NCBI RefSeq assembly: GCF_019697375.1
Contig: NZ_JAHCDI010000004.1
Coordinates: forward strand, 1,847,324 to 1,911,323
DNA from: Micromonospora tarapacensis
Lineage (GTDB): Bacteria > Actinomycetota > Actinomycetes > Mycobacteriales > Micromonosporaceae
DNA length: 64,000 nucleotides
Direction of reading: 5' to 3'
Every line of letters begins with the position of its first letter. Position 1 is the stretch's first letter. Under the pieces are notes generated by a model. That model saw nothing but the letters and a program-made list of their open reading frames with translations. It made no database searches and was not told the DNA's origin. The translations under genes and the position numbers were made by a program. Of this stretch, positions 1-64,000 are shown piece after piece.

Positions 1-1503
1 GGGCCTGGGCCGCCAGCACCTCGAAGCGCGCCGGGTCCAGTTCCGCGGCGACCTGCTCGGCGGTGAACATCATCTCCGGGTAGTGCATGCGGTGCACCGT
101 GGTCCACAGGTCCGACGGGTGGTGCCCGACGATCAGCAGCCGGCCACCCGGTGCCACCGCGTCGGCGAGCCGGGTGAACAGCTCCCGCCGCTGCTCCGGC
201 GGCAGGTGCATGAACTGCGCCGACACCAGGTCGTAGGCGCCCGCCGCGGGTGGCTGCCGCCGCAGGTCGGCGTGGCTCCACTCGATCCGCCCGGCCACCT
301 CGCCGCCGGCGGCGTCCGCGTGGGCGGCGGCCCGCGCCAGCGCGACGGTGGAGATGTCCACCGCGGTGACCCGCCAGCCCCGCTGCGCCAGCCACACCGC
401 GTCGGCGCCCTCGCCACAGCCCACGTCCAGGGCCCGGCCGGGGGCCAACCCTGCCACCTCGGCGACCAGTTGCCGGTTCGGCCGGCCGCTCCACACCACC
501 GGTGCGGAGCGGTAGCGCTCCTCCCAGGCCACCTCGGTGAACATGACCTCCCGCTGCCGCCGGTGCTCGGTCACCGCGTCGCGGGTGTCCTCCGCCACCA
601 GATCCATGTTGATCATCGCTGCGGCCGTCATGCCGGCGCCGGCGGCGCGGATCACCTGGGCGGACACGTCGGCGACGTTGCCGGCCACCCAGACACCCGG
701 CACGGCGGTGGCGCCGGTCGCGTCGGCCGGGATCTGCCGCCCGACGACATGACCGGCGTTCTCCACGTCGACCGGGGTCAGCCCGAGCGACTCCAGCAAC
801 GCCGAACGGGCGGTCATCCGCGACGCGACCACCACCGCGTCGAGCTCGACCACCTCGCCGGAGGCCAACCGCACCCCGGTGAGCCGGTCGTCGACCACCT
901 CCAGCGCGGCGACCCGGCCGGGTACGACGGCGATGCCCCGCGCGGCCAGCCGCTCGGCCTCCTCGGCCCCGGCTGCGCCGCGTCGTGCAGCAGCAGCCGC
1001 ACGTGCGGGCTCCACTGCCGCCACAGCTGTGCCTGGTGTGCGGCGAGCGGCCCGGTGGCGAGCACCCCGATGCGCCGGTCCCGGGCCTCCCAGCCGTGGC
1101 AGTACGGGCAGTGCAGCACGTCGCGGCCCCACCGCTCGGTCAGCCCCGGCACCTCGGGCAACTCGTCCACCAGCCCGGTGGTCACCAGCAGCCGCCGGGC
1201 CCGCACCGCGCGCCCGCCGTCGACCGTGACGACGAAGCCGGTCCCGTCGCGGGCGACCGCGTCGACCCGCCCGGCCACGATCTGCCCGCCGTAGCCGGCG
1301 ACCTCGTCCCGGCCGGCCGCCACCAGCTCGGCCGGGGGCGTCCCCTCCCGGCCGAGATAGTTGTGCACCCCGGCGGCGGGAGCGTTGCGCGGCTGACCTG
1401 CATCCACCACCAGCACCGTGCGTCGCGCCCGGGCCAGCGCCACCGCCCCGGCCAGTCCGGCGGCACCGCCGCCGACCACCACCACGTCGTACCGGTCGTC
1501 CAT
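1..1503 (-). CDS. NAD(P)/FAD-dependent oxidoreductase fused to SAM methyltransferase (3' partial, frame-interrupted)
   Basis: The N-terminal half is a thioredoxin-reductase-like flavoprotein: FAD motif VVVGGGAAGLAGA near residue 10 and a redox CPYC followed by HGWE near residue 140. The C-terminal half, read in the next frame, is a class I methyltransferase with SAM motif LDVGCGEGADAVWLA. The start is ATG at 1503. The frame changes at the CCCC run 967-970, and one extra base restores a continuous fusion. Such bifunctional proteins are known in actinomycetes; the substrate is unknown. The gene runs off the left edge. It is divergent from the XRE-cupin regulator 72 bases away, which probably controls it. 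Confidence 0.8.
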
Positions 1504-1558
1504 CTGGTCCCCCTCGTCGCTCAGTTGCCCACAGCCTGCATCGACCGCCGGAAGACGA

Positions 1559-1570
1559 CAAGTAATCTTG
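1559..1570. promoter_or_regulatory. Possible operator between oxidoreductase fusion and XRE regulator
   Basis: An AT-rich partial palindrome, CAAGTAATCTTG, lies just before the regulator start inside the 72-base divergent gap. It is the only AT-rich stretch there and could be the -10 region and/or autoregulatory site of the XRE-cupin protein. The arms match at only four of six positions, so the call is tentative. Confidence 0.3.
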
Positions 1571-1575
1571 CCGCT

Positions 1576-2168
1576 ATGGCAAACGAGGAGGCGGCGGTGC
1601 TGGCGGCGGTGGGTCCCCGGTTGCGGGCCCTGCGTAAACACCGCGGCACCACCCTGAGCGAACTCGCCGACACCACCGGCATCTCGGTGAGCACCCTGTC
1701 CCGGCTCGAATCGGGGCAACGCCGCCCCACCCTGGAACTGCTGCTGCCGCTCGCCCGCGCCCACCAGGTGCCGCTCGACGAACTGGTCGGCGCGCCGGCC
1801 GTCGGCGACCCCGGGTCCGCGCCCGCCCCATCGTCCGCCACGGCATCACGTTCCTGCCGCTGACCCGCCGCACCGGCGGCCTACAGGCGTTCAAGCAGAT
1901 CCTGCCACCCCACACCCCCGCCGACCCGCAGCCACAGTCCCACGAGGGCTACGAGTGGCTGTACGTGCTCTCCGGCCGCCTCCGGCTGCGCCTCGGCGAA
2001 CACGACCTGATCCTCGTCGCCGGCGAGGTCGCCGAGTTCGACACCCGGGTACCGCACTGCGTGGCCAACCCCGATCCGGAACCCGCCGAGGTGCTCAACC
2101 TGTTCGGCCCGCAGGGTGAACGACTGCACGTGCGGGCCCGCCCCGCCACCGGCACGACCGGCACCTGA
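1576..2168 (+). CDS. XRE-family regulator with C-terminal cupin (frame-interrupted)
   Basis: Residues 1-75 form an XRE helix-turn-helix (TLSELADTTGISVSTLSRLE), the usual DNA reader of HipB/PuuR-type regulators. Residues 90-195 form a small cupin (YEWLYVLSGRLRLRLGEHD and a later VPHCVANP) that normally senses a small ligand. The two halves are in different frames; one missing base in the CCCC at 1809-1812 explains this and gives 197 residues, normal for the family. The start ATG at 1576 is the first in frame after the divergent promoter. Likely regulator of the neighbouring oxidoreductase-methyltransferase. Confidence 0.8.
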
Positions 2169-2194
2169 CCCTCAGGCGGTGCACGGAGACGAAG

Positions 2195-2222
2195 TCGGGG
2201 CGCGGCGTACGCCGCGCCCCGA
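2195..2222. terminator. Perfect palindrome, likely bidirectional terminator
   Basis: Thirteen-base arms around a TA centre (TCGGGGCGCGGCG and its complement) sit 27 bases after the XRE-cupin stop, between convergent genes. No U-tract follows, as is common in high-GC actinomycetes. Confidence 0.7.
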
Positions 2223-2639
2223 TGCTCCCAGGCCCCTCCCGGCCGGTGCGGCGGGATGTGGCACGTCGACCTTCGGACCGACCGGACGGCGACTGGCTGC
2301 CCCCGTCGGGCCGTTGTCTACTGGCCGTGCACCCCACCCTGCCCGTACACCGGTAACTGCGGCCGGTTCGCGCCGCCCCGCCGACCCCCGCCCGCTGGAC
2401 CTGGCCGCCGCGACTGAACATGCACCATGTCGCTCGGCCAGCGGACGAAGGGACGAAGCGAACAGCAGCCGCTTCCCGTGGTAGGACTCAAAGACGGTAC
2501 GTGGCAGACCCCCGACCTTGTCAACCCACCACCGACGAGTCGTCGCGCCCCCTCGGCGTGTCGCACCGGCAGACCGGACGAACCCGGCGCCCGCACCGCC
2601 ACCACCAACCGCCCGAGCCGCACGACACCCGGGGCACCC
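2223..2639. other. Intergenic, no convincing gene
   Basis: About 420 bases lie between the terminator and the end of the reactivase gene. The open frames here are proline/arginine-rich readings with no recognisable domain. A short direct repeat GGACGAAG occurs twice near 2443-2457. No tRNA, riboswitch or B12-box-like element was seen. Confidence 0.5.
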
Positions 2640-3969
2640 TCAGCCGATCAGGGGCCGCAGCAATGCCCTGGCCGCCACCGGATGCTCCGCCGCCAGCAGT
2701 CCCGCTGCGGCCAGCACGTAGTCGGTGTCGACCACCGGCCGCGCCGCCCGGGGCAACGCCCACCCACCGGCGTGATCAGCCAACACCGCCGCCAGCACCC
2801 CCACCGCGTCGTCGCCCCGGGCATGCCGCAACACCCCACCCGAACCGACCAGCAGCCGCACGTCCCGCAGATCCCGCCCGACCCGCTCCCCGGTGCCCAC
2901 CCCACGGGCGTGCCGGCGCAGCGCCACCGTCGCCGCCAACGCCGCGATCCGCGCGTCCACCGCCCGCCCGGCGTCGTCGACCGGCAGGAACCCCGGCACC
3001 GCCGCCCGGGCCACCGCAGCCGCCGCCAACCCCTCCCGCTCCCCGCCGCCACGAGGCGCTCCTCGGCCGCGGCACGCACCACCCCCGGGGCACTCCACCG
3101 CAACCCCAGGTCACCCTCGACGGTCCGGGCCCGCCACAACGCGCCGGCCACCTCCCGACCCGGCCCACCGGCCCGCTCGTCGGGAGTCAGTACCGAATAC
3201 ACGTCCGTGGTGGCGCCACCCACATCGACCACCACCAGGTCACCACCGACCACGTCGGCGAGGCTCTCCACCCCGGTCAGCACCGCGTCCGGGGTCGCCG
3301 CCCGCACCAGCCGCACGAACCGGCCACCCCGCGACAACCGCTTGCCGCCGATGACATGCCGCAGGAACACCCGCCGGATCGCCGACCGCGCCGACGACGC
3401 CGCCAGCACCCCGATGCGGGGCAGCACATTCTCCGCCACCGTCACCGGCACCCCCGCGGCAGCCAACACCGCCTGCAACCCGTCCCGGACCTCGACGTTG
3501 CCGGCGAGCACCACCGGCACCCGCCACCGGGCCCGCGCCAGGCGGGTCGCGTTGTGGGTCAACGTCTCGGCGTCCCCACCGTCGGTGCCACCCACCAGCA
3601 GCACCACGTCCGGGCGCGCCGCCCGCAACGCCGTCAGCTCCGCCCGACCCAGCCGCCCGGCGGCCACGTGCACCACGTCCGCCCCGCCGACAGACCCACC
3701 CGCCGGCCCGCCTGCGCGGTGACCAGCGACTCGTAGCCGACAACGGCCAGCCGCAACCCACCACCGGCCGACGAGCACACGAACCACGGCACATCGCCGC
3801 ACCCCAACCCGGCCGTGGCGGCCGCGACCGCCGCGTCCAGGCCGTGCAGCACATCGGAATCCACGGTGGTCGGCGCCGCCGCCGCCGACACCAACCCACC
3901 ACCGTCGAGGTCCACCACCGCGACCTTCGTGTACGTCGAACCGACGTCGGCGCAGACCGCGACGTTCAC
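2640..3969 (-). CDS. GlmL/MutL-type ATPase, probable aminomutase reactivating chaperone (two frame breaks)
   Basis: An ASKHA-fold ATPase of the methylaspartate-mutase accessory (GlmL) family: N-terminal phosphate loop CADVGSTYTKVAVVDL and a second motif VDVGGATTDVYSV. Family members are thought to swap damaged cobalamin out of B12 aminomutases, so next to kamD/kamE the likely client is lysine 5,6-aminomutase (inference). The GTG start at 3969 overlaps the kal stop. The frame shifts at the CCCC runs 3682-3685 and 3041-3044, each by one missing base. Corrected length is 443 residues, normal for the family. Confidence 0.8.
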
Positions 3970-4358
3970 GCCGACGCGGGCACGACCACCGTGCCGGTGG
4001 CCGTCACCGCCACCACCGGCGGATCGAGCACCTCCGCGGCCGACCCACCCCGGTCCGGGCGACCCCGACACACCACCACACACCTCAGCTCCACCGTGCG
4101 GCTGCGCTCACCCACCCGGCTGACCCGACCGGTCACCTCCACCACGTCACCGGCCCGCACCGGCGCGTGGAACCGAACCTCGGCATACCCGGCGAACAGC
4201 CCCTCGTCACCGTCGGTCCGGATGCACACCTCCGTGGCCACATCCCCGAACAGACCCAACGCGTACGCCCCGTCGACCAGGTTCCCCGCGTAGTGCGCGT
4301 GCGAATACGGCACATACCGCCGATGCGTCACCGTCAAACCCAACCGCGCGTCACTCAT
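3966..4358 (-). CDS. kal: 3-aminobutyryl-CoA ammonia-lyase
   Basis: A 130-residue hotdog-fold protein with the family segment YVPYSHAHYAGNLVDGAYAL, followed by LFGDVATE. Kal removes ammonia from L-3-aminobutyryl-CoA to give crotonyl-CoA, the last specific step of lysine fermentation. Start ATG at 4358; the stop overlaps the GTG of the reactivase by GTGA. Its place behind kamD/kamE and near kdd supports the assignment beyond the fold alone. The gene for the preceding CoA-dependent cleavage enzyme (Kce) is not in the window. Confidence 0.85.
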   Translation of the reverse strand: MSDARLGLTVTHRRYVPYSHAHYAGNLVDGAYALGLFGDVATEVCIRTDGDEGLFAGYAEVRFHAPVRAGDVVEVTGRVSRVGERSRTVELRCVVVCRGRPDRGGSAAEVLDPPVVAVTATGTVVVPASA

Positions 4359-4371
4359 GACGGCACTCCGC

Positions 4372-4397
4372 GGCGCCTCGTGCCGCCACGAGGCACC
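4372..4397 (-). promoter_or_regulatory. RNA hairpin between kamE and kal
   Basis: Eleven-base arms with a four-base loop lie in the 76-base gap between kamE and kal. The single mismatch is a G-U wobble only in the minus-strand transcript, so the structure is fully paired in the kam mRNA and not in the opposite strand. It may partly terminate, protect or process the transcript. Confidence 0.45.
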
Positions 4398-4434
4398 ACG
4401 ACACCGCGTTGATGATGCACTCGCTGACGCTCGC

Positions 4435-5187
4435 TCATGCCGACCTCGCCTTCCTGTCCGTGACCAACGCGTGGACCAGATAGGACGCCACCTCACCCGG
4501 CGTGGTGCCCCGACCGAAGATCCGATCCACCCCCAACTCGGCGGCCTGCGACTCGTCGAACCGCGGCCCACCCACGATCAGCAACGGCCGCCGGCCCGCC
4601 GGCAGCGCCTCCCGGAACGCCGCCGACATCTCCCTCGTGTTGTGCAGATGCGCGTCACGCTGGGTCACCACCTGTGACACCAACACCGCGTCGGCCCGCG
4701 CCACCCGCGCCGCCTCGACCAACTCCGGCACGCTGACCTGAGCCCCCAGGTTCGTCACCGACAACTCCCGGTAGTACTCCAGGCCCTTCTCCCCCGCGAC
4801 GCCCTTCACATTGAGGATCGCGTCGATGCCCACCGTGTGCGCGTCCGTGCCGATGCACGCCCCCACCACCGACAGCTTGCGACGCAACCGCCGCTTCACC
4901 ACCGCGTTCACCTCCCTGGCGCTCAGCAGCGGAAAGTCCCGCTCCACCACCCGCACCGCCGACAGATCCACCAGATGGTTCACCCGCCCGTACACCACGA
5001 AGAAGGTGAACCCGCCACCCATCTGCTTCGCGTGCACCAGCAACGCCGGATCGATACCCATCCGGTTCGCCAACTGGACCGCCGCACCCTCGGCCCGCTT
5101 GTCATGCGGCACCGGCAACGTGAACGACACCTGCACCATGCCGTCACCGGTGGTGTCCCCGTACGGCCGCACGACCGCCCCGCTCAT
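4435..5187 (-). CDS. kamE: Lysine 5,6-aminomutase, small (beta, B12-binding) subunit
   Basis: A 250-residue protein with the base-off cobalamin motif DAHTVG at residues 115-120 (cobalt ligand His117) and, eleven residues later, Lys128 in ILNVKG. This matches the His133/Lys144 pair of clostridial KamE, where the lysine forms the PLP imine. The C-terminal Rossmann-like B12 domain follows (LIVGGPRFDESQAAELG). With KamD it moves the terminal amino group of beta-lysine to C5, giving 3,5-diaminohexanoate. The ATG at 5187 overlaps the kamD stop (ATGA), indicating coupled translation. Confidence 0.93.
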   Translation of the reverse strand: MSGAVVRPYGDTTGDGMVQVSFTLPVPHDKRAEGAAVQLANRMGIDPALLVHAKQMGGGFTFFVVYGRVNHLVDLSAVRVVERDFPLLSAREVNAVVKRRLRRKLSVVGACIGTDAHTVGIDAILNVKGVAGEKGLEYYRELSVTNLGAQVSVPELVEAARVARADAVLVSQVVTQRDAHLHNTREMSAAFREALPAGRRPLLIVGGPRFDESQAAELGVDRIFGRGTTPGEVASYLVHALVTDRKARSA

Positions 5188-6782
5188 ACCGGCCGCTCCA
5201 GAATCTCGGTGGCCGGGTTGTAGTAGTCCACCTCATGCCGCGCCACCCCGGCCAGACCCTTACCCCGATCCGCCGGCCGCTTCATGATCCCGAACGTGCC
5301 CTCGGCGATCGCCGTCAACAACGACTGCTCACCGATCCGCTCCAGCAACCGCACCGCCTCACCCAGCACCCGATGCGCCCGCCGCTGGATGAACCCGCCC
5401 GGCGCCGGCAGGAAATCCTCGTGCAAACCGCCCGCCGCACCCAACACGTACCGCACGTTCTGCAACGCGATGTCCCGATCCGACAACCACGGCGTCACCA
5501 CCGCCTCGGTCATCATCCCCACCAACAGGATCCCCTGCCCGGTCATGGCACCCACCAGGTTGAAGAACCCGTCCAGAAGGTTGCCCCGGAACACGTCACC
5601 GGTCATGTGCTTCGTCGGCGGCATCCACTTCAACGGCGCGTCCGGAAACAACTCCCGCGCCAGCAACGCGTGCGCCAACTCCAACCGGAACGACTCCGGC
5701 ACCTCCGGGTTGATCTCGAACGCGTGCCCCAACCCCAACTGCCAGTCCGCCAACCCCGCCTCGTGCGCGAAGTACTCGTTGAGCAGCTGCGACACCGTCA
5801 CCGTGTGCGCCTCCTCCACCGCGTCGGCGGTGGTGAGGTAGTTGTCCTCACCGGTGTTGATGACAATCCCCGCCCGCGCGTGCACCTGCCGGGAGAACCG
5901 CTGGTCCACGAACGTCCGAACCGGATTGATGTCGCGGAACAGAATCCCGTACATCGAATCGTTGAGCATCATGTCCAGACGCTCCAGACCCGCCAGGATC
6001 GCCATCTCCGGCATGCACAACCCCGACGCGTAATTCGTCAGCCGCACATACCGGCCCAACTCCTTCGACGACGAGTCCAGCGCCGCCCGCATCAACCGGA
6101 AATTCTCCTGCGTGGCGTACGTGCCCGCGAACCCCTCCCGGGTCGCCCCCTCCGGCACGTAGTCCAGCAGCGACTGCCCCGTCGACCGGATCACCGCCAC
6201 CACATCCGCCCCCGCCCGCGCCGCCGCCTGCGCCTGCGGGATGTCCTCGTAGATGTCCCCCGTCGCCACGATCAGATAGATCAACGGACGCCGACCGCCA
6301 CCGCCCGGCCCGTCCACCCCACGCTCCACCGCCGCCCGACCCCCGTACCGCCGCACCAGACGCTCCCGCTCGGCCCGAAGCCGGTCGATCTGCCGGATCC
6401 CCACCCCGACCGCCCTACGGGCAGCCCGCCGCGCCACCGTCGCGGCCCTCCCCGACGGCACCGCGAACCGCACCGACCCGGCAGCGGCCTTCTGCGCCAG
6501 CAACGTCACATCGGTCATCTGCTCCCGAACGAGCGCGTCGAAGACCGGCCCCGCCACCCCGTGCCCCAACCCGACGTCCGCGACCACCGCGTCCACCAGA
6601 CGATTCACCCACGGAATCCCGTCCGGATCGGCACCGGCCACCCCGGCCAACCGCAGCACCGCCCGCTCCACCGACACCGTGGTGTGACTACGCGCCAACT
6701 CGACCACCGGCCGCCCGGCCGCCCGCGCCAACTCCCGCGCCCGCGCCACCAGCACCGGATCCAGATCCAGCTTGCCGGTCAC
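5184..6782 (-). CDS. kamD: Lysine 5,6-aminomutase, large (alpha, PLP-binding) subunit
   Basis: 532 residues, the usual length, matching KamD throughout: IYLIVATGDIYEDIPQA, RYVRLTNYASGLCMPEMA, a long segment around GIVINTGEDNYLTTADAVEE, and KWMPPTKHMTGDVF. It carries the PLP/substrate TIM barrel and works with KamE and adenosylcobalamin. The GTG at 6782 is preferred because a G-rich Shine-Dalgarno-like stretch precedes it; an ATG at 6857 would run into the upstream amidohydrolase. It follows that gene by 55 bases in one minus-strand operon. Confidence 0.93.
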   Translation of the reverse strand: MTGKLDLDPVLVARARELARAAGRPVVELARSHTTVSVERAVLRLAGVAGADPDGIPWVNRLVDAVVADVGLGHGVAGPVFDALVREQMTDVTLLAQKAAAGSVRFAVPSGRAATVARRAARRAVGVGIRQIDRLRAERERLVRRYGGRAAVERGVDGPGGGGRRPLIYLIVATGDIYEDIPQAQAAARAGADVVAVIRSTGQSLLDYVPEGATREGFAGTYATQENFRLMRAALDSSSKELGRYVRLTNYASGLCMPEMAILAGLERLDMMLNDSMYGILFRDINPVRTFVDQRFSRQVHARAGIVINTGEDNYLTTADAVEEAHTVTVSQLLNEYFAHEAGLADWQLGLGHAFEINPEVPESFRLELAHALLARELFPDAPLKWMPPTKHMTGDVFRGNLLDGFFNLVGAMTGQGILLVGMMTEAVVTPWLSDRDIALQNVRYVLGAAGGLHEDFLPAPGGFIQRRAHRVLGEAVRLLERIGEQSLLTAIAEGTFGIMKRPADRGKGLAGVARHEVDYYNPATEILERPV

Positions 6783-6837
6783 GCCGCCACCCCCCGCCAC
6801 CCGACGCCGCACCGACGCACACCCGTGCCGCACACCC

Positions 6838-8406
6838 TCACGCAACCCCATCCCCATAGATCAACTCACCGCGCAACACCGTCGCCCGGCACACCGGCAA
6901 CGGCGTCGGATCCGACACCCCCCGCGCCTGGACATCCTCGGCCTGCAACACCGGCAACCCCCGCTCCACCCCCGCCGGGGTGGACCACACCGCGAACGTC
7001 GCCGGCGCCCCCAACGCCAGCACCCCCTCACCGTCCAGGTGCACCGCCCGCCACCCGCCCCGGGTGTGCGCCGCGAACGCCGCCCGCACACTCATCCGCT
7101 GCACCGGACTGTGATGCGCCGCCGCCGCCCGCACCGACCCCCACGGATCCAACGGCGTCACCGGCGAATCCGAACCAAACGCCAACGCCACCCCGACCGC
7201 GTGCATCGCACCCATCGGATTCGACGCCAACGACCGGCCCAACCCCAACCGCGTCTCGTACATCCGGCCCGCGCCACCCCACAACCGGTCGAACGCCGGC
7301 TGCATCGACGCCACCACCCCGTACTCCACGAACCCGGCGATCAACCGCCGATCCATGATCTCCGCATGCTCCACCCGGTGCCGCGCCGCCCGCACCCGAT
7401 CCGTCCCCAACCTCCCCGCCGCCGCCGCGAAACCCTCCAGCACCGTCGAGATCGCCGCGTCACCGATCGCGTGGAACCCGCCCTGCATCCCGTGCGCCGC
7501 ACAGTCCAACAGATGATCACGAACCTGCTCCGCGCTCAGATACCCGTGACCACACCCGGCACCATCGGCGTACGCCTGCGACAGATGGGCCGTCCGCGAC
7601 CCCAACGCACCATCGGCGAACAGGTCACCCCCGGCACCCACCGCACCCAGCGCCCGCGCCCGCGCCGCACCACCCAACTCACCCCAGTACCCGTACACCT
7701 CCGGCACCCCCGCCCCGGAGATCGACAACAACCCGGTGAAATCCTCCTCGTCGGAGATCTCCGGCCCACCACACTCGTGCACCGCCGCGATCCCCAACGA
7801 CGCCGCCCGCGCCAACGCCACCCGCTGCGCAGCCACCCGCTGCGCCCGCGTCACCGACGCCCGCGCCACCGCCCGCACCACATGATGCGCATCGCGCCGC
7901 AACCACCCCGACCCGTCGTACCCGGCCGCATCCACCGCCTCCGGACACGCCGCCAGCAGCGCCGAGGAGACCAGGGCCGAGTGGATCGACGCCTGCGACA
8001 GGTACACCCGCCGGCCGCCGGCCGCCCGACCCAACTCCGCCGCCCCCGGCGGCTGCGCCACCGGCCACGTCGACTCGTCCCAACCGTGCCCCAGCACCAC
8101 CGCATCCACCGGCAACCGCGCCGCGAACGCCGACACCGCGTCCAGCAGACCACCGGCCGACCGCACTCCGGACAGATCCAGCCCCGACAGCACCAACCCG
8201 GTGTCGCTGACATGCACATGCGCATCCACGAACGCCGGCGTCACCAGCGCACCGTCCAGCTCCACCACCCGGTCCGCCGCCGGCGCGTCCACGTCCGCGC
8301 CCAGCCAGACGATCCGCCCGTCCCGCACGAGCAGCGCCGTCGCGGACGGGTCCGCCGGGCAGTGCAGCACACCGGCGCGATACAACGTCGAGGGGTTGTT
8401 CGTCAT
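6838..8406 (-). CDS. Amidohydrolase family protein (YtcJ/AepA type)
   Basis: 522 residues with the metal-dependent amidohydrolase pattern: VTPAFVDAHVHV near residue 60, AVHECGGPEISDEEDF, GFHAIGDAAI, RHRVEHAEIMD and AFGSDSPVTPLDPW near the end. Family members hydrolyse amides or imines, often with a Zn or Fe centre. The start ATG at 8406 is 5 bases from the kdd stop, so it is co-transcribed with kdd and kamDE. Its place between Kdd and KamD suggests it acts on a beta-lysine-pathway intermediate or on an acylated or cyclised by-product; the substrate is unknown. Confidence 0.85.
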   Translation of the reverse strand: MTNNPSTLYRAGVLHCPADPSATALLVRDGRIVWLGADVDAPAADRVVELDGALVTPAFVDAHVHVSDTGLVLSGLDLSGVRSAGGLLDAVSAFAARLPVDAVVLGHGWDESTWPVAQPPGAAELGRAAGGRRVYLSQASIHSALVSSALLAACPEAVDAAGYDGSGWLRRDAHHVVRAVARASVTRAQRVAAQRVALARAASLGIAAVHECGGPEISDEEDFTGLLSISGAGVPEVYGYWGELGGAARARALGAVGAGGDLFADGALGSRTAHLSQAYADGAGCGHGYLSAEQVRDHLLDCAAHGMQGGFHAIGDAAISTVLEGFAAAAGRLGTDRVRAARHRVEHAEIMDRRLIAGFVEYGVVASMQPAFDRLWGGAGRMYETRLGLGRSLASNPMGAMHAVGVALAFGSDSPVTPLDPWGSVRAAAAHHSPVQRMSVRAAFAAHTRGGWRAVHLDGEGVLALGAPATFAVWSTPAGVERGLPVLQAEDVQARGVSDPTPLPVCRATVLRGELIYGDGVA

Positions 8407-8410
8407 GGCC

Positions 8411-9471
8411 TCAGTCTGCCGCCAGCCGAGCCTCGAACAGACCACGGACCCCCGGCTCGCCGCGCAGCAGACCCAGCGCCAACTCCGCGTGCCCCGGCAC
8501 GTACCCGTTGCCGACCAGCATCGTCACGTCCGCCGCCAGGCCCTCCGCACCCAGCGCCGCCGCGGCGAAACTCGTCGCCATCGAGAAGAAGATCACCGTG
8601 CCGCCGTCCGCGGTGGCCAACACCGCACCGTGCTCGCAGCCCGGCACGTCCACGCAGACCACCGTCACGTCGGCCGGCACACCCAACGCCGCGGTCACCG
8701 CCGTCGACAACGCCACCGGGTCACGGGCGTCGGCCAGCGCCACCGCGTCGGCCAGCCCCGCCGCCGCCAGGGCGGCACGCTCCGCGGCCACCGGCACCAC
8801 CCCGACCGTACGACCCGCACCCGCCCGCCGAGCCGCCGCCAACGACAGCGAACCACTCTTGCCCGCACCACCGATCACCGCCACCGTGACCCGCCGGGCG
8901 TCCCCTCGGCCGCCCGCTCGGCCACGTACCGCGACACCACCCGGGCGGTCAGCGCCGGCGCACCGCACACGTCCAGCACCGCCAGGGACAGCTGCGGGTC
9001 CAGATCCGCCGGCAGCACCGCCACGATCGACCGGGCGAACAGGATCGCGTGCCCGTCGCAGGGGGCCTGCTCGCCGCGCCCGTCCCAACCGGCCAACCCG
9101 TCGGTCACCACCAGCGGGGTCAGCGTCAGCGACACCAGGGTGGCCACCCGCTCGCCCGCCTGGAGCCCCAGCGGCGAGCGCCGCCCGACCTCCTCGACCG
9201 TACCGATCAGCATCCCGCCCGAACCGGTCACCGGGTTCTGCATCTTGCCCCGGGTGGTGATGATGTCGAGGACCTCGGCGCGCACCGCGTCGCCGTCCCC
9301 ACCGTGCCGCTCGAACAACTGCCGGAAGCTCGCCGCGTCCAGGTTGATCCGTTCGACCCGGATCCGCACCTCGTTCGGCCCGATCGTCGGGCGGGCATCC
9401 AGCCGCCAGGCGGCCTGCGGCAGCACCCCCGCCGGTTCCACGACGCGGTGCAGACCCACCGGTGATGTCAC
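8411..9471 (-). CDS. kdd: L-erythro-3,5-diaminohexanoate dehydrogenase (frame-interrupted)
   Basis: Corrected length is 353 residues, as expected for Kdd. The N-terminal half has RGKMQNPVTGSGGMLIGTVE; the C-terminal half has a Rossmann NAD(P) site VAVIGGAGKSGSLSLAAARR and ends with VTMLVGNGYVPGHAELAL. It deaminates 3,5-diaminohexanoate oxidatively to 5-amino-3-oxohexanoate. The halves lie in neighbouring frames; one missing base in the run 8902-8905 explains the break. The GTG at 9471 has a strong GGGAGG upstream. It heads the minus-strand kam operon, divergent from kamA. Confidence 0.88.
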
Positions 9472-9522
9472 GCCGACCTCCCTGTCCAGCCGTCTGAAGC
9501 CCCGACCCGGGCTCGCACAACG

Positions 9523-9564
9523 GGAAAACTTCCGGCAGAATAATTTCTTTGCCGGATATTTTCC
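9523..9564. promoter_or_regulatory. Large AT-rich palindromic operator between kdd and kamA
   Basis: Two 15-base arms, GGAAAACTTCCGGCA (9523-9537) and TGCCGGATATTTTCC (9550-9564), match at 13 of 15 positions around a 12-base spacer GAATAATTTCTT. This is by far the most AT-rich stretch of the lysine locus and lies midway in the 139-base divergent gap. It looks like the binding site of a dimeric or tetrameric regulator controlling both directions, plausibly an Lrp/AsnC-type protein responding to lysine (inference). Confidence 0.65.
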
Positions 9565-9610
9565 AGTAGCCTCGGCCCGCTGATCACCGACACAAGCCAG
9601 AGGAGGGGCC

Positions 9611-11017
9611 GTGACCCAGACCCGACCGCCGGTGCAGACCATCCCGGCGCCCCAGCCGGCCCCCACCACCACGCTCACCGGCCAGCCCTACGAATACCGC
9701 CGCAACCCACTCGTCGAACCCGACTGGACCCGCTTCCCCGGCTGGCGCCAGGTGACCCGCGACCAGTGGGAAAGCGCACAGTGGCAGCGCGTCAACTGCG
9801 TCAGGAACATCAAACAGCTGCGCACCGTCCTCGGCGACACCGTCGACGAGACCCTCTACACCGACCTCGACGCCGACCAACGCGCCCTGGCCACCATGTC
9901 CATGCTGGTGACGCCACAAATGATCAACACCATGGTGCCGTTCGCCCCGCTGACCACCGAGGCGTTCCTCGCCGACCCGATCCGGCGATACATGATCCCG
10001 GTCGCCTCCGACCGCCGCACCGACTGGCCCTCACACCCGTACGCCACCCGCGACTCACTGCACGAACACGACATGTGGGTCGCCGAAGGGCTCACCCACC
10101 GCTACCCCACCAAGGTCCTCGCCGAACTGCTCTCCACCTGCCCGCAGTACTGCGGGCACTGCACCCGCATGGACCTGGTCGGCAACTCCACCCCCGCGGT
10201 CGACAAACTGAAACTCGCCCTCAAGCCGGTCGACCGGTACGACGCCCACATCAGCTACCTGAAGGGCCACCCCGGGGTCCGCGACGTCGTCGTCTCCGGC
10301 GGCGACGTGGCCAACGTGCCCTGGCGCAACCTCGAGTCGTACCTGATGCGCCTGCTGGAGATCGAGACCATCCGCGACATCCGGCTCGCCACCAAGGCCC
10401 TCATGGGCCTGCCCCAACACTGGCTGCAACCCGACGTCGTCGAGGGCCTCGAACGCGTCGGCCGCACCGCCGCCCGCCGTGGCGTCAACCTGGCCATCCA
10501 CACCCACGTCAACCACGCCCAGTCGCTCACCCCACTCGTCGCCCGGGCCGCCCAGACCGCGCTCGACGTCGGCGTACGCGACGTACGCAACCAGGGCGTC
10601 CTGATGCGCGGGGTCAACGCCACCAGCACCGACCTGCTCGACCTCTGCTTCGCGTTGCAGGGCGAGGCCGGCATCCTGCCCTACTACTTCTACATGTGCG
10701 ACATGATCCCCAACGCCGAGCACTGGCGCGTCCCGGTCTGGCACGCCCAGCAACTCCAGCACGACATCATGGGCTACCTGCCGGGCTACGCCACCCCACG
10801 GATCGTCTGCGACGTCCCCTTTGTCGGCAAGCGCTGGGTGCACATGGTCACCGAGTACGACCGCGAGCGCGGGATCTCCTACTGGACGAAGAACTACCGC
10901 ACCTCCATCGAGTCCGCCGACCTGGCGGCACTCGGCAAGCGCTACGCCTACTACGACCCGATCGACACGCTGCCGGACGCCGGCCGGCGTTGGTGGCAGA
11001 CCCACCGCGACGGCTGA
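9611..11017 (+). CDS. kamA: KamA-family radical SAM lysine 2,3-aminomutase
   Basis: 468 residues with the radical-SAM cluster motif CPQYCGHC (Cys177, Cys181, Cys184), SGGDVANVP, HVNHAQSLTPL and, near the C-terminus, PFVGKRWV, whose lysine is the likely PLP anchor. It converts L-lysine to beta-lysine, feeding KamDE and Kdd encoded divergently. GTG start at 9611 behind GAGGAGGGG. The N-terminal extension of about 40 residues is proline-rich and not conserved. A terminator hairpin follows. Confidence 0.9.
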   Translation: MTQTRPPVQTIPAPQPAPTTTLTGQPYEYRRNPLVEPDWTRFPGWRQVTRDQWESAQWQRVNCVRNIKQLRTVLGDTVDETLYTDLDADQRALATMSMLVTPQMINTMVPFAPLTTEAFLADPIRRYMIPVASDRRTDWPSHPYATRDSLHEHDMWVAEGLTHRYPTKVLAELLSTCPQYCGHCTRMDLVGNSTPAVDKLKLALKPVDRYDAHISYLKGHPGVRDVVVSGGDVANVPWRNLESYLMRLLEIETIRDIRLATKALMGLPQHWLQPDVVEGLERVGRTAARRGVNLAIHTHVNHAQSLTPLVARAAQTALDVGVRDVRNQGVLMRGVNATSTDLLDLCFALQGEAGILPYYFYMCDMIPNAEHWRVPVWHAQQLQHDIMGYLPGYATPRIVCDVPFVGKRWVHMVTEYDRERGISYWTKNYRTSIESADLAALGKRYAYYDPIDTLPDAGRRWWQTHRDG

Positions 11018-11067
11018 ACCCGAGCCCGCCGGCCGCTGCGCCGCCGGACGGCGCTCAGGTCACCCGG

Positions 11068-11097
11068 ACGGGCCGCCGGATCACCCCGGCGGCCCGT
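11068..11097. terminator. Hairpin terminator after kamA and CsbD gene
   Basis: A perfect 12-base stem (ACGGGCCGCCGG) with a 6-base loop lies between convergent kamA and the CsbD-family gene, 50 bases past the kamA stop. Confidence 0.75.
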
Positions 11098-11112
11098 TGC
11101 CGTCCTGCGCGG

Positions 11113-11310
11113 TCACCTGCTGAAGGTGTCCTTCGCGTTGCGGCCGGCATCCTTGACGTTCTCGCCGCCGGCCTGCCGCCCGCGGGCCTCGGTCTGCTCG
11201 GTGGCGCCCTCGGCACGCATGCGCTCGTTGTCGGTCATGTCGCCGACGCGCTCCTTCGCGGCGCCGCTCAACTGCTCGACCTTGTTCTTCGCCTTGTCGG
11301 TGAAGCTCAT
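11113..11310 (-). CDS. CsbD family stress protein
   Basis: A 65-residue hydrophilic, charged protein starting MSFTDKAKNKVEQLSGAAKE, typical of CsbD-like general-stress proteins; its molecular role is not known. The ATG at 11310 is preceded by GGAGGCGAC. It stands alone and has a 219-base upstream gap toward the histidine phosphatase, which probably holds its stress promoter; no clear sigma-factor consensus could be assigned. Confidence 0.85.
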   Translation of the reverse strand: MSFTDKAKNKVEQLSGAAKERVGDMTDNERMRAEGATEQTEARGRQAGGENVKDAGRNAKDTFSR

Positions 11311-11529
11311 GTCGCCTCCCTGCCTACCTCGGCGGTGAAGCGGAGCGGGTAACTCCGCTTCCTGGTGGTCTCCCCCGATGTCGTTGGCTGAAACGGCTGC
11401 TGGCCGTGTCGGGTGGGACACATTCGCTATGGCATCCTAGGACACTAGGGTTGCTGTCCCTGCCGTTTCGTGCCCGGCGATCCGGCCCGCCACCCGGCGG
11501 CGGGCACGCCTTGCTGGTTGACTGGAGGC

Positions 11530-12141
11530 ATGAGCGAGGTACTGCTCGTCCGGCACGGGGAGACCGCCTGGAGCGCCAGCCGACGACACACGTCGTACAC
11601 CGATCTGGAGCTGACCCCCGACGGTGAACGGCAGGCCCGCGCGCTCGGTCCGGCGCTCGCCGGCCGACGGTTCGCCGCCGTCCTGAGCAGCCCACGCCGC
11701 CGGGCGCTGTACACCGCACAACTGGCCGGGCTGAACGTCACCGGCGCCGACGAGGATCTCGCCGAGTGGAACTACGGCGACTACGAGGGACGCACCACCG
11801 CGGAGATCCACGAGGAGCAGCCGAGCTGGAGCGTCTGGACCGACGGGTGTCCCGGCGGCGAGTCCCCCAGCGAGGTGGGCGAGCGCCTCGACCGGCTGCT
11901 CACCAAGCTGCACCCGCTGCTCGACCGGGGCTCCGTCGCACTGGTCGGACACGCCCACTCGCTGCGCGTGCTGGGCGCCCGGTGGATCGCCCTGCCACCG
12001 TCGGCCGGCGGCCTGCTCCGCCTCGACACGGCCACCCTCAGCCTGCTCGGCCACGAGCACGGGCGGCGGGTCATCCTCCGGTGGAACCAGCCGCCTCCCC
12101 CGCCGGCCGGGACCGCGGCGGGGTCGGTGGCCCGACACTGA
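11530..12141 (+). CDS. Histidine phosphatase (phosphoglycerate-mutase-like) family protein
   Basis: 203 residues with the catalytic LVRHGETAWS at residues 5-14 and a second catalytic histidine in VGHAHSLRVLG. These proteins use a phosphohistidine intermediate to dephosphorylate sugars, nucleotides or proteins; the substrate cannot be told. ATG at 11530 with GGAGG directly upstream. The last 15 residues are proline-rich and not part of the fold. Convergent with the TagF-like gene across a long palindrome. Confidence 0.88.
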   Translation: MSEVLLVRHGETAWSASRRHTSYTDLELTPDGERQARALGPALAGRRFAAVLSSPRRRALYTAQLAGLNVTGADEDLAEWNYGDYEGRTTAEIHEEQPSWSVWTDGCPGGESPSEVGERLDRLLTKLHPLLDRGSVALVGHAHSLRVLGARWIALPPSAGGLLRLDTATLSLLGHEHGRRVILRWNQPPPPPAGTAAGSVARH

Positions 12142-12197
12142 GCTTCCGGGGCGGGATGCCGGGAGGAACACCGGCACCGACCCGCCCCCACGGGCGA

Positions 12198-12235
12198 TCG
12201 GCTCCGGTGCGGCGTCGACGCCGCACCGGAGCCGA
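12198..12235. terminator. 38-base perfect palindrome, bidirectional terminator
   Basis: Every base pairs from 12198 to 12235 (17-base arms flanking TCGA). It sits between the convergent histidine phosphatase and TagF-like genes. Confidence 0.75.
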
Positions 12236-12253
12236 CCCGCGGCCCTCCTGGAA

Positions 12254-13963
12254 TCAGAGGTGGCGCGCCGCCTCGTCGAGGAAGTGCTGGGCGTATCGCT
12301 CCGCCGGGATGTCACCGAGGTAGTACTTCTTGAGATCGTGCCGGCTGGTGGCGAGGGGGTCGCTGCCGAGAAGGTCGTCGAGGGCCGTGTCGAGCCCCTG
12401 CACCCGGCCGCCGTGCGCGTCGATCACGTAGCTCGCCCGGGCGAGCGGGAACTCGTCGGTGAACGTGACCGCCGGGGTCGAGACGGCGACCATCGCGAAC
12501 GGCTTCTCCGAGTACAGGTAGTCGGCCACCACACTCGACACGTCCGACACCAACACATCCGAGGCGTTGAAGCAGTCCACCACCGACATCTTCGCCTCGG
12601 CCTGGTTGCCGAAGACGTGGGGCCGCCCGTTGGCCCGACGGTCTTCGGCGAGCAGCGCCTGGATCCGCTCGCACTCACGATTCAACGACGGCGAGCGACG
12701 GCTGTACGGGTGCGGCCGGAAGACGATGCTGCAACCACGCGCGACCAACGCCTTGATGATGTCGTAGCCGACCGGCAACGAGGAGTAGTTGGAGTCGGCG
12801 TAGAAACCAGCCCACGTCGGCGCGTAGAGGACCCGGGGGCTGGCGATCGAGGAGATCGGCTTGGCGGCGACGGCGACGTTCTCCACCTGGGGGCGCCCGA
12901 CGACGGTGAACATCTCCGCCGGCATCCGCACCCCGTTGGCCGCGAACCGGTCGATCGCGGCCTGACCGGCGACGAAGTTCTTGTCGTACATCCGGAAGAC
13001 CGGATTGTGGCTCGGCACCTTGTCGCTGTCGCCGTGGTTGAGCTGGATGTGCGTCAGGTTCGTGTACCGGATGAGGTGGTTGTTCCTCGTCGCGGTGTTG
13101 ACGTAGAAGGCCACCCGCATGGACGGCGTGACCACGTCGTCCAGGTCCTCCAGCCTCGACCGGAGCACCACCGGGGCCTTGCTGAGCGCCGTCACCTCGC
13201 TGAAGTTCGCCTCGCTGCGCACCAGCACGAAGAACTTCCGACCCAGGCGTTCCAGGTACGGCAGCCACATCGCGATCTGGTAGGCGGTGCCCGCCGGTGC
13301 GTTCCAGTGCAGGACGAAGGCCGGCTCGTAGGCCGTCAGCGCGGCGAACAGGTTCGCCTCGGCGGTGCGCCGCGCCCGTACCCGGGTCAGCGCCTGGGCC
13401 GCGGTGAACAGTGCCAGTCCGAGCGCCGCGGCCGCCACCGCCGCCGCGACCGCCCCGAGGGCGTCGGCGAACGCGCAGACGAGCGCCACCAGCACCGCTA
13501 CGGCGTTGACCAACGCGACGCGGCTGGTGTTCGGACGGCGGTACGGCCGGGCGCCGATCCCGGGCAGGTTCGCCGAGACGGGATAGGCGGCCCGGGCGAT
13601 CAGCGCCAGCGGTGCCTCGCTGAGCACCGCCAGGCCGGCGAGGGCGACGCCGACGGCAAGTGCGGGATCGACGCCACCGTCCGCCGCGCCGAGCAGGTAC
13701 GCGCCGGCGAGCAGCAGGACGCGCGCCACGGCGGCCTTCCCCGCCGCCACCGGGGTGCCGCTCAGCGCACCGCGCCACGTCCAGGCCAGCAGACCGGCGG
13801 CGAACACTGCGGGGGGGAGCGCCCAGAGACGGGAACCTCCCACCGCCGCCAGGAGCAGGGTGGCGAGGGCCGACACCTCGATCACCGAGGAGACCAGCCG
13901 CGCCCCGGCGCTCGATGCCAGCCACCCGCTCAACCCGGACTTGTCCGGACCCGCCGTCGTCAC
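12254..13963 (-). CDS. CDP-glycerol:polyglycerophosphate glycerophosphotransferase-like membrane protein
   Basis: 569 residues. Residues 15-210 hold several hydrophobic helices; the rest is a TagB/TagF GT-B-like catalytic region with LNHGDSDKVPSHNP, VVGRPQVENV, the RPHP motif in IVFRPHPYSRR, and SDVSSVVADYLYSEKPF. The family builds poly(glycerol-phosphate) chains of teichoic acids. The GTG at 13963 overlaps the upstream pyruvyltransferase remnant stop (GTGA). An N-terminal membrane module is unusual for classical peripheral TagF but seen in actinomycetes. Confidence 0.8.
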   Translation of the reverse strand: MTTAGPDKSGLSGWLASSAGARLVSSVIEVSALATLLLAAVGGSRLWALPPAVFAAGLLAWTWRGALSGTPVAAGKAAVARVLLLAGAYLLGAADGGVDPALAVGVALAGLAVLSEAPLALIARAAYPVSANLPGIGARPYRRPNTSRVALVNAVAVLVALVCAFADALGAVAAAVAAAALGLALFTAAQALTRVRARRTAEANLFAALTAYEPAFVLHWNAPAGTAYQIAMWLPYLERLGRKFFVLVRSEANFSEVTALSKAPVVLRSRLEDLDDVVTPSMRVAFYVNTATRNNHLIRYTNLTHIQLNHGDSDKVPSHNPVFRMYDKNFVAGQAAIDRFAANGVRMPAEMFTVVGRPQVENVAVAAKPISSIASPRVLYAPTWAGFYADSNYSSLPVGYDIIKALVARGCSIVFRPHPYSRRSPSLNRECERIQALLAEDRRANGRPHVFGNQAEAKMSVVDCFNASDVLVSDVSSVVADYLYSEKPFAMVAVSTPAVTFTDEFPLARASYVIDAHGGRVQGLDTALDDLLGSDPLATSRHDLKKYYLGDIPAERYAQHFLDEAARHL

Positions 13964-14529
13964 CGTCCGCCCCCAGTGGACAACGGGTTGATCCGCAGCA
14001 CCCGACCCATCCGACCTCGCCAACTCGTCAGCGATTCCTGTTGCAGCCTGAGTTCCTTCTCCAACTGAGTTTCCCGCTCCTCAAGCGACTTCGTCCCGCG
14101 CGGTTCGCGGAACGGTGGTTCGAAGGCGTCGGCAGGGCGTCCGAGACCGCCGTCGGGTCCCTGCCGGAGCCAGCGCAGGCGCGACATGACCTTGCCGTAC
14201 GGCAGTGGGGCACCGATACCGACAGCGGTGACCGGCATCTTCAGCCACTCGATGACCTGGGCGAGGCGCTCCAGGTGTGGCAGGAACGTGTCCCGGTACG
14301 AGTTTGCCATCGGCAGGACAAACCGGTCGAACTCGCCGGTGGTCCGGCGGATGTGGGTACTGAGATTCACCGGACGTTCATGGACGTGGGAGTTGGCTAC
14401 CGCCTCGGCCCCGGGCACACTCGGAACCCGGAACACCGCGCTGTGGAAGAGCATGTTGCCGGAGTTGGACCGTGTCATGAGCGGACTCCGGGCACCGCCT
14501 GGTCGAACCGCGATCGCACCGATCGGCAC
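13960..14529 (-). pseudogene. Polysaccharide pyruvyltransferase-like protein with internal deletion
   Basis: The first 115 residues match the N-terminus of pyruvyltransferases (NSGNMLFHSAVFRVPSVPGA; EFDRFVLPMANSYRDTFLPH; VTAVGIGA). The next part jumps to the charged tail typical of the C-terminus of long actinobacterial versions (EERETQLEKELRL, SWRGRMGRVLRI). The catalytic core of some 200-300 residues expected between them is absent, and the reading frame stays open across the junction. Start GTG at 14529 behind GGAGGG. Translation is still coupled to the TagF-like gene. It was probably a cell-wall-polymer pyruvylation enzyme. Confidence 0.6.
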
Positions 14530-14685
14530 ATCTCACCCTCCGCTGGAAACCCGTACCGCGACCGGTGACGCCGAGGCGGCAGCAGCCGCGGCCCGGCGCC
14601 GGTCATGATCCGGGTCTCACTTTCCGCCGAATCAGGGATGGATCCTAGCCCCGCCCGCTGCGAGTCGGCGGCACGGGGTTGCGGG

Positions 14686-15195
14686 TCAACCCGCCTGCGG
14701 ACCCGCCGACTCGACCGGGACTCCCCGGGTGCGGGGCTGGCTCGCCGGGTTCGAGGCGATCTTCGGCGGGCGGTGCTCGTACGGGGTGGACAGAACGACG
14801 GTGGTCCGGGTGGTGACGTTGGCCGAGGTCCGGATCTCCTGCAACACCCGCTCCAGGTCAGCCGGACCGGCCACCCGCACCAGCAGCAGGTAGAAGTCCT
14901 CCCCTGCCACCGAGTAGCACGAGTCGATCTCCGACAGGTGGGCCAGCCGTTCCGGGGCGTCGTCGGGCTGCGACGGGTCGAACGGCCGGATCGCCACGAA
15001 CGCCGTCAAGGGCAGGTCGAGCGCCTCGAAGGAGACCTGCGCGGCATAGCCCTTGATCACGCCGCGCTGCTCCAGCCGCCGCACCCGCTGGTGCACGGCG
15101 GACACCGACAGGCCCACCCGCTCGGCGAGATCCGTGTACGACAGCCGGCCGTCCACCCTCAGCGCGGCGACGATGGCCCGGTCGATCTCCTCCAC
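14686..15195 (-). CDS. Lrp/AsnC family transcriptional regulator
   Basis: 169 residues: N-terminal winged helix (DGRLSYTDLAERVGLSVSAV, then HQRVRRLEQRGVIKGY) and a C-terminal RAM ligand-binding domain (SCYSVAGEDFYLLLVRVAG). These act as octamers sensing amino acids. The GTG at 15195 is preferred (GTAGG about nine bases upstream); a TTG at 15204 is the alternative. It stands alone between the pyruvyltransferase remnant and the acyl-CoA dehydrogenase gene. It is a candidate for binding the kdd-kamA palindrome, but nothing in sequence links them. Confidence 0.88.
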   Translation of the reverse strand: MEEIDRAIVAALRVDGRLSYTDLAERVGLSVSAVHQRVRRLEQRGVIKGYAAQVSFEALDLPLTAFVAIRPFDPSQPDDAPERLAHLSEIDSCYSVAGEDFYLLLVRVAGPADLERVLQEIRTSANVTTRTTVVLSTPYEHRPPKIASNPASQPRTRGVPVESAGPQAG

Positions 15196-15281
15196 GGCGT
15201 GCAACCTACCCGCAATGGCCCGCCGATGCGACGACGGGGCCCGCCGAGCGTCGCGCTCCGCGGGCGGACGGTCGCACTCGG

Positions 15282-16424
15282 TCAGCCCTCGGCCAGCGCC
15301 CGGGAGATCACCAGCCGTTGGATCTGGTTGGTGCCCTCCACGATCTGGAGCACCTTCGCCTCGCGCAGGTAGCGCTCGACCGGGTGGTCGGCCACGTAGC
15401 CCGCGCCGCCGAGCACCTGCACCGCGTCCGTGGTCACCCGCATCGCCATGTCGGTGGCGAACAGCTTCGCCTTGGCCGCCTCGATCGAGTACGGTCGGCC
15501 GGCGTCCCGCAGCCGGGCCGCGGCCAGCGTCAACGCCCGGGCGGCGGAGATCTGGGTGGCCAGATCCGCCAGGGTGAACCCGAGACCCTGGAAGTCGATG
15601 ATCGACCGGCCGAACTGCTGGCGCTGCCGCGCGTAGTCCACCGCGTAGTCCAGGGCCGCCTGGGCCAGCCCCACGGCGCAGGCGGCGATGCCCAGCCGGC
15701 CGGAGTCCAGGGCGGACATGGCGATGGTGAAGCCGATCCCCTCGCCGCCGATCAGCCGGTCGACCGGCACCCGGGCGTCGTCGAAGGCGACCTGCGCCAC
15801 CGGCGAGGAGCGCAGTCCCATGGTGCGCTCGGCGGCCTGCGGGTGGATGCCGGCCGTGGCCCGGTCGGCGAGCAGGCAGGAGATGCCGCGCGAGCCGGGG
15901 CCGCCGGTGCGGCAGAAGATGTTGTAGAAGTCGGCCACCCGGGCGTGGGTGATCCAGGCCTTGGTGCCGGAGACGACGTAGACGTCCCCGTCGCGGACGG
16001 CCCTCGTGGTCAGCGACGCGGCGTCCGACCCGCCCTGCGGCTCCGACAGGCAGTACGCGCCGAGCAGCTCGCCACCGAGCAGGTCGGGCAGCAGTTTGCG
16101 CTGCTCGGCGCTGCCGAACGCGGCGACCGGGTAGCAGGACAGGGTGTGCACGCTGACCGCCTCGGCGACGGCCAGCCAGCGGCCGGCCAGGATCTCCAGC
16201 ACCTGGAGGTACACCTCGTACGGCTGGGCGGCGCCGCCGTGCTCCTCCGGATAGGGCAGGCCGAGCAGGCCGGCGCGGCCCAGCGTGCGCAGCACCTCCC
16301 GGGGGAACTCGCCACGCTGCTCGTACTCGACCGCCTTCGGGGCGAGTTCCCGGTCGGCGAGTTCGGTGGCCAGCTCCAGCAGGTCGTGAGCCTCGTCGCT
16401 GGGCAGGATCCGGTCGACAGTCAT
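15282..16424 (-). CDS. Acyl-CoA dehydrogenase
   Basis: 380 residues with the family signatures GAYCLSEPQGGSDAASL (FAD/substrate loop) and the C-terminal QVLGGAGYVADHPVERYLRE with QIVEGTNQIQRL. The usual catalytic glutamate lies in IVEGTN. It oxidises an acyl-CoA at the alpha-beta bond and passes electrons to ETF. ATG at 16424 overlaps the stop of the M24 peptidase upstream, making a two-gene operon. Substrate chain length cannot be judged. Confidence 0.92.
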   Translation of the reverse strand: MTVDRILPSDEAHDLLELATELADRELAPKAVEYEQRGEFPREVLRTLGRAGLLGLPYPEEHGGAAQPYEVYLQVLEILAGRWLAVAEAVSVHTLSCYPVAAFGSAEQRKLLPDLLGGELLGAYCLSEPQGGSDAASLTTRAVRDGDVYVVSGTKAWITHARVADFYNIFCRTGGPGSRGISCLLADRATAGIHPQAAERTMGLRSSPVAQVAFDDARVPVDRLIGGEGIGFTIAMSALDSGRLGIAACAVGLAQAALDYAVDYARQRQQFGRSIIDFQGLGFTLADLATQISAARALTLAAARLRDAGRPYSIEAAKAKLFATDMAMRVTTDAVQVLGGAGYVADHPVERYLREAKVLQIVEGTNQIQRLVISRALAEG

Positions 16425-17536
16425 AGCGCGATGAGCTCCGTAGGGATGGTGTTGAGTCGTCGCACGCCGTCCGTCGTGCAGACGACGATGTCCTCGATCC
16501 GGGCGCCGTGCCGCCCGGCCAGGTAGATGCCCGGTTCGACGGAGAAGGCCATCCCCGCCGCCAGCGGCCGGTCGTTGCCCGCCACCACGTACGGCTCCTC
16601 GTGGCCGTCCAGGCCGATGCCGTGACCGGTGCGGTGCAGGAAGGCGTCGCCGTACCCGGCGGCGGCGATCGGCTCGCGGGCGGCGGCGTCGACGGCCTGC
16701 GCGCCCACCCTGGGCCGGACCGCCGCCACGGCGGCGCGCTGCGCTTCGTGCAGCACCTGGTAGTAGTCGCCGAACTCGGCCGGCGGTGGACCGCCCGCGA
16801 CGTAGGTGCGGGTGCAGTCGGAGCGGTAGCCCGAGGGCATGGTGCCGCCGATGTCCACCACCACCGGCTCCCCCGCGCCGATCGGCCGGTCGGCGGTGCC
16901 GTGATGCGGGCTGGCCCCGTTCGGCCCGGCGGCCACGATGACGAAGTCGACCGTGGCGTGCCCGGCCGCCCGGATCGCCGCGGCGATGTCGGCGGCCACC
17001 TCCACCTCGGTACGCCCCGGCCGCAACCACTCCCCCATCCGCAGGTGCACGGCGTCGATCGCCGCGCCGGCCTCGGCGAGGGCGTCGACCTCGGCGGGCG
17101 ACTTGTGGATCCGCAGCTCCCGCAGCACCTCGGAGGCGAGCCGCTGGCGGGTGTCGGGCAGCGTCGCGCGCAGCGCGAGGACCTGCTCGGCCCACATCCG
17201 GTCGGCCAGCCCCACCGCGCCGGTCGGCCCGTCGAGGGCCGCGGTGACCAACGGGTACGGGTCGGTGCCGTCGGCGTGGTCGACGATGCGTACGCCGGTG
17301 CCCGGTGCCGGGGATGCCTCGGCCGCCGGCCGTTCCAGGGTCGGCACGATCAGCGTCGGCTCGCCCTCGGCGGGCACCACCAGCAGGGTCAGCCGCTCGC
17401 CGGCGTGCGCGTCGTAGCCGGTCAGGTAGCGCAGGTCGGAGCCGGGGCTGAGCAGCAGCGCGTCCAGCCCGGCCGCGGCGGTGGCGCGCTGCGCGGCGGC
17501 CAGCCGCCGCGACGGATACAGCTCCTCGAACCCCAT
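16421..17536 (-). CDS. M24 family metallopeptidase (Xaa-Pro aminopeptidase-like)
   Basis: 371 residues: N-terminal creatinase-like domain (LLLSPGSDLRYLTGYDAH) and a C-terminal pita-bread domain with the metal ligands in VVVDIGGTMPSGYRSDCTRT, HRTGHGIGLDGHEEP, FSVEPGIYL and GARIEDIV. The five dinuclear metal ligands (D, D, H, E, E) are visible. ATG at 17536. Paired with the acyl-CoA dehydrogenase gene through an ATGA overlap. Confidence 0.92.
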   Translation of the reverse strand: MGFEELYPSRRLAAAQRATAAAGLDALLLSPGSDLRYLTGYDAHAGERLTLLVVPAEGEPTLIVPTLERPAAEASPAPGTGVRIVDHADGTDPYPLVTAALDGPTGAVGLADRMWAEQVLALRATLPDTRQRLASEVLRELRIHKSPAEVDALAEAGAAIDAVHLRMGEWLRPGRTEVEVAADIAAAIRAAGHATVDFVIVAAGPNGASPHHGTADRPIGAGEPVVVDIGGTMPSGYRSDCTRTYVAGGPPPAEFGDYYQVLHEAQRAAVAAVRPRVGAQAVDAAAREPIAAAGYGDAFLHRTGHGIGLDGHEEPYVVAGNDRPLAAGMAFSVEPGIYLAGRHGARIEDIVVCTTDGVRRLNTIPTELIAL

Positions 17537-17556
17537 CCAGCTAGCTTAACGGTCGT

Positions 17557-17710
17557 TTGGGCGATCCGGCGCGGGCGGTGCCGGGCCGTCGCGACAGGCC
17601 GGTCAGGAATCGCGTTCACGGTGGCCGTCATCGTCACCGGCCTGTACCTGTTCGTGCTGCCGTACGTCGTCAAGCGGCGCGGCAGGCGTGGTACGGCCGG
17701 TGCGAGCTGA
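17557..17710 (+). CDS. Possible small single-pass membrane protein (start and frame uncertain)
   Basis: The reading frame ending at 17710 carries one clear transmembrane helix (FTVAVIVTGLYLFVLPYVVK) and a basic tail RRGRRGT. It has no good start codon in that frame, whereas a TTG at 17557 in the neighbouring frame gives a basic N-terminus. A small frame error near 17612 would join them into a 50-residue protein. Only the helix is convincing. Confidence 0.35.
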
Positions 17711-17722
17711 CGGCACGACGGG

Positions 17723-18102
17723 TCAATCCGTCAGCCAGAGACAGAACGGGTGGCCGTCCGGGTCCAGGCAGACCCGGACGTGCTCCTGCGGCTGGACTCC
17801 GGCCAGCGTCGCACCGCAGGCCAGCGCGTGCTCCAGCGCGGCCGGCAGGTCCTGCACCCCGATCTCCAGGTGCATCATCATCTGCTGCCGGCCGGACTCG
17901 GCGGGCCAGGTCGGGCGCACGTACGCCCGCTCCCGCTGGAAGGACAGCCCGACCCCGCCGTCGGGGCACGCAGGATGACGTCGTCGGCCTCCTCGACCTC
18001 GATGGTCCAGGCGAGCAGGCGCGCGTAGAAGCGGGCCAGGGCCGCCGGGTCGGGCGTGTCGAGGTTGACCGTGGTCAGCGCCAGCCGGGTCGGTCCGGTC
18101 AT
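17723..18102 (-). CDS. VOC (glyoxalase-like) family protein (frame-interrupted)
   Basis: 126 residues after correction. The first half has LALTTVNLDTPDPAALARFY; the second has MMMHLEIGVQDLPAALEHAL and the C-terminal CLDPDGHPFCLWL, the usual end of small vicinal-oxygen-chelate proteins. The break is at GGGG 17963-17966 (one missing base). ATG at 18102. It is divergent from the 5'-3' exonuclease gene by 86 bases. Function within the superfamily (lyase, resistance, binding) is not deducible. Confidence 0.8.
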
Positions 18103-18188
18103 CGGGCCTTCCTTCGTCGCGTCACCGGATCGCACCGTCGACCTGCCGTGCGCCGTGAACGTCGGTGCGGTGTGCCAGGCTGTCGGGC

Positions 18189-19118
18189 GTGACAGCGCAG
18201 ACCCCGATCATGCTCGTCGACGCGCCCAGCCTCTACTTCCGGGCCTACTTCGGCATTCCCGAATCCGCCGCGAAGACCACCGACGGGCAGCCCGTCAACG
18301 CCGTGCGCGGCTTCCTCGACATGCTCGCCCACCTGATCCGCACCCGGCGGCCAGGGCGGATGGTGTGCGCGATGGACCACGACTGGCGACCGGCCTGGCG
18401 GGTCGCGCTGCTGCCGTCGTACAAGGCGCACCGGGTGGCCGCCGAGGGCGGCGAGGTGGTGCCGGACACCCTCACCCCGCAGGTGCCGATGATCCTCGAC
18501 GTGCTCGACGCGCTGGGCATCACGGTGGTCGGCGCGGCCGGCTACGAGGCCGACGACGTGCTCGGCACCCTCTCGGTGACCCAGCCCGGGCCGGTGGAGG
18601 TGGTCTCCGGCGACCGTGACCTGTTCCAGCTCATCGACGACGCCCGCGGGGTGCGGCTGCTCTACATCGGGCGTGGCGTGGCGAAGCTGGACGACTGCGA
18701 CGACGCCGCGGTGCGCACCCGCTACGGTGTGCCGGCCGACCGGTACGCCGAGTTCGCCGCGCTGCGTGGCGATCCCAGCGACGGGCTACCCGGGGTGACC
18801 GGTGTCGGCGAGAAGACCGCCGCCCGGCTGGTCGACCGGTACGGTGACATCGCCGGCATTCTCGCCTCGCTGGACGACCCGGCCTCCGGCTTCGCGCCCG
18901 GGCTACGCACCAAGCTCGCCGCCGCGCGGGACTATCTCGCGGTGGCACCGAAGGTCGTCCGGGTCGCCCTGGACGTGCCGCTGCCGGCGCTGCCCACCGA
19001 GTTGCCGGTCTCGCCGGCCGACCCGGAGCGGCTGATCGAGCTGGCGCAGCGGTGGAACCTCGCCGGCTCCACCCGCCGCCTGGTCGACGCCCTCGCCACC
19101 CGCGCCACGGCGAGCTAG
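18189..19118 (+). CDS. 5'-3' exonuclease (flap-endonuclease / PolI N-terminal-like)
   Basis: 309 residues resembling the isolated 5' nuclease domain of DNA polymerase I: metal-binding acidic residues in MLVDAPSLYFRAYFG, GYEADDVLGTL and SGDRDLFQLID, and the helix-3-turn-helix GLPGVTGVGEKTAARLVDRY. It removes RNA primers or flaps. The GTG at 18189 is chosen because the protein then starts at the conserved first strand. A standalone copy besides the polA domain is normal in actinomycetes. Confidence 0.9.
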   Translation: MTAQTPIMLVDAPSLYFRAYFGIPESAAKTTDGQPVNAVRGFLDMLAHLIRTRRPGRMVCAMDHDWRPAWRVALLPSYKAHRVAAEGGEVVPDTLTPQVPMILDVLDALGITVVGAAGYEADDVLGTLSVTQPGPVEVVSGDRDLFQLIDDARGVRLLYIGRGVAKLDDCDDAAVRTRYGVPADRYAEFAALRGDPSDGLPGVTGVGEKTAARLVDRYGDIAGILASLDDPASGFAPGLRTKLAAARDYLAVAPKVVRVALDVPLPALPTELPVSPADPERLIELAQRWNLAGSTRRLVDALATRATAS

Positions 19119-19196
19119 CGCCGTCCAGAGTCGGACGGGACAGCACCGGCGACCCGGCGGGGGTGTGTCGTCCCCCACCGGCCGGCTCCGGCCGGG

Positions 19197-20051
19197 TCAG
19201 GCGACCTCGCGGAGGTAGCCGTCGAGGGCGGCGGCCAGCACCTGCTCGCCGGGGCGCGACCAGACCGCGGCGTTGAAGACCTCCACCTCGACCGGGCCGG
19301 TGTAGCCGGCCGCGTCCACCGCCTCACGCAGGCGGCGCAGCTCGATGCAGCCGTCGCCGGGCAGCGCCCGGCCCAGCAGCACCCCCTCGGGCAGCGGCGT
19401 GACCCAGTCGCCGACCTGGAACGCGGCGATCCACTCCCCGGCCCGGGCGATCTGGTGGTAGACCGTGTCGTCCCACCACACGTGGTATGCGTCCACGACC
19501 ACCCCGACCACGCCCGGGTCGAACCGCTCGGCGATGTCCAGGGCCTGCCCGAGGGTGGCGATGACGCACCGGTCGGCACTGAACATCGGGTGCAGCGGCT
19601 CGATGGCGAGCGTCACCCCGGCGGCGTCGGCGTGCGGGGCCAACTCGGCTATCGCGTCGGCCACCCGGGCGCGGGCACCGTCGATGTCCTTGCTGCCGGC
19701 GGGCAGGCCACCGGAGACCAGCACCAGCACGGGCGCGCCGAGCGTGGCCGCCTCGTCGATGGCGCGCCGGTTCTCCGCACGCCAGTCGTCGGCGGTGAAG
19801 AAGCCGCCGCGGCACAGCGTGGTCACCGCGAGCCCGGCGTCGCGGACCAGCCTGGCGGCCCGGGGCAGCCCGTACTCGGCGACCGGCTCCCGCCACAGCC
19901 CGACGCCCGGCACCCCGGCGGCGACGCAGCCGGCGACCAGGTCGGGCAGCGCCCAGCGCTGGGCCGTGGCCTGGTTGAACGAGAACCGGCGCAATGCCGC
20001 CCGCCCCGCCGGCCCGGCCACCACCCCGGCACGCTGCGCCGGCCCGCTCAC
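19197..20051 (-). CDS. Sugar phosphate isomerase/epimerase (AP-endonuclease-2-like TIM barrel)
   Basis: 284 residues with the xylose-isomerase-like barrel: metal ligands in LAIEPLHPMFSADRC, VVVDAYHVWWDD and VEVEVFN. The GTG at 20051 overlaps the corrected stop of the upstream aldolase-like gene (GTGA). It is third in a three-gene operon with a Gfo/Idh oxidoreductase and a DUF993-type protein, a set expected to isomerise and cleave a sugar acid or inositol-like compound (inference). Confidence 0.85.
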   Translation of the reverse strand: MSGPAQRAGVVAGPAGRAALRRFSFNQATAQRWALPDLVAGCVAAGVPGVGLWREPVAEYGLPRAARLVRDAGLAVTTLCRGGFFTADDWRAENRRAIDEAATLGAPVLVLVSGGLPAGSKDIDGARARVADAIAELAPHADAAGVTLAIEPLHPMFSADRCVIATLGQALDIAERFDPGVVGVVVDAYHVWWDDTVYHQIARAGEWIAAFQVGDWVTPLPEGVLLGRALPGDGCIELRRLREAVDAAGYTGPVEVEVFNAAVWSRPGEQVLAAALDGYLREVA

Positions 20052-21200
20052 TGGGCCACCCCGCCACGGCGAAGAAGGCGCGGGCCCGGGCGGCGGCCAG
20101 GTCGGCGTCGGGCAGCAGGCCGGCGGCGTCGGCGAGGGTGAGCAGGGTGGCCAGGTGCGCCGGCGACCGGCCGGACTGCAGGCCACCGACCATGGTGAAG
20201 TGCTCCTGGTGACCGGCCAGCCAGGCCAGGAAGACGATGCCGGTCTTGTAACACCAGGTGGGTGCGGCGAACAGGTGCCGGGCCAGCGGCACGGTCGGTG
20301 CGAGGATCTCGTCGTACGCGGCCAGGTCACCCCGGTCGAGGGCGGCCAGCGCGGCCGAGGCGGCCGGGGCGATGGCGGCGAAGACACCCAGCAGCGCGTC
20401 GGAGTGGCCGGCCCCGTCACCCCGGATCAACTCCGGGTAGTGGAAGTCGTCGCCGGTGTAGAGGCGCACCCCGGCCGGCAGCCGACGGCGCAGCGCCACC
20501 TCCCGGCCGGCGTCGAGCAGCGAGACCTTGATCCCGTCCACCCGCCCGGCGTGGGTCTTGAGCAGCTCGACGACGGTGTCGGCGGCGAGGTCCAGGTCGG
20601 CGGAGCCCCAGTAGCCGGACAGCGCCGGGTCGAACATCGGCCCGAGCCAGTGCAGCACCACCGGCCCGCCGGCGGCGTGCAGGAGCTCGTCGTACACCCG
20701 CAGGTAGTCCTGCGGACCGCGGGCGGCGGCGGCCAGCTGGCGGCTGCACATCAGCACCGGCACCGCCCCGGCGGCCTGCACGTCGTCGAGCTGCTCGCGG
20801 TAGGCGGCGGTGACCTCGGCGAGGGTGGCCGGGCCGGCCGGCAGCTGGTCGGTGACGACCCCGGCGACGATCCGCCCGCCGGTCGCCCGGGCCTCCGCCG
20901 CGCTGCGCCGGATCAGTTCCCGGGTGCTCGGGTAGTCCAGGCCCATGCCGCGCTGCGCGGTGTCCATCGCCTCGGCCACCCCCAGCCCGTACGACCAGAG
21001 GTGCCGGCGGAAGGCCATGGTGCGATCCCAGTCGAGCACGGCCGGAGTTCCCGGGGTGTTGTCGGCGGCGGGATCGGCCACCACGTGCGCGGCGGCGTAC
21101 GCGACGCGGCTGCGCGGCGGCCCGTCCGGGCGGGGTGGCCGGCCCCGCCGGCCAGGCGCAGTCGTCCGCCACCGGGCAGGGCCACCTCGGCCCGGGTCAC
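20048..21200 (-). CDS. DUF993-type dihydrodipicolinate-synthase/aldolase-like protein (two frame breaks)
   Basis: 384 residues after correction. The main part has DWDRTMAFRRHLWSYGLGVA, GMGLDYPSTRELIRR, GPVVLHWLGPMFDPALSGYW and the likely Schiff-base lysine in DGIKVSLLD, on a TIM barrel like N-acetylneuraminate-lyase/DHDPS proteins. The N-terminus (GTG at 21200) and the last four residues are in other frames. Single missing bases at 21132-21135 and 20059-20062 restore both, and then both ends overlap neighbours by GTGA. Probably cleaves a keto-sugar acid; the real substrate is unknown. Confidence 0.78.
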
Positions 21201-22348
21201 AGCGTCAGCTCCGGCACCTCGACGCGGCGGCCCTCGCGGGCCGAGAGCAGGCCCAACTCGGCCAGCTGCACGCCCCGCGCCCCGGCGAGGAAGTCCCACC
21301 GGAACGGCTCGCCGGTGGCGACGTGTCGCAGGAACGCCTCCCACTGCACCTTGAAGCCGTTGTCGAAGTCCTCGTTGTCCGGCATCTCCGCCCACTGTGC
21401 CCGGAAGTCCTCGGTCGCCGGCAGGTCCGGATTCCACACCGGTTTCGGGGTGACCGCGCGGTGCTGCACGCGGCAGCGGCGCAGCCCGGCCACCGCGCTG
21501 CCCTCGGTGCCGTCGACCTGGAACTCGACCAGTTCGTCGCGGTGCACCCGCACGCACCAGGACGAGTTGAGCTGGGCGATCACGCCGCCGGCCAGCTCGA
21601 AGACGGCGTAGGCGGCGTCGTCGGCGGTGGCCGGGTAGGTCCGGCCGGCCTCGTCGACCCGGCTCGGTATGTGGGTGGCGACGGTGGCGGTGACCGCGCG
21701 TACCTCGCCGAACAGTTCCGCCAGCACGTAGTGCCAGTGCGGGAACATGTCCACCACGATGCCGCCGCCGTCGCTGGCCCGGTAGTTCCACGACGGACGC
21801 TGCGCCGGCTGCCAGTCGCCCTCGAAGACCCAGTAGCCGAACTCGCCGCGTACCGACAGCACCTGGCCGAAGAAGCCGCCGTCGAGCAGCCGCTTGAGCT
21901 TGCGCAGGCCCGGCAGGAACAGTTTGTCCTGCACCACGCCGGTGCGTACCCCGGCGGCACGGGCCGCGCGGGCCAACTCCAGGGCGGCGGCGGTGTCCTC
22001 GGCGAGGGGCTTCTCGGTGTAGATGTGCTTGCCGGCCTCGACGGCCTGCTGGATGGCCTTCTCCCGCTGCTGGGTGACCTGGGCGTCGAAGTAGACCTGG
22101 AGGTCGTCGCGGGCCAGTGCGGCGCCCAGGTCGGTGGTCCAGTCGTCGAGGCCGTGCCGCTCGGCGATCGCGCGCAGCTTGGCCTCGCTGCGACCGACCA
22201 GGACGAGATGGGGCCAGGCGGTGGTGCCGTCGGCCAGCGGCACGCCACCGGCGGAGCGGATGGCCAGCAGGGAGCGCACCAGATGTTGCCGGTAGCCCAT
22301 CCGGCCGGTGACGCCGTTCAGGATGATGCCGATCGGCCTGCGGGTCAT
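21197..22348 (-). CDS. Gfo/Idh/MocA family oxidoreductase
   Basis: 383 residues: N-terminal Rossmann fold with IILNGVTGRMGYRQH as an atypical dinucleotide motif, the family EKPLAEDT segment (lysine in TEKP), and a C-terminal alpha/beta domain with GGGIVVDMFPHWHYVL. These enzymes oxidise or reduce sugars and cyclitols with NAD(P). First gene of the minus-strand operon, divergent from the LacI gene, with a LacI-type site 28 bases upstream of the ATG at 22348. Confidence 0.87.
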   Translation of the reverse strand: MTRRPIGIILNGVTGRMGYRQHLVRSLLAIRSAGGVPLADGTTAWPHLVLVGRSEAKLRAIAERHGLDDWTTDLGAALARDDLQVYFDAQVTQQREKAIQQAVEAGKHIYTEKPLAEDTAAALELARAARAAGVRTGVVQDKLFLPGLRKLKRLLDGGFFGQVLSVRGEFGYWVFEGDWQPAQRPSWNYRASDGGGIVVDMFPHWHYVLAELFGEVRAVTATVATHIPSRVDEAGRTYPATADDAAYAVFELAGGVIAQLNSSWCVRVHRDELVEFQVDGTEGSAVAGLRRCRVQHRAVTPKPVWNPDLPATEDFRAQWAEMPDNEDFDNGFKVQWEAFLRHVATGEPFRWDFLAGARGVQLAELGLLSAREGRRVEVPELTL

Positions 22349-22375
22349 GGGGTCCTTCCGCCGAACGGGGAGTCA

Positions 22376-22389
22376 GGTAAGCGCTTTCC
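22376..22389. promoter_or_regulatory. LacI-family operator upstream of Gfo/Idh operon
   Basis: GGTAAGCGCTTTCC is a near-perfect palindrome with the central CG pair typical of LacI/GalR sites and an AAGCGCTT core. It lies between the divergent LacI gene and the oxidoreductase operon, close enough to block the operon promoter. A degenerate second copy (GGCAAGGGCTTTCC) follows at about 22420. Confidence 0.7.
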
Positions 22390-22490
22390 CCGCCAGACTA
22401 GGCGCCCTCCACCGACCGCGGCAAGGGCTTTCCCGGGCGTCGTCTCCACCACCACCGACGCCGGCCGCCGGGCGCCACCGCCACCCGACA

Positions 22491-22513
22491 ACGGGGCAGG
22501 TCACCTGCCCCGT
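22491..22513. promoter_or_regulatory. 23-base perfect palindrome in the LacI divergent region
   Basis: Eleven-base arms (ACGGGGCAGGT and complement) around a single C. It is unlike the AAGCGCTT operator. It could be a second regulator's site or a 5'-leader hairpin of the lacI transcript; a terminator role is unlikely because it precedes the gene. Confidence 0.45.
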
Positions 22514-22629
22514 GTCGAAACGATAGGCCGTGACCTGCTCGAACCAGGGATCGGGAAGGTTGCCCACACTGCGGTACGGTGACGCTGGCCGCCACGCGTG
22601 CGGCACGCGTGGGCGTGAGGGGGCGGTAC

Positions 22630-23661
22630 GTGGCGACTCTGTCCGATGTGGCCCGGCGAGCCGGTGTCTCACCCGCCACGGCCTCCCGGGTGATCAATGG
22701 CAGCAGCAAGCCGGTCACCGACGAACTGCGCGAGCGGGTGCTCCAGGCCGTCGCCGAGTTGCAGTACGTACCCAACGCCCACGCCCAACTGCTGGCCCGC
22801 TCGCACCGCGGCCCCGTCGGCGTCGTCGTGCACGACGTGTCCGACCCGTACTTCTCCGAGATCACCCGGGGTTTGCAGCGGGTCGCCACCGACCAGGGCC
22901 GGCTGCTGATGATCTGCAACAGCTACCGTGACCCGGACCGCGAACTGGAGTACGTCGAGCTGCTGCGGGGGCACCAGGTGGCCGCGATCATCCTGGCCGG
23001 CTCCGGCTATCACAACGCCGAGTTCGTCCGGCTGCTCAACGGGAAGCTGGCGGCGTACGAGGCCACCGGTGGACGGGTCGCGGTGATCGGCCGCCACGAG
23101 CACTCCGGCGACGCGGTGATGCCGGACAACCACAGGGGCGGCTGGCTGCTCGGCCAGGAGCTGTGCCGCCTGGGTCACGATCGGATCGGGGTGGTGGCCG
23201 GCCCACGGGTGCTGACCACCACCACCGACCGGTTGACCGGGCTGCGCGAGGCGCTCGTCGAGCACGGGCGGCACCTGCCCGCGGAGCACATCCGGTACGC
23301 CGACTTCGACCGGGACAGCGGCGCCGCCGCCACCGCCGCGCTGCTCGATGCCGAGCCCGGGCTGACCGCCATCGCGGCCCTCAACGACTCGATGGCCATC
23401 GGCGCGCTGTCCCTGCTGCGTTCCCGCGGGGTGTCGGTGCCGGAGCAGGTCAGCGTCTTCGGCTTCGACGACATGCCGACGGCCCGCGACGTCACCCCGA
23501 CGCTGACCACCGTCCGGCTGCCCCTGGTCGAGATGGGCGTCCGGGCGATGGCGCTCGCGCTGGACGCCGGTGGCACCGGCCCCCGGGTCGAATCGCTCGC
23601 CGCCGAACTCGTCCGCCGCGACAGTTCCGGCCCGGCAAAGGGAGGGGCCCTTCTTGACTGA
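22630..23661 (+). CDS. LacI family transcriptional regulator
   Basis: 343 residues: N-terminal helix-turn-helix and hinge (LSDVARRAGVSPATASRVIN; VPNAHAQLLAR) and a periplasmic-binding-protein-like sensor (GVVVHDVSDPYFSEITRGLQ; SVFGFDDMPTARDVTPTLTT). The GTG at 22630 is chosen because GAGGGGGCGG sits at proper distance and the protein then begins right at the DNA-binding domain. It is divergent from, and probably represses, the Gfo/Idh operon, with a sugar-type inducer. Confidence 0.92.
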   Translation: MATLSDVARRAGVSPATASRVINGSSKPVTDELRERVLQAVAELQYVPNAHAQLLARSHRGPVGVVVHDVSDPYFSEITRGLQRVATDQGRLLMICNSYRDPDRELEYVELLRGHQVAAIILAGSGYHNAEFVRLLNGKLAAYEATGGRVAVIGRHEHSGDAVMPDNHRGGWLLGQELCRLGHDRIGVVAGPRVLTTTTDRLTGLREALVEHGRHLPAEHIRYADFDRDSGAAATAALLDAEPGLTAIAALNDSMAIGALSLLRSRGVSVPEQVSVFGFDDMPTARDVTPTLTTVRLPLVEMGVRAMALALDAGGTGPRVESLAAELVRRDSSGPAKGGALLD

Positions 23662-23702
23662 CCCGCCGCACGAGGTTGCCCGCCTGGGATAGACAGTTCC
23701 CC

Positions 23703-26404
23703 ATGCGTAGATTCCTGATGTCGGCCGCGCTCGCCGTGGCACTGGTGACGGGGGCAACCGGGCAGGCGACCGCCGATCCGGCCGGGAGTTCTCCTCCCCG
23801 CCGGCGGCGGCCGGCTGGTCGGTGACCGACGGCGAGCTGACCTGGCGCTCCGGCCAGCGAGTGCCGATGGGTGACGCCGCCGTCGAGTTCTGGTCCGGCG
23901 ACAAGCGACTCGGTCGCGCCCGCCCGCACCCGGACGGTCGGACCTTCAGCCTCGACCTGGCCGGCCCTGCCCGGCTCGGCGACCTGACGGTGCGCGCCGG
24001 CGGCAGACGACTCGACCAGGTGCCACCGCGCGGCGCCCGCCGACCGGCGCCGGTGCCCGCGGTGCCGGCCACACCGTTGGCCGGCGCCGTCGACCCCGGC
24101 ATCGCCGGCCCCTACCGGCACATCACCGGCGAGTACGACCTACCCGCCGTCAAGCTGCCCGACTTCCCGGAGCGCGTCGAGATGCGGGCGGTCGTGGTCG
24201 CGCCGCAGGGTGCCTCCGGCAGCCGGCCGCTCGCCCTGTTCCTGCACGGCCGCCACGCCCTCTGCTACCGCGCAGACGAGGCGGTGCCCCAGCAGTGGCC
24301 GTGCCCGGCCGGCACCGACCCGATCCCGAGCCACCGTGGCTACCTGCACGCCCAGCAGTTGCTCGCCTCGCAGGGGTACGTGACCGTGTCCATCTCGGCG
24401 AACGGGATCAACGGCCAGGACTGGGAGCCCGAGGACGGCGGCGCGCAGGCGCGCTCCTCACTCGTTCGGCGGCACCTGGCGAAGTGGGCCGGTTGGGCTG
24501 CCGCCGGCCGCGCCGGTGCGCCGGCGATCGTCCGTGCCGCGCCCCGCGCCGACCTGTCCCGGGTGCTGCTGGTGGGTCACTCCCGCGGTGGTGAGGGCGT
24601 CAGCCGGGCCGCCATGGACTCGCTCACCGCACCGCCGGCCGCGGTGGACGGGTATCACGGCAGGGTCCGCTGGACGGTGCGCGGCATGCTGCTGATCGGC
24701 CCCACCATCTTCGGCCAGAACCCGGTGCCGGACGTACCGTCGGTGACCATCCTGCCCGGCTGCGACGGTGACGTGCTGGACCTGCAGGGCCAGATGTTCG
24801 TGGACGAGACCCGGGGCATCAGCGGCAGCCGGGCGCTGCACAGCGCGCTGTACGTGGTCGGGGCCAACCACAACTTCTTCAACTCCGAGTGGACGCCCGG
24901 CCAGTCGGTGGCACCGTCCATCGACGACTTCATCCCCGGTGACGAGCCGGACCCGGTGTGTTCACCCGGCACGGCGACCCGGCTCACCGCGACCCAGCAG
25001 CAGACCGCCGGCGCGACCTACATCGCCGCCGCCGCGCGGCTCTTCGTCGGCGGCGACGACCGGATCCGACCGCTGCTCGACGGCAGCGGCCGGCGGGCAC
25101 CCTCGGCCGGCCCGGCCCGGGTGCTCAGCCACGCGCTCGGCGGCAACCGTACGCCGCTGATCACCGTCGACGCGTCGACGCGAGTGTCCGGCGGGGCGCG
25201 GATCTGTGACCAGGTCACCGACGACGCACAACGGTCCTGCCTGGACCCGGCGGAGCGCGACGCCCTGATGGCGCACTTCGTGCCGTTCCGCTGGACCGTG
25301 CCCGAACCCGGCCGGTACGCGGCGGCGCTGAGTTGGTCCACCGCCGGCAGCCCGATCCGGCTGGCCCCGGCCCGGCCCGTCACCGTCGCCGGTGCCCGCG
25401 ACCTGACGCTGCGCGTCATCGTCCCACCCAACACGACCGGATCCCGGTTCGACGTCGCCGTCGTCGGCACGGACGGCCGCCGCAGCCGGTTGGGCGGGGT
25501 CCGGCTCGACGGCCTGCCCGGGAGCGACAGAACGACCTCGTACTGGGCGCAGGAGGTGCGGGTGCCGCTCAAGGGCGCACCCGCGCGGGTCGCCGCCATC
25601 GAACTCACCCCGCGCACGGCGGGTGGCCGCGCCTGGCTGCTCGACGCATGGGGCTGGCGGCCGGGCACACCCGATGACGGCCCGGATCACCTGCCGCGGC
25701 TGGACATCGGCACCCTACAGGTGCAGGAGGGCGACTCCGGCACCACGACGTACGACGTCCCGGTGACCGTCACCGGACGCGGTGGCGGCGCGGTGCGGCT
25801 GTTCTATTCCGACGACGCCACGTTCACCAGCCGCTCCTGGCTGGCCACCGTCCGGCCCGGTCAGCGCAGCATCCGGGTGCCGGTCGAGGTCGTCGGCGAC
25901 GGACTGTGGAACTACACCGAGGGGCACACGTTGGCCGCGAAGGCGGAGCGGGGCTTCATGATCGGCAGCTACAGCGGTGGACTCGCGGTCCTCAACGACG
26001 ACCCGGACCCGGGCGTCTCCGTCGAGTCCACCGGCCTACGGGTCGCCGAGGGCGAGACACTGACCTGGCGCTTCACCACGACCACGCCGACCGAGGCGGG
26101 CATCTTCGGGTACGCCCTGCCGCAGGCCCCGGCGACCGGGGCGGAACTGTCCAGCACCGATGTCGACCCGGAATGGTTCACCTACCAGGCATGGGAGCCG
26201 GTGGAACCGTCACGGCCGCTGTCGCAGACCTGGCTGGCCGTGTACCTGTCCATCCCGCCGGACGTGACCAGCGGCGAGATGACCATACCGACGATCACCG
26301 ACTCGGTCGCCGAGCCGGACGAGTCGGTCGAGCTGCACTTCTCCGATACATCGGACGGACCGGTGCTGCCCGACGTGCTGACCGGCGTGGTCAGCAACGG
26401 CTGA
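23703..26404 (+). CDS. Large secreted alpha/beta-hydrolase-like protein with C-terminal beta domains (frame-interrupted)
   Basis: 900 residues after correction. Signal peptide MRRFLMSAALAVALVTGATG with cleavage after ATA. One missing G near 23784 separates it from the main frame. Residues 130-400 form a hydrolase with nucleophile elbow GHSRGGEG, acid loop LPGCDGDVLDLQG and histidine in GANHNFFNS. The rest is beta-rich: a sandwich module, then Calx-beta-like repeats around LQVQEGDSGTTTYDVPVTV and LRVAEGETLTWRF. Probably an extracellular esterase with surface-binding modules; substrate unknown. A strong terminator follows. Confidence 0.78.
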
Positions 26405-26407
26405 CCG

Positions 26408-26448
26408 GCAGGTTCGGGGCCGCGCCGGCGGCGCGGCCCCGAACCTGC
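26408..26448. terminator. Strong bidirectional hairpin terminator
   Basis: A perfect 19-base stem with a GGC loop lies in the 48-base gap between convergent genes (secreted hydrolase and VOC protein). Confidence 0.85.
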
Positions 26449-26452
26449 GCCC

Positions 26453-26887
26453 TCAGTCGAGACAGAACTCGTTGCCCTCGACGTCCTGCATGACGAGGCA
26501 CGACTCGTTGACCCCGTCGGCACGCAGCAGCCGCACGCGTACCGCGCCGAGCGCGACCAGCCGGGCGCACTCGGCCTCAAGTGCGGCAAGGCGCTCCTCA
26601 CCCACCAGGCCGGTGCCGACCCGCACGTCGAGATGCAGTCGATTCTTCACGACCTTGCTCTCGGGAACCCGCTGGAAGAACAGGCGCGGGCCTACGCCTG
26701 AGGGATCAACGCACGCGAAGGCGGACCCCTGCTGCTCGGACGGCAACGCGCGATCGAAGTCGCCCCAGGTGGCAAACCCCTCCGGTGGCGGCGGCACGAC
26801 GTACCCCAGCACCTCGCACCAGAAACGGGCGACGCGCTCGGGCTGCGCGCAGTCGAACGTGACCTGGACCTGCTTGACCGGTGCCAT
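26453..26887 (-). CDS. VOC family protein
   Basis: 144 residues of the glyoxalase/bleomycin-resistance-like group: VQVTFDCAQPERVARFWCEV at the N-terminus, KNRLHLDVRV in the middle, and CLVMQDVEGNEFCLD at the end, where the glutamate is the usual metal ligand. ATG at 26887. Single-gene unit. Common in actinomycete genomes with no assigned substrate. Confidence 0.87.
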   Translation of the reverse strand: MAPVKQVQVTFDCAQPERVARFWCEVLGYVVPPPPEGFATWGDFDRALPSEQQGSAFACVDPSGVGPRLFFQRVPESKVVKNRLHLDVRVGTGLVGEERLAALEAECARLVALGAVRVRLLRADGVNESCLVMQDVEGNEFCLD

Positions 26888-27036
26888 CGGTACACCATAG
26901 CTGCGGGGTCGATCAGCCAGGCGGGGTGTGATCGAATCAAGCCTGCTCCGCCACCGGGCTGGCGGGCATGGATCACGCCGGGCCAGTTGACCTGCTGGAC
27001 CTATGGCCGACCGAACAACCAGCCGGAGGCATCCTC

Positions 27037-28563
27037 GTGGCCCACGCGCACCTCACCATCAACCCGGCATTCACCATCGGACCGGTCCGTCGACGGCTCT
27101 TCGGTGGTTTCGTCGAACACCTCGGTCGCCACATCTACGACGGCATCCACGAGCCCGGGCATCCGAGCGCCGGACCGGACGGGTTCCGCCGCGACGTGAT
27201 CGATCTGGTCAAGGAGCTCGGGATCAGCACGGTCCGGTACCCGGGTGGCAACTTCGTCTCCGGCTACAACTGGGAGGACGGCGTCGGGCCGGTGGCCGAG
27301 CGTCCGCGCCGACTCGATCTCGCCTGGCACTCCACCGAGACCAACCAGGTCGGCCTGCACGAGTTCCAGCACTGGCTCGACCTGGTCGGCAGCGAGTTGA
27401 TGCTGGCCGTCAACCTCGGCACCCGAGGCCCGAAGGACGCCGCCGAGCTGCTGGAGTACACAAACGTCCCGGGCGGGACCGCGCGGGCCGCGCAGCGGGC
27501 CGCCAACGGCCGGGAGGAACCGTTCGGAATCGCCATGTGGTGCCTCGGCAACGAGATGGACGGTCCCTGGCAGCTCGGCCACCGCGACGCCGAGGACTAC
27601 GGCAAGCTCGCGGCGATGACGGCGAAGGCGATGCGGCAGGTGGACCGCGATCTGGAGCTGGTCGCCTGCGGATCGTCCGGCCGGGGCATGCCGACCTTCG
27701 GTGAGTGGGAACGCGTCGTGCTGGCCCACGCGTACGACGACGTCGACTACATTTCCTGCCATGCGTACTACCAGGAGCACGACGGTGACCTGGGCAGCTT
27801 CCTGGCCTCCGGGGTCGACATGGACAGCTACATCGAGTCGGTGGTGGCGACCGTCGACCACGTACGCACGGTCAAGCGGTCGTCCAAGCGGGTGGATCTC
27901 GCCTTCGACGAGTGGAACATCTGGTACATGAGCCGGTGGCAGGAGCAGGCCCGCACCTTCACCATCGACGAGTGGCCGGTGGCGCCCCGCCTGCTTGAGG
28001 ACCGGTACACCGTCGCCGACGCCGTCGTCCTCGGCGGTCTGCTGATCTCCCTGCTCAACCACGCCGACCGGGTCACCTCGGCGAACCTCGCGCAGCTCGT
28101 CAACGTCATCGCGCCGATCATGACCGAGCCCGGCGGCCCGGCCTGGCGGCAGACGACCTTCTTCCCGTTCTCGGTCACCTCGCGGGCCGCCCGGGGCGAC
28201 GCGCTGCGGGTTCTGGTCGACGCCGACGAGACGACCACCGCGACCTTCGGCGCGGTACCGGTGGTGGCCGCCGCCGCGACCAGCGAGGGGCCCACGCTGG
28301 CGGTCTTCCTCCAGAATCGGCATCTCACCGAGGCGACGACGGTGACGATCGACCTGCGCGCATTCCAGCCCACCGGTGCGGTCTCGGCCCGGGGAATCTG
28401 GGACACCGACGTACGTGCCGCCAACGACCTGCGCGACACGCAGCGGGTGGGGTTGCGCACCAACGACACCGCACGGCTCTCCGACGGCCTGCTGACCGTC
28501 GAGCTACCGCCCGTGTCGTGGACGGCGCTGACGGTCGCCCGCACCGGTTCCGACGAGGTCTGA
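27037..28563 (+). CDS. arfA: Alpha-L-arabinofuranosidase, GH51
   Basis: 508 residues, the usual length of intracellular GH51 enzymes. Acid/base Glu in MWCLGNEMDGPW, nucleophile Glu in DLAFDEWNIWY; the N-terminus has RRLFGGFVEHLGRHIYDGI. It removes arabinofuranose from arabinoxylan or arabinan oligomers. The GTG at 27037 is preferred over an upstream ATG because GGAGGC lies at the right spacing and the protein starts like its family. No signal peptide, so it acts on imported oligosaccharides. Confidence 0.93.
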   Translation: MAHAHLTINPAFTIGPVRRRLFGGFVEHLGRHIYDGIHEPGHPSAGPDGFRRDVIDLVKELGISTVRYPGGNFVSGYNWEDGVGPVAERPRRLDLAWHSTETNQVGLHEFQHWLDLVGSELMLAVNLGTRGPKDAAELLEYTNVPGGTARAAQRAANGREEPFGIAMWCLGNEMDGPWQLGHRDAEDYGKLAAMTAKAMRQVDRDLELVACGSSGRGMPTFGEWERVVLAHAYDDVDYISCHAYYQEHDGDLGSFLASGVDMDSYIESVVATVDHVRTVKRSSKRVDLAFDEWNIWYMSRWQEQARTFTIDEWPVAPRLLEDRYTVADAVVLGGLLISLLNHADRVTSANLAQLVNVIAPIMTEPGGPAWRQTTFFPFSVTSRAARGDALRVLVDADETTTATFGAVPVVAAAATSEGPTLAVFLQNRHLTEATTVTIDLRAFQPTGAVSARGIWDTDVRAANDLRDTQRVGLRTNDTARLSDGLLTVELPPVSWTALTVARTGSDEV

Positions 28564-28596
28564 CCGTTCCGGCGGCCGGCTCGTATCCTGCCTGCC

Positions 28597-29253
28597 GTGA
28601 CGTCTGCGCCGGGGCAACTCACTGCGCAGCAGCGGGAGCTGCTGGAGCGGTGGCTGCCAGGCGCGACCGTCGAGGCGGACCACAGCTGGGGGTTGGTGGC
28701 CACCACCGTGCTGGAGGTGACCTGCGCCGGTTCGCGGTTCATCGTCAAGGCCGGCGGCGAGGAGGACCACGGCATCCGGCGCGAACTGGACGCCCATGCC
28801 GCCTGGCTGCGTCCTCGGACCGAACGGGGGCGCGCGCCGGCTCTGCTGCGCGGCGACGCGGACGCCAAGCTCCTCGTCACCCGTTACCTGCCTGGTGAGC
28901 TGGTGCTCGGCACCGAGCACGCCGATGATCCCCGCGTCTACCGGCAGGCCGGTGAGCTGCTGGCGCTGTTGCACGCCCAGGACGTCGTCATCGACGACGA
29001 CCACGAGCGACGCGAGAACGAGAAGTCCCTGGCGTGGCTGGGCCGCCCGCACCGGATCGCCGCGCACACCGTGCGGCGGCTACGGGCCGAGATCACCGGC
29101 TGGCCGACCCCGCCGGCGTCCGTCGTACCCACCCACGGGGACTGGCAGCCCCGGAACTGGCTCGTCCACGACGGCGTGGTCGGCGTCATCGACTTCGGCC
29201 GGGCGGCGATGCGCCCCGCGTTCACGGATCTCGGGCGGCTGGCCGCGCAGTGA
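28597..29253 (+). CDS. Aminoglycoside-phosphotransferase-like kinase family protein, short C-terminus
   Basis: 218 residues with the APH/choline-kinase fold: RFIVKAGGEEDHGI, catalytic THGDWQPRNWLV and metal site GVIDFGRAAM. The protein ends at DLGRLAAQ, where relatives usually continue another 40-50 residues of C-terminal helices, so it is truncated or a short family member. GTG at 28597, 33 bases after arfA; possibly co-transcribed. Phosphorylates a small hydroxylated compound if active; drug resistance is not implied. Confidence 0.75.
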   Translation: MTSAPGQLTAQQRELLERWLPGATVEADHSWGLVATTVLEVTCAGSRFIVKAGGEEDHGIRRELDAHAAWLRPRTERGRAPALLRGDADAKLLVTRYLPGELVLGTEHADDPRVYRQAGELLALLHAQDVVIDDDHERRENEKSLAWLGRPHRIAAHTVRRLRAEITGWPTPPASVVPTHGDWQPRNWLVHDGVVGVIDFGRAAMRPAFTDLGRLAAQ

Positions 29254-29301
29254 GCACCGCACCGGCCAGTCGCCGGGCGCGGGGAACAGCGCGCTGCCCG
29301 T

Positions 29302-29457
29302 TCAGGGTCGGCGGCCGCTCCCCTTTCCCTTTGCGATGAGCCGCCGGAGCTTCTCCTGGTTACCGGGCTTCGCCAACTCGCGCCGTCCCCGATCAACAAC
29401 CTGGCGGCCCTTGGGGCTGTTGAGAAAGGACATGATTCGCTGCACGATGGATGCCAT
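29302..29457 (-). CDS. Small basic conserved protein (51 residues)
   Basis: ATG at 29457 opens a 51-residue basic protein beginning MASIVQRIMSFLNSPKGRQ and ending KGKGSGRRP. The start is preceded by GGGGAA. Its codon use fits the genome and the two strands around it hold no better frame. Short proteins with an SFLNSPKGR-like start occur in actinomycetes without a known role (from memory, so tentative). It lies between the convergent kinase gene and, upstream, desD. Confidence 0.6.
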   Translation of the reverse strand: MASIVQRIMSFLNSPKGRQVVDRGRRELAKPGNQEKLRRLIAKGKGSGRRP

Positions 29458-29537
29458 TTCCCCAGCCTAGCTCGATCGGAACGTCGGTCGACCCGGGTCG
29501 TGATGCGGTGCCTCGCTCGCGACAACCCAGTCGAGAG

Positions 29538-31333
29538 TCAGGACGGCGCGAAGCGGGCCAGCGGGTTGGTCAGGGCACCGACCAGTTGCAGGGCGGCGGA
29601 CGGGTCGGCGAGGTCGACCATCTGCTGGTTGTCGCGCAGTTGCAGCCGGTTGAGGCAAGAGAGCGCGAACTCCGGGGCGAACAGGTCGTAGCGGGCGAGC
29701 CGGTCGGCCAGGTGCGGCACCCGGTCGGCGTACTCGGTGGCGCAGTCGGCGACCGTCCGCCAGAAGGTCTCCTCGTCCACGACGCCCTGATCGTCCAGCA
29801 CCGCGCCGAGGAAGCGGAAGAAGCAGTCGAACACGTCGGTGAAGATCGACAGTAGCTTCATGTCCTCCGGGATGTCGGCCCGGATCCGCTCGACCGCGGG
29901 CGGGAGCGCCACGTCGGTGCCCATCACCACGATCTCCTCGGCGATGTCCTTGAAGATCACCCGATCGACCGCGCCGTCGCGCAGCACCATGATGACGTTC
30001 TCGCCGTGCGGCATGAAGGCCAGGTCGTAGGCGTAGAAGGCGTGCAGCAGCGGGGTCAGGTAGGCGGTCAGGTAGCGGCGCAGCCACTGGGTCGGGGCCA
30101 GGCCGGAGGCGGCGATCAGCTCGGCGGCGAACGACCGGCCCTCGGCGTCGACGTGCAGCAGCGACGCCATGGTGGCCAGCCGCTGCCCGGGGGCCAGGCC
30201 GGGCACCGGGCTCTCCCGCCACAGCGCGGCCAGCATCTTGCGGTACGGCGAGTAGCGGTCGGTGGCGGCCTCGTACTGCCGGTGCCGGTAGCCGACGGCG
30301 GCCCGCTCCCGGATGATCGTCAGGCCGGTGGCCCGGAACACCGCGTCGCCGGCGATCAGGTCGGCCAGCCAGTCGTTGATCGCCGGGGTGGCCTCCATGT
30401 ACGCGGCCGACAGCCCGCGCATGAAGCCCATGTTCAGCACCGACAGCGCGGTCTTGACGTAGTGCCGCTCCGGATGGCTGACGTTGAAGAAGGTGCGGAT
30501 GGACTGCTGGGCGAGGTACTCGTCGGGCCCCTCACCGAGGTGGACCAGTCGCTGTCGGGCCACCTCACCGGCGAACGTGACCGACAGCTTGTTCCACCAC
30601 TGCCAGGGGTGCACCGGGATGAGGTGGTAGTCGGCCAGGTCGAGGCCGAGACCGGCCAGGGTCTCGGCGAACCCGGCAAGGGCGGCCTCGCCCAACTCCG
30701 CGCGCAGCAGCGTGTCGTGGTCCAGGTCGGCGGAGCTGGTGAAGGTGGCGTGGTCCCGGTGGGCGGCCAGCCAGATCAGCCGGACCGGGCGGGCGGCCTC
30801 CGGGGCGTAGCGGTGGTACTCGTCGACGCCGAAGCCGAGCCGGCCGTTGTTGGCCACGAAACAGGGGTGTCCCTCGGTCATCGACGTCTCGACGGTCTGG
30901 AAGTCGGCCTCGACCAGTTTCGCCGCGCTCGGCAGCGCCCGGTCCAGCTTGTACGCGATGCCGGCCAGGGTGGAGCTGATCTCCTCCAGGTAGACCGGCA
31001 GGATCCGGTCGCTGAGGCCGAGCGCGCCGCGCAGGTCGAGGCAGAGGTCGACCGCGTCCGGCGGGAGCGTCTCGTCGCCCCGGATCCGGGTGATGCTGTC
31101 CGGGTCGATGTCCCAGTGCTCCAGGGTCAGCACCCGGGCGCTGAACCGGTACCGCACCGCGCCGGAGTCGGCGGTCACCGCGTACCACCGCCGGCCGCCG
31201 GCGGCCGGGCCGTCCGGCTCGGGGTGAGCAGCCGCTCGTGGGTGAACTCCGCGAGAGCCTTGCGCACCAGCAGCCGGTTGGCCCGCTCCCAGGTCTCCGG
31301 TCGCAGGTGGGCGACCAGGTCAGGCGTGGTCAA
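29538..31333 (-). CDS. desD: Desferrioxamine synthetase, IucA/IucC (NIS) family (frame-interrupted)
   Basis: 598 residues after correction, the size of DesD. Visible family segments: [72 protein letters not shown] and [15 protein letters not shown]. It adenylates the carboxylate of N-hydroxy-N-succinylcadaverine and couples it to amines, finally cyclising to desferrioxamine. The first 40 residues are in the next frame; one missing base at 31221-31224 joins them. The TTG start at 31333, behind GAAGGAG, overlaps the desC end. Confidence 0.92.
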
Positions 31334-31919
31334 GGTGATGCTCCTTCGCTTCGGTGGCACCCGAGACCGCGGCCCGGAACCGCTGCCGGGTGCAGATGCT
31401 CAGCAGGGCCGTCTTCTCCGGCTTGGCGATCGGGCCGACCACCTCGAAACCGACCGCCGCGTTGAGCGCGTGCACGGCGGTGTTGCGTACGTCCGGCTCG
31501 ACCACGACCCGGCGGGTGGCGGGGTCGGCGAAGAGCCAGGCCATCACGGTGGTGATGACGGCCCGGGTGAAGCCGTGCACCGGGGTCTCGGCGGGCGCGC
31601 AGAGGAAGTGCATGCCCACGTCGCCGGGCTGCGCGTCGTGCAGCCCGACCAGCTCGACCCGGGCCGGGTCGTACCGTTCGGCGAGGAACGCCGGCTCACC
31701 CCGCCACAGCCCGAGGTACGCGTCGTGGTGCGGGTGGGCGGCGATGGCCTGGTACTCGGCGGTGACCCGTTCCAGGTCGGCGTCCTGCATCAGCCAGAAC
31801 GCCGCCCCGGGGTGGGTCACCCAGCGGTGCAGCAGCGGGGCGTCGGCCGCCACATCCAGCGTACGCAGGGCGAACTCGCCGAGCCGCCGGTCGTGTCGGG
31901 TGTGGACGAGCGCGGTCAC
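31320..31919 (-). CDS. desC: Hydroxamate acyltransferase, IucB/RhbD-like GNAT
   Basis: 199 residues of the siderophore acyltransferase type: [20 protein letters not shown] at the N-terminus, [20 protein letters not shown] and [20 protein letters not shown] as the acyl-CoA region. DesC acylates N-hydroxycadaverine with succinyl-, acetyl- or other acyl-CoA. GTG at 31919 overlaps the desB stop (GTGA). Same operon as desA, desB and desD. Confidence 0.93.
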
Positions 31920-33196
31920 ATCGTCACCCCGAACTCCTGGAAGGTGATCGACTTCTCGATCGGGTACGGCTCCCGGCCGAGCAACTCGCGGATGATCCAG
32001 CTGTTGCGGTACGGGCCCATGCCGAGGTCCGGCGAGGTGATGCTGTGCGTGTGGGTGCCGCCGTTCTGCAGGAACACGCCGCGACCGGTCACGTCGACGC
32101 TGTAGTTGCGGGCCACGTCGAGCCGGCCCTGGCCGTCGAAACGCAGCCGGTCCCGGATCGGCTCCAGGAACGCCGGCACCTGGTAGCGGTAGCCGGTCGC
32201 CAGCACCAGCCCCTCGGTCTCCAGGGTGAGGTCCCGTTCCTGCTCGACGTGGCGCAGCCCGAGCGTGTGCACGCCGGTGGCCTCGTCGTACCCGGCGCTG
32301 GTCAGTTCGGTGTTGGTCAGCAGGCGGGTGTTCACCGGGCCGCCGACGCTGCGCGCGTACAGCAGGTCGAAGATGTCGTTGACCAGGTCCGCGGAGATTC
32401 CCTTGAACAGCCCCTTCTGCTCGGCCTCCAGGCGGTAGCGGGTGGGCTCGGGCAGGGCGTGGAAGTAGTCCACGTAGTCCGGTGAGGTCATCTCCAGGGT
32501 CAGCTTGGTGTACTCCAGTGGGAAGAAGCGCGGCGAGCGGGTCACCCAGTTGAGCTGGTAGCCATGGGCGTCGATGTCGGCGAGCAGGTCGTGGTAGATC
32601 TCGGCGGCGCTCTGCCCGCTGCCGACGATGGTGATGCTCCGCTTGGCCTTCAGCGCGTCCCGGTGCTCCAGGTAACGCGAGTTGTGCACCGCGTCGGAGG
32701 GCAGGCCGGCGCAGGCGTCGGGAAGGTACGGCGGGGTGCCGGTGCCGAGCACCAGGTGCCGGGCCCGATGGGTCACGGTGGCGCCGTCGACGGTGGCGGT
32801 CACCACGTACCGCTCGTCCGCCGGGTCGTACTCGACGGCGGTGACCTGGTGGCCGAAGCGCAGCTTGGGCAGCTTCGCGGCGGCCCAGCGGCAGTAGGCG
32901 TCGTACTCCACCCGCAGCGGGTAGAAGCTCTCCCGGATGTAGAAGGGGTAGAGCCGGCCGATCTCCTTGAGGTAGTTGAGGAAGGAGAACGGCGAGGTGG
33001 GGTCGGCCAGGGTGACCAGGTCGGCCAGGAAGGGGGTCTGTAGCCGGGAGGACTCCAGCAGCATGCCGGGATGCCAGGAGACGTCGGAGCGGGCCTCCAG
33101 GAACAGCCCGTCCAGGTCGGCGACCGGCGCGGTCAGGCAGGCCAGGCCGAGGTTGTACGGGCCGAGGCCGATGCCGATGAAGTCGTAGCTTTCCAT
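31916..33196 (-). CDS. desB: Cadaverine/lysine N-hydroxylase
   Basis: 426 residues, an N-hydroxylating flavin monooxygenase: FAD site [13 protein letters not shown] at the N-terminus, NADPH site [18 protein letters not shown] and the C-terminal [13 protein letters not shown]. It makes N-hydroxycadaverine. The ATG at 33196 is chosen over one at 33229 because GGAGGG lies directly upstream; the earlier ATG has no ribosome site. It follows desA by 35 bases. Confidence 0.93.
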
Positions 33197-33231
33197 CCGG
33201 CCCTCCAGGCTCGGGTTCTCCGCTGGCATGC

Positions 33232-34782
33232 TCAGCCGACCGGGCAGGTCAGGTCGGCGGTGGGCGAGCCGGCGTGCTGGTGCACGTACCGGCCGGCGTG
33301 CTCGGCGATCAGGTCGAGGACGTAGGCGACGTCGTCGGCGGTGGTGGCCGGGTTGAGCACGGTGAACTTGAGGTACTGCCGGCCGTCGACCTTGGTGCCG
33401 GCGACCACGGCGAGGCCGGAGGCGGCCAGCGCCTCCCGGGCCCTCAGGTTGGCCGCGTCGGCCAACTCCCGGCCGGGCCCGGTGGGCCGCCACCGGAAGA
33501 CCACCGTGCTCAGCTGGGACCGGGTGAGCACCTCGAACCGGGGGTCGGCGGCGACCAGTTCCCACGCCTGCACGGCCCGGTCGCAGACCTCGTCGAAGAG
33601 TTCCCCGACGGCGTCCGGACCCATCACCCGCAGGGTCAGCCAGAGCTTGAGGGCGTCGAAGCGGCGGGTGGTCTGCAGGCTCTTGTCGACCTGGTTGGGA
33701 ATGCGCTGGGCGACCATCCGGGCCGGGTTGAGGTAGTCGGCGTGCCAGGTGGCGTGCCGCAACGTCCGCCGGTCCCGGACCACCAGCGCACTGGAGCTGA
33801 CCGGCTGGAAGAAGGACTTGTGGTAGTCGACGGTCACCGAGTCGGCCCGCTCGATGCCGTCGAGCAGGTGCCGGCGGGTCGGCGAGACCAGCAGCCCGCA
33901 GCCGTACGCGGCGTCCACGTGCAGCCACACCCCGGCGGTGGCGCACACCTCGGCGATCTCGTCGAGCGGGTCGATGGTGCCGAAGTCGGTGGTGCCGGCG
34001 GTGGCCACCACGGCCATCACGGTCAGCCCGGCGCGCCGGCAGCGGGCGATCTCGTGCCGGACGGCGCCGGGCCGCATCCGGCGGTCCGGGCCGGTCTCCA
34101 CCACCACGACCGCGTCCGGTGCCAGGCCGAGCAGCTTGGCGGCCTTCTGCACGCTGAAGTGGCCGGCCGCCGAGGCGATGATCCGCAGCTGGGGCAGCAG
34201 GATCCGCCGGTCGGTCGGGGTCGCCCCGGCCAGGGCCTCCTCCCGGGCCAGCAGCAGGCCGTGCAGGTTGGATTGGGTGCCGCCGCTGGTGAATACCCCG
34301 TCGGCGGCCGGGCCGAGGCCGATCCGGTCGGCCGTCCACTCGATCAACCGCCGCTCGATGAGGGTGCCGCCGGCGCTCTGGTCCCAGGTGTCCATCGAGG
34401 AGTTGACCGCGCTGAGCACCGCCTCACCCAGCAGCGCCGGGATCACCACCGGGCAGTTGAGGTGGGCCAGGTAGCGCGGGTGGTGGAACCAGACCGCGTC
34501 GCGCAGGTAGACCTCGTCCAGTTCGTCCAGCGCGGCGGTGGTGTCCCCCAACGGCCGGTCCAGGTCGATCGCCTCCACCAGCGGGGCCAGTTCGTCCGGG
34601 CGTACGCCGGTGAACGGTCCGGTCACCTCGGTCATCCGCCGGGCGACCCGGTCGGTGCCGGCGGCGACCGCCCGGCGGTACTGCGTGACTGTGCCGTCGC
34701 TGAGCAGGTGGCCCCGGGCGGGTGTGGGCTCGGGCGTCGGGCGGGTCGGCGTTGCCTCGGCGGTGTGCACCGGCAGGGTCAT
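33232..34782 (-). CDS. desA: PLP-dependent lysine decarboxylase (group II)
   Basis: 516 residues with the PLP lysine in [19 protein letters not shown], the substrate/cofactor segment [19 protein letters not shown] ([13 protein letters not shown]) and [20 protein letters not shown]. It decarboxylates lysine to cadaverine, the first step of desferrioxamine synthesis. ATG at 34782 behind GGAGGAG. No iron box lies directly upstream; transcription probably comes through the binding-protein gene or an unseen local promoter. Confidence 0.94.
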
Positions 34783-34881
34783 GGATGTGCTCCTCCACGC
34801 TCGGCGGTTCGGTATTCGGGCAGCCGGAACCCGCCGCACGACTGGTGGGCGGCGGGCGTTGGGGTCCAGGAGGGTGTCGGA

Positions 34882-34917
34882 GGGCGGCCGGTGGGTTGGT
34901 CACCGCGCCGGCCGCCC
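34882..34917 (-). promoter_or_regulatory. Hairpin between siderophore-binding-protein gene and desA
   Basis: Ten-base arms (GGGCGGCCGG and complement) with a 16-base loop sit 8 bases past the binding-protein stop and 100 bases before desA. It may act as a partial terminator or mRNA stabiliser that makes binding protein more abundant than the synthesis enzymes. Confidence 0.45.
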
Positions 34918-34924
34918 GAGGGCG

Positions 34925-35956
34925 TCAGGTGAGCTTCTTCGCGCCCTGGATCGCCTTGGCGAGGTTCTCCAGCAGCGGAGCCGAGCCGGCGTACGAGAAT
35001 CGGGGCACCGCGTCCCACGGCGTGACCTGCCCGGCCTGCACGGCGGGCAGTTGCTTCCAGGTGGGCTTGGCGGCCAGGTCGGTGGGTTGCAGGGCGGTGC
35101 CGCGGTTGTCGAGCAGGATCAGGTCGGCCGGGAACTTGCCGGCGTTCTCCCAGCTGAGAGCCTCGAAATAGTCGCCGGCCTCAAGCTTGGTCGGCACCAC
35201 GATGTCGACGCCGAGCTCGGCGAAGTACATCAGGTCGGTGCTGACCTCGGGGTTGGAGACGTAGAACAGGTCGGGGCTGCCGGAGGCGGCCATCACCCGG
35301 ATGCCCGGGTTGGCCTTGACCGCCTGGCGTACCGCCTCGGCGGCGGCCTCGAACCGCGCCTTCGCGTCGGTGACCTTGGCCGCCGACAGGTCCGCGCCGA
35401 GGGACTCGGCGAGCTGCGCGTACCGCTCGATCGGCTTGGTCATCGGCACCCGGGCGGTGGTGACGGTCACCACGGGGGCGAGCGGCAGGATCTTGTCCTT
35501 GCTCTCGTCCGGCACGTACCAGTAGGCACCCGGGTCGTACATGTGGGTGACCAGCAACTCCGGGCGCAGCGCGGCGTACTTCTCGACGCTGAACTCGCCC
35601 CAGACGTTGCCGAGAATCTCCACGCTCTCCAGGTCCAGGTCGCCGGCCTGCGGCTCGGCGGTGCCGTCCGCCTTCTTCGTCTCGCCGAAGACGCCGACCA
35701 CCTCGCTGCTCAGTCCGAAATCGACCAGCGCGGCGGCGGCACCGGTGAAGGCCACCACCCGCTCGGGCCGCGCCTCGGCGGTGACCGTCTCGGGGCGGTC
35801 GTCGGTGAACGACCACGGTCCGGAGGCGTTGTTTGAGGCGGGCGTGGTGGCGTCGTCCCGGCCGCAGCCGGCGAGCACGGCCGCCACGGCGGCAGCGCCA
35901 CCGGCGGCGAGCAGTCCCCGGCGGGAGAGGCGGCGGGCAGAGACGGGATGAGGCAT
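34925..35956 (-). CDS. Iron-siderophore ABC transporter substrate-binding lipoprotein
   Basis: 343 residues. A twin-arginine-like start (RRLSRRGLLAAGGAA) runs into a lipobox ending LAGC, so it is a membrane-anchored lipoprotein. The rest is a class III (FepB/FhuD-like) binding fold with RVVAFTGAAAALVDFGL and LRPELLVTHMYDPG. In Streptomyces the equivalent DesE binds ferrioxamines. ATG at 35956. The iron box 45 bases upstream shows iron repression; divergent from the permeases. Confidence 0.9.
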   Translation of the reverse strand: MPHPVSARRLSRRGLLAAGGAAAVAAVLAGCGRDDATTPASNNASGPWSFTDDRPETVTAEARPERVVAFTGAAAALVDFGLSSEVVGVFGETKKADGTAEPQAGDLDLESVEILGNVWGEFSVEKYAALRPELLVTHMYDPGAYWYVPDESKDKILPLAPVVTVTTARVPMTKPIERYAQLAESLGADLSAAKVTDAKARFEAAAEAVRQAVKANPGIRVMAASGSPDLFYVSNPEVSTDLMYFAELGVDIVVPTKLEAGDYFEALSWENAGKFPADLILLDNRGTALQPTDLAAKPTWKQLPAVQAGQVTPWDAVPRFSYAGSAPLLENLAKAIQGAKKLT

Positions 35957-35997
35957 GGTGTCGTCTTTCGATCAAGGGTCGGGGGGCGATGGACAGC

Positions 35998-36023
35998 CGC
36001 GGTTAGGCTAACCTAACCTAACC
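35998..36023. promoter_or_regulatory. DtxR/DmdR-type iron box
   Basis: GGTTAGGCTAACCTAACC with a further CTAAC repeat matches the actinobacterial 19-base iron box (TTAGGTTAGGCTAACCTAA) at about 16 of 19 positions. The extra CCTAA allows a second overlapping register. It sits between the divergent siderophore-binding-protein and permease genes, so Fe2+-loaded DmdR/IdeR would shut off both. Confidence 0.92.
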
Positions 36024-36069
36024 TCCTGTCAAGTCCCGCTCGGCGTTTCGCACCACACTGGAGTTCACA

Positions 36070-37121
36070 CTGTCCGTCATCGAGTCGCCACCCCACGCGA
36101 CGCCGGCCCGGTCCGCACCGCCGTCCGGGCACCGCCGTGCCGCGCTGCGGGCCGGTGGCCTCGCCGCCGCCGCGCTGGCGCTCCTCGCGGTCGCGGTGCT
36201 CAGCATCACCGTCGGCGCCAAGCCGATCCCGCTGCCCGACGTGTGGCAGGCCCTGACGGACCGCGACGCCGACGAGTACGCCGTCGTCCGGCAACTGCGC
36301 GTGCCACGTACGCTGCTCGGCCTGCTCGCCGGCACCGCCCTCGGCGTCGCCGGTGCGGCGATGCAGGCGCTGACCCGCAACCCGCTCGCCGATCCCGGCC
36401 TGCTCGGCATCAACGCCGGTGCCGCCGCCGCGATCGCCACCGCGGCAGCCCTGTTCGGCGTCGCCGGCGGCACCGGTCAGGTCTGGTTCGCGCTGCTCGG
36501 CGCCGCCGTCGTCACCGTCGGCGTGTACGCCGTCGGCGGTGGCCGCACGGCCACCCCGGCGCGGCTGGCCCTGGCCGGTGCGGCGCTCAACGCGGCCCTC
36601 TACTCGTACGTCAGCGCGGTGATGCTGCTCGACGCGGCCGGACTGGAACGGCTGCGCTTCTGGACCGTCGGGTCGCTGGCCAGCGCCGACACCGGCACCG
36701 TGCTGCGGGTGCTGCCGTTCATCGCGGTCGGGCTGCTGGTGGCGCTGGCCGCGGCCCGTCCGCTCAACGCGCTCGCCCTGGGCGACGACGCCGCCCAGGC
36801 ACTGGGGCCCGCCCGGCCCTGACCCGGGCGGCGGTGATCGCCGCGATCACCCTGCTCTGCGGCGCCGCCACGGCCGCCTGCGGGCCGATCGTCTTCGTCG
36901 GGCTGCTCGTGCCGCATCTGGTCCGCGCCCTGACCGGGCCCGACCTGCGCTGGCTGCTGCCGTACTGCGCGCTGCTCGCCCCGGTGCTGCTGCTCGGCTC
37001 CGACGTGCTCGGCCGGGTGGTCGGCCGCCCCGGCGAACTCCAGGTCGGGCTGGTGACGGCGGTGGTCGGCGGCCCGCTGTTCCTCTGGCTCGTGACGCGG
37101 ACGAGGACGGCCCGCACATGA
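36070..37121 (+). CDS. FecCD-family iron-siderophore permease (frame-interrupted, rare CTG start)
   Basis: 350 residues after correction, with about nine membrane helices and the family motifs RVPRTLLGLLAGTALGVAGA and QALTRNPLADPGLLGINAGA. The frame ends early at 36822 and resumes in the neighbouring frame (LTRAAVIAAITLLCGAATAA) after one missing base near 36804-36810. No ATG, GTG or TTG is available upstream of the first helix; CTG at 36070 sits 6 bases after GGAG and is the best start. First gene of the uptake operon behind the iron box. Confidence 0.85.
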
Positions 37122-38140
37122 TCGTGATCCGTACCCCCGGACGGCTCTCCCTCCGGCTGCATCCGCGGGCCCTCGCGGTCGGCACCGCCTGCCTCCTGCT
37201 CGCCCTCGCCGTCGGCGTGCTCGCCGTCGGGCACGGCGACTACCCGATGTCCCCCGCCGACGTGCTGCGCACCCTGGCCGGTGGCGGGAGCCCCGCCGAG
37301 GAGTTCATCGTCACCGAACTACGGCTGCCCCGGCTGGTCACCGGGCTGGCCGTCGGCGCCGCGCTCGGGCTGGCCGGCGCGGTGTTCCAGTCGCTGGTAC
37401 GCAACCCGCTGGGCAGCCCGGACGTGCTCGGCTTCACCCAGGGCGCGGCGACCGGTGCGCTCGTCGTGGTGGCCGTCGGCGGCAGCAGCGCCGCGCTCGC
37501 CGGCTCCGCGGCCCTCGGCGGCGTCGTCACCGGCCTGCTCATCTACCTGATCGCCTGGCGCCGGGGCGTGCACGGCTACCGGCTGGTCCTGGTCGGTATC
37601 GGCATGTCGGCCATCCTCACCGGCGTCAACGGCTACCTGATGACCCGGGTGCCGCTGATGAGCGCCGCCCGGGCCATGCTCTGGCTCACCGGCAGCCTGG
37701 ACGGCCGCGGCTGGTCCGACGCCGCGCCGCTGCTGGCCGCCCTCGCGGTGCTGGTGCCGGTGCTGCTCGCCTGCGGTCCGGCGCTGCGGATGACCGAGCT
37801 GGGCGACGACGCCGCCAGCGGCCTGGGCGTGCACGTGCACCGGTTGCGGATGCTGTTGCTCGCCGCGGCCGTCCTGCTGGTCGCCCTGTCGGCCGCCGCC
37901 GCCGGCCCGGTCTCGTTCGTCGCGCTCACCGCACCGCACCTGGCCCGGCGGCTGACCCGGGCGCCCGGGGTCAACCTGCTGACGGCGGCGGTGATCGGTG
38001 CGCTGATCACCGTCCTGGCCGACCAGGTGGCGCTGCGCGCCCTGCCGGGCCAGCTCCCGGTCGGCGTGGTGACCGGCGTCATCGGCGGCGGCTACCTGGT
38101 CTGGCTGCTGGCCACCGAACGCCGGGCGGGCCGACTGTGA
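37118..38140 (+). CDS. FecCD-family iron-siderophore permease
   Basis: 340 residues with the paired-permease signature TELRLPRLVTGLAVGAALGL and SLVRNPLGSPDVLGFTQGAA, about nine helices and the ATPase-contact region FVALTAPHLARRLTRAPG. Forms the channel with the preceding permease. The ATG at 37118 overlaps the previous stop (ATGA). Confidence 0.93.
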   Translation: MIVIRTPGRLSLRLHPRALAVGTACLLLALAVGVLAVGHGDYPMSPADVLRTLAGGGSPAEEFIVTELRLPRLVTGLAVGAALGLAGAVFQSLVRNPLGSPDVLGFTQGAATGALVVVAVGGSSAALAGSAALGGVVTGLLIYLIAWRRGVHGYRLVLVGIGMSAILTGVNGYLMTRVPLMSAARAMLWLTGSLDGRGWSDAAPLLAALAVLVPVLLACGPALRMTELGDDAASGLGVHVHRLRMLLLAAAVLLVALSAAAAGPVSFVALTAPHLARRLTRAPGVNLLTAAVIGALITVLADQVALRALPGQLPVGVVTGVIGGGYLVWLLATERRAGRL

Positions 38141-38202
38141 CGCCGACCAGGCCGGCGGGGCCGGCCGTGACGACGACACCCCACGAGAACGGAGCGACCA
38201 GC

Positions 38203-39012
38203 ATGCCGACCTCCCGGCTGGGTGGCAGCGGGCTGCGGCTCGCCTACGACCGGCGGATCGTCGCCGAGGACCTGACCGTCGCCGTGCCCGACCGGTCCTT
38301 CACGGTCATCATCGGCCCGAACGCGTGCGGCAAGTCCACCCTGCTGCGCGCGCTGTCCCGGCTGCTCAAACCGGCCGCCGGGTCGGTGCTGCTCGACGGT
38401 GAGGACATCCACCGGCGGCCCGCCCGGTCCGTGGCCCGTACGCTCGGGCTGCTACCGCAGTCACCGATCGCCCCGGACGGCATCGGCGTGGCCGAGCTGG
38501 TCGCCCGGGGGCGCTACCCGCACCAGGGCCTGCTGCGCCAGTGGTCCCGCGAGGACGAGCGGATCGTGGCCGAATCTATGGCCGCCACCGGTGTCGACGA
38601 CCTCGCCGACCGGCTGGTCGACGAGTTGTCCGGCGGCCAGCGGCAGCGGGTCTGGCTGGCCATGGCGCTGGCCCAGCAGACCCCCCTGCTGTTGCTGGAC
38701 GAGCCGACCACCTACCTCGACATCGCCCACCAGATCGAGGTCCTCGACCTCTGCGCCCGGTTGCACGAGGAGCAGGGCCGCACCCTGGTCGCGGTGCTGC
38801 ACGACCTCAACCACGCCGCCCGATACGCCACCCACCTGATCGCGATGCGCGGCGGGCAGGTGGTCGCCGCCGGCGAACCCCGGCGGATCGTCACCGCCGG
38901 CCTGGTCGAGGAGGTCTTCGGCCTGCCCTGCCGGGTCATCGACGACCCGGAGACCGGCACCCCACTCGTGGTGCCGGCCGCCCGCGCCCGAGCCGGTACG
39001 GTGGCCCGGTGA
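38203..39012 (+). CDS. Iron-siderophore ABC transporter ATP-binding protein
   Basis: 269 residues (ATG at 38203 behind GGAG; a GTG at 38137 overlapping the permease stop is the alternative). Walker A GPNACGKST, signature LSGGQRQRVWLAMALAQQ, Walker B LLLLDEPTTYLDI and switch histidine VLHDLNHAARY. It powers the FecCD pair. The stop overlaps the penicillin acylase homologue start, so uptake and acylase are one transcript. Confidence 0.93.
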   Translation: MPTSRLGGSGLRLAYDRRIVAEDLTVAVPDRSFTVIIGPNACGKSTLLRALSRLLKPAAGSVLLDGEDIHRRPARSVARTLGLLPQSPIAPDGIGVAELVARGRYPHQGLLRQWSREDERIVAESMAATGVDDLADRLVDELSGGQRQRVWLAMALAQQTPLLLLDEPTTYLDIAHQIEVLDLCARLHEEQGRTLVAVLHDLNHAARYATHLIAMRGGQVVAAGEPRRIVTAGLVEEVFGLPCRVIDDPETGTPLVVPAARARAGTVAR

Positions 39013-41051
39013 CCGCCCGACGCTATCGGGACGCGCACGGGATCCCGCACCTGCGCGCCGACGACCACGGATCGCTGGCCTTCGCCCAGGGTCGGGTCAC
39101 CGCGCTGGACCGCGCCTGGCAGATCGAGGTGGAACGGCACCGGTCCCAGGGCACCTCCGCCTCGTTCCTCGGCACCGAGGCGCTGGCCTGGGACAGCTTC
39201 GCCCGCCGGGCCCGACTCGACGACACCGCGCGGCGCTGCCACGCCGCCCTCGGTCCGGCCACCGCCGGCTGGGTGGGTCACTACGTCGACGGGGTCAACG
39301 CCGGGCTGGCCGCCGGCGCGGCCCGGGCGCCGGAGTTCACCGCCACCGGCCTGGCCCCGGGCCGGTGGCAGCCGTGGACACCGCTCGCCCTCTGGCTCAC
39401 CCACCACGTGCTGTTCGCCGGCTTCGGCACCAAACTCTGGCGCGAACACGTCGCCCGCCGGCTCGGCCCGCAGGCGGCCGGCCTGTTCACCGTGGACGGC
39501 CACGTCACGTCCGGCAGCAACGGCTGGCTGCTCACCGCCGACCGCACCGCCGGCGGTGCCGCGCTGATCGCCGGTGACCCGCACCGGTTCATCGAGGCGC
39601 CCGGCATCTACCAGCAGATCCGCCTGGCCTGTCCCGAGTACGACGTGCTCGGCTTCGCCGTACCCGGAATTCCGGGCATCGCGCACTTCGGCCATGCCGG
39701 CGGCGTCGCCTGGGCCATCACCAACGCGTCGGCCGACTACCAGGACGGGTACGCCGAGCGACTGCGCCGCCGGGGCGACCGGGTCGAGGCGTACGGCCCG
39801 GACGGGTGGCGGCCCGCGCACCGGCACGTCGAGACGATCGAGGTGGCCGGCGCCGATCCGGTCGAGGTCGAGGTGATCGAGACCGACCGGGGGCCGCTGG
39901 TCGCCGGCGGACCCGACGACGACGCGGCCGTCACGGTCAGCCTGCGGTACCCGCCCCGGGTCACCGGTGACCTCGGCTTCGCCGTGCTGCCGGAGCTGCT
40001 GCGGGCCCGTACCGTCGGCGACGTCGACGCGGCGCTGGACGGCTGGGTCGAGCCGGTCAACGTGGTGCTCGCCGCCGACACCGCCGGCGGGCTGCTGCAT
40101 CGGGTCGCCGGCCGGGTGCCGCTACGCGACCCGGACAACGGGCGGCGGGTCGTCCCGGCCTGGGACGCGCGGCACGCCTGGCAGGGCTGGCACACCATGC
40201 CGAAGGCCCCGGTCGACCAGGTGGCGGTGATGGCCAACGCGCGCGGGATCGCCACCGCGCTCGGCGTGGAGTTCGCGCCGCCGCACCGGGCCGACCGGAT
40301 CCGCCAGCTGCTGGACGCGGCCACCGACTGGCGTCCCGAGCGGATGGCGGCCGTGCACACCGACACCTACCTGGCCGCCGCCGGGCCGCTGCTGGAGCTG
40401 CTCGCCGGGCTGGAGGGGCTCGGTCCGGCCCCCGCCGGGCTGCGGGAACGCCTGCTGGCCTGGGACCGGCGGATGGCCGCCGACAGCGTCGACGCCGCGG
40501 CCTTCGCCGATCTGCGGGCGGCGGTGGCCCGCCGGCTCGCGGCCCACCCCGCGCTGGCGGCGCTGGCCGAACCACCCGCCTACCCGGAGGTGTTCCGGCC
40601 GTGGCTGGCCCTGCTGCCCCGGGTCGGCTACGCGATCCTGCCGCTGCTGCACGCCGACCTGCCCGGCCTGGACCGCGCCGCGCTGCTGCGCGAGGCGCTC
40701 GACGAGGTGGCCGCCGCCGGTGACACCCGACGCTGGGGCGAGCGGCACCGGCTCGCACCGTGGCGGGCGCTGCCCGACCCGGCCGCGCCGCCGGGGCCAC
40801 AACTCTCCGGTGACCACGACTGCGTGCTCGCCACCTCCAGCGTTCCCGGCGTCACCGACCTGTGCCTGCGCGGGCCGGCGGCCCGCTACGTGTGGGACCT
40901 GGGCCGGCGCGAGGAGAGCCGCTGGGTGGTGCCGCTCGGCGCCACCGGTGCCGGGCCGCACCGCGCCGACCAGCTGCCGCTGTGGGTGCGCGGCGACCTG
41001 ATCCAGGTGACCTGCGACTGGGACCGGCTGATCGAGGAACACGATGCCTGA
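39009..41051 (+). CDS. Penicillin acylase family (Ntn-hydrolase) protein in desferrioxamine locus
   Basis: 680 residues. N-terminal alpha region (YRDAHGIPHLRADDHGSLAF; GRVTALDRAWQIEVERHR), then the self-cleavage site HVTSGSNGWLL, where the serine of GSNGW becomes the N-terminal nucleophile of the beta chain. No signal peptide is visible, unlike many secreted acylases, so it is probably cytoplasmic. GTG at 39009 overlaps the ATPase stop. Similar acylases sit in some Streptomyces des clusters, where trimming or exchange of hydroxamate acyl groups has been proposed. Confidence 0.88.
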   Translation: MTARRYRDAHGIPHLRADDHGSLAFAQGRVTALDRAWQIEVERHRSQGTSASFLGTEALAWDSFARRARLDDTARRCHAALGPATAGWVGHYVDGVNAGLAAGAARAPEFTATGLAPGRWQPWTPLALWLTHHVLFAGFGTKLWREHVARRLGPQAAGLFTVDGHVTSGSNGWLLTADRTAGGAALIAGDPHRFIEAPGIYQQIRLACPEYDVLGFAVPGIPGIAHFGHAGGVAWAITNASADYQDGYAERLRRRGDRVEAYGPDGWRPAHRHVETIEVAGADPVEVEVIETDRGPLVAGGPDDDAAVTVSLRYPPRVTGDLGFAVLPELLRARTVGDVDAALDGWVEPVNVVLAADTAGGLLHRVAGRVPLRDPDNGRRVVPAWDARHAWQGWHTMPKAPVDQVAVMANARGIATALGVEFAPPHRADRIRQLLDAATDWRPERMAAVHTDTYLAAAGPLLELLAGLEGLGPAPAGLRERLLAWDRRMAADSVDAAAFADLRAAVARRLAAHPALAALAEPPAYPEVFRPWLALLPRVGYAILPLLHADLPGLDRAALLREALDEVAAAGDTRRWGERHRLAPWRALPDPAAPPGPQLSGDHDCVLATSSVPGVTDLCLRGPAARYVWDLGRREESRWVVPLGATGAGPHRADQLPLWVRGDLIQVTCDWDRLIEEHDA

Positions 41052-41631
41052 CGGTCACCACCACGAACGGCACGTGCCCCGGTTCGGCGTGGTCACGTTC
41101 CGCCCGGTCGACCCGGACGGCGACGCCGAGGTGATCCACTCCTGGGTCAGCCAGGAGCGGGCCCGGTTCTGGGGGATGCGCGACGCCGACCGGGACCGGG
41201 TCGCCGAGATCTACCGGTACGTGGACTCGCTGCCCACCCACCACGCGTACCTCACCGAGCGCGACGGGGAACCGGTGGCGCTGTTCCAGACGTACGAACC
41301 GGAACACGACCCGGTCGGCGCGTGCTATCCGGTACGCCCCGGTGACCACGGCGGCCACCTGCTGATCGGCACGCCGGTGCGACCCGAGCCGGGATTCACC
41401 GGCACCCTGCTGGGCGAGTTCGTCGCCTTCGTCTTCACCGACCGCCGCCGGCTGCGGCTGGTGATGGAACCGGACGCCCGCAACGACAAGGCGATCGCCC
41501 GGCTGCGACGGGCCGGCTTCGTCGAGGGCCCGCTGATCGACCTGCCGGACAAGCGGGCCCGGCTGATGTTCCTCGACCGCCCTGGTCGCGCCGCGGATCA
41601 CGCCGGCTCGCAGCGCTCCGACAGGGCGTAG
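41044..41631 (+). CDS. Second siderophore-type GNAT acyltransferase
   Basis: 195 residues in the same IucB/RhbD-like subfamily as DesC: VIHSWVSQERARFWGMRDAD, HLLIGTPVRPEPGFTGTLLG and LVMEPDARNDKAIARLRRAG. The ATG at 41044 overlaps the acylase gene end by 8 bases. It presumably adds an alternative acyl group to a hydroxamate or processes the product of the acylase. Its 3' end overlaps the convergent reductase gene by 34 bases. Confidence 0.87.
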   Translation: MPDGHHHERHVPRFGVVTFRPVDPDGDAEVIHSWVSQERARFWGMRDADRDRVAEIYRYVDSLPTHHAYLTERDGEPVALFQTYEPEHDPVGACYPVRPGDHGGHLLIGTPVRPEPGFTGTLLGEFVAFVFTDRRRLRLVMEPDARNDKAIARLRRAGFVEGPLIDLPDKRARLMFLDRPGRAADHAGSQRSDRA

Positions 41632-42305
41632 CGGGTCAGCACCACGTCGCCGATCTGGCGCGCCTCCACCACCCGGGCCCGCCGCCCCGGATGCCACGGG
41701 AAACTGCCGTCGCCGACGAACCTCGGTGCCCGCCGGTCTCCGACGAAGAACGGTGCCACCACCAGGTGCAACTCGTCGGCCAGGCCGCTGGCGAGGAACT
41801 GGCCGTGCACCACCGCGCCGCCCTCCACCAGCAGCCGGCGCACGCCCCGGTCCGCCAGGTCGGCCAGGACCCGCACCAGGTCGACCGGGTCGCCGGCGTC
41901 GACCACGGTGGCCAGCCCACCCAGCCGGTGCCGGGTCTTGTCCAGCACGCCGCTGGCGCAGTAGACGATCCGGTCGGTGTCACCGACGGTGAACAGGCGG
42001 GCCGCCGGGTCCAGGTCGCCGCAGCCGGTCAGCGTCACCCGGGTCGGTGATTCCGGCAGGCCGCGGGCGAGGCGTTCGGCCCGGCGGCGGTCGCAACGCA
42101 CCAGCAGCCGGGGATCGTCGCGGCGGACGGTGCCGGCGCCCACCAGAATCGCCTCGCAGCCGGCGCGGACCGCGTCGACCCGGTCGAGATCCGCCTCGTT
42201 GGACAGCAGCAACCGGTCGTCGGTGGCGTCGTCGATGTAGCCGTCGATGGAGGTGGCGCAGCTGAGCAGCACGTACGGCCGCGGTGCCGTCGATGGGCCG
42301 GTCAC
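41598..42305 (-). CDS. RibD C-terminal-like / dihydrofolate reductase family protein
   Basis: 235 residues with the RibD reductase pattern: LSCATSIDGYIDDATDD at the N-terminus (substrate loop), AILVGAGTVRRDDPRLLVR as the NADPH region and LLVEGGAVVHGQFL. In riboflavin synthesis this fold reduces the ribosyl side chain of a pyrimidine. Here it is free-standing and translationally coupled to RibA (GTG at 42305, GTGA overlap), so it probably acts on the GTP cyclohydrolase II product. Confidence 0.88.
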   Translation of the reverse strand: MTGPSTAPRPYVLLSCATSIDGYIDDATDDRLLLSNEADLDRVDAVRAGCEAILVGAGTVRRDDPRLLVRCDRRRAERLARGLPESPTRVTLTGCGDLDPAARLFTVGDTDRIVYCASGVLDKTRHRLGGLATVVDAGDPVDLVRVLADLADRGVRRLLVEGGAVVHGQFLASGLADELHLVVAPFFVGDRRAPRFVGDGSFPWHPGRRARVVEARQIGDVVLTRYALSERCEPA

Positions 42306-42946
42306 CGGACGAAGGGGAGGTCGGCGGTGCGGGCGGCGCGGCTGGCCTTGGCCGCGAGGTACCCGGCGTTGGCCGGGGAGAGGAACACCCCGGTGGGCAT
42401 CTGCTCGGTCACGGTCACCCCGAGCCGGGCCAACTGCTCGGTCTTCTCCGGGTTGTTGCTCAGCACCGCGATCGGCCCGACCCCCAGCGCGGCGAGCATC
42501 TGCGCGGCCACCGTGTAGTCACGTTCGTCCTCGGCGTGGCCGAGCGCCACGTTGGCCTCGTAGGTGTCCAGTCCCGCGTCCTGCAACGCGTACGCGTCGA
42601 GCTTGGCGTACAACCCGATTCCCCGGCCCTCCTGCCGCAGGTAGAGCAGGTAGCCGCCGACCTCGGCGATCCGCTGCACCGCCTCCCGCAACTGGGGGCC
42701 GCAGTCGCAGCGCTGGCTGCCGAACACGTCACCGGTCAGGCACTCACTGTGCGGACGGACCAGCGGCACGGACCCGCCACGCTCCCCCGCGCCGGTGTCG
42801 TCACCGAGAGCGAAGGCGACGTGCTCCCGGCCGTCGACCAGCCCGTCGAAGGTGAACAGCCGGGCCGTGGTGGTGTAGCCGTCGGAGAACCGCAGCGGCA
42901 CGGTGACCTGCGTCCGGATGGTGGCGACAGGCAGTGATTCGGACAT
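42302..42946 (-). CDS. ribA: GTP cyclohydrolase II
   Basis: 214 residues. Zinc cysteines in HSECLTGDVFGSQRCDCG, catalytic YLRQEGRGIGLYAKLDAYAL and GTP-contact LSNNPEKTEQL. It opens GTP to a diaminopyrimidine, formate and pyrophosphate. The tyrosine of DAYALQD (Tyr105 in E. coli) is kept; S. coelicolor SCO6655, a cluster homologue, has methionine there and makes the formylated product instead, as I recall. ATG at 42946 behind GAGGAG. Free-standing, without a RibB domain, in a glycolipid-like cluster, not a riboflavin operon. Confidence 0.92.
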   Translation of the reverse strand: MSESLPVATIRTQVTVPLRFSDGYTTTARLFTFDGLVDGREHVAFALGDDTGAGERGGSVPLVRPHSECLTGDVFGSQRCDCGPQLREAVQRIAEVGGYLLYLRQEGRGIGLYAKLDAYALQDAGLDTYEANVALGHAEDERDYTVAAQMLAALGVGPIAVLSNNPEKTEQLARLGVTVTEQMPTGVFLSPANAGYLAAKASRAARTADLPFVR

Positions 42947-42957
42947 GGGTCTCCTCG

Positions 42958-43918
42958 TCAGACGGTGGCTGGAACACGGACACGTCGGGCCAGCAGGACC
43001 GCGGCACCGGGCAGGCTCGCGACGAGCACGAGAGCGCCGTACACCGTCGCGGTGGCCACCCCCTCCGCGGCGGTCAGGCCGGCGGCGGCGAATGCCCACG
43101 CGGCCACCCTCGCGGGGGCCGAACCCGGCCACGTTGGCCGGCACCCCCATCGCGAGCAGGGCCAGCAGGGTCAGCGGCAGCAGCAGGGTCAGCGGGGCGG
43201 TGGAGCCCGCCGTGCGTGCCGCCACCAGGAACGTCGCGAGGTGCCCGGCGACCGCGATCGCGGAGGCCAGCAGCACACCCAGCCAGGTCCGCCGGCCCAA
43301 CAGCCCCCGGCGCACGTCGGACACGGCGGTGCCCACGACGTGGGTGAACCGGGAGGCACCCGAGTGCGGCAGCAACCGGGCGGCCAGCAGCACCGCCACC
43401 AGCACCGCCACCACCACCGCGGTCGCCACCGGCAGGAACGGCCGCACCGGCGACGGGAAGGCGAACAGCAGCACCACGGCGACCGCGACCAGCACCAGCT
43501 GCCCGGCGATCCGCTCCCAGACGACCGCCCGGATGCCGCGGCCGACGTCACCGACGTCGCGGCCGTGACGGACCGCCCGGTGCACGTCGCCGAGGATCCC
43601 GCCGGGCAGGGTCGCGTTGAGGAACACCGCCCGGTAGCAGTGGGCCACCGCGTCGCGCAGCGGCAGCCGGACGCCGAGACCACCGGCGACCAGACTCCAC
43701 CGCCAGGCCGCGCAGACGGTGGTGAGCACACCGATGGCGAGCGCGGCGGCCAGCGCGGGCGCGTCGATCAGCCGCAGCCCGGCCAGGAACGGCCCGGTGC
43801 CCAGCCAGCACAGCAACCCGACGAGCACGGCGAGCCCCAGCGCCAGTCGCGCCCATCCCCAGAACGACCGGCCCGCCGGGGCAGCCGTGGACACGTCACC
43901 AGCAACTGCATCCCCCAC
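42958..43918 (-). CDS. Lysylphosphatidylglycerol-synthase-TM / UPF0104 family flippase-like protein (frame-interrupted)
   Basis: About 320 residues with seven or eight helices. Family features: WRWSLVAGGLGVRLPLRDAV, HCYRAVFLNATLPGGILGDV and GVPANVAGFGPREG near the end. After PREG the frame slips at 43107-43109; two missing G (or one extra) restore a normal final helix and a stop at 42958. GTG at 43918 behind GGGGAGG. Relatives move or modify lipid-linked sugars, so it may flip the cluster's product. Without correction it would read through into ribA, which I regard as artefact. Confidence 0.78.
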
Positions 43919-43980
43919 CCGTGCCTCCCCGGCATGACGATCTTTCCTGACAGTACGCACGCAGCTGGCCGGCAACCGGT

Positions 43981-44804
43981 TCAACGGCGCAGGGCCAGCA
44001 GATCCGCGTGGTCGACCAGTACCCCGAGCCCGCCGGTTTCAGCCTCGGCCAGCCGCCGTCGCGCGTACTCCCGGGTGCGGGCGACGAGTTCGGGACGTTG
44101 CGCGCAGGCCGCGTCGAGCCAACCGGTGAACCACTGGGCCGCCAGGGTGGCCTGCTCCGGACCGAGCCGCCACGGGCTGGGCCGCACGTCGACGGCCACC
44201 CCGTGCCGGGCGAACGCGGCGGCACAGTGCTTTGCGGCGTCCGGCCCGAGCAACCGGCGGCCGTCGACGGTACGGCGCTGGTGGGCGTTGAACGCCGCGG
44301 CGACCTCGGCGTCCAGCGGATCCGCCGGGCTCAACCGCACCGCGCCGGTCACCGAGATCAGGAACAGCGCCGGGCAGCCCGCCTTCGCGCAGGCGGCGAC
44401 CAGCTGGTCGACCTCCTCGGCGGTCAGCATGTCGAGCAGCGCCGAGGCGGTGACCAGGGCGGCGTCGGCCAGCTCGGTGGCGGTCAGCCGGGTCAGGTCA
44501 CCCTGGCGCGTCTCGACCGTCACCGGTGCGCCGTCGGCGGCGGTGCCGGGCACGCCGGCGCGCGCCGGGCCAGCAGGTCCGGATCCCGGTCGTGGAGGAT
44601 CCAGTGCTGCGGCCCCGGCAGCAGCGGGGCCAGCCAGCGGCCCAGCGAACCGGTGCCGGCACCGAGGTCGTGCACGACCAGCGGCCCGCCGCCGGCCAGT
44701 GCCGCCCGGACCGTGTCGACCAGCTCCATCGACCGGGCCGCCACGTCGGCGGGTTCCCGCACGGCGAGCCACTGCGCGAAATCGGACGGGAGATCGATGC
44801 TCAT
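43981..44804 (-). CDS. Class I SAM-dependent methyltransferase (frame-interrupted)
   Basis: 274 residues after correction. SAM site LVVHDLGAGTGSLGRWLAPL, next motif WILHDRDPDLLA, then ALVTASALLDMLTAEEVDQL and a C-terminal FNAHQRRTVDGRRLLGPD. One missing base near 44565 separates the halves. ATG at 44804 behind GGAGGC, overlapping the glycosyltransferase stop by ATGA. Belongs to the same minus-strand operon as the PTPS homologue; the substrate is probably the product of the neighbouring glycosyltransferase or pterin enzymes. Confidence 0.83.
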
Positions 44805-45834
44805 ACCGACGCCTCCTTGAGGGCCGTGGTGATCAGGGCGACGGTGGTCGTCCAGTCGGTGAGGGTGGCCCGCCGCTGGCGGGCGAGCCGGCGCAGGTGC
44901 ACGCGCAGCGGCGCGTCGTCGAGCCAGCGGCGCAGCGCCCCGGCCAGCGCGGCCGGGTCGTCGGGCGGCACGAGCAGGCCGGGCCGTTCACCCGAGGTCG
45001 TCCGCCCAAGGGTGTCGGGCAGCCCGCCGACGGCGGTGGCGAGCACCGGGACGCCGCGGGCCAGCGCCTCGGTGACCACCATGGCGTACGTCTCCCCGCG
45101 CGACGGGTGCACCAGCAGGTCGGCGGCGGCGTATCCGGCGGCGAGGCGCTCGCCGGTCAGTGGGCCGGTCAGCCGGATCCGGTCGCCGAAGCCGTGGGCG
45201 GTGATCCGGTCGTGCAGCCGGTCGACGAACGCGGGATCCCGGTGCAGCGGTCCGACGCAGGTCAGCGTCCAGGGCCGGTCGCTGACCGCCGTGAGCGCCT
45301 CGACCAGCAGGTCGTGGCCCTTGTGCGGGGCGACCGCCGCGACGCAGAGCAGCGCGGAACCGGCCGCCGATCCCGGCGCGGGTGACGCCGGATCCACCCC
45401 GGGCGGGGCGACGTGCACCCGGTGCGCGGGCAGCGCGTAGCGCCGCAGCAGCGCGTCGCGGGTCCAGGTGCTGGTCGCGACGACGGCCGTGGCGCAGCCC
45501 AGCGCCCTGGCCTCGGTGTCGTCGTCGCGGGGCAGGTGCACCAGGACGACCAGGCGCAGCCGCCGGGCGTGCGCGGCGAGGGCGTCCGGCACCACCGAGG
45601 CGACCAGGCCGTCGATCAGCACGAGCGCGCCGTCGGGCGGCTGCGCCAGGACCCGGGCCAGGGCCGCCCGCTCCACGGCCGACGGATCGGGCCAGGCGCC
45701 GGGCACGGGTGTTCGCGGACCGACCAGCCGGCGTCGGCGAGGCCGGTGCAGATCCGCCGGTCGTAGCCGTTGCCGCCGCTGGGTGACGCCGGGTCGTCGA
45801 TGTCGCCCGGCAGGATCACGTGCAGGGTCGGCAC
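44801..45834 (-). CDS. Glycosyltransferase, GT4-like (frame-interrupted)
   Basis: 344 residues, GT-B fold: N-terminal HVILPGDIDDPASPSGGNGY, central LLCVAAVAPHKGHDLLVEAL and the nucleotide-sugar site RGETYAMVVTEALARGVPVL, with the EX7E-type glutamate present. One missing base at 45707-45709 joins the first 40 residues to the rest. GTG at 45834, two bases from the PTPS homologue stop. It transfers a sugar from a nucleotide sugar; acceptor unknown. Confidence 0.85.
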
Positions 45835-45835
45835 G

Positions 45836-46267
45836 TCAGGCGGTGCCCTCGCCCGCACGGTCCGGCCCCGGCAGCGACCGTTCGTAGCTGGCCCAGGCGA
45901 CGTGCGACTCGTGCAGGGTGACCGTGATCCCGGTCAGTCCGTGGGCCCCGGCGCCGAGGGCACCGGCGCTCACCCGGCCGGCGAGCCGGTCGGCGATGGT
46001 CCGGGCCAGCACCTCGGTGGTGGTGTTCGTCCCGGCGAAGGCCGGCTCGTCGTCGAGGTTGCGGTAGTTCAGCTCGGCGAGCACCGCCTTGAGCTGGTCG
46101 GTGGCCAGTCCGATGTCGACCACGATGCCGTCGCTGTCGAGGTCGGGACGGCGGAAGGTGGCGTCGACCACGAACGTGGCGCCGTGCAGCCGTCGGGCGG
46201 GGCCGAAGACCTCGCCGCGGAAGCTGTGGGCGATCATGATGTGGTCACGGACGGTCACGCTGAACAC
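45836..46267 (-). CDS. 6-pyruvoyl-tetrahydropterin synthase / QueD homologue with incomplete zinc site
   Basis: 143 residues, T-fold. The first zinc histidine is in IMIAHSFRG and the second in [13 protein letters not shown], where the usual HGHNY is replaced by HGATF, so the third histidine ligand is lost. The pterin-anchoring glutamate is likely kept near the C-terminus (TLHESHVAW). The S. coelicolor homologue SCO6650 is, as I recall, a T-fold protein without zinc and without PTPS activity. It probably binds a pterin or pyrimidine derived from RibA. GTG at 46267. Confidence 0.85.
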
Positions 46268-46270
46268 GGT

Positions 46271-47251
46271 TCACTCCCCGTCGTAGGTGATGAGGTGGCA
46301 CAGCGCGGGCAGGTCGCCTCCGCTGAGTCGGGCGAGCACGTCGGGCAGCTCCGCGAACGGCGACCGCCCGGTGATCAGCGCGTCGAAGGCCGGTTCGGCG
46401 AGCAGGTCGAGGGCGAGGGCCAGCCGGTCGGCGTAACTGCGACTGCCCCGCCGCGCCGGGGCGACGGTGCCGACCTGGCTGCTGCGGATGGTCAGCCGAC
46501 CGGAGTGGAACGCGCCACCGAGCGAGAGCTGCACCGGCCGGTCGCCGTACCAGCTCAGTTCGAGCATCGTGCCCTCCGGGGCGAGCAGGTCGAGGCCGCG
46601 TTGCAGCCCGGCGGCGGTGGCGCTGGCGTGCACCACGAGATCCCGTCCGCCGACGGCGGTCTCGGGTGCGGCGAAGTCCACCCCGAGCGCGGCGGCCACC
46701 TCGGCGCGCGCCGGGTCGGTGTCGACCAGTTCGACCCGGACGCCGGGGAAGCGGGCCAGCAGCGCCGCCACGGCGCAGCCGACCATGCCGCCGCCGACGA
46801 CGCTGACCCGGTCGCCGACCAGCGGCGGGGCGTCCCACAGCGCGTTGACCGCGGTCTCCACCGTGCCGGCCAGCACCGCCCGGGCCGCCGGGACCCGGTC
46901 GGGCACCACGGTCACGGCGTCGACCGGCACCACGTACGCGCTCTGGTGCGGGTGCAGGCAGAATACGGTCCGCCCGCGTAGCTGCGACGGTCCCTGTTCG
47001 ACCTCGCCTACGCTGAGGTAGCCGTACTTGACGGGGGCGGGGAAGTCGCCCTCCTGGAATGGGGCGCGCATCGTGGTGTATTGGCTGGCGGGAACGCCAC
47101 CGGCGAAGACCAACGTTTCGGTGCCGCGGCTGACGCCGGAGTAACGGCTGCGGACGAGGACCTCGTCGGGGCCCGGCTCGGGCAGCGTCACCGGTCGGAT
47201 CTCACCCGCGCCGGGTGCTCGGAGCCAGAAGGCGCGGGCGGCTCGCGTCAC
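46271..47251 (-). CDS. Zinc-type alcohol dehydrogenase (MDR) superfamily protein
   Basis: 326 residues: GroES-like N-terminal domain (VRSRYSGVSRGTETLVFAGG; FPAPVKYGYLSVGEVE) and Rossmann domain with VSVVGGGMVGCAVAALLARF. The usual cysteine-rich structural zinc loop is missing, as in BchC-like members. First gene of the minus-strand operon (GTG at 47251). Acts as an NAD(P)-linked oxidoreductase on an unknown step. Confidence 0.85.
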   Translation of the reverse strand: MTRAARAFWLRAPGAGEIRPVTLPEPGPDEVLVRSRYSGVSRGTETLVFAGGVPASQYTTMRAPFQEGDFPAPVKYGYLSVGEVEQGPSQLRGRTVFCLHPHQSAYVVPVDAVTVVPDRVPAARAVLAGTVETAVNALWDAPPLVGDRVSVVGGGMVGCAVAALLARFPGVRVELVDTDPARAEVAAALGVDFAAPETAVGGRDLVVHASATAAGLQRGLDLLAPEGTMLELSWYGDRPVQLSLGGAFHSGRLTIRSSQVGTVAPARRGSRSYADRLALALDLLAEPAFDALITGRSPFAELPDVLARLSGGDLPALCHLITYDGE

Positions 47252-47343
47252 GGGTTTTTCTCCTCAGCTGCGTCCGGACCGAACGGATCCGTCGTAATTT
47301 CCGTAGTTCCCTGTCAGGGGTCGTCGATCATAACCACGGAGGC

Positions 47344-48165
47344 ATGGTGTCCACAGTTCGAACCGGTCCGCAAATTGGGCTGATCGTCCAGATTGTCCTG
47401 CTGGCGACACTCGCCGCGACGGTCGGCCTCGGCGGCGCGGGCTGGCTGGCCGGCCTGGCGTACGGCGCGGTCACCTGCCGGGCACTGGTGCACGGCCTGC
47501 GGCACGCCGGCTCGGACCGGCTGGGCCCGGCCGACTGGGTGACGATGGGCCGCGGGCTGCTGGTCGGCGCGGTGACCGCGCTGATCGCCGACGCGCTGGT
47601 CGGCGGCCGTCCCGCGCCGGTGGTGGTGCTGGTGGCGATGACGACGGTCGCGCTGGCGCTCGACGCCGTCGACGGCAAGGTGGCCCGGCGCACCAGGACG
47701 GTCAGCGCCCTGGGCGCCCGGTTCGACATGGAGGTCGACTCGTTCCTGGTGCTGGTGCTGAGCCTCTACGTCGCCCCCGCACTCGGGATCTGGGTGCTCG
47801 CCATCGGCGTCATGCGGTACGCGTTCCTGGCCGCCGGCTGGGTGCTGCCCTGGATGGACGCGCAACTGCCGCCCCGGTACTGGCGTAAGGTGGTCGCCGC
47901 GGTCCAGGGGATCATGCTCGCGGTCGCCGCGTCCCAGGTGCTGCCGGTGCCGCTGACGACCCTCGTGCTGGTGGCGGCGCTCGGCCTGCTCGTCGAGTCG
48001 TTCGGGCGGGACGTCACCTGGCTGTGGCGGCACCGGACGGCGACCGTTAGGGCGGTGCCGGCCCTGGTCGTGCCGTCGGTGCCGATCGGCGTTCGCCGCG
48101 TCGACCGGGTCGACCGGGTCGACGAGCGTGACCTGACCACCGCGCCCGTCCTGTCGCTGCGCTGA
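47344..48165 (+). CDS. CDP-alcohol phosphatidyltransferase
   Basis: 273 residues with about six helices and the complete CDP-alcohol motif at ALDAVDGKVARRTRTVSALG followed by ARFDMEVD (D-x2-DG-x2-AR-x8-G-x3-D-x3-D). It swaps CMP of a CDP-lipid or CDP-alcohol for another alcohol, building a phospholipid head group. ATG at 47344; divergent from the dehydrogenase by 92 bases, so the two arms of the cluster probably share a promoter region. The C-terminus holds a short RVDRVDRVD repeat. Confidence 0.9.
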   Translation: MVSTVRTGPQIGLIVQIVLLATLAATVGLGGAGWLAGLAYGAVTCRALVHGLRHAGSDRLGPADWVTMGRGLLVGAVTALIADALVGGRPAPVVVLVAMTTVALALDAVDGKVARRTRTVSALGARFDMEVDSFLVLVLSLYVAPALGIWVLAIGVMRYAFLAAGWVLPWMDAQLPPRYWRKVVAAVQGIMLAVAASQVLPVPLTTLVLVAALGLLVESFGRDVTWLWRHRTATVRAVPALVVPSVPIGVRRVDRVDRVDERDLTTAPVLSLR

Positions 48166-48179
48166 CCCGGGAGACCCAG

Positions 48180-49892
48180 TTGTCGACCTCCGACCCGGCC
48201 CCCGCGCCGGACGCCGAGCAGCACCCGAACAGCACGACCGAGCCTCCCGTGGCTGAGGTCGGCGCCGGGGCCACCACCCGGGGCCGCCGGATCGCGGCCC
48301 GGGTGGTCACGACGCTCGCCGCCGTGCTGGTGCTGGTCACGTTGACCCTGCCCAACCGCCCGTGGCAGCTGGAACCCGGCGCGTTCCTGCGGATCCCGCT
48401 GGAGGCGCTGCTGCTGGCCGCGCTGCTGCTCGCGCTGCCCGGGCGGCCCCGCCGGGTGGTGGCGGCGGTGGCCGGTGGACTGCTCGGTCTCGTCGCCGTG
48501 GTGAAGGTCGGTGACCTGGGCTTCTATTCGTCGTTGGGCCGCCCGTTCGACCTGGTGCTGGACTGGTCGCTGCTCGACGAGGCGTTCACCTTCGTGGCCG
48601 AGTCGATCGGCCGGCCGGGCGCGATCGCCATCGCGCTCGGTGTCGGGCTGCTGCTGCTGGCCGTGCCGGTGCTGACCGCCCTGTCCGCGGTGCGGCTGTC
48701 CGGGCTGCTGGCCCGGCACCGCACCGGCACCACCCGGGCCGTCGCGTCGCTGGTCGTGGTCTGGGCGGTGCTGGCCGCCGTCGGGGTGCGGATCGTGCCC
48801 GCCATGCCGGTGGCCGACACCAACGCCACCATTCTCGTCCAGGAGCACGCCGCCGAGGTCCGGGACCGGCTGCGCGACCGTCAGGTGTTCGCCAACGAGG
48901 TGGGGGTGGACCCGTTCCGGGACGTGCCCGGCGACCAGTTGCTCACCGGGCTGCGCGGCAAGGACGTGCTGATCGCCTTCGTGGAGAGCTACGGCCGCGA
49001 CGCGGTCACCGACGCCGAGTTCGCCTCCGTCCCCCGGCTGCTCGACGAGAGCGCCGACCGGCTGTCCGCGGCCGGGTTCGCCTCCCGCAGCGGCTTCCTC
49101 ACCTCACCGACCATCGGCGGCGCGAGCTGGCTGGCGCACGCCACCCTGCTCTCCGGTCTGTGGGTCGACAACAACCAGCGCTACCGGAACCTGCTCGCCA
49201 CCGACCGGTTCACCCTCGGTGACGCGTTCCGCCGCGCCTCCTGGCGTACGGTCGGGGTGATGCCGGCGGTCAACCAGGCGTGGCCGGAGGGCGCGTTCTA
49301 CGGCTACGAGCAGTTCTACAGCGGGCCGGACCTGGGCTACCAGGGGCCGAAGTTCGCCTTCGCCCCGATGCCCGACCAGTTCGCCGTGCACACGTTCCAC
49401 CAGCGGGAACTCGCCGTCGAGCGGGACCGGCCGGTGATGGCCGAGCTGGCCCTGGTCTCCAGCCACTCGCCGTGGACCAAGGTGCCGTCGCTGGTCGACT
49501 GGGACGACATCGACAACGGGGAGGTGTTCCGCCAGGGCATCATCGGCACCCCGACGGCGCAGGCCCGCACCGGCTACCGGCACTCGATCAGCTACACGCT
49601 GCGTACCCTCGTCTCCTACGTGGAGAGGTACGGCGACGACGACACGGTGCTGGTCTTCGTCGGTGACCACCAGCCGGCGCCGGTGGTGACCGGCGAGAAC
49701 CCCAGCCACGACGTGCCGATCCACATCGTGGCCAGGGACCCGGCGGTGCTGGCGCGGATCGACGACTGGGGTTGGCAGGACGGCCTCACCCCGGACGCGA
49801 GCGCGCCGGTCTGGCGGATGGACTCCTTCCGCGACCGCTTCCTCACCGCCTTCGGCCCCACCGGTTCCCGCCCCCGGGCCCAACCCCGCTGA
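48180..49892 (+). CDS. Membrane-bound sulfatase / phosphoglycerol-transferase-like protein
   Basis: 570 residues: about five N-terminal helices (40-220), then an extracellular alkaline-phosphatase-type domain. DVLIAFVESYGRDAV holds the first metal acid, SPTIGGASWLAHATLLSG the likely nucleophile, and VLVFVGDHQPAPVV the metal Asp-His pair. Resembles LtaS-type transferases and membrane sulfatases. TTG at 48180 with GGGAG upstream, 14 bases after the CDP-alcohol gene. Likely transfers or removes a phospho-alcohol head group outside the membrane. Confidence 0.87.
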   Translation: MSTSDPAPAPDAEQHPNSTTEPPVAEVGAGATTRGRRIAARVVTTLAAVLVLVTLTLPNRPWQLEPGAFLRIPLEALLLAALLLALPGRPRRVVAAVAGGLLGLVAVVKVGDLGFYSSLGRPFDLVLDWSLLDEAFTFVAESIGRPGAIAIALGVGLLLLAVPVLTALSAVRLSGLLARHRTGTTRAVASLVVVWAVLAAVGVRIVPAMPVADTNATILVQEHAAEVRDRLRDRQVFANEVGVDPFRDVPGDQLLTGLRGKDVLIAFVESYGRDAVTDAEFASVPRLLDESADRLSAAGFASRSGFLTSPTIGGASWLAHATLLSGLWVDNNQRYRNLLATDRFTLGDAFRRASWRTVGVMPAVNQAWPEGAFYGYEQFYSGPDLGYQGPKFAFAPMPDQFAVHTFHQRELAVERDRPVMAELALVSSHSPWTKVPSLVDWDDIDNGEVFRQGIIGTPTAQARTGYRHSISYTLRTLVSYVERYGDDDTVLVFVGDHQPAPVVTGENPSHDVPIHIVARDPAVLARIDDWGWQDGLTPDASAPVWRMDSFRDRFLTAFGPTGSRPRAQPR

Positions 49893-49899
49893 CCCTCGG

Positions 49900-50943
49900 T
49901 CACCCGGGTTTCCGGGCGACCAGGACGTCGCGGACGATGGCCTGGTCGACGCGGTGGGACAGGGCCTGCCACGGGCCGTCGTCGAGAACGGTGAGGCCGG
50001 CGGCGGCCAGTTGCTCGGCGGCGGCCTCGCGCCGGGCCACGTTGGTGTTCCACGAGATGCCGAGGGCGCCGCCGGGGCGCAGGAGCCGGGCCCAGCCCGG
50101 CACGGCCGCCGCGAGCAACCCGAGCGGGTCGCGGGCCAGTCCGGTCGCGGCGGTACGGCTGCCGTGCTGCACGCCGTACGGGGCGTCGGCCACCACCACG
50201 TCGACCGTCTCCGGCCGGAAGAACTCGCCGACCCGGGTGGTGTCGGCGTTGACCACGTCCACCGACTGCACGTCACCGGCCTTGTGTGCCTCCTTCGAGG
50301 CGGCCACCTCCAGCCGCAACCGCCGGCCGACCACCTTGCGTTCGCGGCGCACCGGCCCGGACTCCAGCACCCGGTGTTTGACCCGCTTGCGCTTGAGCCA
50401 GGTGGTAAAAAACGTCTGGTACGCCTCGAAGTCCTTGCTGTCCCGGTCGAGACCGGCGGCGTCGAAGCCGTACATCACCGCCTGGTTGACGGTGGTGCCC
50501 CGGCCGCACAGCGGGTCGAGCACCCGGAACCGCCGGGTGAGCAGGTCACCGGCCCAGTCCGAGGCGAGCAGGGTGACGTTGAGCAGCAGCTTGGTGAACT
50601 GCTCGTTGGTCTTGCCCGGGTACTTCTGGATGGTGATCAGGTCGTCGTCGAAGCGGTCCAGCCGGCCCAGCGGCACCGGGCGCAGCAGGTCGCCGACGAA
50701 CTCGAAGAGCGCGTACACGCTGGAGAGGTTGCCCAGCAGCGCCGCATCCCGTTCGCTGAGCCCCCCGTCGGCGGTGAAGGTGACATAACGCGCCCCGCCG
50801 ACGGTGGCCGTCTGCACCGCACCGATCCGCCCGCCGAGCACCCGGTCGCCGAAGATCTCCAACTCCGCCCGCGTCAACTCGACCGCAGCCCCCGCATAAA
50901 CCCGATTGCTCGACGGCAAAATCAACACCCCATACCCACCCAC
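49900..50943 (-). CDS. TRM11-family SAM-dependent methyltransferase
   Basis: 347 residues. N-terminal THUMP-like part beginning YGVLILPSSNRVYAG, central VLDPLCGRGTTVNQAVMYGF (SAM site) and catalytic VVVADAPYGVQHGS, an N-methyltransferase D/N-P-P-Y variant (DAPY). Members methylate a guanosine of tRNA or other nucleic acid. The GTG at 50943 gives the family's usual N-terminus; a GTG at 50928 is possible. The start lies at the edge of a G-rich tract, so no normal ribosome site is visible. Convergent with the sulfatase. Confidence 0.82.
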   Translation of the reverse strand: MGGYGVLILPSSNRVYAGAAVELTRAELEIFGDRVLGGRIGAVQTATVGGARYVTFTADGGLSERDAALLGNLSSVYALFEFVGDLLRPVPLGRLDRFDDDLITIQKYPGKTNEQFTKLLLNVTLLASDWAGDLLTRRFRVLDPLCGRGTTVNQAVMYGFDAAGLDRDSKDFEAYQTFFTTWLKRKRVKHRVLESGPVRRERKVVGRRLRLEVAASKEAHKAGDVQSVDVVNADTTRVGEFFRPETVDVVVADAPYGVQHGSRTAATGLARDPLGLLAAAVPGWARLLRPGGALGISWNTNVARREAAAEQLAAAGLTVLDDGPWQALSHRVDQAIVRDVLVARKPG

Positions 50944-51030
50944 AACCCCCACTATCCCACCCCCACCCCCACCCCCACCCCCACCCGTTACCCCCCACCC
51001 CACCCCACCCCCACCCCCCACCCCCGCCCT
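50944..51030. repeat. C-rich low-complexity tract (G-quadruplex-prone on minus strand)
   Basis: An irregular run of CCCCCA/CCCCA units over about 85 bases, broken by short pieces such as CTAT and GTTA. On the minus strand it reads as repeated GGGGGT immediately upstream of the TRM11-like start, giving many more than four G3 runs. It is unlike any other sequence in the window. Confidence 0.8.
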
Positions 51031-51033
51031 GCC

Positions 51034-51102
51034 GATCATGCAGTTGTGGCGCCCGGAACGCCCCTGTTCGAGGCATTCGTGAGGCACCACAACTGCATGA
51101 TC
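51034..51102. repeat. Palindromic repeat element with 16-base arms
   Basis: GATCATGCAGTTGTGG at 51034-51049 is repeated as its exact reverse complement at 51087-51102, around a 37-base centre. It has moderate GC content, unlike its surroundings, lacks an open frame, and lies between the truncated protease gene and the C-rich tract. It looks like a REP/MITE-type intergenic element that could also end protease transcription. Confidence 0.7.
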
Positions 51103-51112
51103 GACGAGATCG

Positions 51113-52163
51113 TCAGGCGGGGAGGCCGCCCACCTGGGTGTTGATCCAGGGGGGATGGAGGGCAGGTCGCGGTAGCAGGCACCGGAGCTGCTGGGGTTGT
51201 TGGTGCAGATCTCGTACACGGCGTTGATGCCGCTGCACCGGCTGTCCGCCACGGTCGGCGCCGAGCCGCAGCCGCGTACCGGGCAGGTCAGGCCCCAGCC
51301 GGTGATCCGGGTGGCGGTGCCGACCGCGCCGGAGGAGGTCGGAATCCGGGCCGGCGCGTAGCTGACCGAGCTGGACAGCTGGAACAGCTTGACGTCGATG
51401 CTCGGGTGGTTGACCGCCCGGCTCACCCTGACCACCGTGCCGCCGTACCGCCGCTGCTGCGGTTGGTGCTGCCCACCCGCACCGAGGACGGTGTCGGGCA
51501 GTGCTTCGCGGTGACCACCCGGTTGGCCTTGATCAGGGTGCCGGCGCAGCCGGAGGTGTAGACCAGCCAGGGGTAGTTCTCGGTGGCCGGCCGGCCACCG
51601 ACCACGAGAGTGCCGAAGTCGGTGTCCTCCTGCGCCCAGGTGTACGTCTCGGCGACGCCGGCGGTGCTGCGGCTGCCCGCGAAGAGTTGGTTGACCCGGC
51701 TCGCCTCGGCGGCGCTGGGATACGCGTTGGTGCAGGAGACCGGGGCGCTGCTGCCGGACATCAGGTCGGAGCAGAGCCCGGTGCGCCGGTCGGGCAGGCC
51801 GAGGATGTGGCCGAACTCGTGGGTGGCGATCCGGGTGCGGTGGTAGCCCTGGTCGACCGCCTGCCAGCCCATCCAGATCCGGCCCGAACCGAGTCCGGTG
51901 ACCTGGGCCCGGGGCCAGCCGCTGTCGACCAGGATGGTGACGCTGGCCGGCGCGCCGGCCACCAGCCGGACGTTGCCGACCCGGCTGTTCCAGATCTGGG
52001 CGGCCTGGTCGAAGTTGGTCCGGAACTCGCCGGCCCGGCTGGCGTCGTAGTAGACGGTCCGGGCGGCGGCGGCACCGGTGGCGGTGACCACCTGGACTCC
52101 GGTCGTCGCCAGCACCGCCGCCAGCGCGGCGGTGGCCGCGCGCAGCAGCTGTCGTCGGATCAT
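51113..52163 (-). CDS. Secreted snapalysin-like metalloprotease fused to a degenerate trypsin domain (frame-interrupted)
   Basis: About 350 residues. ATG at 52163 behind GGGGAG opens a signal peptide (RRQLLRAATAALAAVLATTG, cleaved after AAAA). Residues 35-170 are an M7 snapalysin: zinc site THEFGHILGLPDRRTGLCSD. Residues 180-350 resemble an S1 protease with histidine in VVTAKHC and aspartate in HPSIDVKLFQL, but the expected GDSGGP serine motif is replaced by RDLPSIPP and the protein stops soon after. Two single missing bases (near 51440 and at 51149-51154) are needed for this model. The end lies 10 bases from a palindromic repeat. Confidence 0.72.
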
Positions 52164-52291
52164 CACACACTCCCCTGCGGACTTCGCGGCACACGATCCG
52201 CCGCAATCGATGTGCATGAGTGTTATTGGCCACCGCTGGCGGGACTGTCATCACAAAAGCGTCATACCGCCCAGCCCTGTTACCCGCGCGT

Positions 52292-52319
52292 TACGCCGCC
52301 GTGAAGCTGCGGCGGCGTA
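52292..52319. other. Hairpin upstream of the AMIN-like gene
   Basis: Ten-base arms (TACGCCGCCG and complement) with an 8-base loop lie in the 230-base divergent gap between the protease and AMIN-like genes. It may be a 5'-leader structure of the AMIN-like transcript. Confidence 0.35.
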
Positions 52320-52395
52320 CCCCGTAGACGGTGGATCCGACCAGTTCAGTGCCCGTCCGCGACAGCGGCGGGTGGACAGCACGAGGAGAACGACG

Positions 52396-52986
52396 ATGCG
52401 GATCAGAAGGACAGCCACCACGCTGGTCGTGGTGCTCACCGCACTGGTCGCCGCGACCGCGGCGGCCACGGCCGCGCCGACCAGCACCCTTTCCGGCACC
52501 TCGGCGACCGGTGCGCCGTACTGCGGGATCACCTGGGGCAGCGGGGACAGGGCGGCCGGAACGCTCAGCTCCGCCCCGCTGGTCGAGGTGCGCACCGGCC
52601 GGCACGACTGCTACGACCGGGTGGTGTTCGAGTTCGCCGGCACCGTCACCGGCTACTCGGTCGGCTACGGCGAGACGTACACCGAGGGTGAGGGACTGGC
52701 CCTGTCGCCGTACACCGCCGGTGACGCGCTGCTGCGGGTCTCGCTGCGCGCCCCGGCGTACGACGACGAGCACGTCGCCACCGTGCCGTACCGGGTCGGC
52801 GACCACGTGGCCAACGTGCTGCGTTACCGGACCCTGCGGGACGTGGTCTTCGGCGGCAGCTTCGAGGGCTACGGCACGTTCGCGGTCGGCGTCCGCGCCA
52901 GGTTGCCGTTCCGGGTCTTCGTCCTGGCCGGCCCCGGTCCGCACAGCCGGATCGTGCTCGACGTGGCGCACCAGTGGCAGGAATGA
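52396..52986 (+). CDS. Secreted AMIN-like domain protein
   Basis: 196 residues with signal peptide MRIRRTATTLVVVLTALVAA. The mature part starts near TSTLSGTSATGAPYCGITWG and holds the conserved HDCYDRVVFEF and VGYGETYTEGEG; its C-terminus FVLAGPGPHSRIVLDVAHQW is typical of the actinobacterial AMIN-like fold, which probably binds envelope glycans. ATG at 52396 behind GAGGAG. It precedes a two-component system by 98 bases and may be its sensor partner or target. Confidence 0.8.
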   Translation: MRIRRTATTLVVVLTALVAATAAATAAPTSTLSGTSATGAPYCGITWGSGDRAAGTLSSAPLVEVRTGRHDCYDRVVFEFAGTVTGYSVGYGETYTEGEGLALSPYTAGDALLRVSLRAPAYDDEHVATVPYRVGDHVANVLRYRTLRDVVFGGSFEGYGTFAVGVRARLPFRVFVLAGPGPHSRIVLDVAHQWQE

Positions 52987-53084
52987 CCGGGCACGGGTGC
53001 GGTGGGCCGGCCTCGGCCGGCCTCCCGCATCCGGCCGTCACGCCGAGCGACACCCCGGCCTCCTCGGACTACCCTGGGTTCATC

Positions 53085-53765
53085 ATGGACGGCCGCGTGC
53101 TGGTGGTCGAGGACGACGCCTCCATCCGGGAGGTCACCGCCCTCGGGCTGCGCCGCGCCGGCTTCCGGGTGGACACCGCCACCGACGGCCGGCAGGCCCT
53201 CGCCGCCTGGCGGGCCGGGCCGGTCGACCTGATCGTGCTGGACGTCATGCTGCCCGGGCTCGACGGCCTACAGGTGTGCCGGGAGATCCGGCGGACCAGT
53301 GCGGTGCCGATCCTCATGCTGACCGCCCGCACCGACACCATCGACGTGGTGGTCGGCCTCGAATGCGGTGCCGACGACTACCTGCGCAAGCCCTTCGATC
53401 TGCCCGAACTCGTGGCCCGGGTGCGCTCGGTGCTGCGCCGCGCGGTCGCCTCGCCGGAGCCGGGTCCGCTGCGGGTCGGCGGACTGGAGATCGACCCGGG
53501 AGCGTTCGTGGCCCGCCGCGACGGCCACGAGCTGCCGTTGACCACCACGGAGTTCCGCCTGCTGCTGGAGCTGGCCCGCCGTCCGGGCCAGGTCTTCACC
53601 CGCGAGTTGCTGCTGGAACTGGTCTGGAGCCACAGCTATCTGGGCGACAGCCGGCTGGTCGACGTGGCGGTGCAACGGCTGCGCGCCAAGGTCGAGCCGG
53701 ATCCGGGCAACCCCCGGCTGATCCGCACGGTCCGCGGCGCCGGCTACAAGCTCGTCACCGGCTGA
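53085..53765 (+). CDS. OmpR-family response regulator
   Basis: 226 residues: receiver domain with acidic pocket VVEDD, phospho-acceptor Asp53 (VLDVMLPGLD), Thr80 and Lys102, then a winged-helix domain (LTTTEFRLLLELARRPGQVF; VDVAVQRLRAKVEPDPGNPR; TVRGAGYKLV). ATG at 53085; no clear ribosome site. Followed after 13 bases by its histidine kinase. Confidence 0.93.
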   Translation: MDGRVLVVEDDASIREVTALGLRRAGFRVDTATDGRQALAAWRAGPVDLIVLDVMLPGLDGLQVCREIRRTSAVPILMLTARTDTIDVVVGLECGADDYLRKPFDLPELVARVRSVLRRAVASPEPGPLRVGGLEIDPGAFVARRDGHELPLTTTEFRLLLELARRPGQVFTRELLLELVWSHSYLGDSRLVDVAVQRLRAKVEPDPGNPRLIRTVRGAGYKLVTG

Positions 53766-53778
53766 GCGGACGCCGGCG

Positions 53779-55230
53779 ATGGGCACCCAGTCCGTGCGGC
53801 CCGGCCGGCTGCGCCGGCGGCTGACCATCGCGTTCGTGCTGGTCGCCGGGATCTCCGCCGGGGCGCTCGCCGGCGGGTCGTACCTGCTGCTGCGGCAGGC
53901 CCGCTACGACGCGTCGCTGCACGCCGCCGCTGCCGACGCCCGCTACCGGCTGGTGCTGGCCGGGCAGTTCCTGCCGCTGACCGAGCAGCGCCGCACCGAA
54001 CTGCTGACCAGCTTCGAGGCCAGCGGCCAACACGTGGTGCTGGTCGCCGAGAGAACCTGGCCGTCACACCCGGGCTACGCTCCGGCGCTGGGTGACGGGC
54101 TGAAGTCCAGCGTCGCGGCCGGGCAGCTCGGGTACGAACGCGTCGCCGGACCGGCGCCGCTGCTGGTGGTGGGCGGGCGGATTCCCGGCTCCACCGCCGA
54201 GCTGTACGTCATCACCGCCGAGGGCGACCTCGCCGCCGACCTGGAGCAGCTGCGCAACGCCCTCGCGGCCGGCTGGGTCCTGGTGCTGCTGTTGGCCGCC
54301 ACGGTCGGGCACACCCTCGCCCGGCGCACCCTGGAACCGGTGGGCCGGGCCAGCCGAGCCGCCCGGGCGATCACCGAAGGACTGCTGGCCACCCGGCTGC
54401 CCGTGCGGGGCCGGGACGAGTTCAGCGCGTGGGCCGCCTCGTTCAACGAGATGGCCGAGGCGCTGGAGGCCAAGATCGCGGCCCTGCACCGTGCGCAGGA
54501 TCGGGAGCGGCGGTTCACCGCCGACGTGGCGCACGAGCTGCGTACCCCGGTGACCGCCCTGGTCGCCGCGGCCTCGCTGCTCGGCGACCACCTGGACCAG
54601 TTGCCCGGCGACGCCCGGCGGGCCGGCGAGTTGCTGGTCACCGACGTGGTGCGGTTGCGCCGGCTGGTGGAGGACCTGATGGAGATCTCCCGGCTGGACG
54701 CCGGGCAGGAGGCCGTTGCCGTCGCCGAGGTGGACGCGCCGGCGCTGCTGCGCGCGATCGTCGCCGCCCGTGGCTGGCGGGACCGGGTCGCGGTCGCCGG
54801 CGCGCCGCTGCGGCTGCGCACCGACCCGCGCCGGCTGGAACGGGTGCTGGGCAACCTGATCGCCAACGCCGTGCAACACGGCGACGGCGAGATCGGCGCC
54901 CGGGTCGCCCGGGCCGGCGACCGGGTGGTCTTCGACGTCGACGACCAGGGGCCGGGCATCCCGGCCGGGCAGCTGCCGCGGCTGTTCGACCGTTTCCACA
55001 AGGTCGACCCGGCGCGCTCGGGTGGCGGCAGCGGGCTCGGCCTGGCCATCGCCCGGGAGAACGCCCGGCTGCTCGGCGGCCGGTTGACCGTGCACAGCGT
55101 CCCCGGCACCGGCACCCGGTTCCGCCTCGACCTGCCCCACGCCGGCCCGGAGAGCGCCGGCCCGGGTCTCCCCGACCGGCGGGGCGCCCGGTCCGGGCCG
55201 GCCGGCGACGGCGCGGGCGGTGCCGGATGA
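53779..55230 (+). CDS. HAMP-domain sensor histidine kinase
   Basis: 483 residues: helix 1 at 15-38, an extracellular sensor of about 125 residues, helix 2 at about 162-182 and HAMP. The H-box is FTADVAHELRTPVTAL; ATP site N-box LGNLIANAVQHGDG, G1 DVDDQGPGIP, G2 GGGSGLGLAI. Partner of the preceding regulator. Its stop overlaps the GerMN/Gmad2 lipoprotein start (ATGA), so the three are co-translated. Confidence 0.93.
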   Translation: MGTQSVRPGRLRRRLTIAFVLVAGISAGALAGGSYLLLRQARYDASLHAAAADARYRLVLAGQFLPLTEQRRTELLTSFEASGQHVVLVAERTWPSHPGYAPALGDGLKSSVAAGQLGYERVAGPAPLLVVGGRIPGSTAELYVITAEGDLAADLEQLRNALAAGWVLVLLLAATVGHTLARRTLEPVGRASRAARAITEGLLATRLPVRGRDEFSAWAASFNEMAEALEAKIAALHRAQDRERRFTADVAHELRTPVTALVAAASLLGDHLDQLPGDARRAGELLVTDVVRLRRLVEDLMEISRLDAGQEAVAVAEVDAPALLRAIVAARGWRDRVAVAGAPLRLRTDPRRLERVLGNLIANAVQHGDGEIGARVARAGDRVVFDVDDQGPGIPAGQLPRLFDRFHKVDPARSGGGSGLGLAIARENARLLGGRLTVHSVPGTGTRFRLDLPHAGPESAGPGLPDRRGARSGPAGDGAGGAG

Positions 55231-56105
55231 GCCGCCGCCAGGTCGCGGCGGCGGCGCTCGCGCTGCTGCTGGCCACCGGGTGTGCGCCGACGCGCTCCGG
55301 ATCGCTCGGCCCGGCACCCACCGCCGCCGCGCCGACCACGACCGACCCGACCACCGCCGCCCCACCGGCCACCGCCGCGGCACCGCCCGCCGGCACCACC
55401 GCGCCGGCACCGCCGACCACCGGCTCCGCCGGCACCAGCCGGCCCGCGACCCTCACCCTGGAGCTGTGGTACGTCCGCGACGGGCGGCTCGTCCCGACCC
55501 GGCGCACCCGGCCGACCACCGTGGCCACCTCCCGGCTGGCCCTGGCCGAACTGGCCGGCGGTCCGACCTCGGCGGAGGCCGCCGCCGGCCTGGTCACCCT
55601 GCTGCCCGACGGTGCCGAGGTGAGCCGGATCGTCGCCGGCACCGCCGACGTCCGGCTGGCCGGCGCGGCCGATCCGGCCACCGGCCGGCTGCGCGAGGCG
55701 CAGGTCGTCTACACGCTCACCCAGTTCCCCACCGTCGCGCGGGTCGCCTTCGGCAGCGCCGCCCCGGCCGGACGCGACGACTACGCCGACCTGCTGCCCC
55801 CGATCGTGGTCACCGGCCCGGCCATCGGTGACCGGGTCACCAGCCCGGTCACCGTCACCGGCACCGCCGACGTGTTCGAGGCGACCGTCAGCGTCCGGGT
55901 GCTCGACGCCGCCGGCCGCCAGCTCGCCACCACCTTCACGACCGCCACCTGCGGCACCGGCTGTCGCGGCGGCTACCGGGTCGCCGTCGCCTACCGGCTG
56001 GCTCGGGACCAGGCCGGCACGATCGAGGTGTACGAGGTGTCCGCCGTCGACGGCTCACGCGCGAAGCTGGTCGCCGTCGCGGTGACCCTGACCGCCACGC
56101 CGTAG
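55227..56105 (+). CDS. GerMN/Gmad2 domain lipoprotein
   Basis: 292 residues. The lipobox ends LLATGC at Cys19; a long Pro/Thr/Ala linker spans 25-75. Residues 75-165 fit a GerMN domain (LTLELWYVRDGRLVPTRRT; LALAELAGGPTSAEAAAGL). Residues 190-292 fit an immunoglobulin-like Gmad2 domain (PPIVVTGPAIGDRVTSPVTV). A membrane-anchored envelope protein coupled to the sensor kinase, plausibly its modulator, like lipoproteins in LpqB/MtrAB-type systems (analogy only). Confidence 0.83.
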   Translation: MSRRQVAAAALALLLATGCAPTRSGSLGPAPTAAAPTTTDPTTAAPPATAAAPPAGTTAPAPPTTGSAGTSRPATLTLELWYVRDGRLVPTRRTRPTTVATSRLALAELAGGPTSAEAAAGLVTLLPDGAEVSRIVAGTADVRLAGAADPATGRLREAQVVYTLTQFPTVARVAFGSAAPAGRDDYADLLPPIVVTGPAIGDRVTSPVTVTGTADVFEATVSVRVLDAAGRQLATTFTTATCGTGCRGGYRVAVAYRLARDQAGTIEVYEVSAVDGSRAKLVAVAVTLTATP

Positions 56106-56107
56106 GC

Positions 56108-56263
56108 TCAAGCGGCTCCGCCGGGCACGACCGGTGCCGCTGGCCGGAGCGGGGCCATCACCCGGCTGAACGCGGCGTCGTCTCCTCGGCGCGCCCGGAC
56201 GAGTTCGGAATCGTCGGCGTCGCGCACCGCCTCGGCGACGGGCCCCGAAAACAGGTCGCTCAC
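56108..56263 (-). pseudogene. Possible remnant of an ECF sigma factor N-terminus
   Basis: GTG at 56263 opens 51 residues, including DDSELVRARRGDDAAFSRVM, which resembles the start of region 2 of ECF sigma factors. It ends in a short non-matching tail (APVVPGGAA). Nothing of the rest of a sigma factor follows. Either a decayed fragment or a chance resemblance in a 270-base gap. Confidence 0.35.
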
Positions 56264-56376
56264 GAGCGACGATTCTGCCCGACGTCGGGAGTCTTCTCCT
56301 CGACACGGCACGCCCGCCCACTCGGCCGGCGTCGCGGCCCGTCCGCGACGCCGGCCACGACCGGAGGTCCACCGAC

Positions 56377-57066
56377 ATGACCGAGCCCGAAGCGAAGCCA
56401 GGCCGCCGCGACCGCGCGGACGTCTGGGCACTTGTGCACGCCGAGCGGGCGGCGCTGGCCGCCGACCTCACCGGCCTGGCCGCCGACCGGTGGACGACAC
56501 CGTCGTTGTGCACGGGCCTGACGGTGCGTGAGGTCCTCGCGCACCTCGCTGCGGCGGCGAGCCTCAACCCCGTGCGCTGGATGCTGGGGGTGCTCCGGTG
56601 CCGGTTCGACTTCGACCGGCAGGTGACCATGCGGCTGGCCGAGCAGTTGGGCCGGAGCCCCGACGACACCCTCGACAGGTTCCGTCGGGTCATCCACAGC
56701 ACCACCAAGCCACCCCTGCCGGTGCTGGCGATGCTCGGGGAGCAGATCGTGCACGGCGAGGACATCCGGCGCCCGCTGGGCATCCGTCACCCGTATCCGA
56801 TCGATACTCTCACCCGGGTCGCCGAGTACTTCGCCGGCTCCGACCTCACCGTCCTCGCCAAGGGACGGATCGGCGGGTTGCGGCTGGTGGCGGACGACGG
56901 TCCGTTCGCCACCGGCTCCGGAGCGCTGGTGTCCGGCCCCACGCTCGCCCTGACCATGGCGATGACCGGCCGTGGCGCCTACGGCGGGGACCTGACCGGT
57001 GACGGGGTCACGATCCTGCTCGACCGCTGCCCCGGCGCACGGCCGGACGATCGACCCAACAGTTAA
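56377..57066 (+). CDS. Maleylpyruvate isomerase (DinB-like, mycothiol-dependent) family protein
   Basis: 229 residues beginning with a four-helix DinB-like bundle: VHAERAALAADLTGLAADRW, LTVREVLAHLAAAASLNPVR, and GEQIVHGEDIRRPLG, whose histidine belongs to the family metal triad. The C-terminus carries the small SCP-2-like part of TIGR03083 proteins (LVADDGPFATGSGALVSGPT). ATG at 56377 is the first after GGAGG. The thiol-dependent substrate is unknown. Confidence 0.8.
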   Translation: MTEPEAKPGRRDRADVWALVHAERAALAADLTGLAADRWTTPSLCTGLTVREVLAHLAAAASLNPVRWMLGVLRCRFDFDRQVTMRLAEQLGRSPDDTLDRFRRVIHSTTKPPLPVLAMLGEQIVHGEDIRRPLGIRHPYPIDTLTRVAEYFAGSDLTVLAKGRIGGLRLVADDGPFATGSGALVSGPTLALTMAMTGRGAYGGDLTGDGVTILLDRCPGARPDDRPNS

Positions 57067-57541
57067 CGAGTCGTCCTCGCATTTGGCGTTGACCCCCGCG
57101 GCCGGGGCGTGAGATACAAATGGTCACGCGCGTCAATGGCCTACCTGGACGGGCGCGTCGATCCCAGAAGGGCGAGGAATGGCACACCGGTCAACGCCGT
57201 CACCGCTTCCGCCGAAACCCAGAACGGTTCGGCCGCCCGGCACGCGGCCCCGGCGCCACCGGCGAGCACCGGTGCGGCGCGCCGCCGGGCCGGCCGCACC
57301 CGGGTTCTGATCCCGGCGACACCGGCCGGTGCTCCGGGCTCCACCCGATCGAAGACGTACGAGATGTTGATCCACAGTTGGGAGCTGAGATGCGCCTCGC
57401 CCTGGTCGCGGTCCCCGTTTCGCCGCGGGAGCACACCGCGCCCTGATCGGTTGCCGCCGGTGATCGTGCCGGCAGTGCGGTGCTCCTCGCCGCGGAACGG
57501 TCCCATGCCGACCGTTTCCTGCCCTGGATCGAGGAGCTCTT
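57067..57541. other. Gene-poor stretch with possible glycosyltransferase remnant
   Basis: No intact gene is visible in 475 bases. One frame from 57390 reads MRLALVAVPVSPREHTAP, stops, then continues VLLAAERSHADRF, together resembling the start of a GT-B glycosyltransferase with its middle missing. GC is lower at 57067-57130. The promoter of the MFS gene should also lie here. Confidence 0.35.
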
Positions 57542-58747
57542 GTGCGTGCCCCTGTATCCGCGCGTCTGGGCGCGGACTTCACCAAGCTGTGGACCGCCTC
57601 GGCGGTTTCCAACATCGGCGACGGCGTCACCATGGCCGCCGGCCCGTTGTTGGTCGCCTCCATCAGTGACAATCCCGCGCTCATCGCCGGAGCCGTCTTT
57701 GCCCAGCAGTTGCCCTGGCTGCTGTTCGCCCTGATCAGTGGTGCCTACGCCGACCGGCTCGACCGGCGCCGACTGGTCGTGGCCGTCAACCTGGTACGCG
57801 CCGTCGCCCTAGCCGGTCTGGCGGCCACCGTCGCGACCGAGACAGTCACCGTGGCCATCATCTACGCGGTGCTCTTCCTCCTCGGCTCCGGCGAAACCCT
57901 CACGGACACCGCCATGAGCGCGTTGCTCCCGTCGGTGGTCGCGCCCGACAAGCTGCCCAGCGCCAACGCCCGGCTCTACGCCAGCTTCACCATCGGCAAC
58001 CAGTTCGTCGCCAAGCCGTTGGGCGCGTGGTTGTTCGTCATCTCCGCCGCCCTACCGTTCGGGCTCGACGCGTTCACGTTCGCCGTGGCCGCGGCGCTGA
58101 TAGCCAATATCCGGCCGGTGCCGGTGCCGGTGCAGCCCCGGCAGCGGGTCTCGTTGGGTGGCGAGATCGCCGCCGGTGTGCGGTGGTTGTGGCGGCATCG
58201 GCTGCTGCGGACCCTCGCCGTCACCATGGGATTGGGCAACATCGCGTTCGGTGCCGCGTTCGCGGTGTTCGTTCTCTACTGCCGGCAGCGACTGGACCTG
58301 TCCGACGTCGGCTACGGCTTCCTGCTGACCGCCTTCGCGGTCGGCGGCCTGTTCGGTACGACAGTCGCCGCCAGGCTCACCCGAGCCTTCGGCAGCACCA
58401 CGCTGCTCCGTGCCGGCCTGATCATCGAGGTCGTCACGCACGTGACCCTGGCGACCACCACGACGCCCTGGGTGGCAGCGGTCATCCTGATCGTGTTCAG
58501 CATCCACGCCATGGTCTGGGGCATCACCGTCACCTCCGTCCGGCAGCGCACGGTGCCCGCACCGCTACGCGGGCGGGTCGGCAGCGTGTATGCGCTGCTG
58601 GATCTGGGCGGAGCCGCGCTGGGCTCGCTACTCGGCGGGCTGTTCGCCAGCGTCTGGGAGATCACCACGCCGTTCTGGATCGCCGCCACGATGATGACCA
58701 CGATCACCGCCCTCGCCTGGCACCGGTTGCGCGAGGCAACCGCCTGA
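57542..58747 (+). CDS. MFS transporter (enterobactin-exporter-like)
   Basis: 401 residues with 10-12 helices. It opens TKLWTASAVSNIGDGVTMAA, has the loop 2-3 signature YADRLDRRRLVVAVN and ends with a cytoplasmic HRLREATA. It matches the MFS_3 group of drug/siderophore exporters. GTG at 57542 behind GAGGAG. A terminator follows directly, so it is a single-gene unit. Substrate unknown. Confidence 0.87.
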   Translation: MRAPVSARLGADFTKLWTASAVSNIGDGVTMAAGPLLVASISDNPALIAGAVFAQQLPWLLFALISGAYADRLDRRRLVVAVNLVRAVALAGLAATVATETVTVAIIYAVLFLLGSGETLTDTAMSALLPSVVAPDKLPSANARLYASFTIGNQFVAKPLGAWLFVISAALPFGLDAFTFAVAAALIANIRPVPVPVQPRQRVSLGGEIAAGVRWLWRHRLLRTLAVTMGLGNIAFGAAFAVFVLYCRQRLDLSDVGYGFLLTAFAVGGLFGTTVAARLTRAFGSTTLLRAGLIIEVVTHVTLATTTTPWVAAVILIVFSIHAMVWGITVTSVRQRTVPAPLRGRVGSVYALLDLGGAALGSLLGGLFASVWEITTPFWIAATMMTTITALAWHRLREATA

Positions 58748-58755
58748 CAACCACA

Positions 58756-58795
58756 CCCCGGCCCCGAACGCGGACATCGCCGCTCGGGGCCGGGG
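58756..58795. terminator. Hairpin terminator after MFS gene
   Basis: Twelve-base arms (CCCCGGCCCCGA and complement) with a 16-base loop, itself containing a GCG/CGC pair, begin 8 bases past the stop. It also lies just after the convergent tRNA gene and may serve both. Confidence 0.75.
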
Positions 58796-58815
58796 ACCTC
58801 AGCCGTGGCGCGGGG

Positions 58816-58887
58816 TGCCCCGACCAGGAATCGAACCTGGGTCTCCGGCTTCGTAGGCCGGCGCTCTCTCCGCTGAGCCATCAGGGC
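58816..58887 (-). tRNA. tRNA-Arg (anticodon ACG)
   Basis: A cloverleaf folds fully on the minus strand: acceptor GCCCTGA with TCGGGGC, D-stem GCTC/GAGC, anticodon stem CCGGC/GCCGG around CTACGAA, T-arm CCAGG-TTCGATT-CCTGG, discriminator A. The anticodon is ACG (read as ICG), decoding CGN arginine codons. CCA is not encoded. It lies 42 bases after the RtcB gene on the same strand. Confidence 0.95.
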
Positions 58888-58929
58888 GTACGACCGGCGC
58901 CCGCCCCCCGACGGGCGCCGGTCTGGTGC

Positions 58930-59984
58930 TCATCCCTTCACGCAGATCACCTGCTTGAGGTGCGCGACCACCTCGACCAGGTCCTGCTGCTGTGCCATCA
59001 CCTCGTTGATGTCCTTGTACGCGCCGGGGATCTCGTCGACCACGCCGGCGTCCTCGCGGCACTGAACGCCCGACGTCTGCGCCCCGCCAGGTCCGCGGTG
59101 CTGTACGTCCGCTTCGCCTGGGCCCGGGACATCCGCCGGCCCGCCCCGTGCGAGGCGGAGCAGTACGACCACTCGTGGCCCGTGCCCCGCACGATGTACG
59201 AGCCGGTGCCCATCGACCCGGGGATGATGCCCAGGTCGCCGCGGCCTGCCCGGATGGCGCCCTTGCGCGTCACCAACACGTCGACCCCCTCGTAGTGCTC
59301 CTCGGACACGTAGTTGTGGTGGCAGCTGATCGGCTCGTCGTAGCCGACCTGCGGGAACCGGTCCCGCGCCACGTTCATCAGCACGGCGAGCAACACGGCG
59401 CGGTTGCGCCGCGCGTACTCCTGCGCCCACCACAGGTCCCGGCGGTAGGCGTCCATCTCCGGTGTGCCGGTGAGGAACAGGCAGACCTCGATGAAGTGGT
59501 TTCCACCGCCGAGGGTGCCCAGCTGCCGTCGGGCCCGGGTCTCCAGCTGCGCCACCCGCCGGTCGAGGTCGGTGAAGCGCCGCCAGAAGTCGTCCCAGCC
59601 GCGCTGCTCCAGGCCCCGGATCCGGCGCGGATCCACCGGTTCGTCGCGCTGGGCGAAGCCGACCGGAATGGCGTCCTCGACTTCCCGGCGCAGTCCGGCG
59701 AGGTCGTCGGGCAGGTCGGCGGCGGTCAGCGAGGTGCGCACCGCCGACATGCCGCAGCCGATGTCGACGCCGACGGCGGCCGGCGAGACGGCCTGCCGCA
59801 TGGCGATCACCGAGCCGACCGTGGCGCCCTTGCCGAAGTGCACGTCCGGCATGACCGCGACGCCCTGCACCCACGGCAGCGCGCCGATGTTGCGCAGCTG
59901 CTTCGCGGCCTGCGGCTCGATGGCGTACGGGTCGGTCCACACCCGCACCGGTGCCCGCGTCCCCGCGAGCAGGCTGAAGCCCAT
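58930..59984 (-). CDS. rtcB: RtcB-family RNA ligase homologue with internal deletion (also frame-interrupted)
   Basis: RtcB features: PDVHFGKGATVGSVIAM, AAVGVDIGCGMSAVRTSL (metal Cys), TLGGGNHFIEVCL, SCHHNYVSEEHYEGV, RKGAIRAGRGDLGIIPGSMG and the GMP-binding SASHGAGRRMSR. Between VCL and FLTGTPEMDAY about 45 residues are missing, including the HSGSR-type metal histidine, so ligase activity is doubtful. One missing base at about 59088 shifts the last 50 residues (GVVDEIPGAYKDINEVM). Corrected length is 351 versus about 395 residues. ATG at 59984. Normally ligates 2',3'-cyclic-phosphate RNA ends. Confidence 0.82.
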
Positions 59985-60376
59985 GGTGTCTCTCCTGAAG
60001 TCTGCGGTGAACCCCGCCGATGCCGCACTCGTTGCCGTCGGACGGGCAGCGACGCATGGTCGAAGGCCGCAGGACGGCGGCGGGGCGGGTTTACGTTTGG
60101 GGGGGACCGCCCGGACCCGGTGCGGGTGGGCGGCCTGGCCGATCGTCGGCGGTGCTGGCTAGCTGCGCCGAATCGATCGCCGGGACGACGTGGCCGGGCC
60201 CGACATCGTGGCCGGGCCGTCGGCGGGCACGCCGGCGCGACACGGCAGGGACCGGCGGGCCTGGCTGCGGTTCTGTTCTGGCACGGCGTACTCCTTCCGA
60301 CTTCCGTCGTGATCGACCTGCTGACCAGCAGACTATGGACGGCCGGTCCCGGCCGCAATGGATATTGAGCCGGCGG
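59985..60376. other. Intergenic region between rtcB and mnhG, no gene seen
   Basis: About 390 bases without a plausible frame; readings on either strand are arginine/proline-rich. The first 80 bases should hold the rtcB promoter. A G7 run occurs at about 60100 and a short inverted repeat (GGCCGG...CCGGCC) near 60340-60356. Confidence 0.5.
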
Positions 60377-60754
60377 TCAGTCCCGCGTCGCGTCCGCCCG
60401 CTCCCCGGCGGCCCGGTCCAGGTGCGCGGCGAGTTCGTCGGTGACCAGCAGGTCGGTGCGGATGTCGTCGTGCGGGTACGCGGCCCGGCCGACCATGTGC
60501 GCGGCAACCGGGGCGGTGGCGAGTTGGAAGATGCCGACCAGCACCAGCGTGGTGATGTCGACCCCGGTGCGCAGCCGCAGCGCGCAGCCGACGAGCACCA
60601 GCAGCAGCCCCAGCACCTGCGGCTTGGCCGCGGCGTGCATCCGGGTGAGCAGGTCGGGGAAGCGCAGCAGACCCACCCCGGCGGCGAGGCTGAGCAGCGC
60701 CCCGGTGATCAGGAAGGCCCCGGCGGCGATGTCGAGCACGGCGTCGAGGTTCAC
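60377..60754 (-). CDS. mnhG: Mrp antiporter subunit G
   Basis: 125 residues, three helices: FLITGALLSLAAGVGLLRFP, then LLTRMHAAAKPQVLGLLLVL and a third helix ending VAAHMVGRAAY. The RMHAAAKPQ segment is typical of MnhG/PhaG. Last gene of the operon; GTG at 60754 overlaps the mnhF stop. The basic-acidic C-terminal tail of 25 residues is variable. Confidence 0.93.
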   Translation of the reverse strand: MNLDAVLDIAAGAFLITGALLSLAAGVGLLRFPDLLTRMHAAAKPQVLGLLLVLVGCALRLRTGVDITTLVLVGIFQLATAPVAAHMVGRAAYPHDDIRTDLLVTDELAAHLDRAAGERADATRD

Positions 60755-61014
60755 CTGGCGTTTCTCCGCGTGGCGAAGCGGGCGACGCTGACCGAGCCGA
60801 CGAACCCGAGGACGGCGAGGACCACCAGCACCGGCAGCGCGGTGGCGTCCCGGCTGTAGGCGGCCTCGGTGGCGATCGCGGCGACGATGATGGCCAGCAG
60901 CACGTCGGTGGCGACCGCCCGGTCCAGGACCGACGGGCCACGGATGATCCGGGTGAGGGTGAGCCCGCCGGCCAGGGCGAGCAGCACGGTGACGGTCACG
61001 GCGACGGCGGTCAT
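60751..61014 (-). CDS. mnhF: Mrp antiporter subunit F
   Basis: 87 residues, three helices, with the family core LTLTRIIRGPSVLDRAVATD. Part of the multisubunit Na+(K+)/H+ antiporter. ATG at 61014 overlaps the mnhE stop. Confidence 0.93.
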   Translation of the reverse strand: MTAVAVTVTVLLALAGGLTLTRIIRGPSVLDRAVATDVLLAIIVAAIATEAAYSRDATALPVLVVLAVLGFVGSVSVARFATRRNAR

Positions 61015-61640
61015 GTCGGTGCCCCTTCCAGATCGACCGGTGGTGCCGGTTCGGCGTCCTGGCGGACGCGGCGTAGTTCGTCGGGTGCGCCGATGGCGGC
61101 GACGATGCGGGCCTCGATGTCCAGCACGTGCCGCCGGAACCGGTCGACCTCGCCCAGGTCGTTCACGTTGAGGACGTGGATGTAGAGCGTGCCGGTCCGG
61201 CGGTCGGCCTCCAGGATCAGGCTGCCGGGCACCAGGGACAACGCCTCCGCGGTCAGGGTGAGGTTGAGATCGGTGTTGACGCGCAGCCGCACGGCGATGA
61301 TCGCGCTGCGCGGGGGCGGACCCACGCGCAGGGCCAACCAGGCCACCTGGGCGGAGGCCACCACGAGATCCCACAGGAAGCGCAGCCAGAAGCGCAGCAT
61401 CGGCAGCGGGCGGATGCGGCCCGAGAAGGTCACCGGCGGCAGCGGGAAGACGACCAGCAGGACGGCGGCCACCACCAGGCCACCGATGACATTGGCCCAG
61501 GTGAAGGTGCCCCAGAGCAACACCCAGACGGTCACCAGGCCGAGCACCGCGACGAGCTGGTTGCGGCGGCGGGCCGGCCGGGTCGGTGACCGGCTCGGCG
61601 GCCCGGTCGGCTCTGCCTGGTTCATCGGGTCGGGCGTCAC
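61011..61640 (-). CDS. mnhE: Mrp antiporter subunit E
   Basis: 209 residues with two or three N-terminal helices (LVAVLGLVTVWVLLWGTFTW) and a cytoplasmic part containing SLVPGSLILEADRRTGTLYI and HVLNV, the MnhE signature. GTG at 61640 behind GGGAGG overlaps the mnhD stop; an ATG at 61625 is less likely. Confidence 0.92.
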   Translation of the reverse strand: MTPDPMNQAEPTGPPSRSPTRPARRRNQLVAVLGLVTVWVLLWGTFTWANVIGGLVVAAVLLVVFPLPPVTFSGRIRPLPMLRFWLRFLWDLVVASAQVAWLALRVGPPPRSAIIAVRLRVNTDLNLTLTAEALSLVPGSLILEADRRTGTLYIHVLNVNDLGEVDRFRRHVLDIEARIVAAIGAPDELRRVRQDAEPAPPVDLEGAPT

Positions 61641-63211
61641 GGAGCGCCTCCCGGGAAGACGGCGTCGACATAGGGTGTCCGGCGCAGCAGGTCGTCGGCC
61701 GCGTCGGTGCTGAGGTCGAACAGCGGGCCGGCGACCACGGTCAACGCCAGGCCGAAAACCACCAGCGCGACCGTCGGCGCGATCATCAACCCGGGCAGTA
61801 CCGCCCCCGGCGGCCCGACGCCGCCCTGCTGGGGCTGAGTGGCACCCTCGGTGCGGGCCGCCTGCTCGGCATCGTCGTCGGCCGGCATCGCCGGATGCGG
61901 CGCCCGCCAGAAGGCGAGGCTCCACACCCGGGCGACGGCGTAGAGGGTCAGCAGGCTGGTGAGCAACCCGCCGACGACCAGGGTCCAGGCCAGCGGGCCG
62001 CCCTCGTCGATGCCCGCCTGGACCAGGCCGAGCTTGCCGAGGAACCCGGAGAACGGTGGGATGCCGGCAAGGTTGAGCGCGGGTACGAAGAACAGCACGG
62101 CCAGCAGTGGTGACAACCGTGCCAGACCGCCGAGGCGGTCCAGGGCGGTGCCGCCGCCGCGACGTTCGACCAGCCCGGCGGCGAGGAAGAGGGTCGTCTG
62201 GATGGTGATGTGGTGCACGACGTAGAAGATCGCCGCGGACAGGCCGAGTGACGAGGTGAGCCCCACCCCGAAGAGCATGTAGCCGATGTGGCTGATCAGC
62301 GTGAACGACAGCAGCCGCTTGATGTCAGACTGGGCGACCGCGCCGAGGATGCCGACGACCATGGTCAGCACCGCCGTCACCAGCAGCAGGGTGGCCGTGC
62401 GGCCACCGGGGAACAGCAACGTCTCGGTACGGATGATCGCGTACACGCCGACCTTGGTGAGCAGGCCGGCGAAGACCGCGGTGACCGGGGCGGGCGCCGT
62501 CGGGTAGCTGTCGGGCAGCCAGGCCGACAGCGGGAAGACCGCCGCCTTGATGCCGAAGGCGAGCAGCAGCATCCCCTGCAACAGCAGCCGCAGGTCGTCG
62601 GGCAGCGCGTCCAGCCGGTCGACGAGTTGGGCGAGGTTGAGCGTGCCGGTCGAGGCGTACACCAGCCCGATCGCGATCAGGAAGATCACCGAGGAGAGCA
62701 GGCTGACCACGACATAGGTGGTGCCGGCGCGGATCCGGGTCTCGGTGCTACCCAGGGTCAGCAGCACGTAGCTGGCCACCAGCAGGATCTCGAACCCGAC
62801 GTAGAGGTTGAACAGGTCGCCGGAGAGGAAGGCGTTGCACACACCGGCGGTCAGCACCAGGTAGGTGGGGTGGTAGACCGACAGCGGCGTCTCCTCGTGG
62901 CCGTCGGCCATGCCCTGCCCGATGGAGTAGACCAGCACGCAGAGCGTCACCGCGGCGGAGACCACCAGCATCAGCGCGGCGAGCTGGTCGGCGACGAGCA
63001 CGATGCCCAGCGGGGCGACCCAGCCGCCGACCTCGACCACGAGCGGCCCGTCCAGGCTGGACCGGACCAGCAGCGTCGCGGCCACCGCCACGGTGGCGGT
63101 GAGCACGGTGAGGCTGACCCACCGCTGGGCGCGCGGGCGGCCGAGCAGCAGCAGCGTCAGGGCCGCACCGAGCAGCGGCATCACCACCGGCAGCGGAACG
63201 AGCCAGGTCAT
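61637..63211 (-). CDS. mnhD: Mrp antiporter subunit D (proton-translocating)
   Basis: 524 residues, about 14 helices, homologous to NuoN/NuoM: SGDLFNLYVGFEILLVASYV, LLLAFGIKAAVFPLSAWLPD (proton-path lysine), SDIKRLLSFTLISHIGYMLF and AGIPPFSGFLGKLGLVQAGI. ATG at 63211 has GGGGAAGG upstream. In the given sequence no stop separates it from mnhC, so one continuous frame spans both. Confidence 0.93.
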   Translation of the reverse strand: MTWLVPLPVVMPLLGAALTLLLLGRPRAQRWVSLTVLTATVAVAATLLVRSSLDGPLVVEVGGWVAPLGIVLVADQLAALMLVVSAAVTLCVLVYSIGQGMADGHEETPLSVYHPTYLVLTAGVCNAFLSGDLFNLYVGFEILLVASYVLLTLGSTETRIRAGTTYVVVSLLSSVIFLIAIGLVYASTGTLNLAQLVDRLDALPDDLRLLLQGMLLLAFGIKAAVFPLSAWLPDSYPTAPAPVTAVFAGLLTKVGVYAIIRTETLLFPGGRTATLLLVTAVLTMVVGILGAVAQSDIKRLLSFTLISHIGYMLFGVGLTSSLGLSAAIFYVVHHITIQTTLFLAAGLVERRGGGTALDRLGGLARLSPLLAVLFFVPALNLAGIPPFSGFLGKLGLVQAGIDEGGPLAWTLVVGGLLTSLLTLYAVARVWSLAFWRAPHPAMPADDDAEQAARTEGATQPQQGGVGPPGAVLPGLMIAPTVALVVFGLALTVVAGPLFDLSTDAADDLLRRTPYVDAVFPGGAP

Positions 63212-63658
63212 CCGGCCTTCCCCGTCCGCCGCGGCGGCCACCGCGTCCGGCGCGGCCTCCCCGGTGCTGGCGTCCGCGTCGGCGTCGCCCGGCCCCTCGT
63301 CGCGCTCCGCCAGCTCCATGATCCGACGGTCCTCGACGTCGTCCTGCACCTCGTCGTGCCCGCTCAGGTGCCAGCTCCGGTACGCCAGCGCGAGCAGGAA
63401 GGCCGTCATGCCGAGGGTGATGACGATGGCGGTGAGGATCATCGCCTGCGGCAGCGGGTCGCTCATCTCCTCCTGGGCGCCGGCGCCGACGATCGGCGGC
63501 CCACCGGAGCGCCCACCGGTCAGCAGCAGCACGTTGGCGCCGTTGCCGAGCAGGATGACCCCCATCAGCACTCGGGTGAGGCTGCGTTCCAGCAGCAACG
63601 TCACGCCGGCGGCGACGAGCACGCCGACCACGATGAGGTAGGTGAGGTTGGGGGTCAC
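63212..63658 (-). CDS. mnhC: Mrp antiporter subunit C (runs into mnhD without a stop)
   Basis: 149 residues: three helices like NuoK (VGVLVAAGVTLLLERSLTRV; LMGVILLGNGANVLLLTGG; LPQAMILTAIVITLGMTAFL) and an acidic tail rich in Asp/Glu/Ala. GTG at 63658 overlaps the mnhA/B stop. The frame continues into mnhD; removing one base, or adding two, near 63218 would give the usual ATGA overlap, so either a real C-D fusion or a sequence error. Confidence 0.85.
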
Positions 63659-64000
63659 ACCAGTTCCCTTTCCCGTATGTCGGCGTCGGCGTCGTGTTCG
63701 GTCTCCTGCTGGCGGTCCATCTCGGCGCCGAGGCTGCGCAGGATGTCCAGCACCAGACCGACGACGACCAGGTACACACCGACGTCGAAGAAGACCGAGG
63801 TGACGAAGTGGATGTGCCCCAGCACCGGCAGGTGGAAGTCGAGCAGCGCGCTCTGCAGGAACTCGCCGCCGAGCGGCATCGCGACCACGCCGGTGCCGAC
63901 CGCGACGAACAGGCCGGCACCGAGCACCACACCGGCGTCGACGGGTGCGGCGCCGTTGAGCTCCGTGCGCCCGCCCGCCAGGTACCGCACGGCCAGCGCG
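63655..64000 (-). CDS. Mrp antiporter subunit A, C-terminal MnhB-like domain (5' partial)
   Basis: Only the last 115 residues are in the window: VRYLAGGRTELNGAAPVDAG, then helices VVLGAGLFVAVGTGVVAMPL and FFDVGVYLVVVGLVLDILRS, with HLPVLGHIHFVTS between. This is the MnhB-type end, which in actinomycetes is often fused to MnhA. The frame is open to the right edge. Translation couples to mnhC by GTGA. Confidence 0.88.
   Translation of the reverse strand, partial: ALAVRYLAGGRTELNGAAPVDAGVVLGAGLFVAVGTGVVAMPLGGEFLQSALLDFHLPVLGHIHFVTSVFFDVGVYLVVVGLVLDILRSLGAEMDRQQETEHDADADIRERELV

Follow-up and report, generated by a model that had tools for sequence, protein, structure and literature searches.

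The window analysed here is a stretch of 64,000 nucleotides from Micromonospora tarapacensis, in which nine genes make up a cluster (Table 1). Pfam profile searches placed all of the genes named in an earlier sequence-only reading of this DNA at 41598-49892. The GCHII gene lies inside an ORF at 42302-43984 on the minus strand and has its own Met start at 42946. No Pfam match was found for the frameshifted 263 aa methyltransferase piece of the window, nor a match in the PDB for the methyltransferase; the LtaS-like protein had one PDB match, at chance level.

Table 1. Genes of the cluster, with their positions in the window and the supporting matches.
Gene product	Position	Strand	Evidence
RibD_C-type pyrimidine reductase (RibDC)	41598..42305	-	PF01872 E 4e-42
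GTP cyclohydrolase II (GCHII), normal Tyr (KLDAYALQD)	42302..42946	-	PF00925 E 3e-53
LPG_synthase_TM / flippase-like membrane protein	~42979..43984	-	PF03706 E 3e-23; frameshifted near 43089-43115
Class I SAM methyltransferase (MT)	43981..44804	-	L033 orthologue matches Methyltransf_25; frameshifted near 44565-44571
GT4 glycosyltransferase	~44801..45834	-	PF13692/PF00534 E 7e-29; frameshifted near 45688-45706
PTPS-IV (FGPA) T-fold protein (by sequence), SCO6650 relative	45836..46267	-	PF01242 E 2e-24; motif of 10 residues (letters not shown)
MDR dehydrogenase lacking usual zinc ligands, with a fold like that of polyol dehydrogenases	46271..47251	-	ADH_zinc_N E 2e-5, under the Pfam cut-off
CDP-alcohol phosphatidyltransferase (CDPOH), divergent arm	47215..48165, likely start 47344	+	PF01066 E 4e-12
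LtaS/sulfatase-like membrane enzyme	48180..49892	+	PF00884 E 4e-6, 26.8 bits (cut-off 25, just over)

Reference orthologues for the window genes were taken from locus L033 in genome G204, where the flippase matches its profile over the full length. With these proteins as tblastn queries, the flippase, methyltransferase and GT4 genes of the window each required two reading frames. A fourth break falls in an unrelated FecCD gene (36196-37121), which suggests an assembly prone to indels; these are the likely source of the frameshifts. That the locus is instead a decaying remnant with a non-working pathway in this strain is very unlikely. Three of the nine genes are frameshifted, and runs of at least four G or C, present at the flippase and FecCD breaks, are missing at two of the three cluster breaks (methyltransferase and GT4), as decay might predict. 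Against this stand the FecCD frameshift, the open frames of the six remaining genes, and the spread of the MDR gene, which a search of 150 Micromonosporaceae genomes found in 99.

For comparison, 80 named loci were kept from a scan with the MDR dehydrogenase, chosen by this gene alone. They span Actinomycetota, Pseudomonadota, Chloroflexota, Gemmatimonadota, Acidobacteriota and Myxococcota, short MDR pieces (including that of L069) being left out of one comparison of this spread. The MDR gene was also found in 67 of 150 Streptomyces genomes searched. A PTPS homologue accompanies it in 71 of the 80 loci, GT4 in 68, the RibD_C reductase in 61 and the methyltransferase in 60. In 69 of the 71 PTPS-bearing loci the PTPS gene lies directly downstream of MDR on the same strand, and since the loci were chosen by MDR alone, this grouping does not result from chance. 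The core is a genuine and very widespread unit, with near-identical order in very distant bacteria. This agrees with the one coherent pathway of conserved gene order that had been proposed; scattered order, which would have spoken against it, was not seen across the MDR loci. FolB recurs as a cluster neighbour in one clade.

The PTPS homologue of the window matches 3D7J (SCO6650) with E 2e-64, which bears out the suggested link to SCO6650. As the sequence-only reading had noted, one zinc ligand is gone (LHGA where LHGH is expected), and neither the catalytic Cys nor the Asp-His pair is present. Among the 71 PTPS homologues of the loci the catalytic Cys is replaced by Ala in all, and the pterin-binding Glu is retained in 70. 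An FGPAQ-type signature stands in place of CxxxHGH, and PF00925 and PF01872 are both present as neighbours; on these sequence grounds the protein is a member of the published PTPS-IV (FGPAQ) subfamily of COG0720. Identity with QueD or PTPS-I was rejected, as CxxxHGH, the three zinc His and the Cys-Asp-His triad are missing and TIGR03367 scores 38.3 bits against a cut-off of 89.25. Many database entries label the cluster PTPS a 6-carboxytetrahydropterin synthase, although the catalytic residues of that enzyme are absent.

The description of the cluster as an undescribed pathway holds only in part, since the available portions of PMC5041015 and PMC5445326 already report the PTPS-IV subfamily together with its neighbouring RibA and RibD_C genes. 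As far as those portions go, they share with the window, through SCO6650/3D7J, FGPA(Q), the lack of the catalytic Cys and the RibA and RibD_C neighbours, but do not describe MDR, GT4, the methyltransferase, the lipid module, FolB or the creatininase, and assign no function on the strength of published experiments. SCO6650-6655 are named in one line each of the accessible text of PMC2853524 and PMC3610822, and a literature search for papers joining PTPS, GCHII and GT4 found none.

The window GCHII retains the three zinc Cys, a Tyr at the position of E. coli Tyr105, and the catalytic residues. The zinc Cys and D126/R128 are conserved in 36 of 36 copies checked; the Tyr is found in 30 (the window and 29 others, including L050, a locus with a canonical PTPS). 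Met replaces Tyr in all six Streptomyces loci examined, where a creatininase-family gene adjoins. The alteration of RibA that had been suspected is thus a trait of these six loci, and the window enzyme is normal in this respect. GCHII, present in 26 of the 80 loci, looks like a feeder of the pathway.

The Met-GCHII of Streptomyces presumably stops at the formamide, which we take to be the odd product of SCO6655. Together with the creatininase-family gene it forms a pair resembling, by analogy, the archaeal ArfA/ArfB route. For archaeal ArfA/ArfB and rhizobial BrbF, the available part of PMC9478397 describes a two-step route to 2,5-diamino-6-ribosylamino-4(3H)-pyrimidinone 5'-phosphate (DARoPP), in which a formamide-forming cyclohydrolase is followed by a separate formamidase. 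The Streptomyces loci would have the formamide step, the formamidase and the creatininase Pfam family in common with the systems of that text, but would, unlike ArfA/ArfB, begin with a variant of GCHII. Of the six Streptomyces copies, three were compared with Pfam, and all three match the creatininase family above its cut-off. The protein is far under the NCBI ArfB cut-off (at L038, NF033501 scores 36.5 against 180 bits; the best match is MftE, TIGR03964, at 133.7 against 172). At L036, a plus-strand ORF (13262-13834, no Pfam match) was rejected because codon-position bias places the gene there on the minus strand, where it is a creatininase-family gene.

The window RibDC has no fused deaminase. 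Its best solved relatives are 5xux ('Conserved protein', E 2e-30), which we take to be Methanosarcina mazei Rib7, and the DARoPP reductase 6p8c (E 2e-21). It aligns over nearly its full length with the standalone Rib7-type reductases of archaea and fungi, sharing the DDPxLxV and VEGG motifs, but unlike these it is linked to a non-flavin gene set, and its score against TIGR01508 (DARoPP reductase) is 120.6 bits, under the cut-off of 186.45. It is very improbable that the cluster is an accessory operon supplying riboflavin/flavin or F420 precursors, even though GCHII and RibD_C are riboflavin enzymes, a satellite GCHII and RibDC-deaminase are present in Streptomyces, and PMC5041015, in the part available, ties PTPS-IV to archaeal F420 synthesis, citing unpublished work. 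Lumazine and riboflavin synthase were not found among the cluster genes; an Rfam scan of 40000-52000 gave 0 hits, and hence no FMN riboswitch there; and the genome holds two GCHII matches, one of them elsewhere. We also know of no role for GT4, the methyltransferase or MDR in flavin synthesis.

The window dehydrogenase has the MDR fold, but the catalytic zinc ligands Cys, His and Glu are absent. By an equivalence assigned by eye, in an alignment of only 37 sequences, Ser41 and Tyr78 are found in all 37, and position 79 is Ala, Leu, Ser or Ile in at least 31. Compared with polyol dehydrogenases, in which the ligands are kept, the protein has invariant HPHQ-type and SWYG-type motifs of its own. 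It scores far short of 291, the cut-off for bchC, and the structural ranking separates polyol from alcohol dehydrogenases by no more than about 3 Z units.

Lipid-type genes are less regular companions. CDPOH occurs in 28 of the 80 loci, the flippase in 21 and the LtaS-like gene in 19; at least one of them is found in 29 loci, all three in the window, and a different acyltransferase in 10. Because they are present in a minority of loci, they look accessory to the core, and the membrane anchoring put forward earlier is supported only in part. In CDPOH the motif DxxDGxxARx8GxxxDxxxD is complete (D150, D153, G154, A157, R158, G167, D171, D175), its residues reaching at least 90% conservation across 36 sequences (short hits dropped). 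In only 20 aligned LtaS-like sequences E269, H429, D496 and H497 are found in all and T311 in 17; we take these to correspond to the metal-site Glu, Thr, Asp-His and His of LtaS.

The core might yield a soluble glycoside of a pyrimidine or pterin made from GTP, with CDPOH, flippase and LtaS-like enzyme serving a separate, co-travelling envelope glycolipid. The 51 loci without these genes, which include all 18 of the Rubrobacter/Chloroflexota type (L053-L069, L123), are consistent with this, as is the cyanobacterial pterin glucosyltransferase, a GT4 enzyme. Cyanobacterial pterin glycoside synthesis combines pterin enzymes with GT4, as in the cluster, but to our knowledge begins with GCHI and proceeds without GCHII, RibDC or MDR. 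In 26 of its 28 loci, however, CDPOH lies immediately upstream of MDR in divergent orientation, and the flippase is found solely alongside CDPOH (21 of 21). Flippase distances also correlate with those of MDR (rho 0.80, n=28) and GT4 (rho 0.81), in a comparison that dropped sequences shorter than 75% of the median and kept identical pairs (e.g., L045/L063). We regard such a division of labour as a real but minor possibility. It is improbable that the product of the whole cluster is a glycolipid or modified sugar lipid, with the GCHII, RibD_C and PTPS homologues repurposed beyond any pyrimidine or pterin chemistry. The PTPS without catalytic residues, the 54 loci without GCHII, and the typical lipid-glycan genes (GT4, flippase, CDPOH, LtaS-like) would suit such a role; the invariant GCHII residues, the retained base-binding Glu of PTPS, the recurrent FolB and creatininase-family genes, and RibDC residues D63, P65, L67, R70 and E161-G162-G163, conserved at 90% or more in 71 sequences (short hits dropped), argue against it.

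A pyrimidine- or pterin-type substrate, as previously suggested, fits because GCHII, RibD_C and PTPS, as well as the FolB of one clade, come from families that act on such rings; the sequence-only reading as a whole is supported in part, failing on the altered RibA and holding partially on anchoring. From the gene set, its order, motifs, spread and co-inheritance we infer a product and chemistry, and give an even chance to a conserved pathway to a glycoside of a GTP-derived 2-amino-4-oxopyrimidine, probably of pterin type. In the window, GCHII would very probably form DARoPP; in Streptomyces, Met-GCHII may lead to the same compound once the creatininase-family enzyme strips the formyl group. 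The RibD_C reductase would then convert ribosyl to ribityl, keeping the 2-amino group. The zinc-less, polyol-dehydrogenase-like MDR could oxidise the ribityl chain, with C2' as the simplest site. PTPS-IV, with its base-binding Glu retained and its PTPS catalytic residues lost, might bind the base and guide closure to a dihydropterin, or merely present the base. GT4 and the methyltransferase would decorate the product, and CDPOH, flippase and the LtaS-like enzyme would serve to anchor it at the membrane, flip it or cap it there.

A more specific version, unlikely as a whole, is a GCHI-independent pterin route in which RibDC turns DARoPP into the ribitylamine, MDR oxidises C2', giving the same keto form as the Amadori rearrangement of GCHI, and PTPS-IV closes the ring. 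Glycosylation and methylation of the pterin would follow, and many bacteria would display it as a membrane-linked pterin glycolipid; Streptomyces would have rebuilt an ArfA/ArfB start from the Met-for-Tyr GCHII variant and a creatininase-fold formamidase. The cluster as a substitute for a missing GCHI was rejected, as 21 of the 22 genomes tested carry FolE, the sole miss being G399, a metagenome-assembled Roseiflexaceae.

In Streptomyces, the Met-GCHII and creatininase-family pair may give a purpose to the formamide presumably made by SCO6655. More broadly, the genes of this set occur together across at least six phyla.

The cluster lies in a 6.9-Mb genome and consists of a minus-strand gene row and a divergent arm. 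At locus L033 of G204, a congeneric genome, the orthologues keep the window's order, every gene being one reading frame; the window's own copies of flippase, methyltransferase and GT4 each need two. A G/C run is found at the flippase break and none at the other two, and a FecCD gene outside the cluster is also frame-broken. Assembly indels are the likely cause, with genuine gene decay a conceivable but less probable one. Beside the broken FecCD gene lie a periplasmic binding protein, a second FecCD gene and an ABC ATPase, and the group is likely an iron-siderophore importer.

Features of the window in and around the cluster
Feature	Position	Strand
FecCD permease gene, split in two frames	36196-37121	
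Large penicillin-amidase family protein (PF01804, E 4e-146)	38541-41051	
GNAT acetyltransferase, after the penicillin-amidase family gene	41044-41631	
MDR, PTPS homologue, GT4, methyltransferase, flippase-like protein, GTP cyclohydrolase II (GCHII), RibD_C reductase, in this order	within 41598-49892	-
Divergent arm: CDP-alcohol phosphatidyltransferase, sulfatase/LtaS-like enzyme	within 41598-49892	+
Response regulator, histidine kinase and Germane/Gmad2 protein, consecutive; resembles the MtrAB-LpqB operon	52974-56105	

The sequence-only reading proposed a candidate undescribed pterin/pyrimidine-glycolipid pathway, and the pathway it picked out is real, widespread and uncharacterised. Of 396 genomes searched in the phylum with the PTPS protein, 40 hold a match (E 1e-10), a count that takes in canonical PTPS, and in neighbourhoods of the matches MDR, PTPS and GT4 already occur together in distant Actinomycetota. 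An MDR-alignment scan of named genomes gave at least 570 relatives; the best 80 were retained, confirmed against one Rubrobacter-type MDR placed first, and their neighbours counted by profiles. Among these best 80 of at least 570, PTPS is near MDR in 71 loci, GT4 in 68, RibD_C in 61, a methyltransferase in 52 (window type) and 8 (Rubrobacter type), CDP-alcohol transferase in 28, GCHII in 26, flippase in 21, LtaS-like enzyme in 19, FolB in 11 and an acyltransferase in 10. The five-gene core (MDR, PTPS, GT4, methyltransferase, RibD_C) is complete in 49 of the 80. Of the 52 loci whose flanks reach 5 kb or more on each side, 40 have it complete and three (L060, L065, L073) lack PTPS. Gene order is conserved: in 69 of the 71 PTPS-holding loci that gene follows MDR immediately, in the same orientation, and the CDP-alcohol transferase lies divergent, directly upstream of MDR, in 26 of 28. 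When MDR alone is scored instead of the whole cluster, 99 of 150 Micromonosporaceae genomes and 67 of 150 Streptomyces genomes have a match at E 1e-60; at E 1e-50, so do 29 of the 240 genomes searched from the class to which Bradyrhizobium locus L081 belongs. An FkbM-type methyltransferase ORF of L081 has BLAST matches near the cluster in 23 loci (L081, L070, L083 and others), 17 of which also match the L081 GT2 ORF. At L047, PHP hydrolase and AlaX-like genes follow the methyltransferase.

Pairwise protein distances were correlated between genes (500 permutations). Uncorrected for shared host ancestry, MDR distances follow those of PTPS (rho 0.85), flippase (0.80), GT4 (0.77), RibD_C (0.71), LtaS-like enzyme (0.67), CDP-alcohol transferase (0.48) and methyltransferase (0.43), with 0 of 500 permutations as high in each case, and hardly correlate with GCHII (0.12; 17 of 500 as high); GCHII distances follow flippase (0.77), methyltransferase (0.48) and RibD_C (0.39). 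Judged by these distances, the cluster is inherited as a single unit whose feeder, the GCHII-type start of the pathway, is mosaic. The MDR tree (96 rows, L069 not included; rooted at the midpoint, bootstrap not yet settled) splits deeply into two clades, both at 100/100: Rubrobacter-Chloroflexota-Thermomicrobiota, to which kind the FolB-holding loci belong, and Pseudomonadota-Gemmatimonadota-Acidobacteriota-Myxococcota, with other actinomycetes nested within. All 8 genomes searched with Rubrobacteraceae-type loci (L047, L042 and others) carry FolB at the cluster, and 7 of them have no other FolB match.

The window's PTPS homologue shares 85-94% identity with the 120 top database relatives listed (mostly named Micromonospora). 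It matches SCO6650 (3D7J, E 2e-64) and carries the FGPA signature. SCO6650 reportedly lacks PTPS activity and zinc and retains a pterin-like pocket. At the catalytic Cys position all 71 homologues have Ala; Asp is retained at its position in 8, Tyr or Phe stands in for His in 68, and the base-binding Glu is present in 70, the remaining one having a gap. The third zinc His is Ala in 57 of 71, and the 14 that have His are 13 rows of the Rubrobacter-Chloroflexota-Thermomicrobiota clade and L069, outside the tree. PMC5041015 and PMC5445326 tie FGPA to PTPS-IV or its signature motifs; the latter gives FGPAQ, with PF00925 (there labelled GTP cyclohydrolase I/FolE2) and RibD_C as PTPS-IV neighbours. 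PTPS-IV and two neighbours are already in print; of the remaining gene set and feeder logic no account was found in openly licensed literature. Many PTPS-IV database proteins are labelled 6-carboxytetrahydropterin synthase, although the family lacks that enzyme's catalytic residues.

The altered RibA of the SCO6650-SCO6655 region, also invoked in that reading, is not present in the window: its GCHII carries the Tyr that corresponds to E. coli Tyr105, a residue shared by 29 further non-Streptomyces copies (28 cluster loci and one control), and Met is confined to the Streptomyces copies examined (6 of 6). In all six Streptomyces loci a creatininase-family gene adjoins GCHII (Pfam run on three). 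Met-type SCO6655 is said, from the Bandarian laboratory, to halt at the formamide. BrbF, a creatininase-family protein of S. meliloti, turns the same formamide into 2,5-diamino-6-ribosylamino-4(3H)-pyrimidinone 5'-phosphate (DARoPP), as described in PMC9478397, a paper from which the word "coelicolor" is absent. By analogy with this halt and conversion, the two Streptomyces proteins may together re-create the ArfA/ArfB steps of archaea. Exceptions count against a tidy pairing rule, creatininase-family genes occurring also in two Tyr-GCHII loci and five loci without GCHII. Also at odds with such a rule, the Streptomyces creatininase-family protein tested has the mycofactocin peptidase MftE as its best match and falls well short of the ArfB cut-off. 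FolE (GTP cyclohydrolase I) has four matches in the window's genome (C3:125281, C4:4951325, C4:2393459, C4:4317881) and one in G204.

Residues 7-226 of the window's RibD_C reductase align with 5xux and 8-226 with the DARoPP reductase 6p8c, spanning the DDPxLxV and VEGG-type motifs. None of the six Streptomyces cluster loci holds this gene, and a relative (54-55% identity) lies elsewhere in all six genomes. In eight Streptomyces loci picked for having a match (L133-L140; those six genomes and two more) the relative is fused to a deaminase in every case, and GCHII with the window's motif adjoins it in seven, at L133 with 66% identity to the window's GCHII. This Streptomyces RibD is reversed, reductase domain first and deaminase domain second. 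Across 150 Streptomyces genomes, 55 have both MDR and RibD_C, 12 MDR only, 18 RibD_C only and 65 neither (odds ratio 16.6, Fisher p 8e-14, relatedness not corrected for).

The MDR structure model (pLDDT 91) is nearest to iditol, xylitol, sorbitol, idonate and arabinitol dehydrogenases, with a lead over alcohol dehydrogenases of at most 3 Z units. In 37 sequences two zinc-ligand positions are always Ser41 and Tyr78, and His102, His249, Glu45 and Trp234 are invariant. The reductase would yield a ribityl chain, and a polyol-type MDR beside it suggests that this chain is what gets oxidised. A C2' oxidation would produce a ketone, which could condense with the 5-amino group and so form a dihydropterin. 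Chlamydia has been proposed to make dihydropterin from the GCHII product via an Amadori isomerase.

The proposed membrane anchoring is partly supported: CDP-alcohol transferase, flippase and LtaS-like enzyme are all absent from 51 of the best 80 of at least 570 relatives. Because the transferase has a complete catalytic motif, the LtaS-like enzyme retains its metal-site residues and the flippase is found only alongside the transferase (21 of 21), these features support a membrane-linked product in the window's lineage, though not in every lineage.
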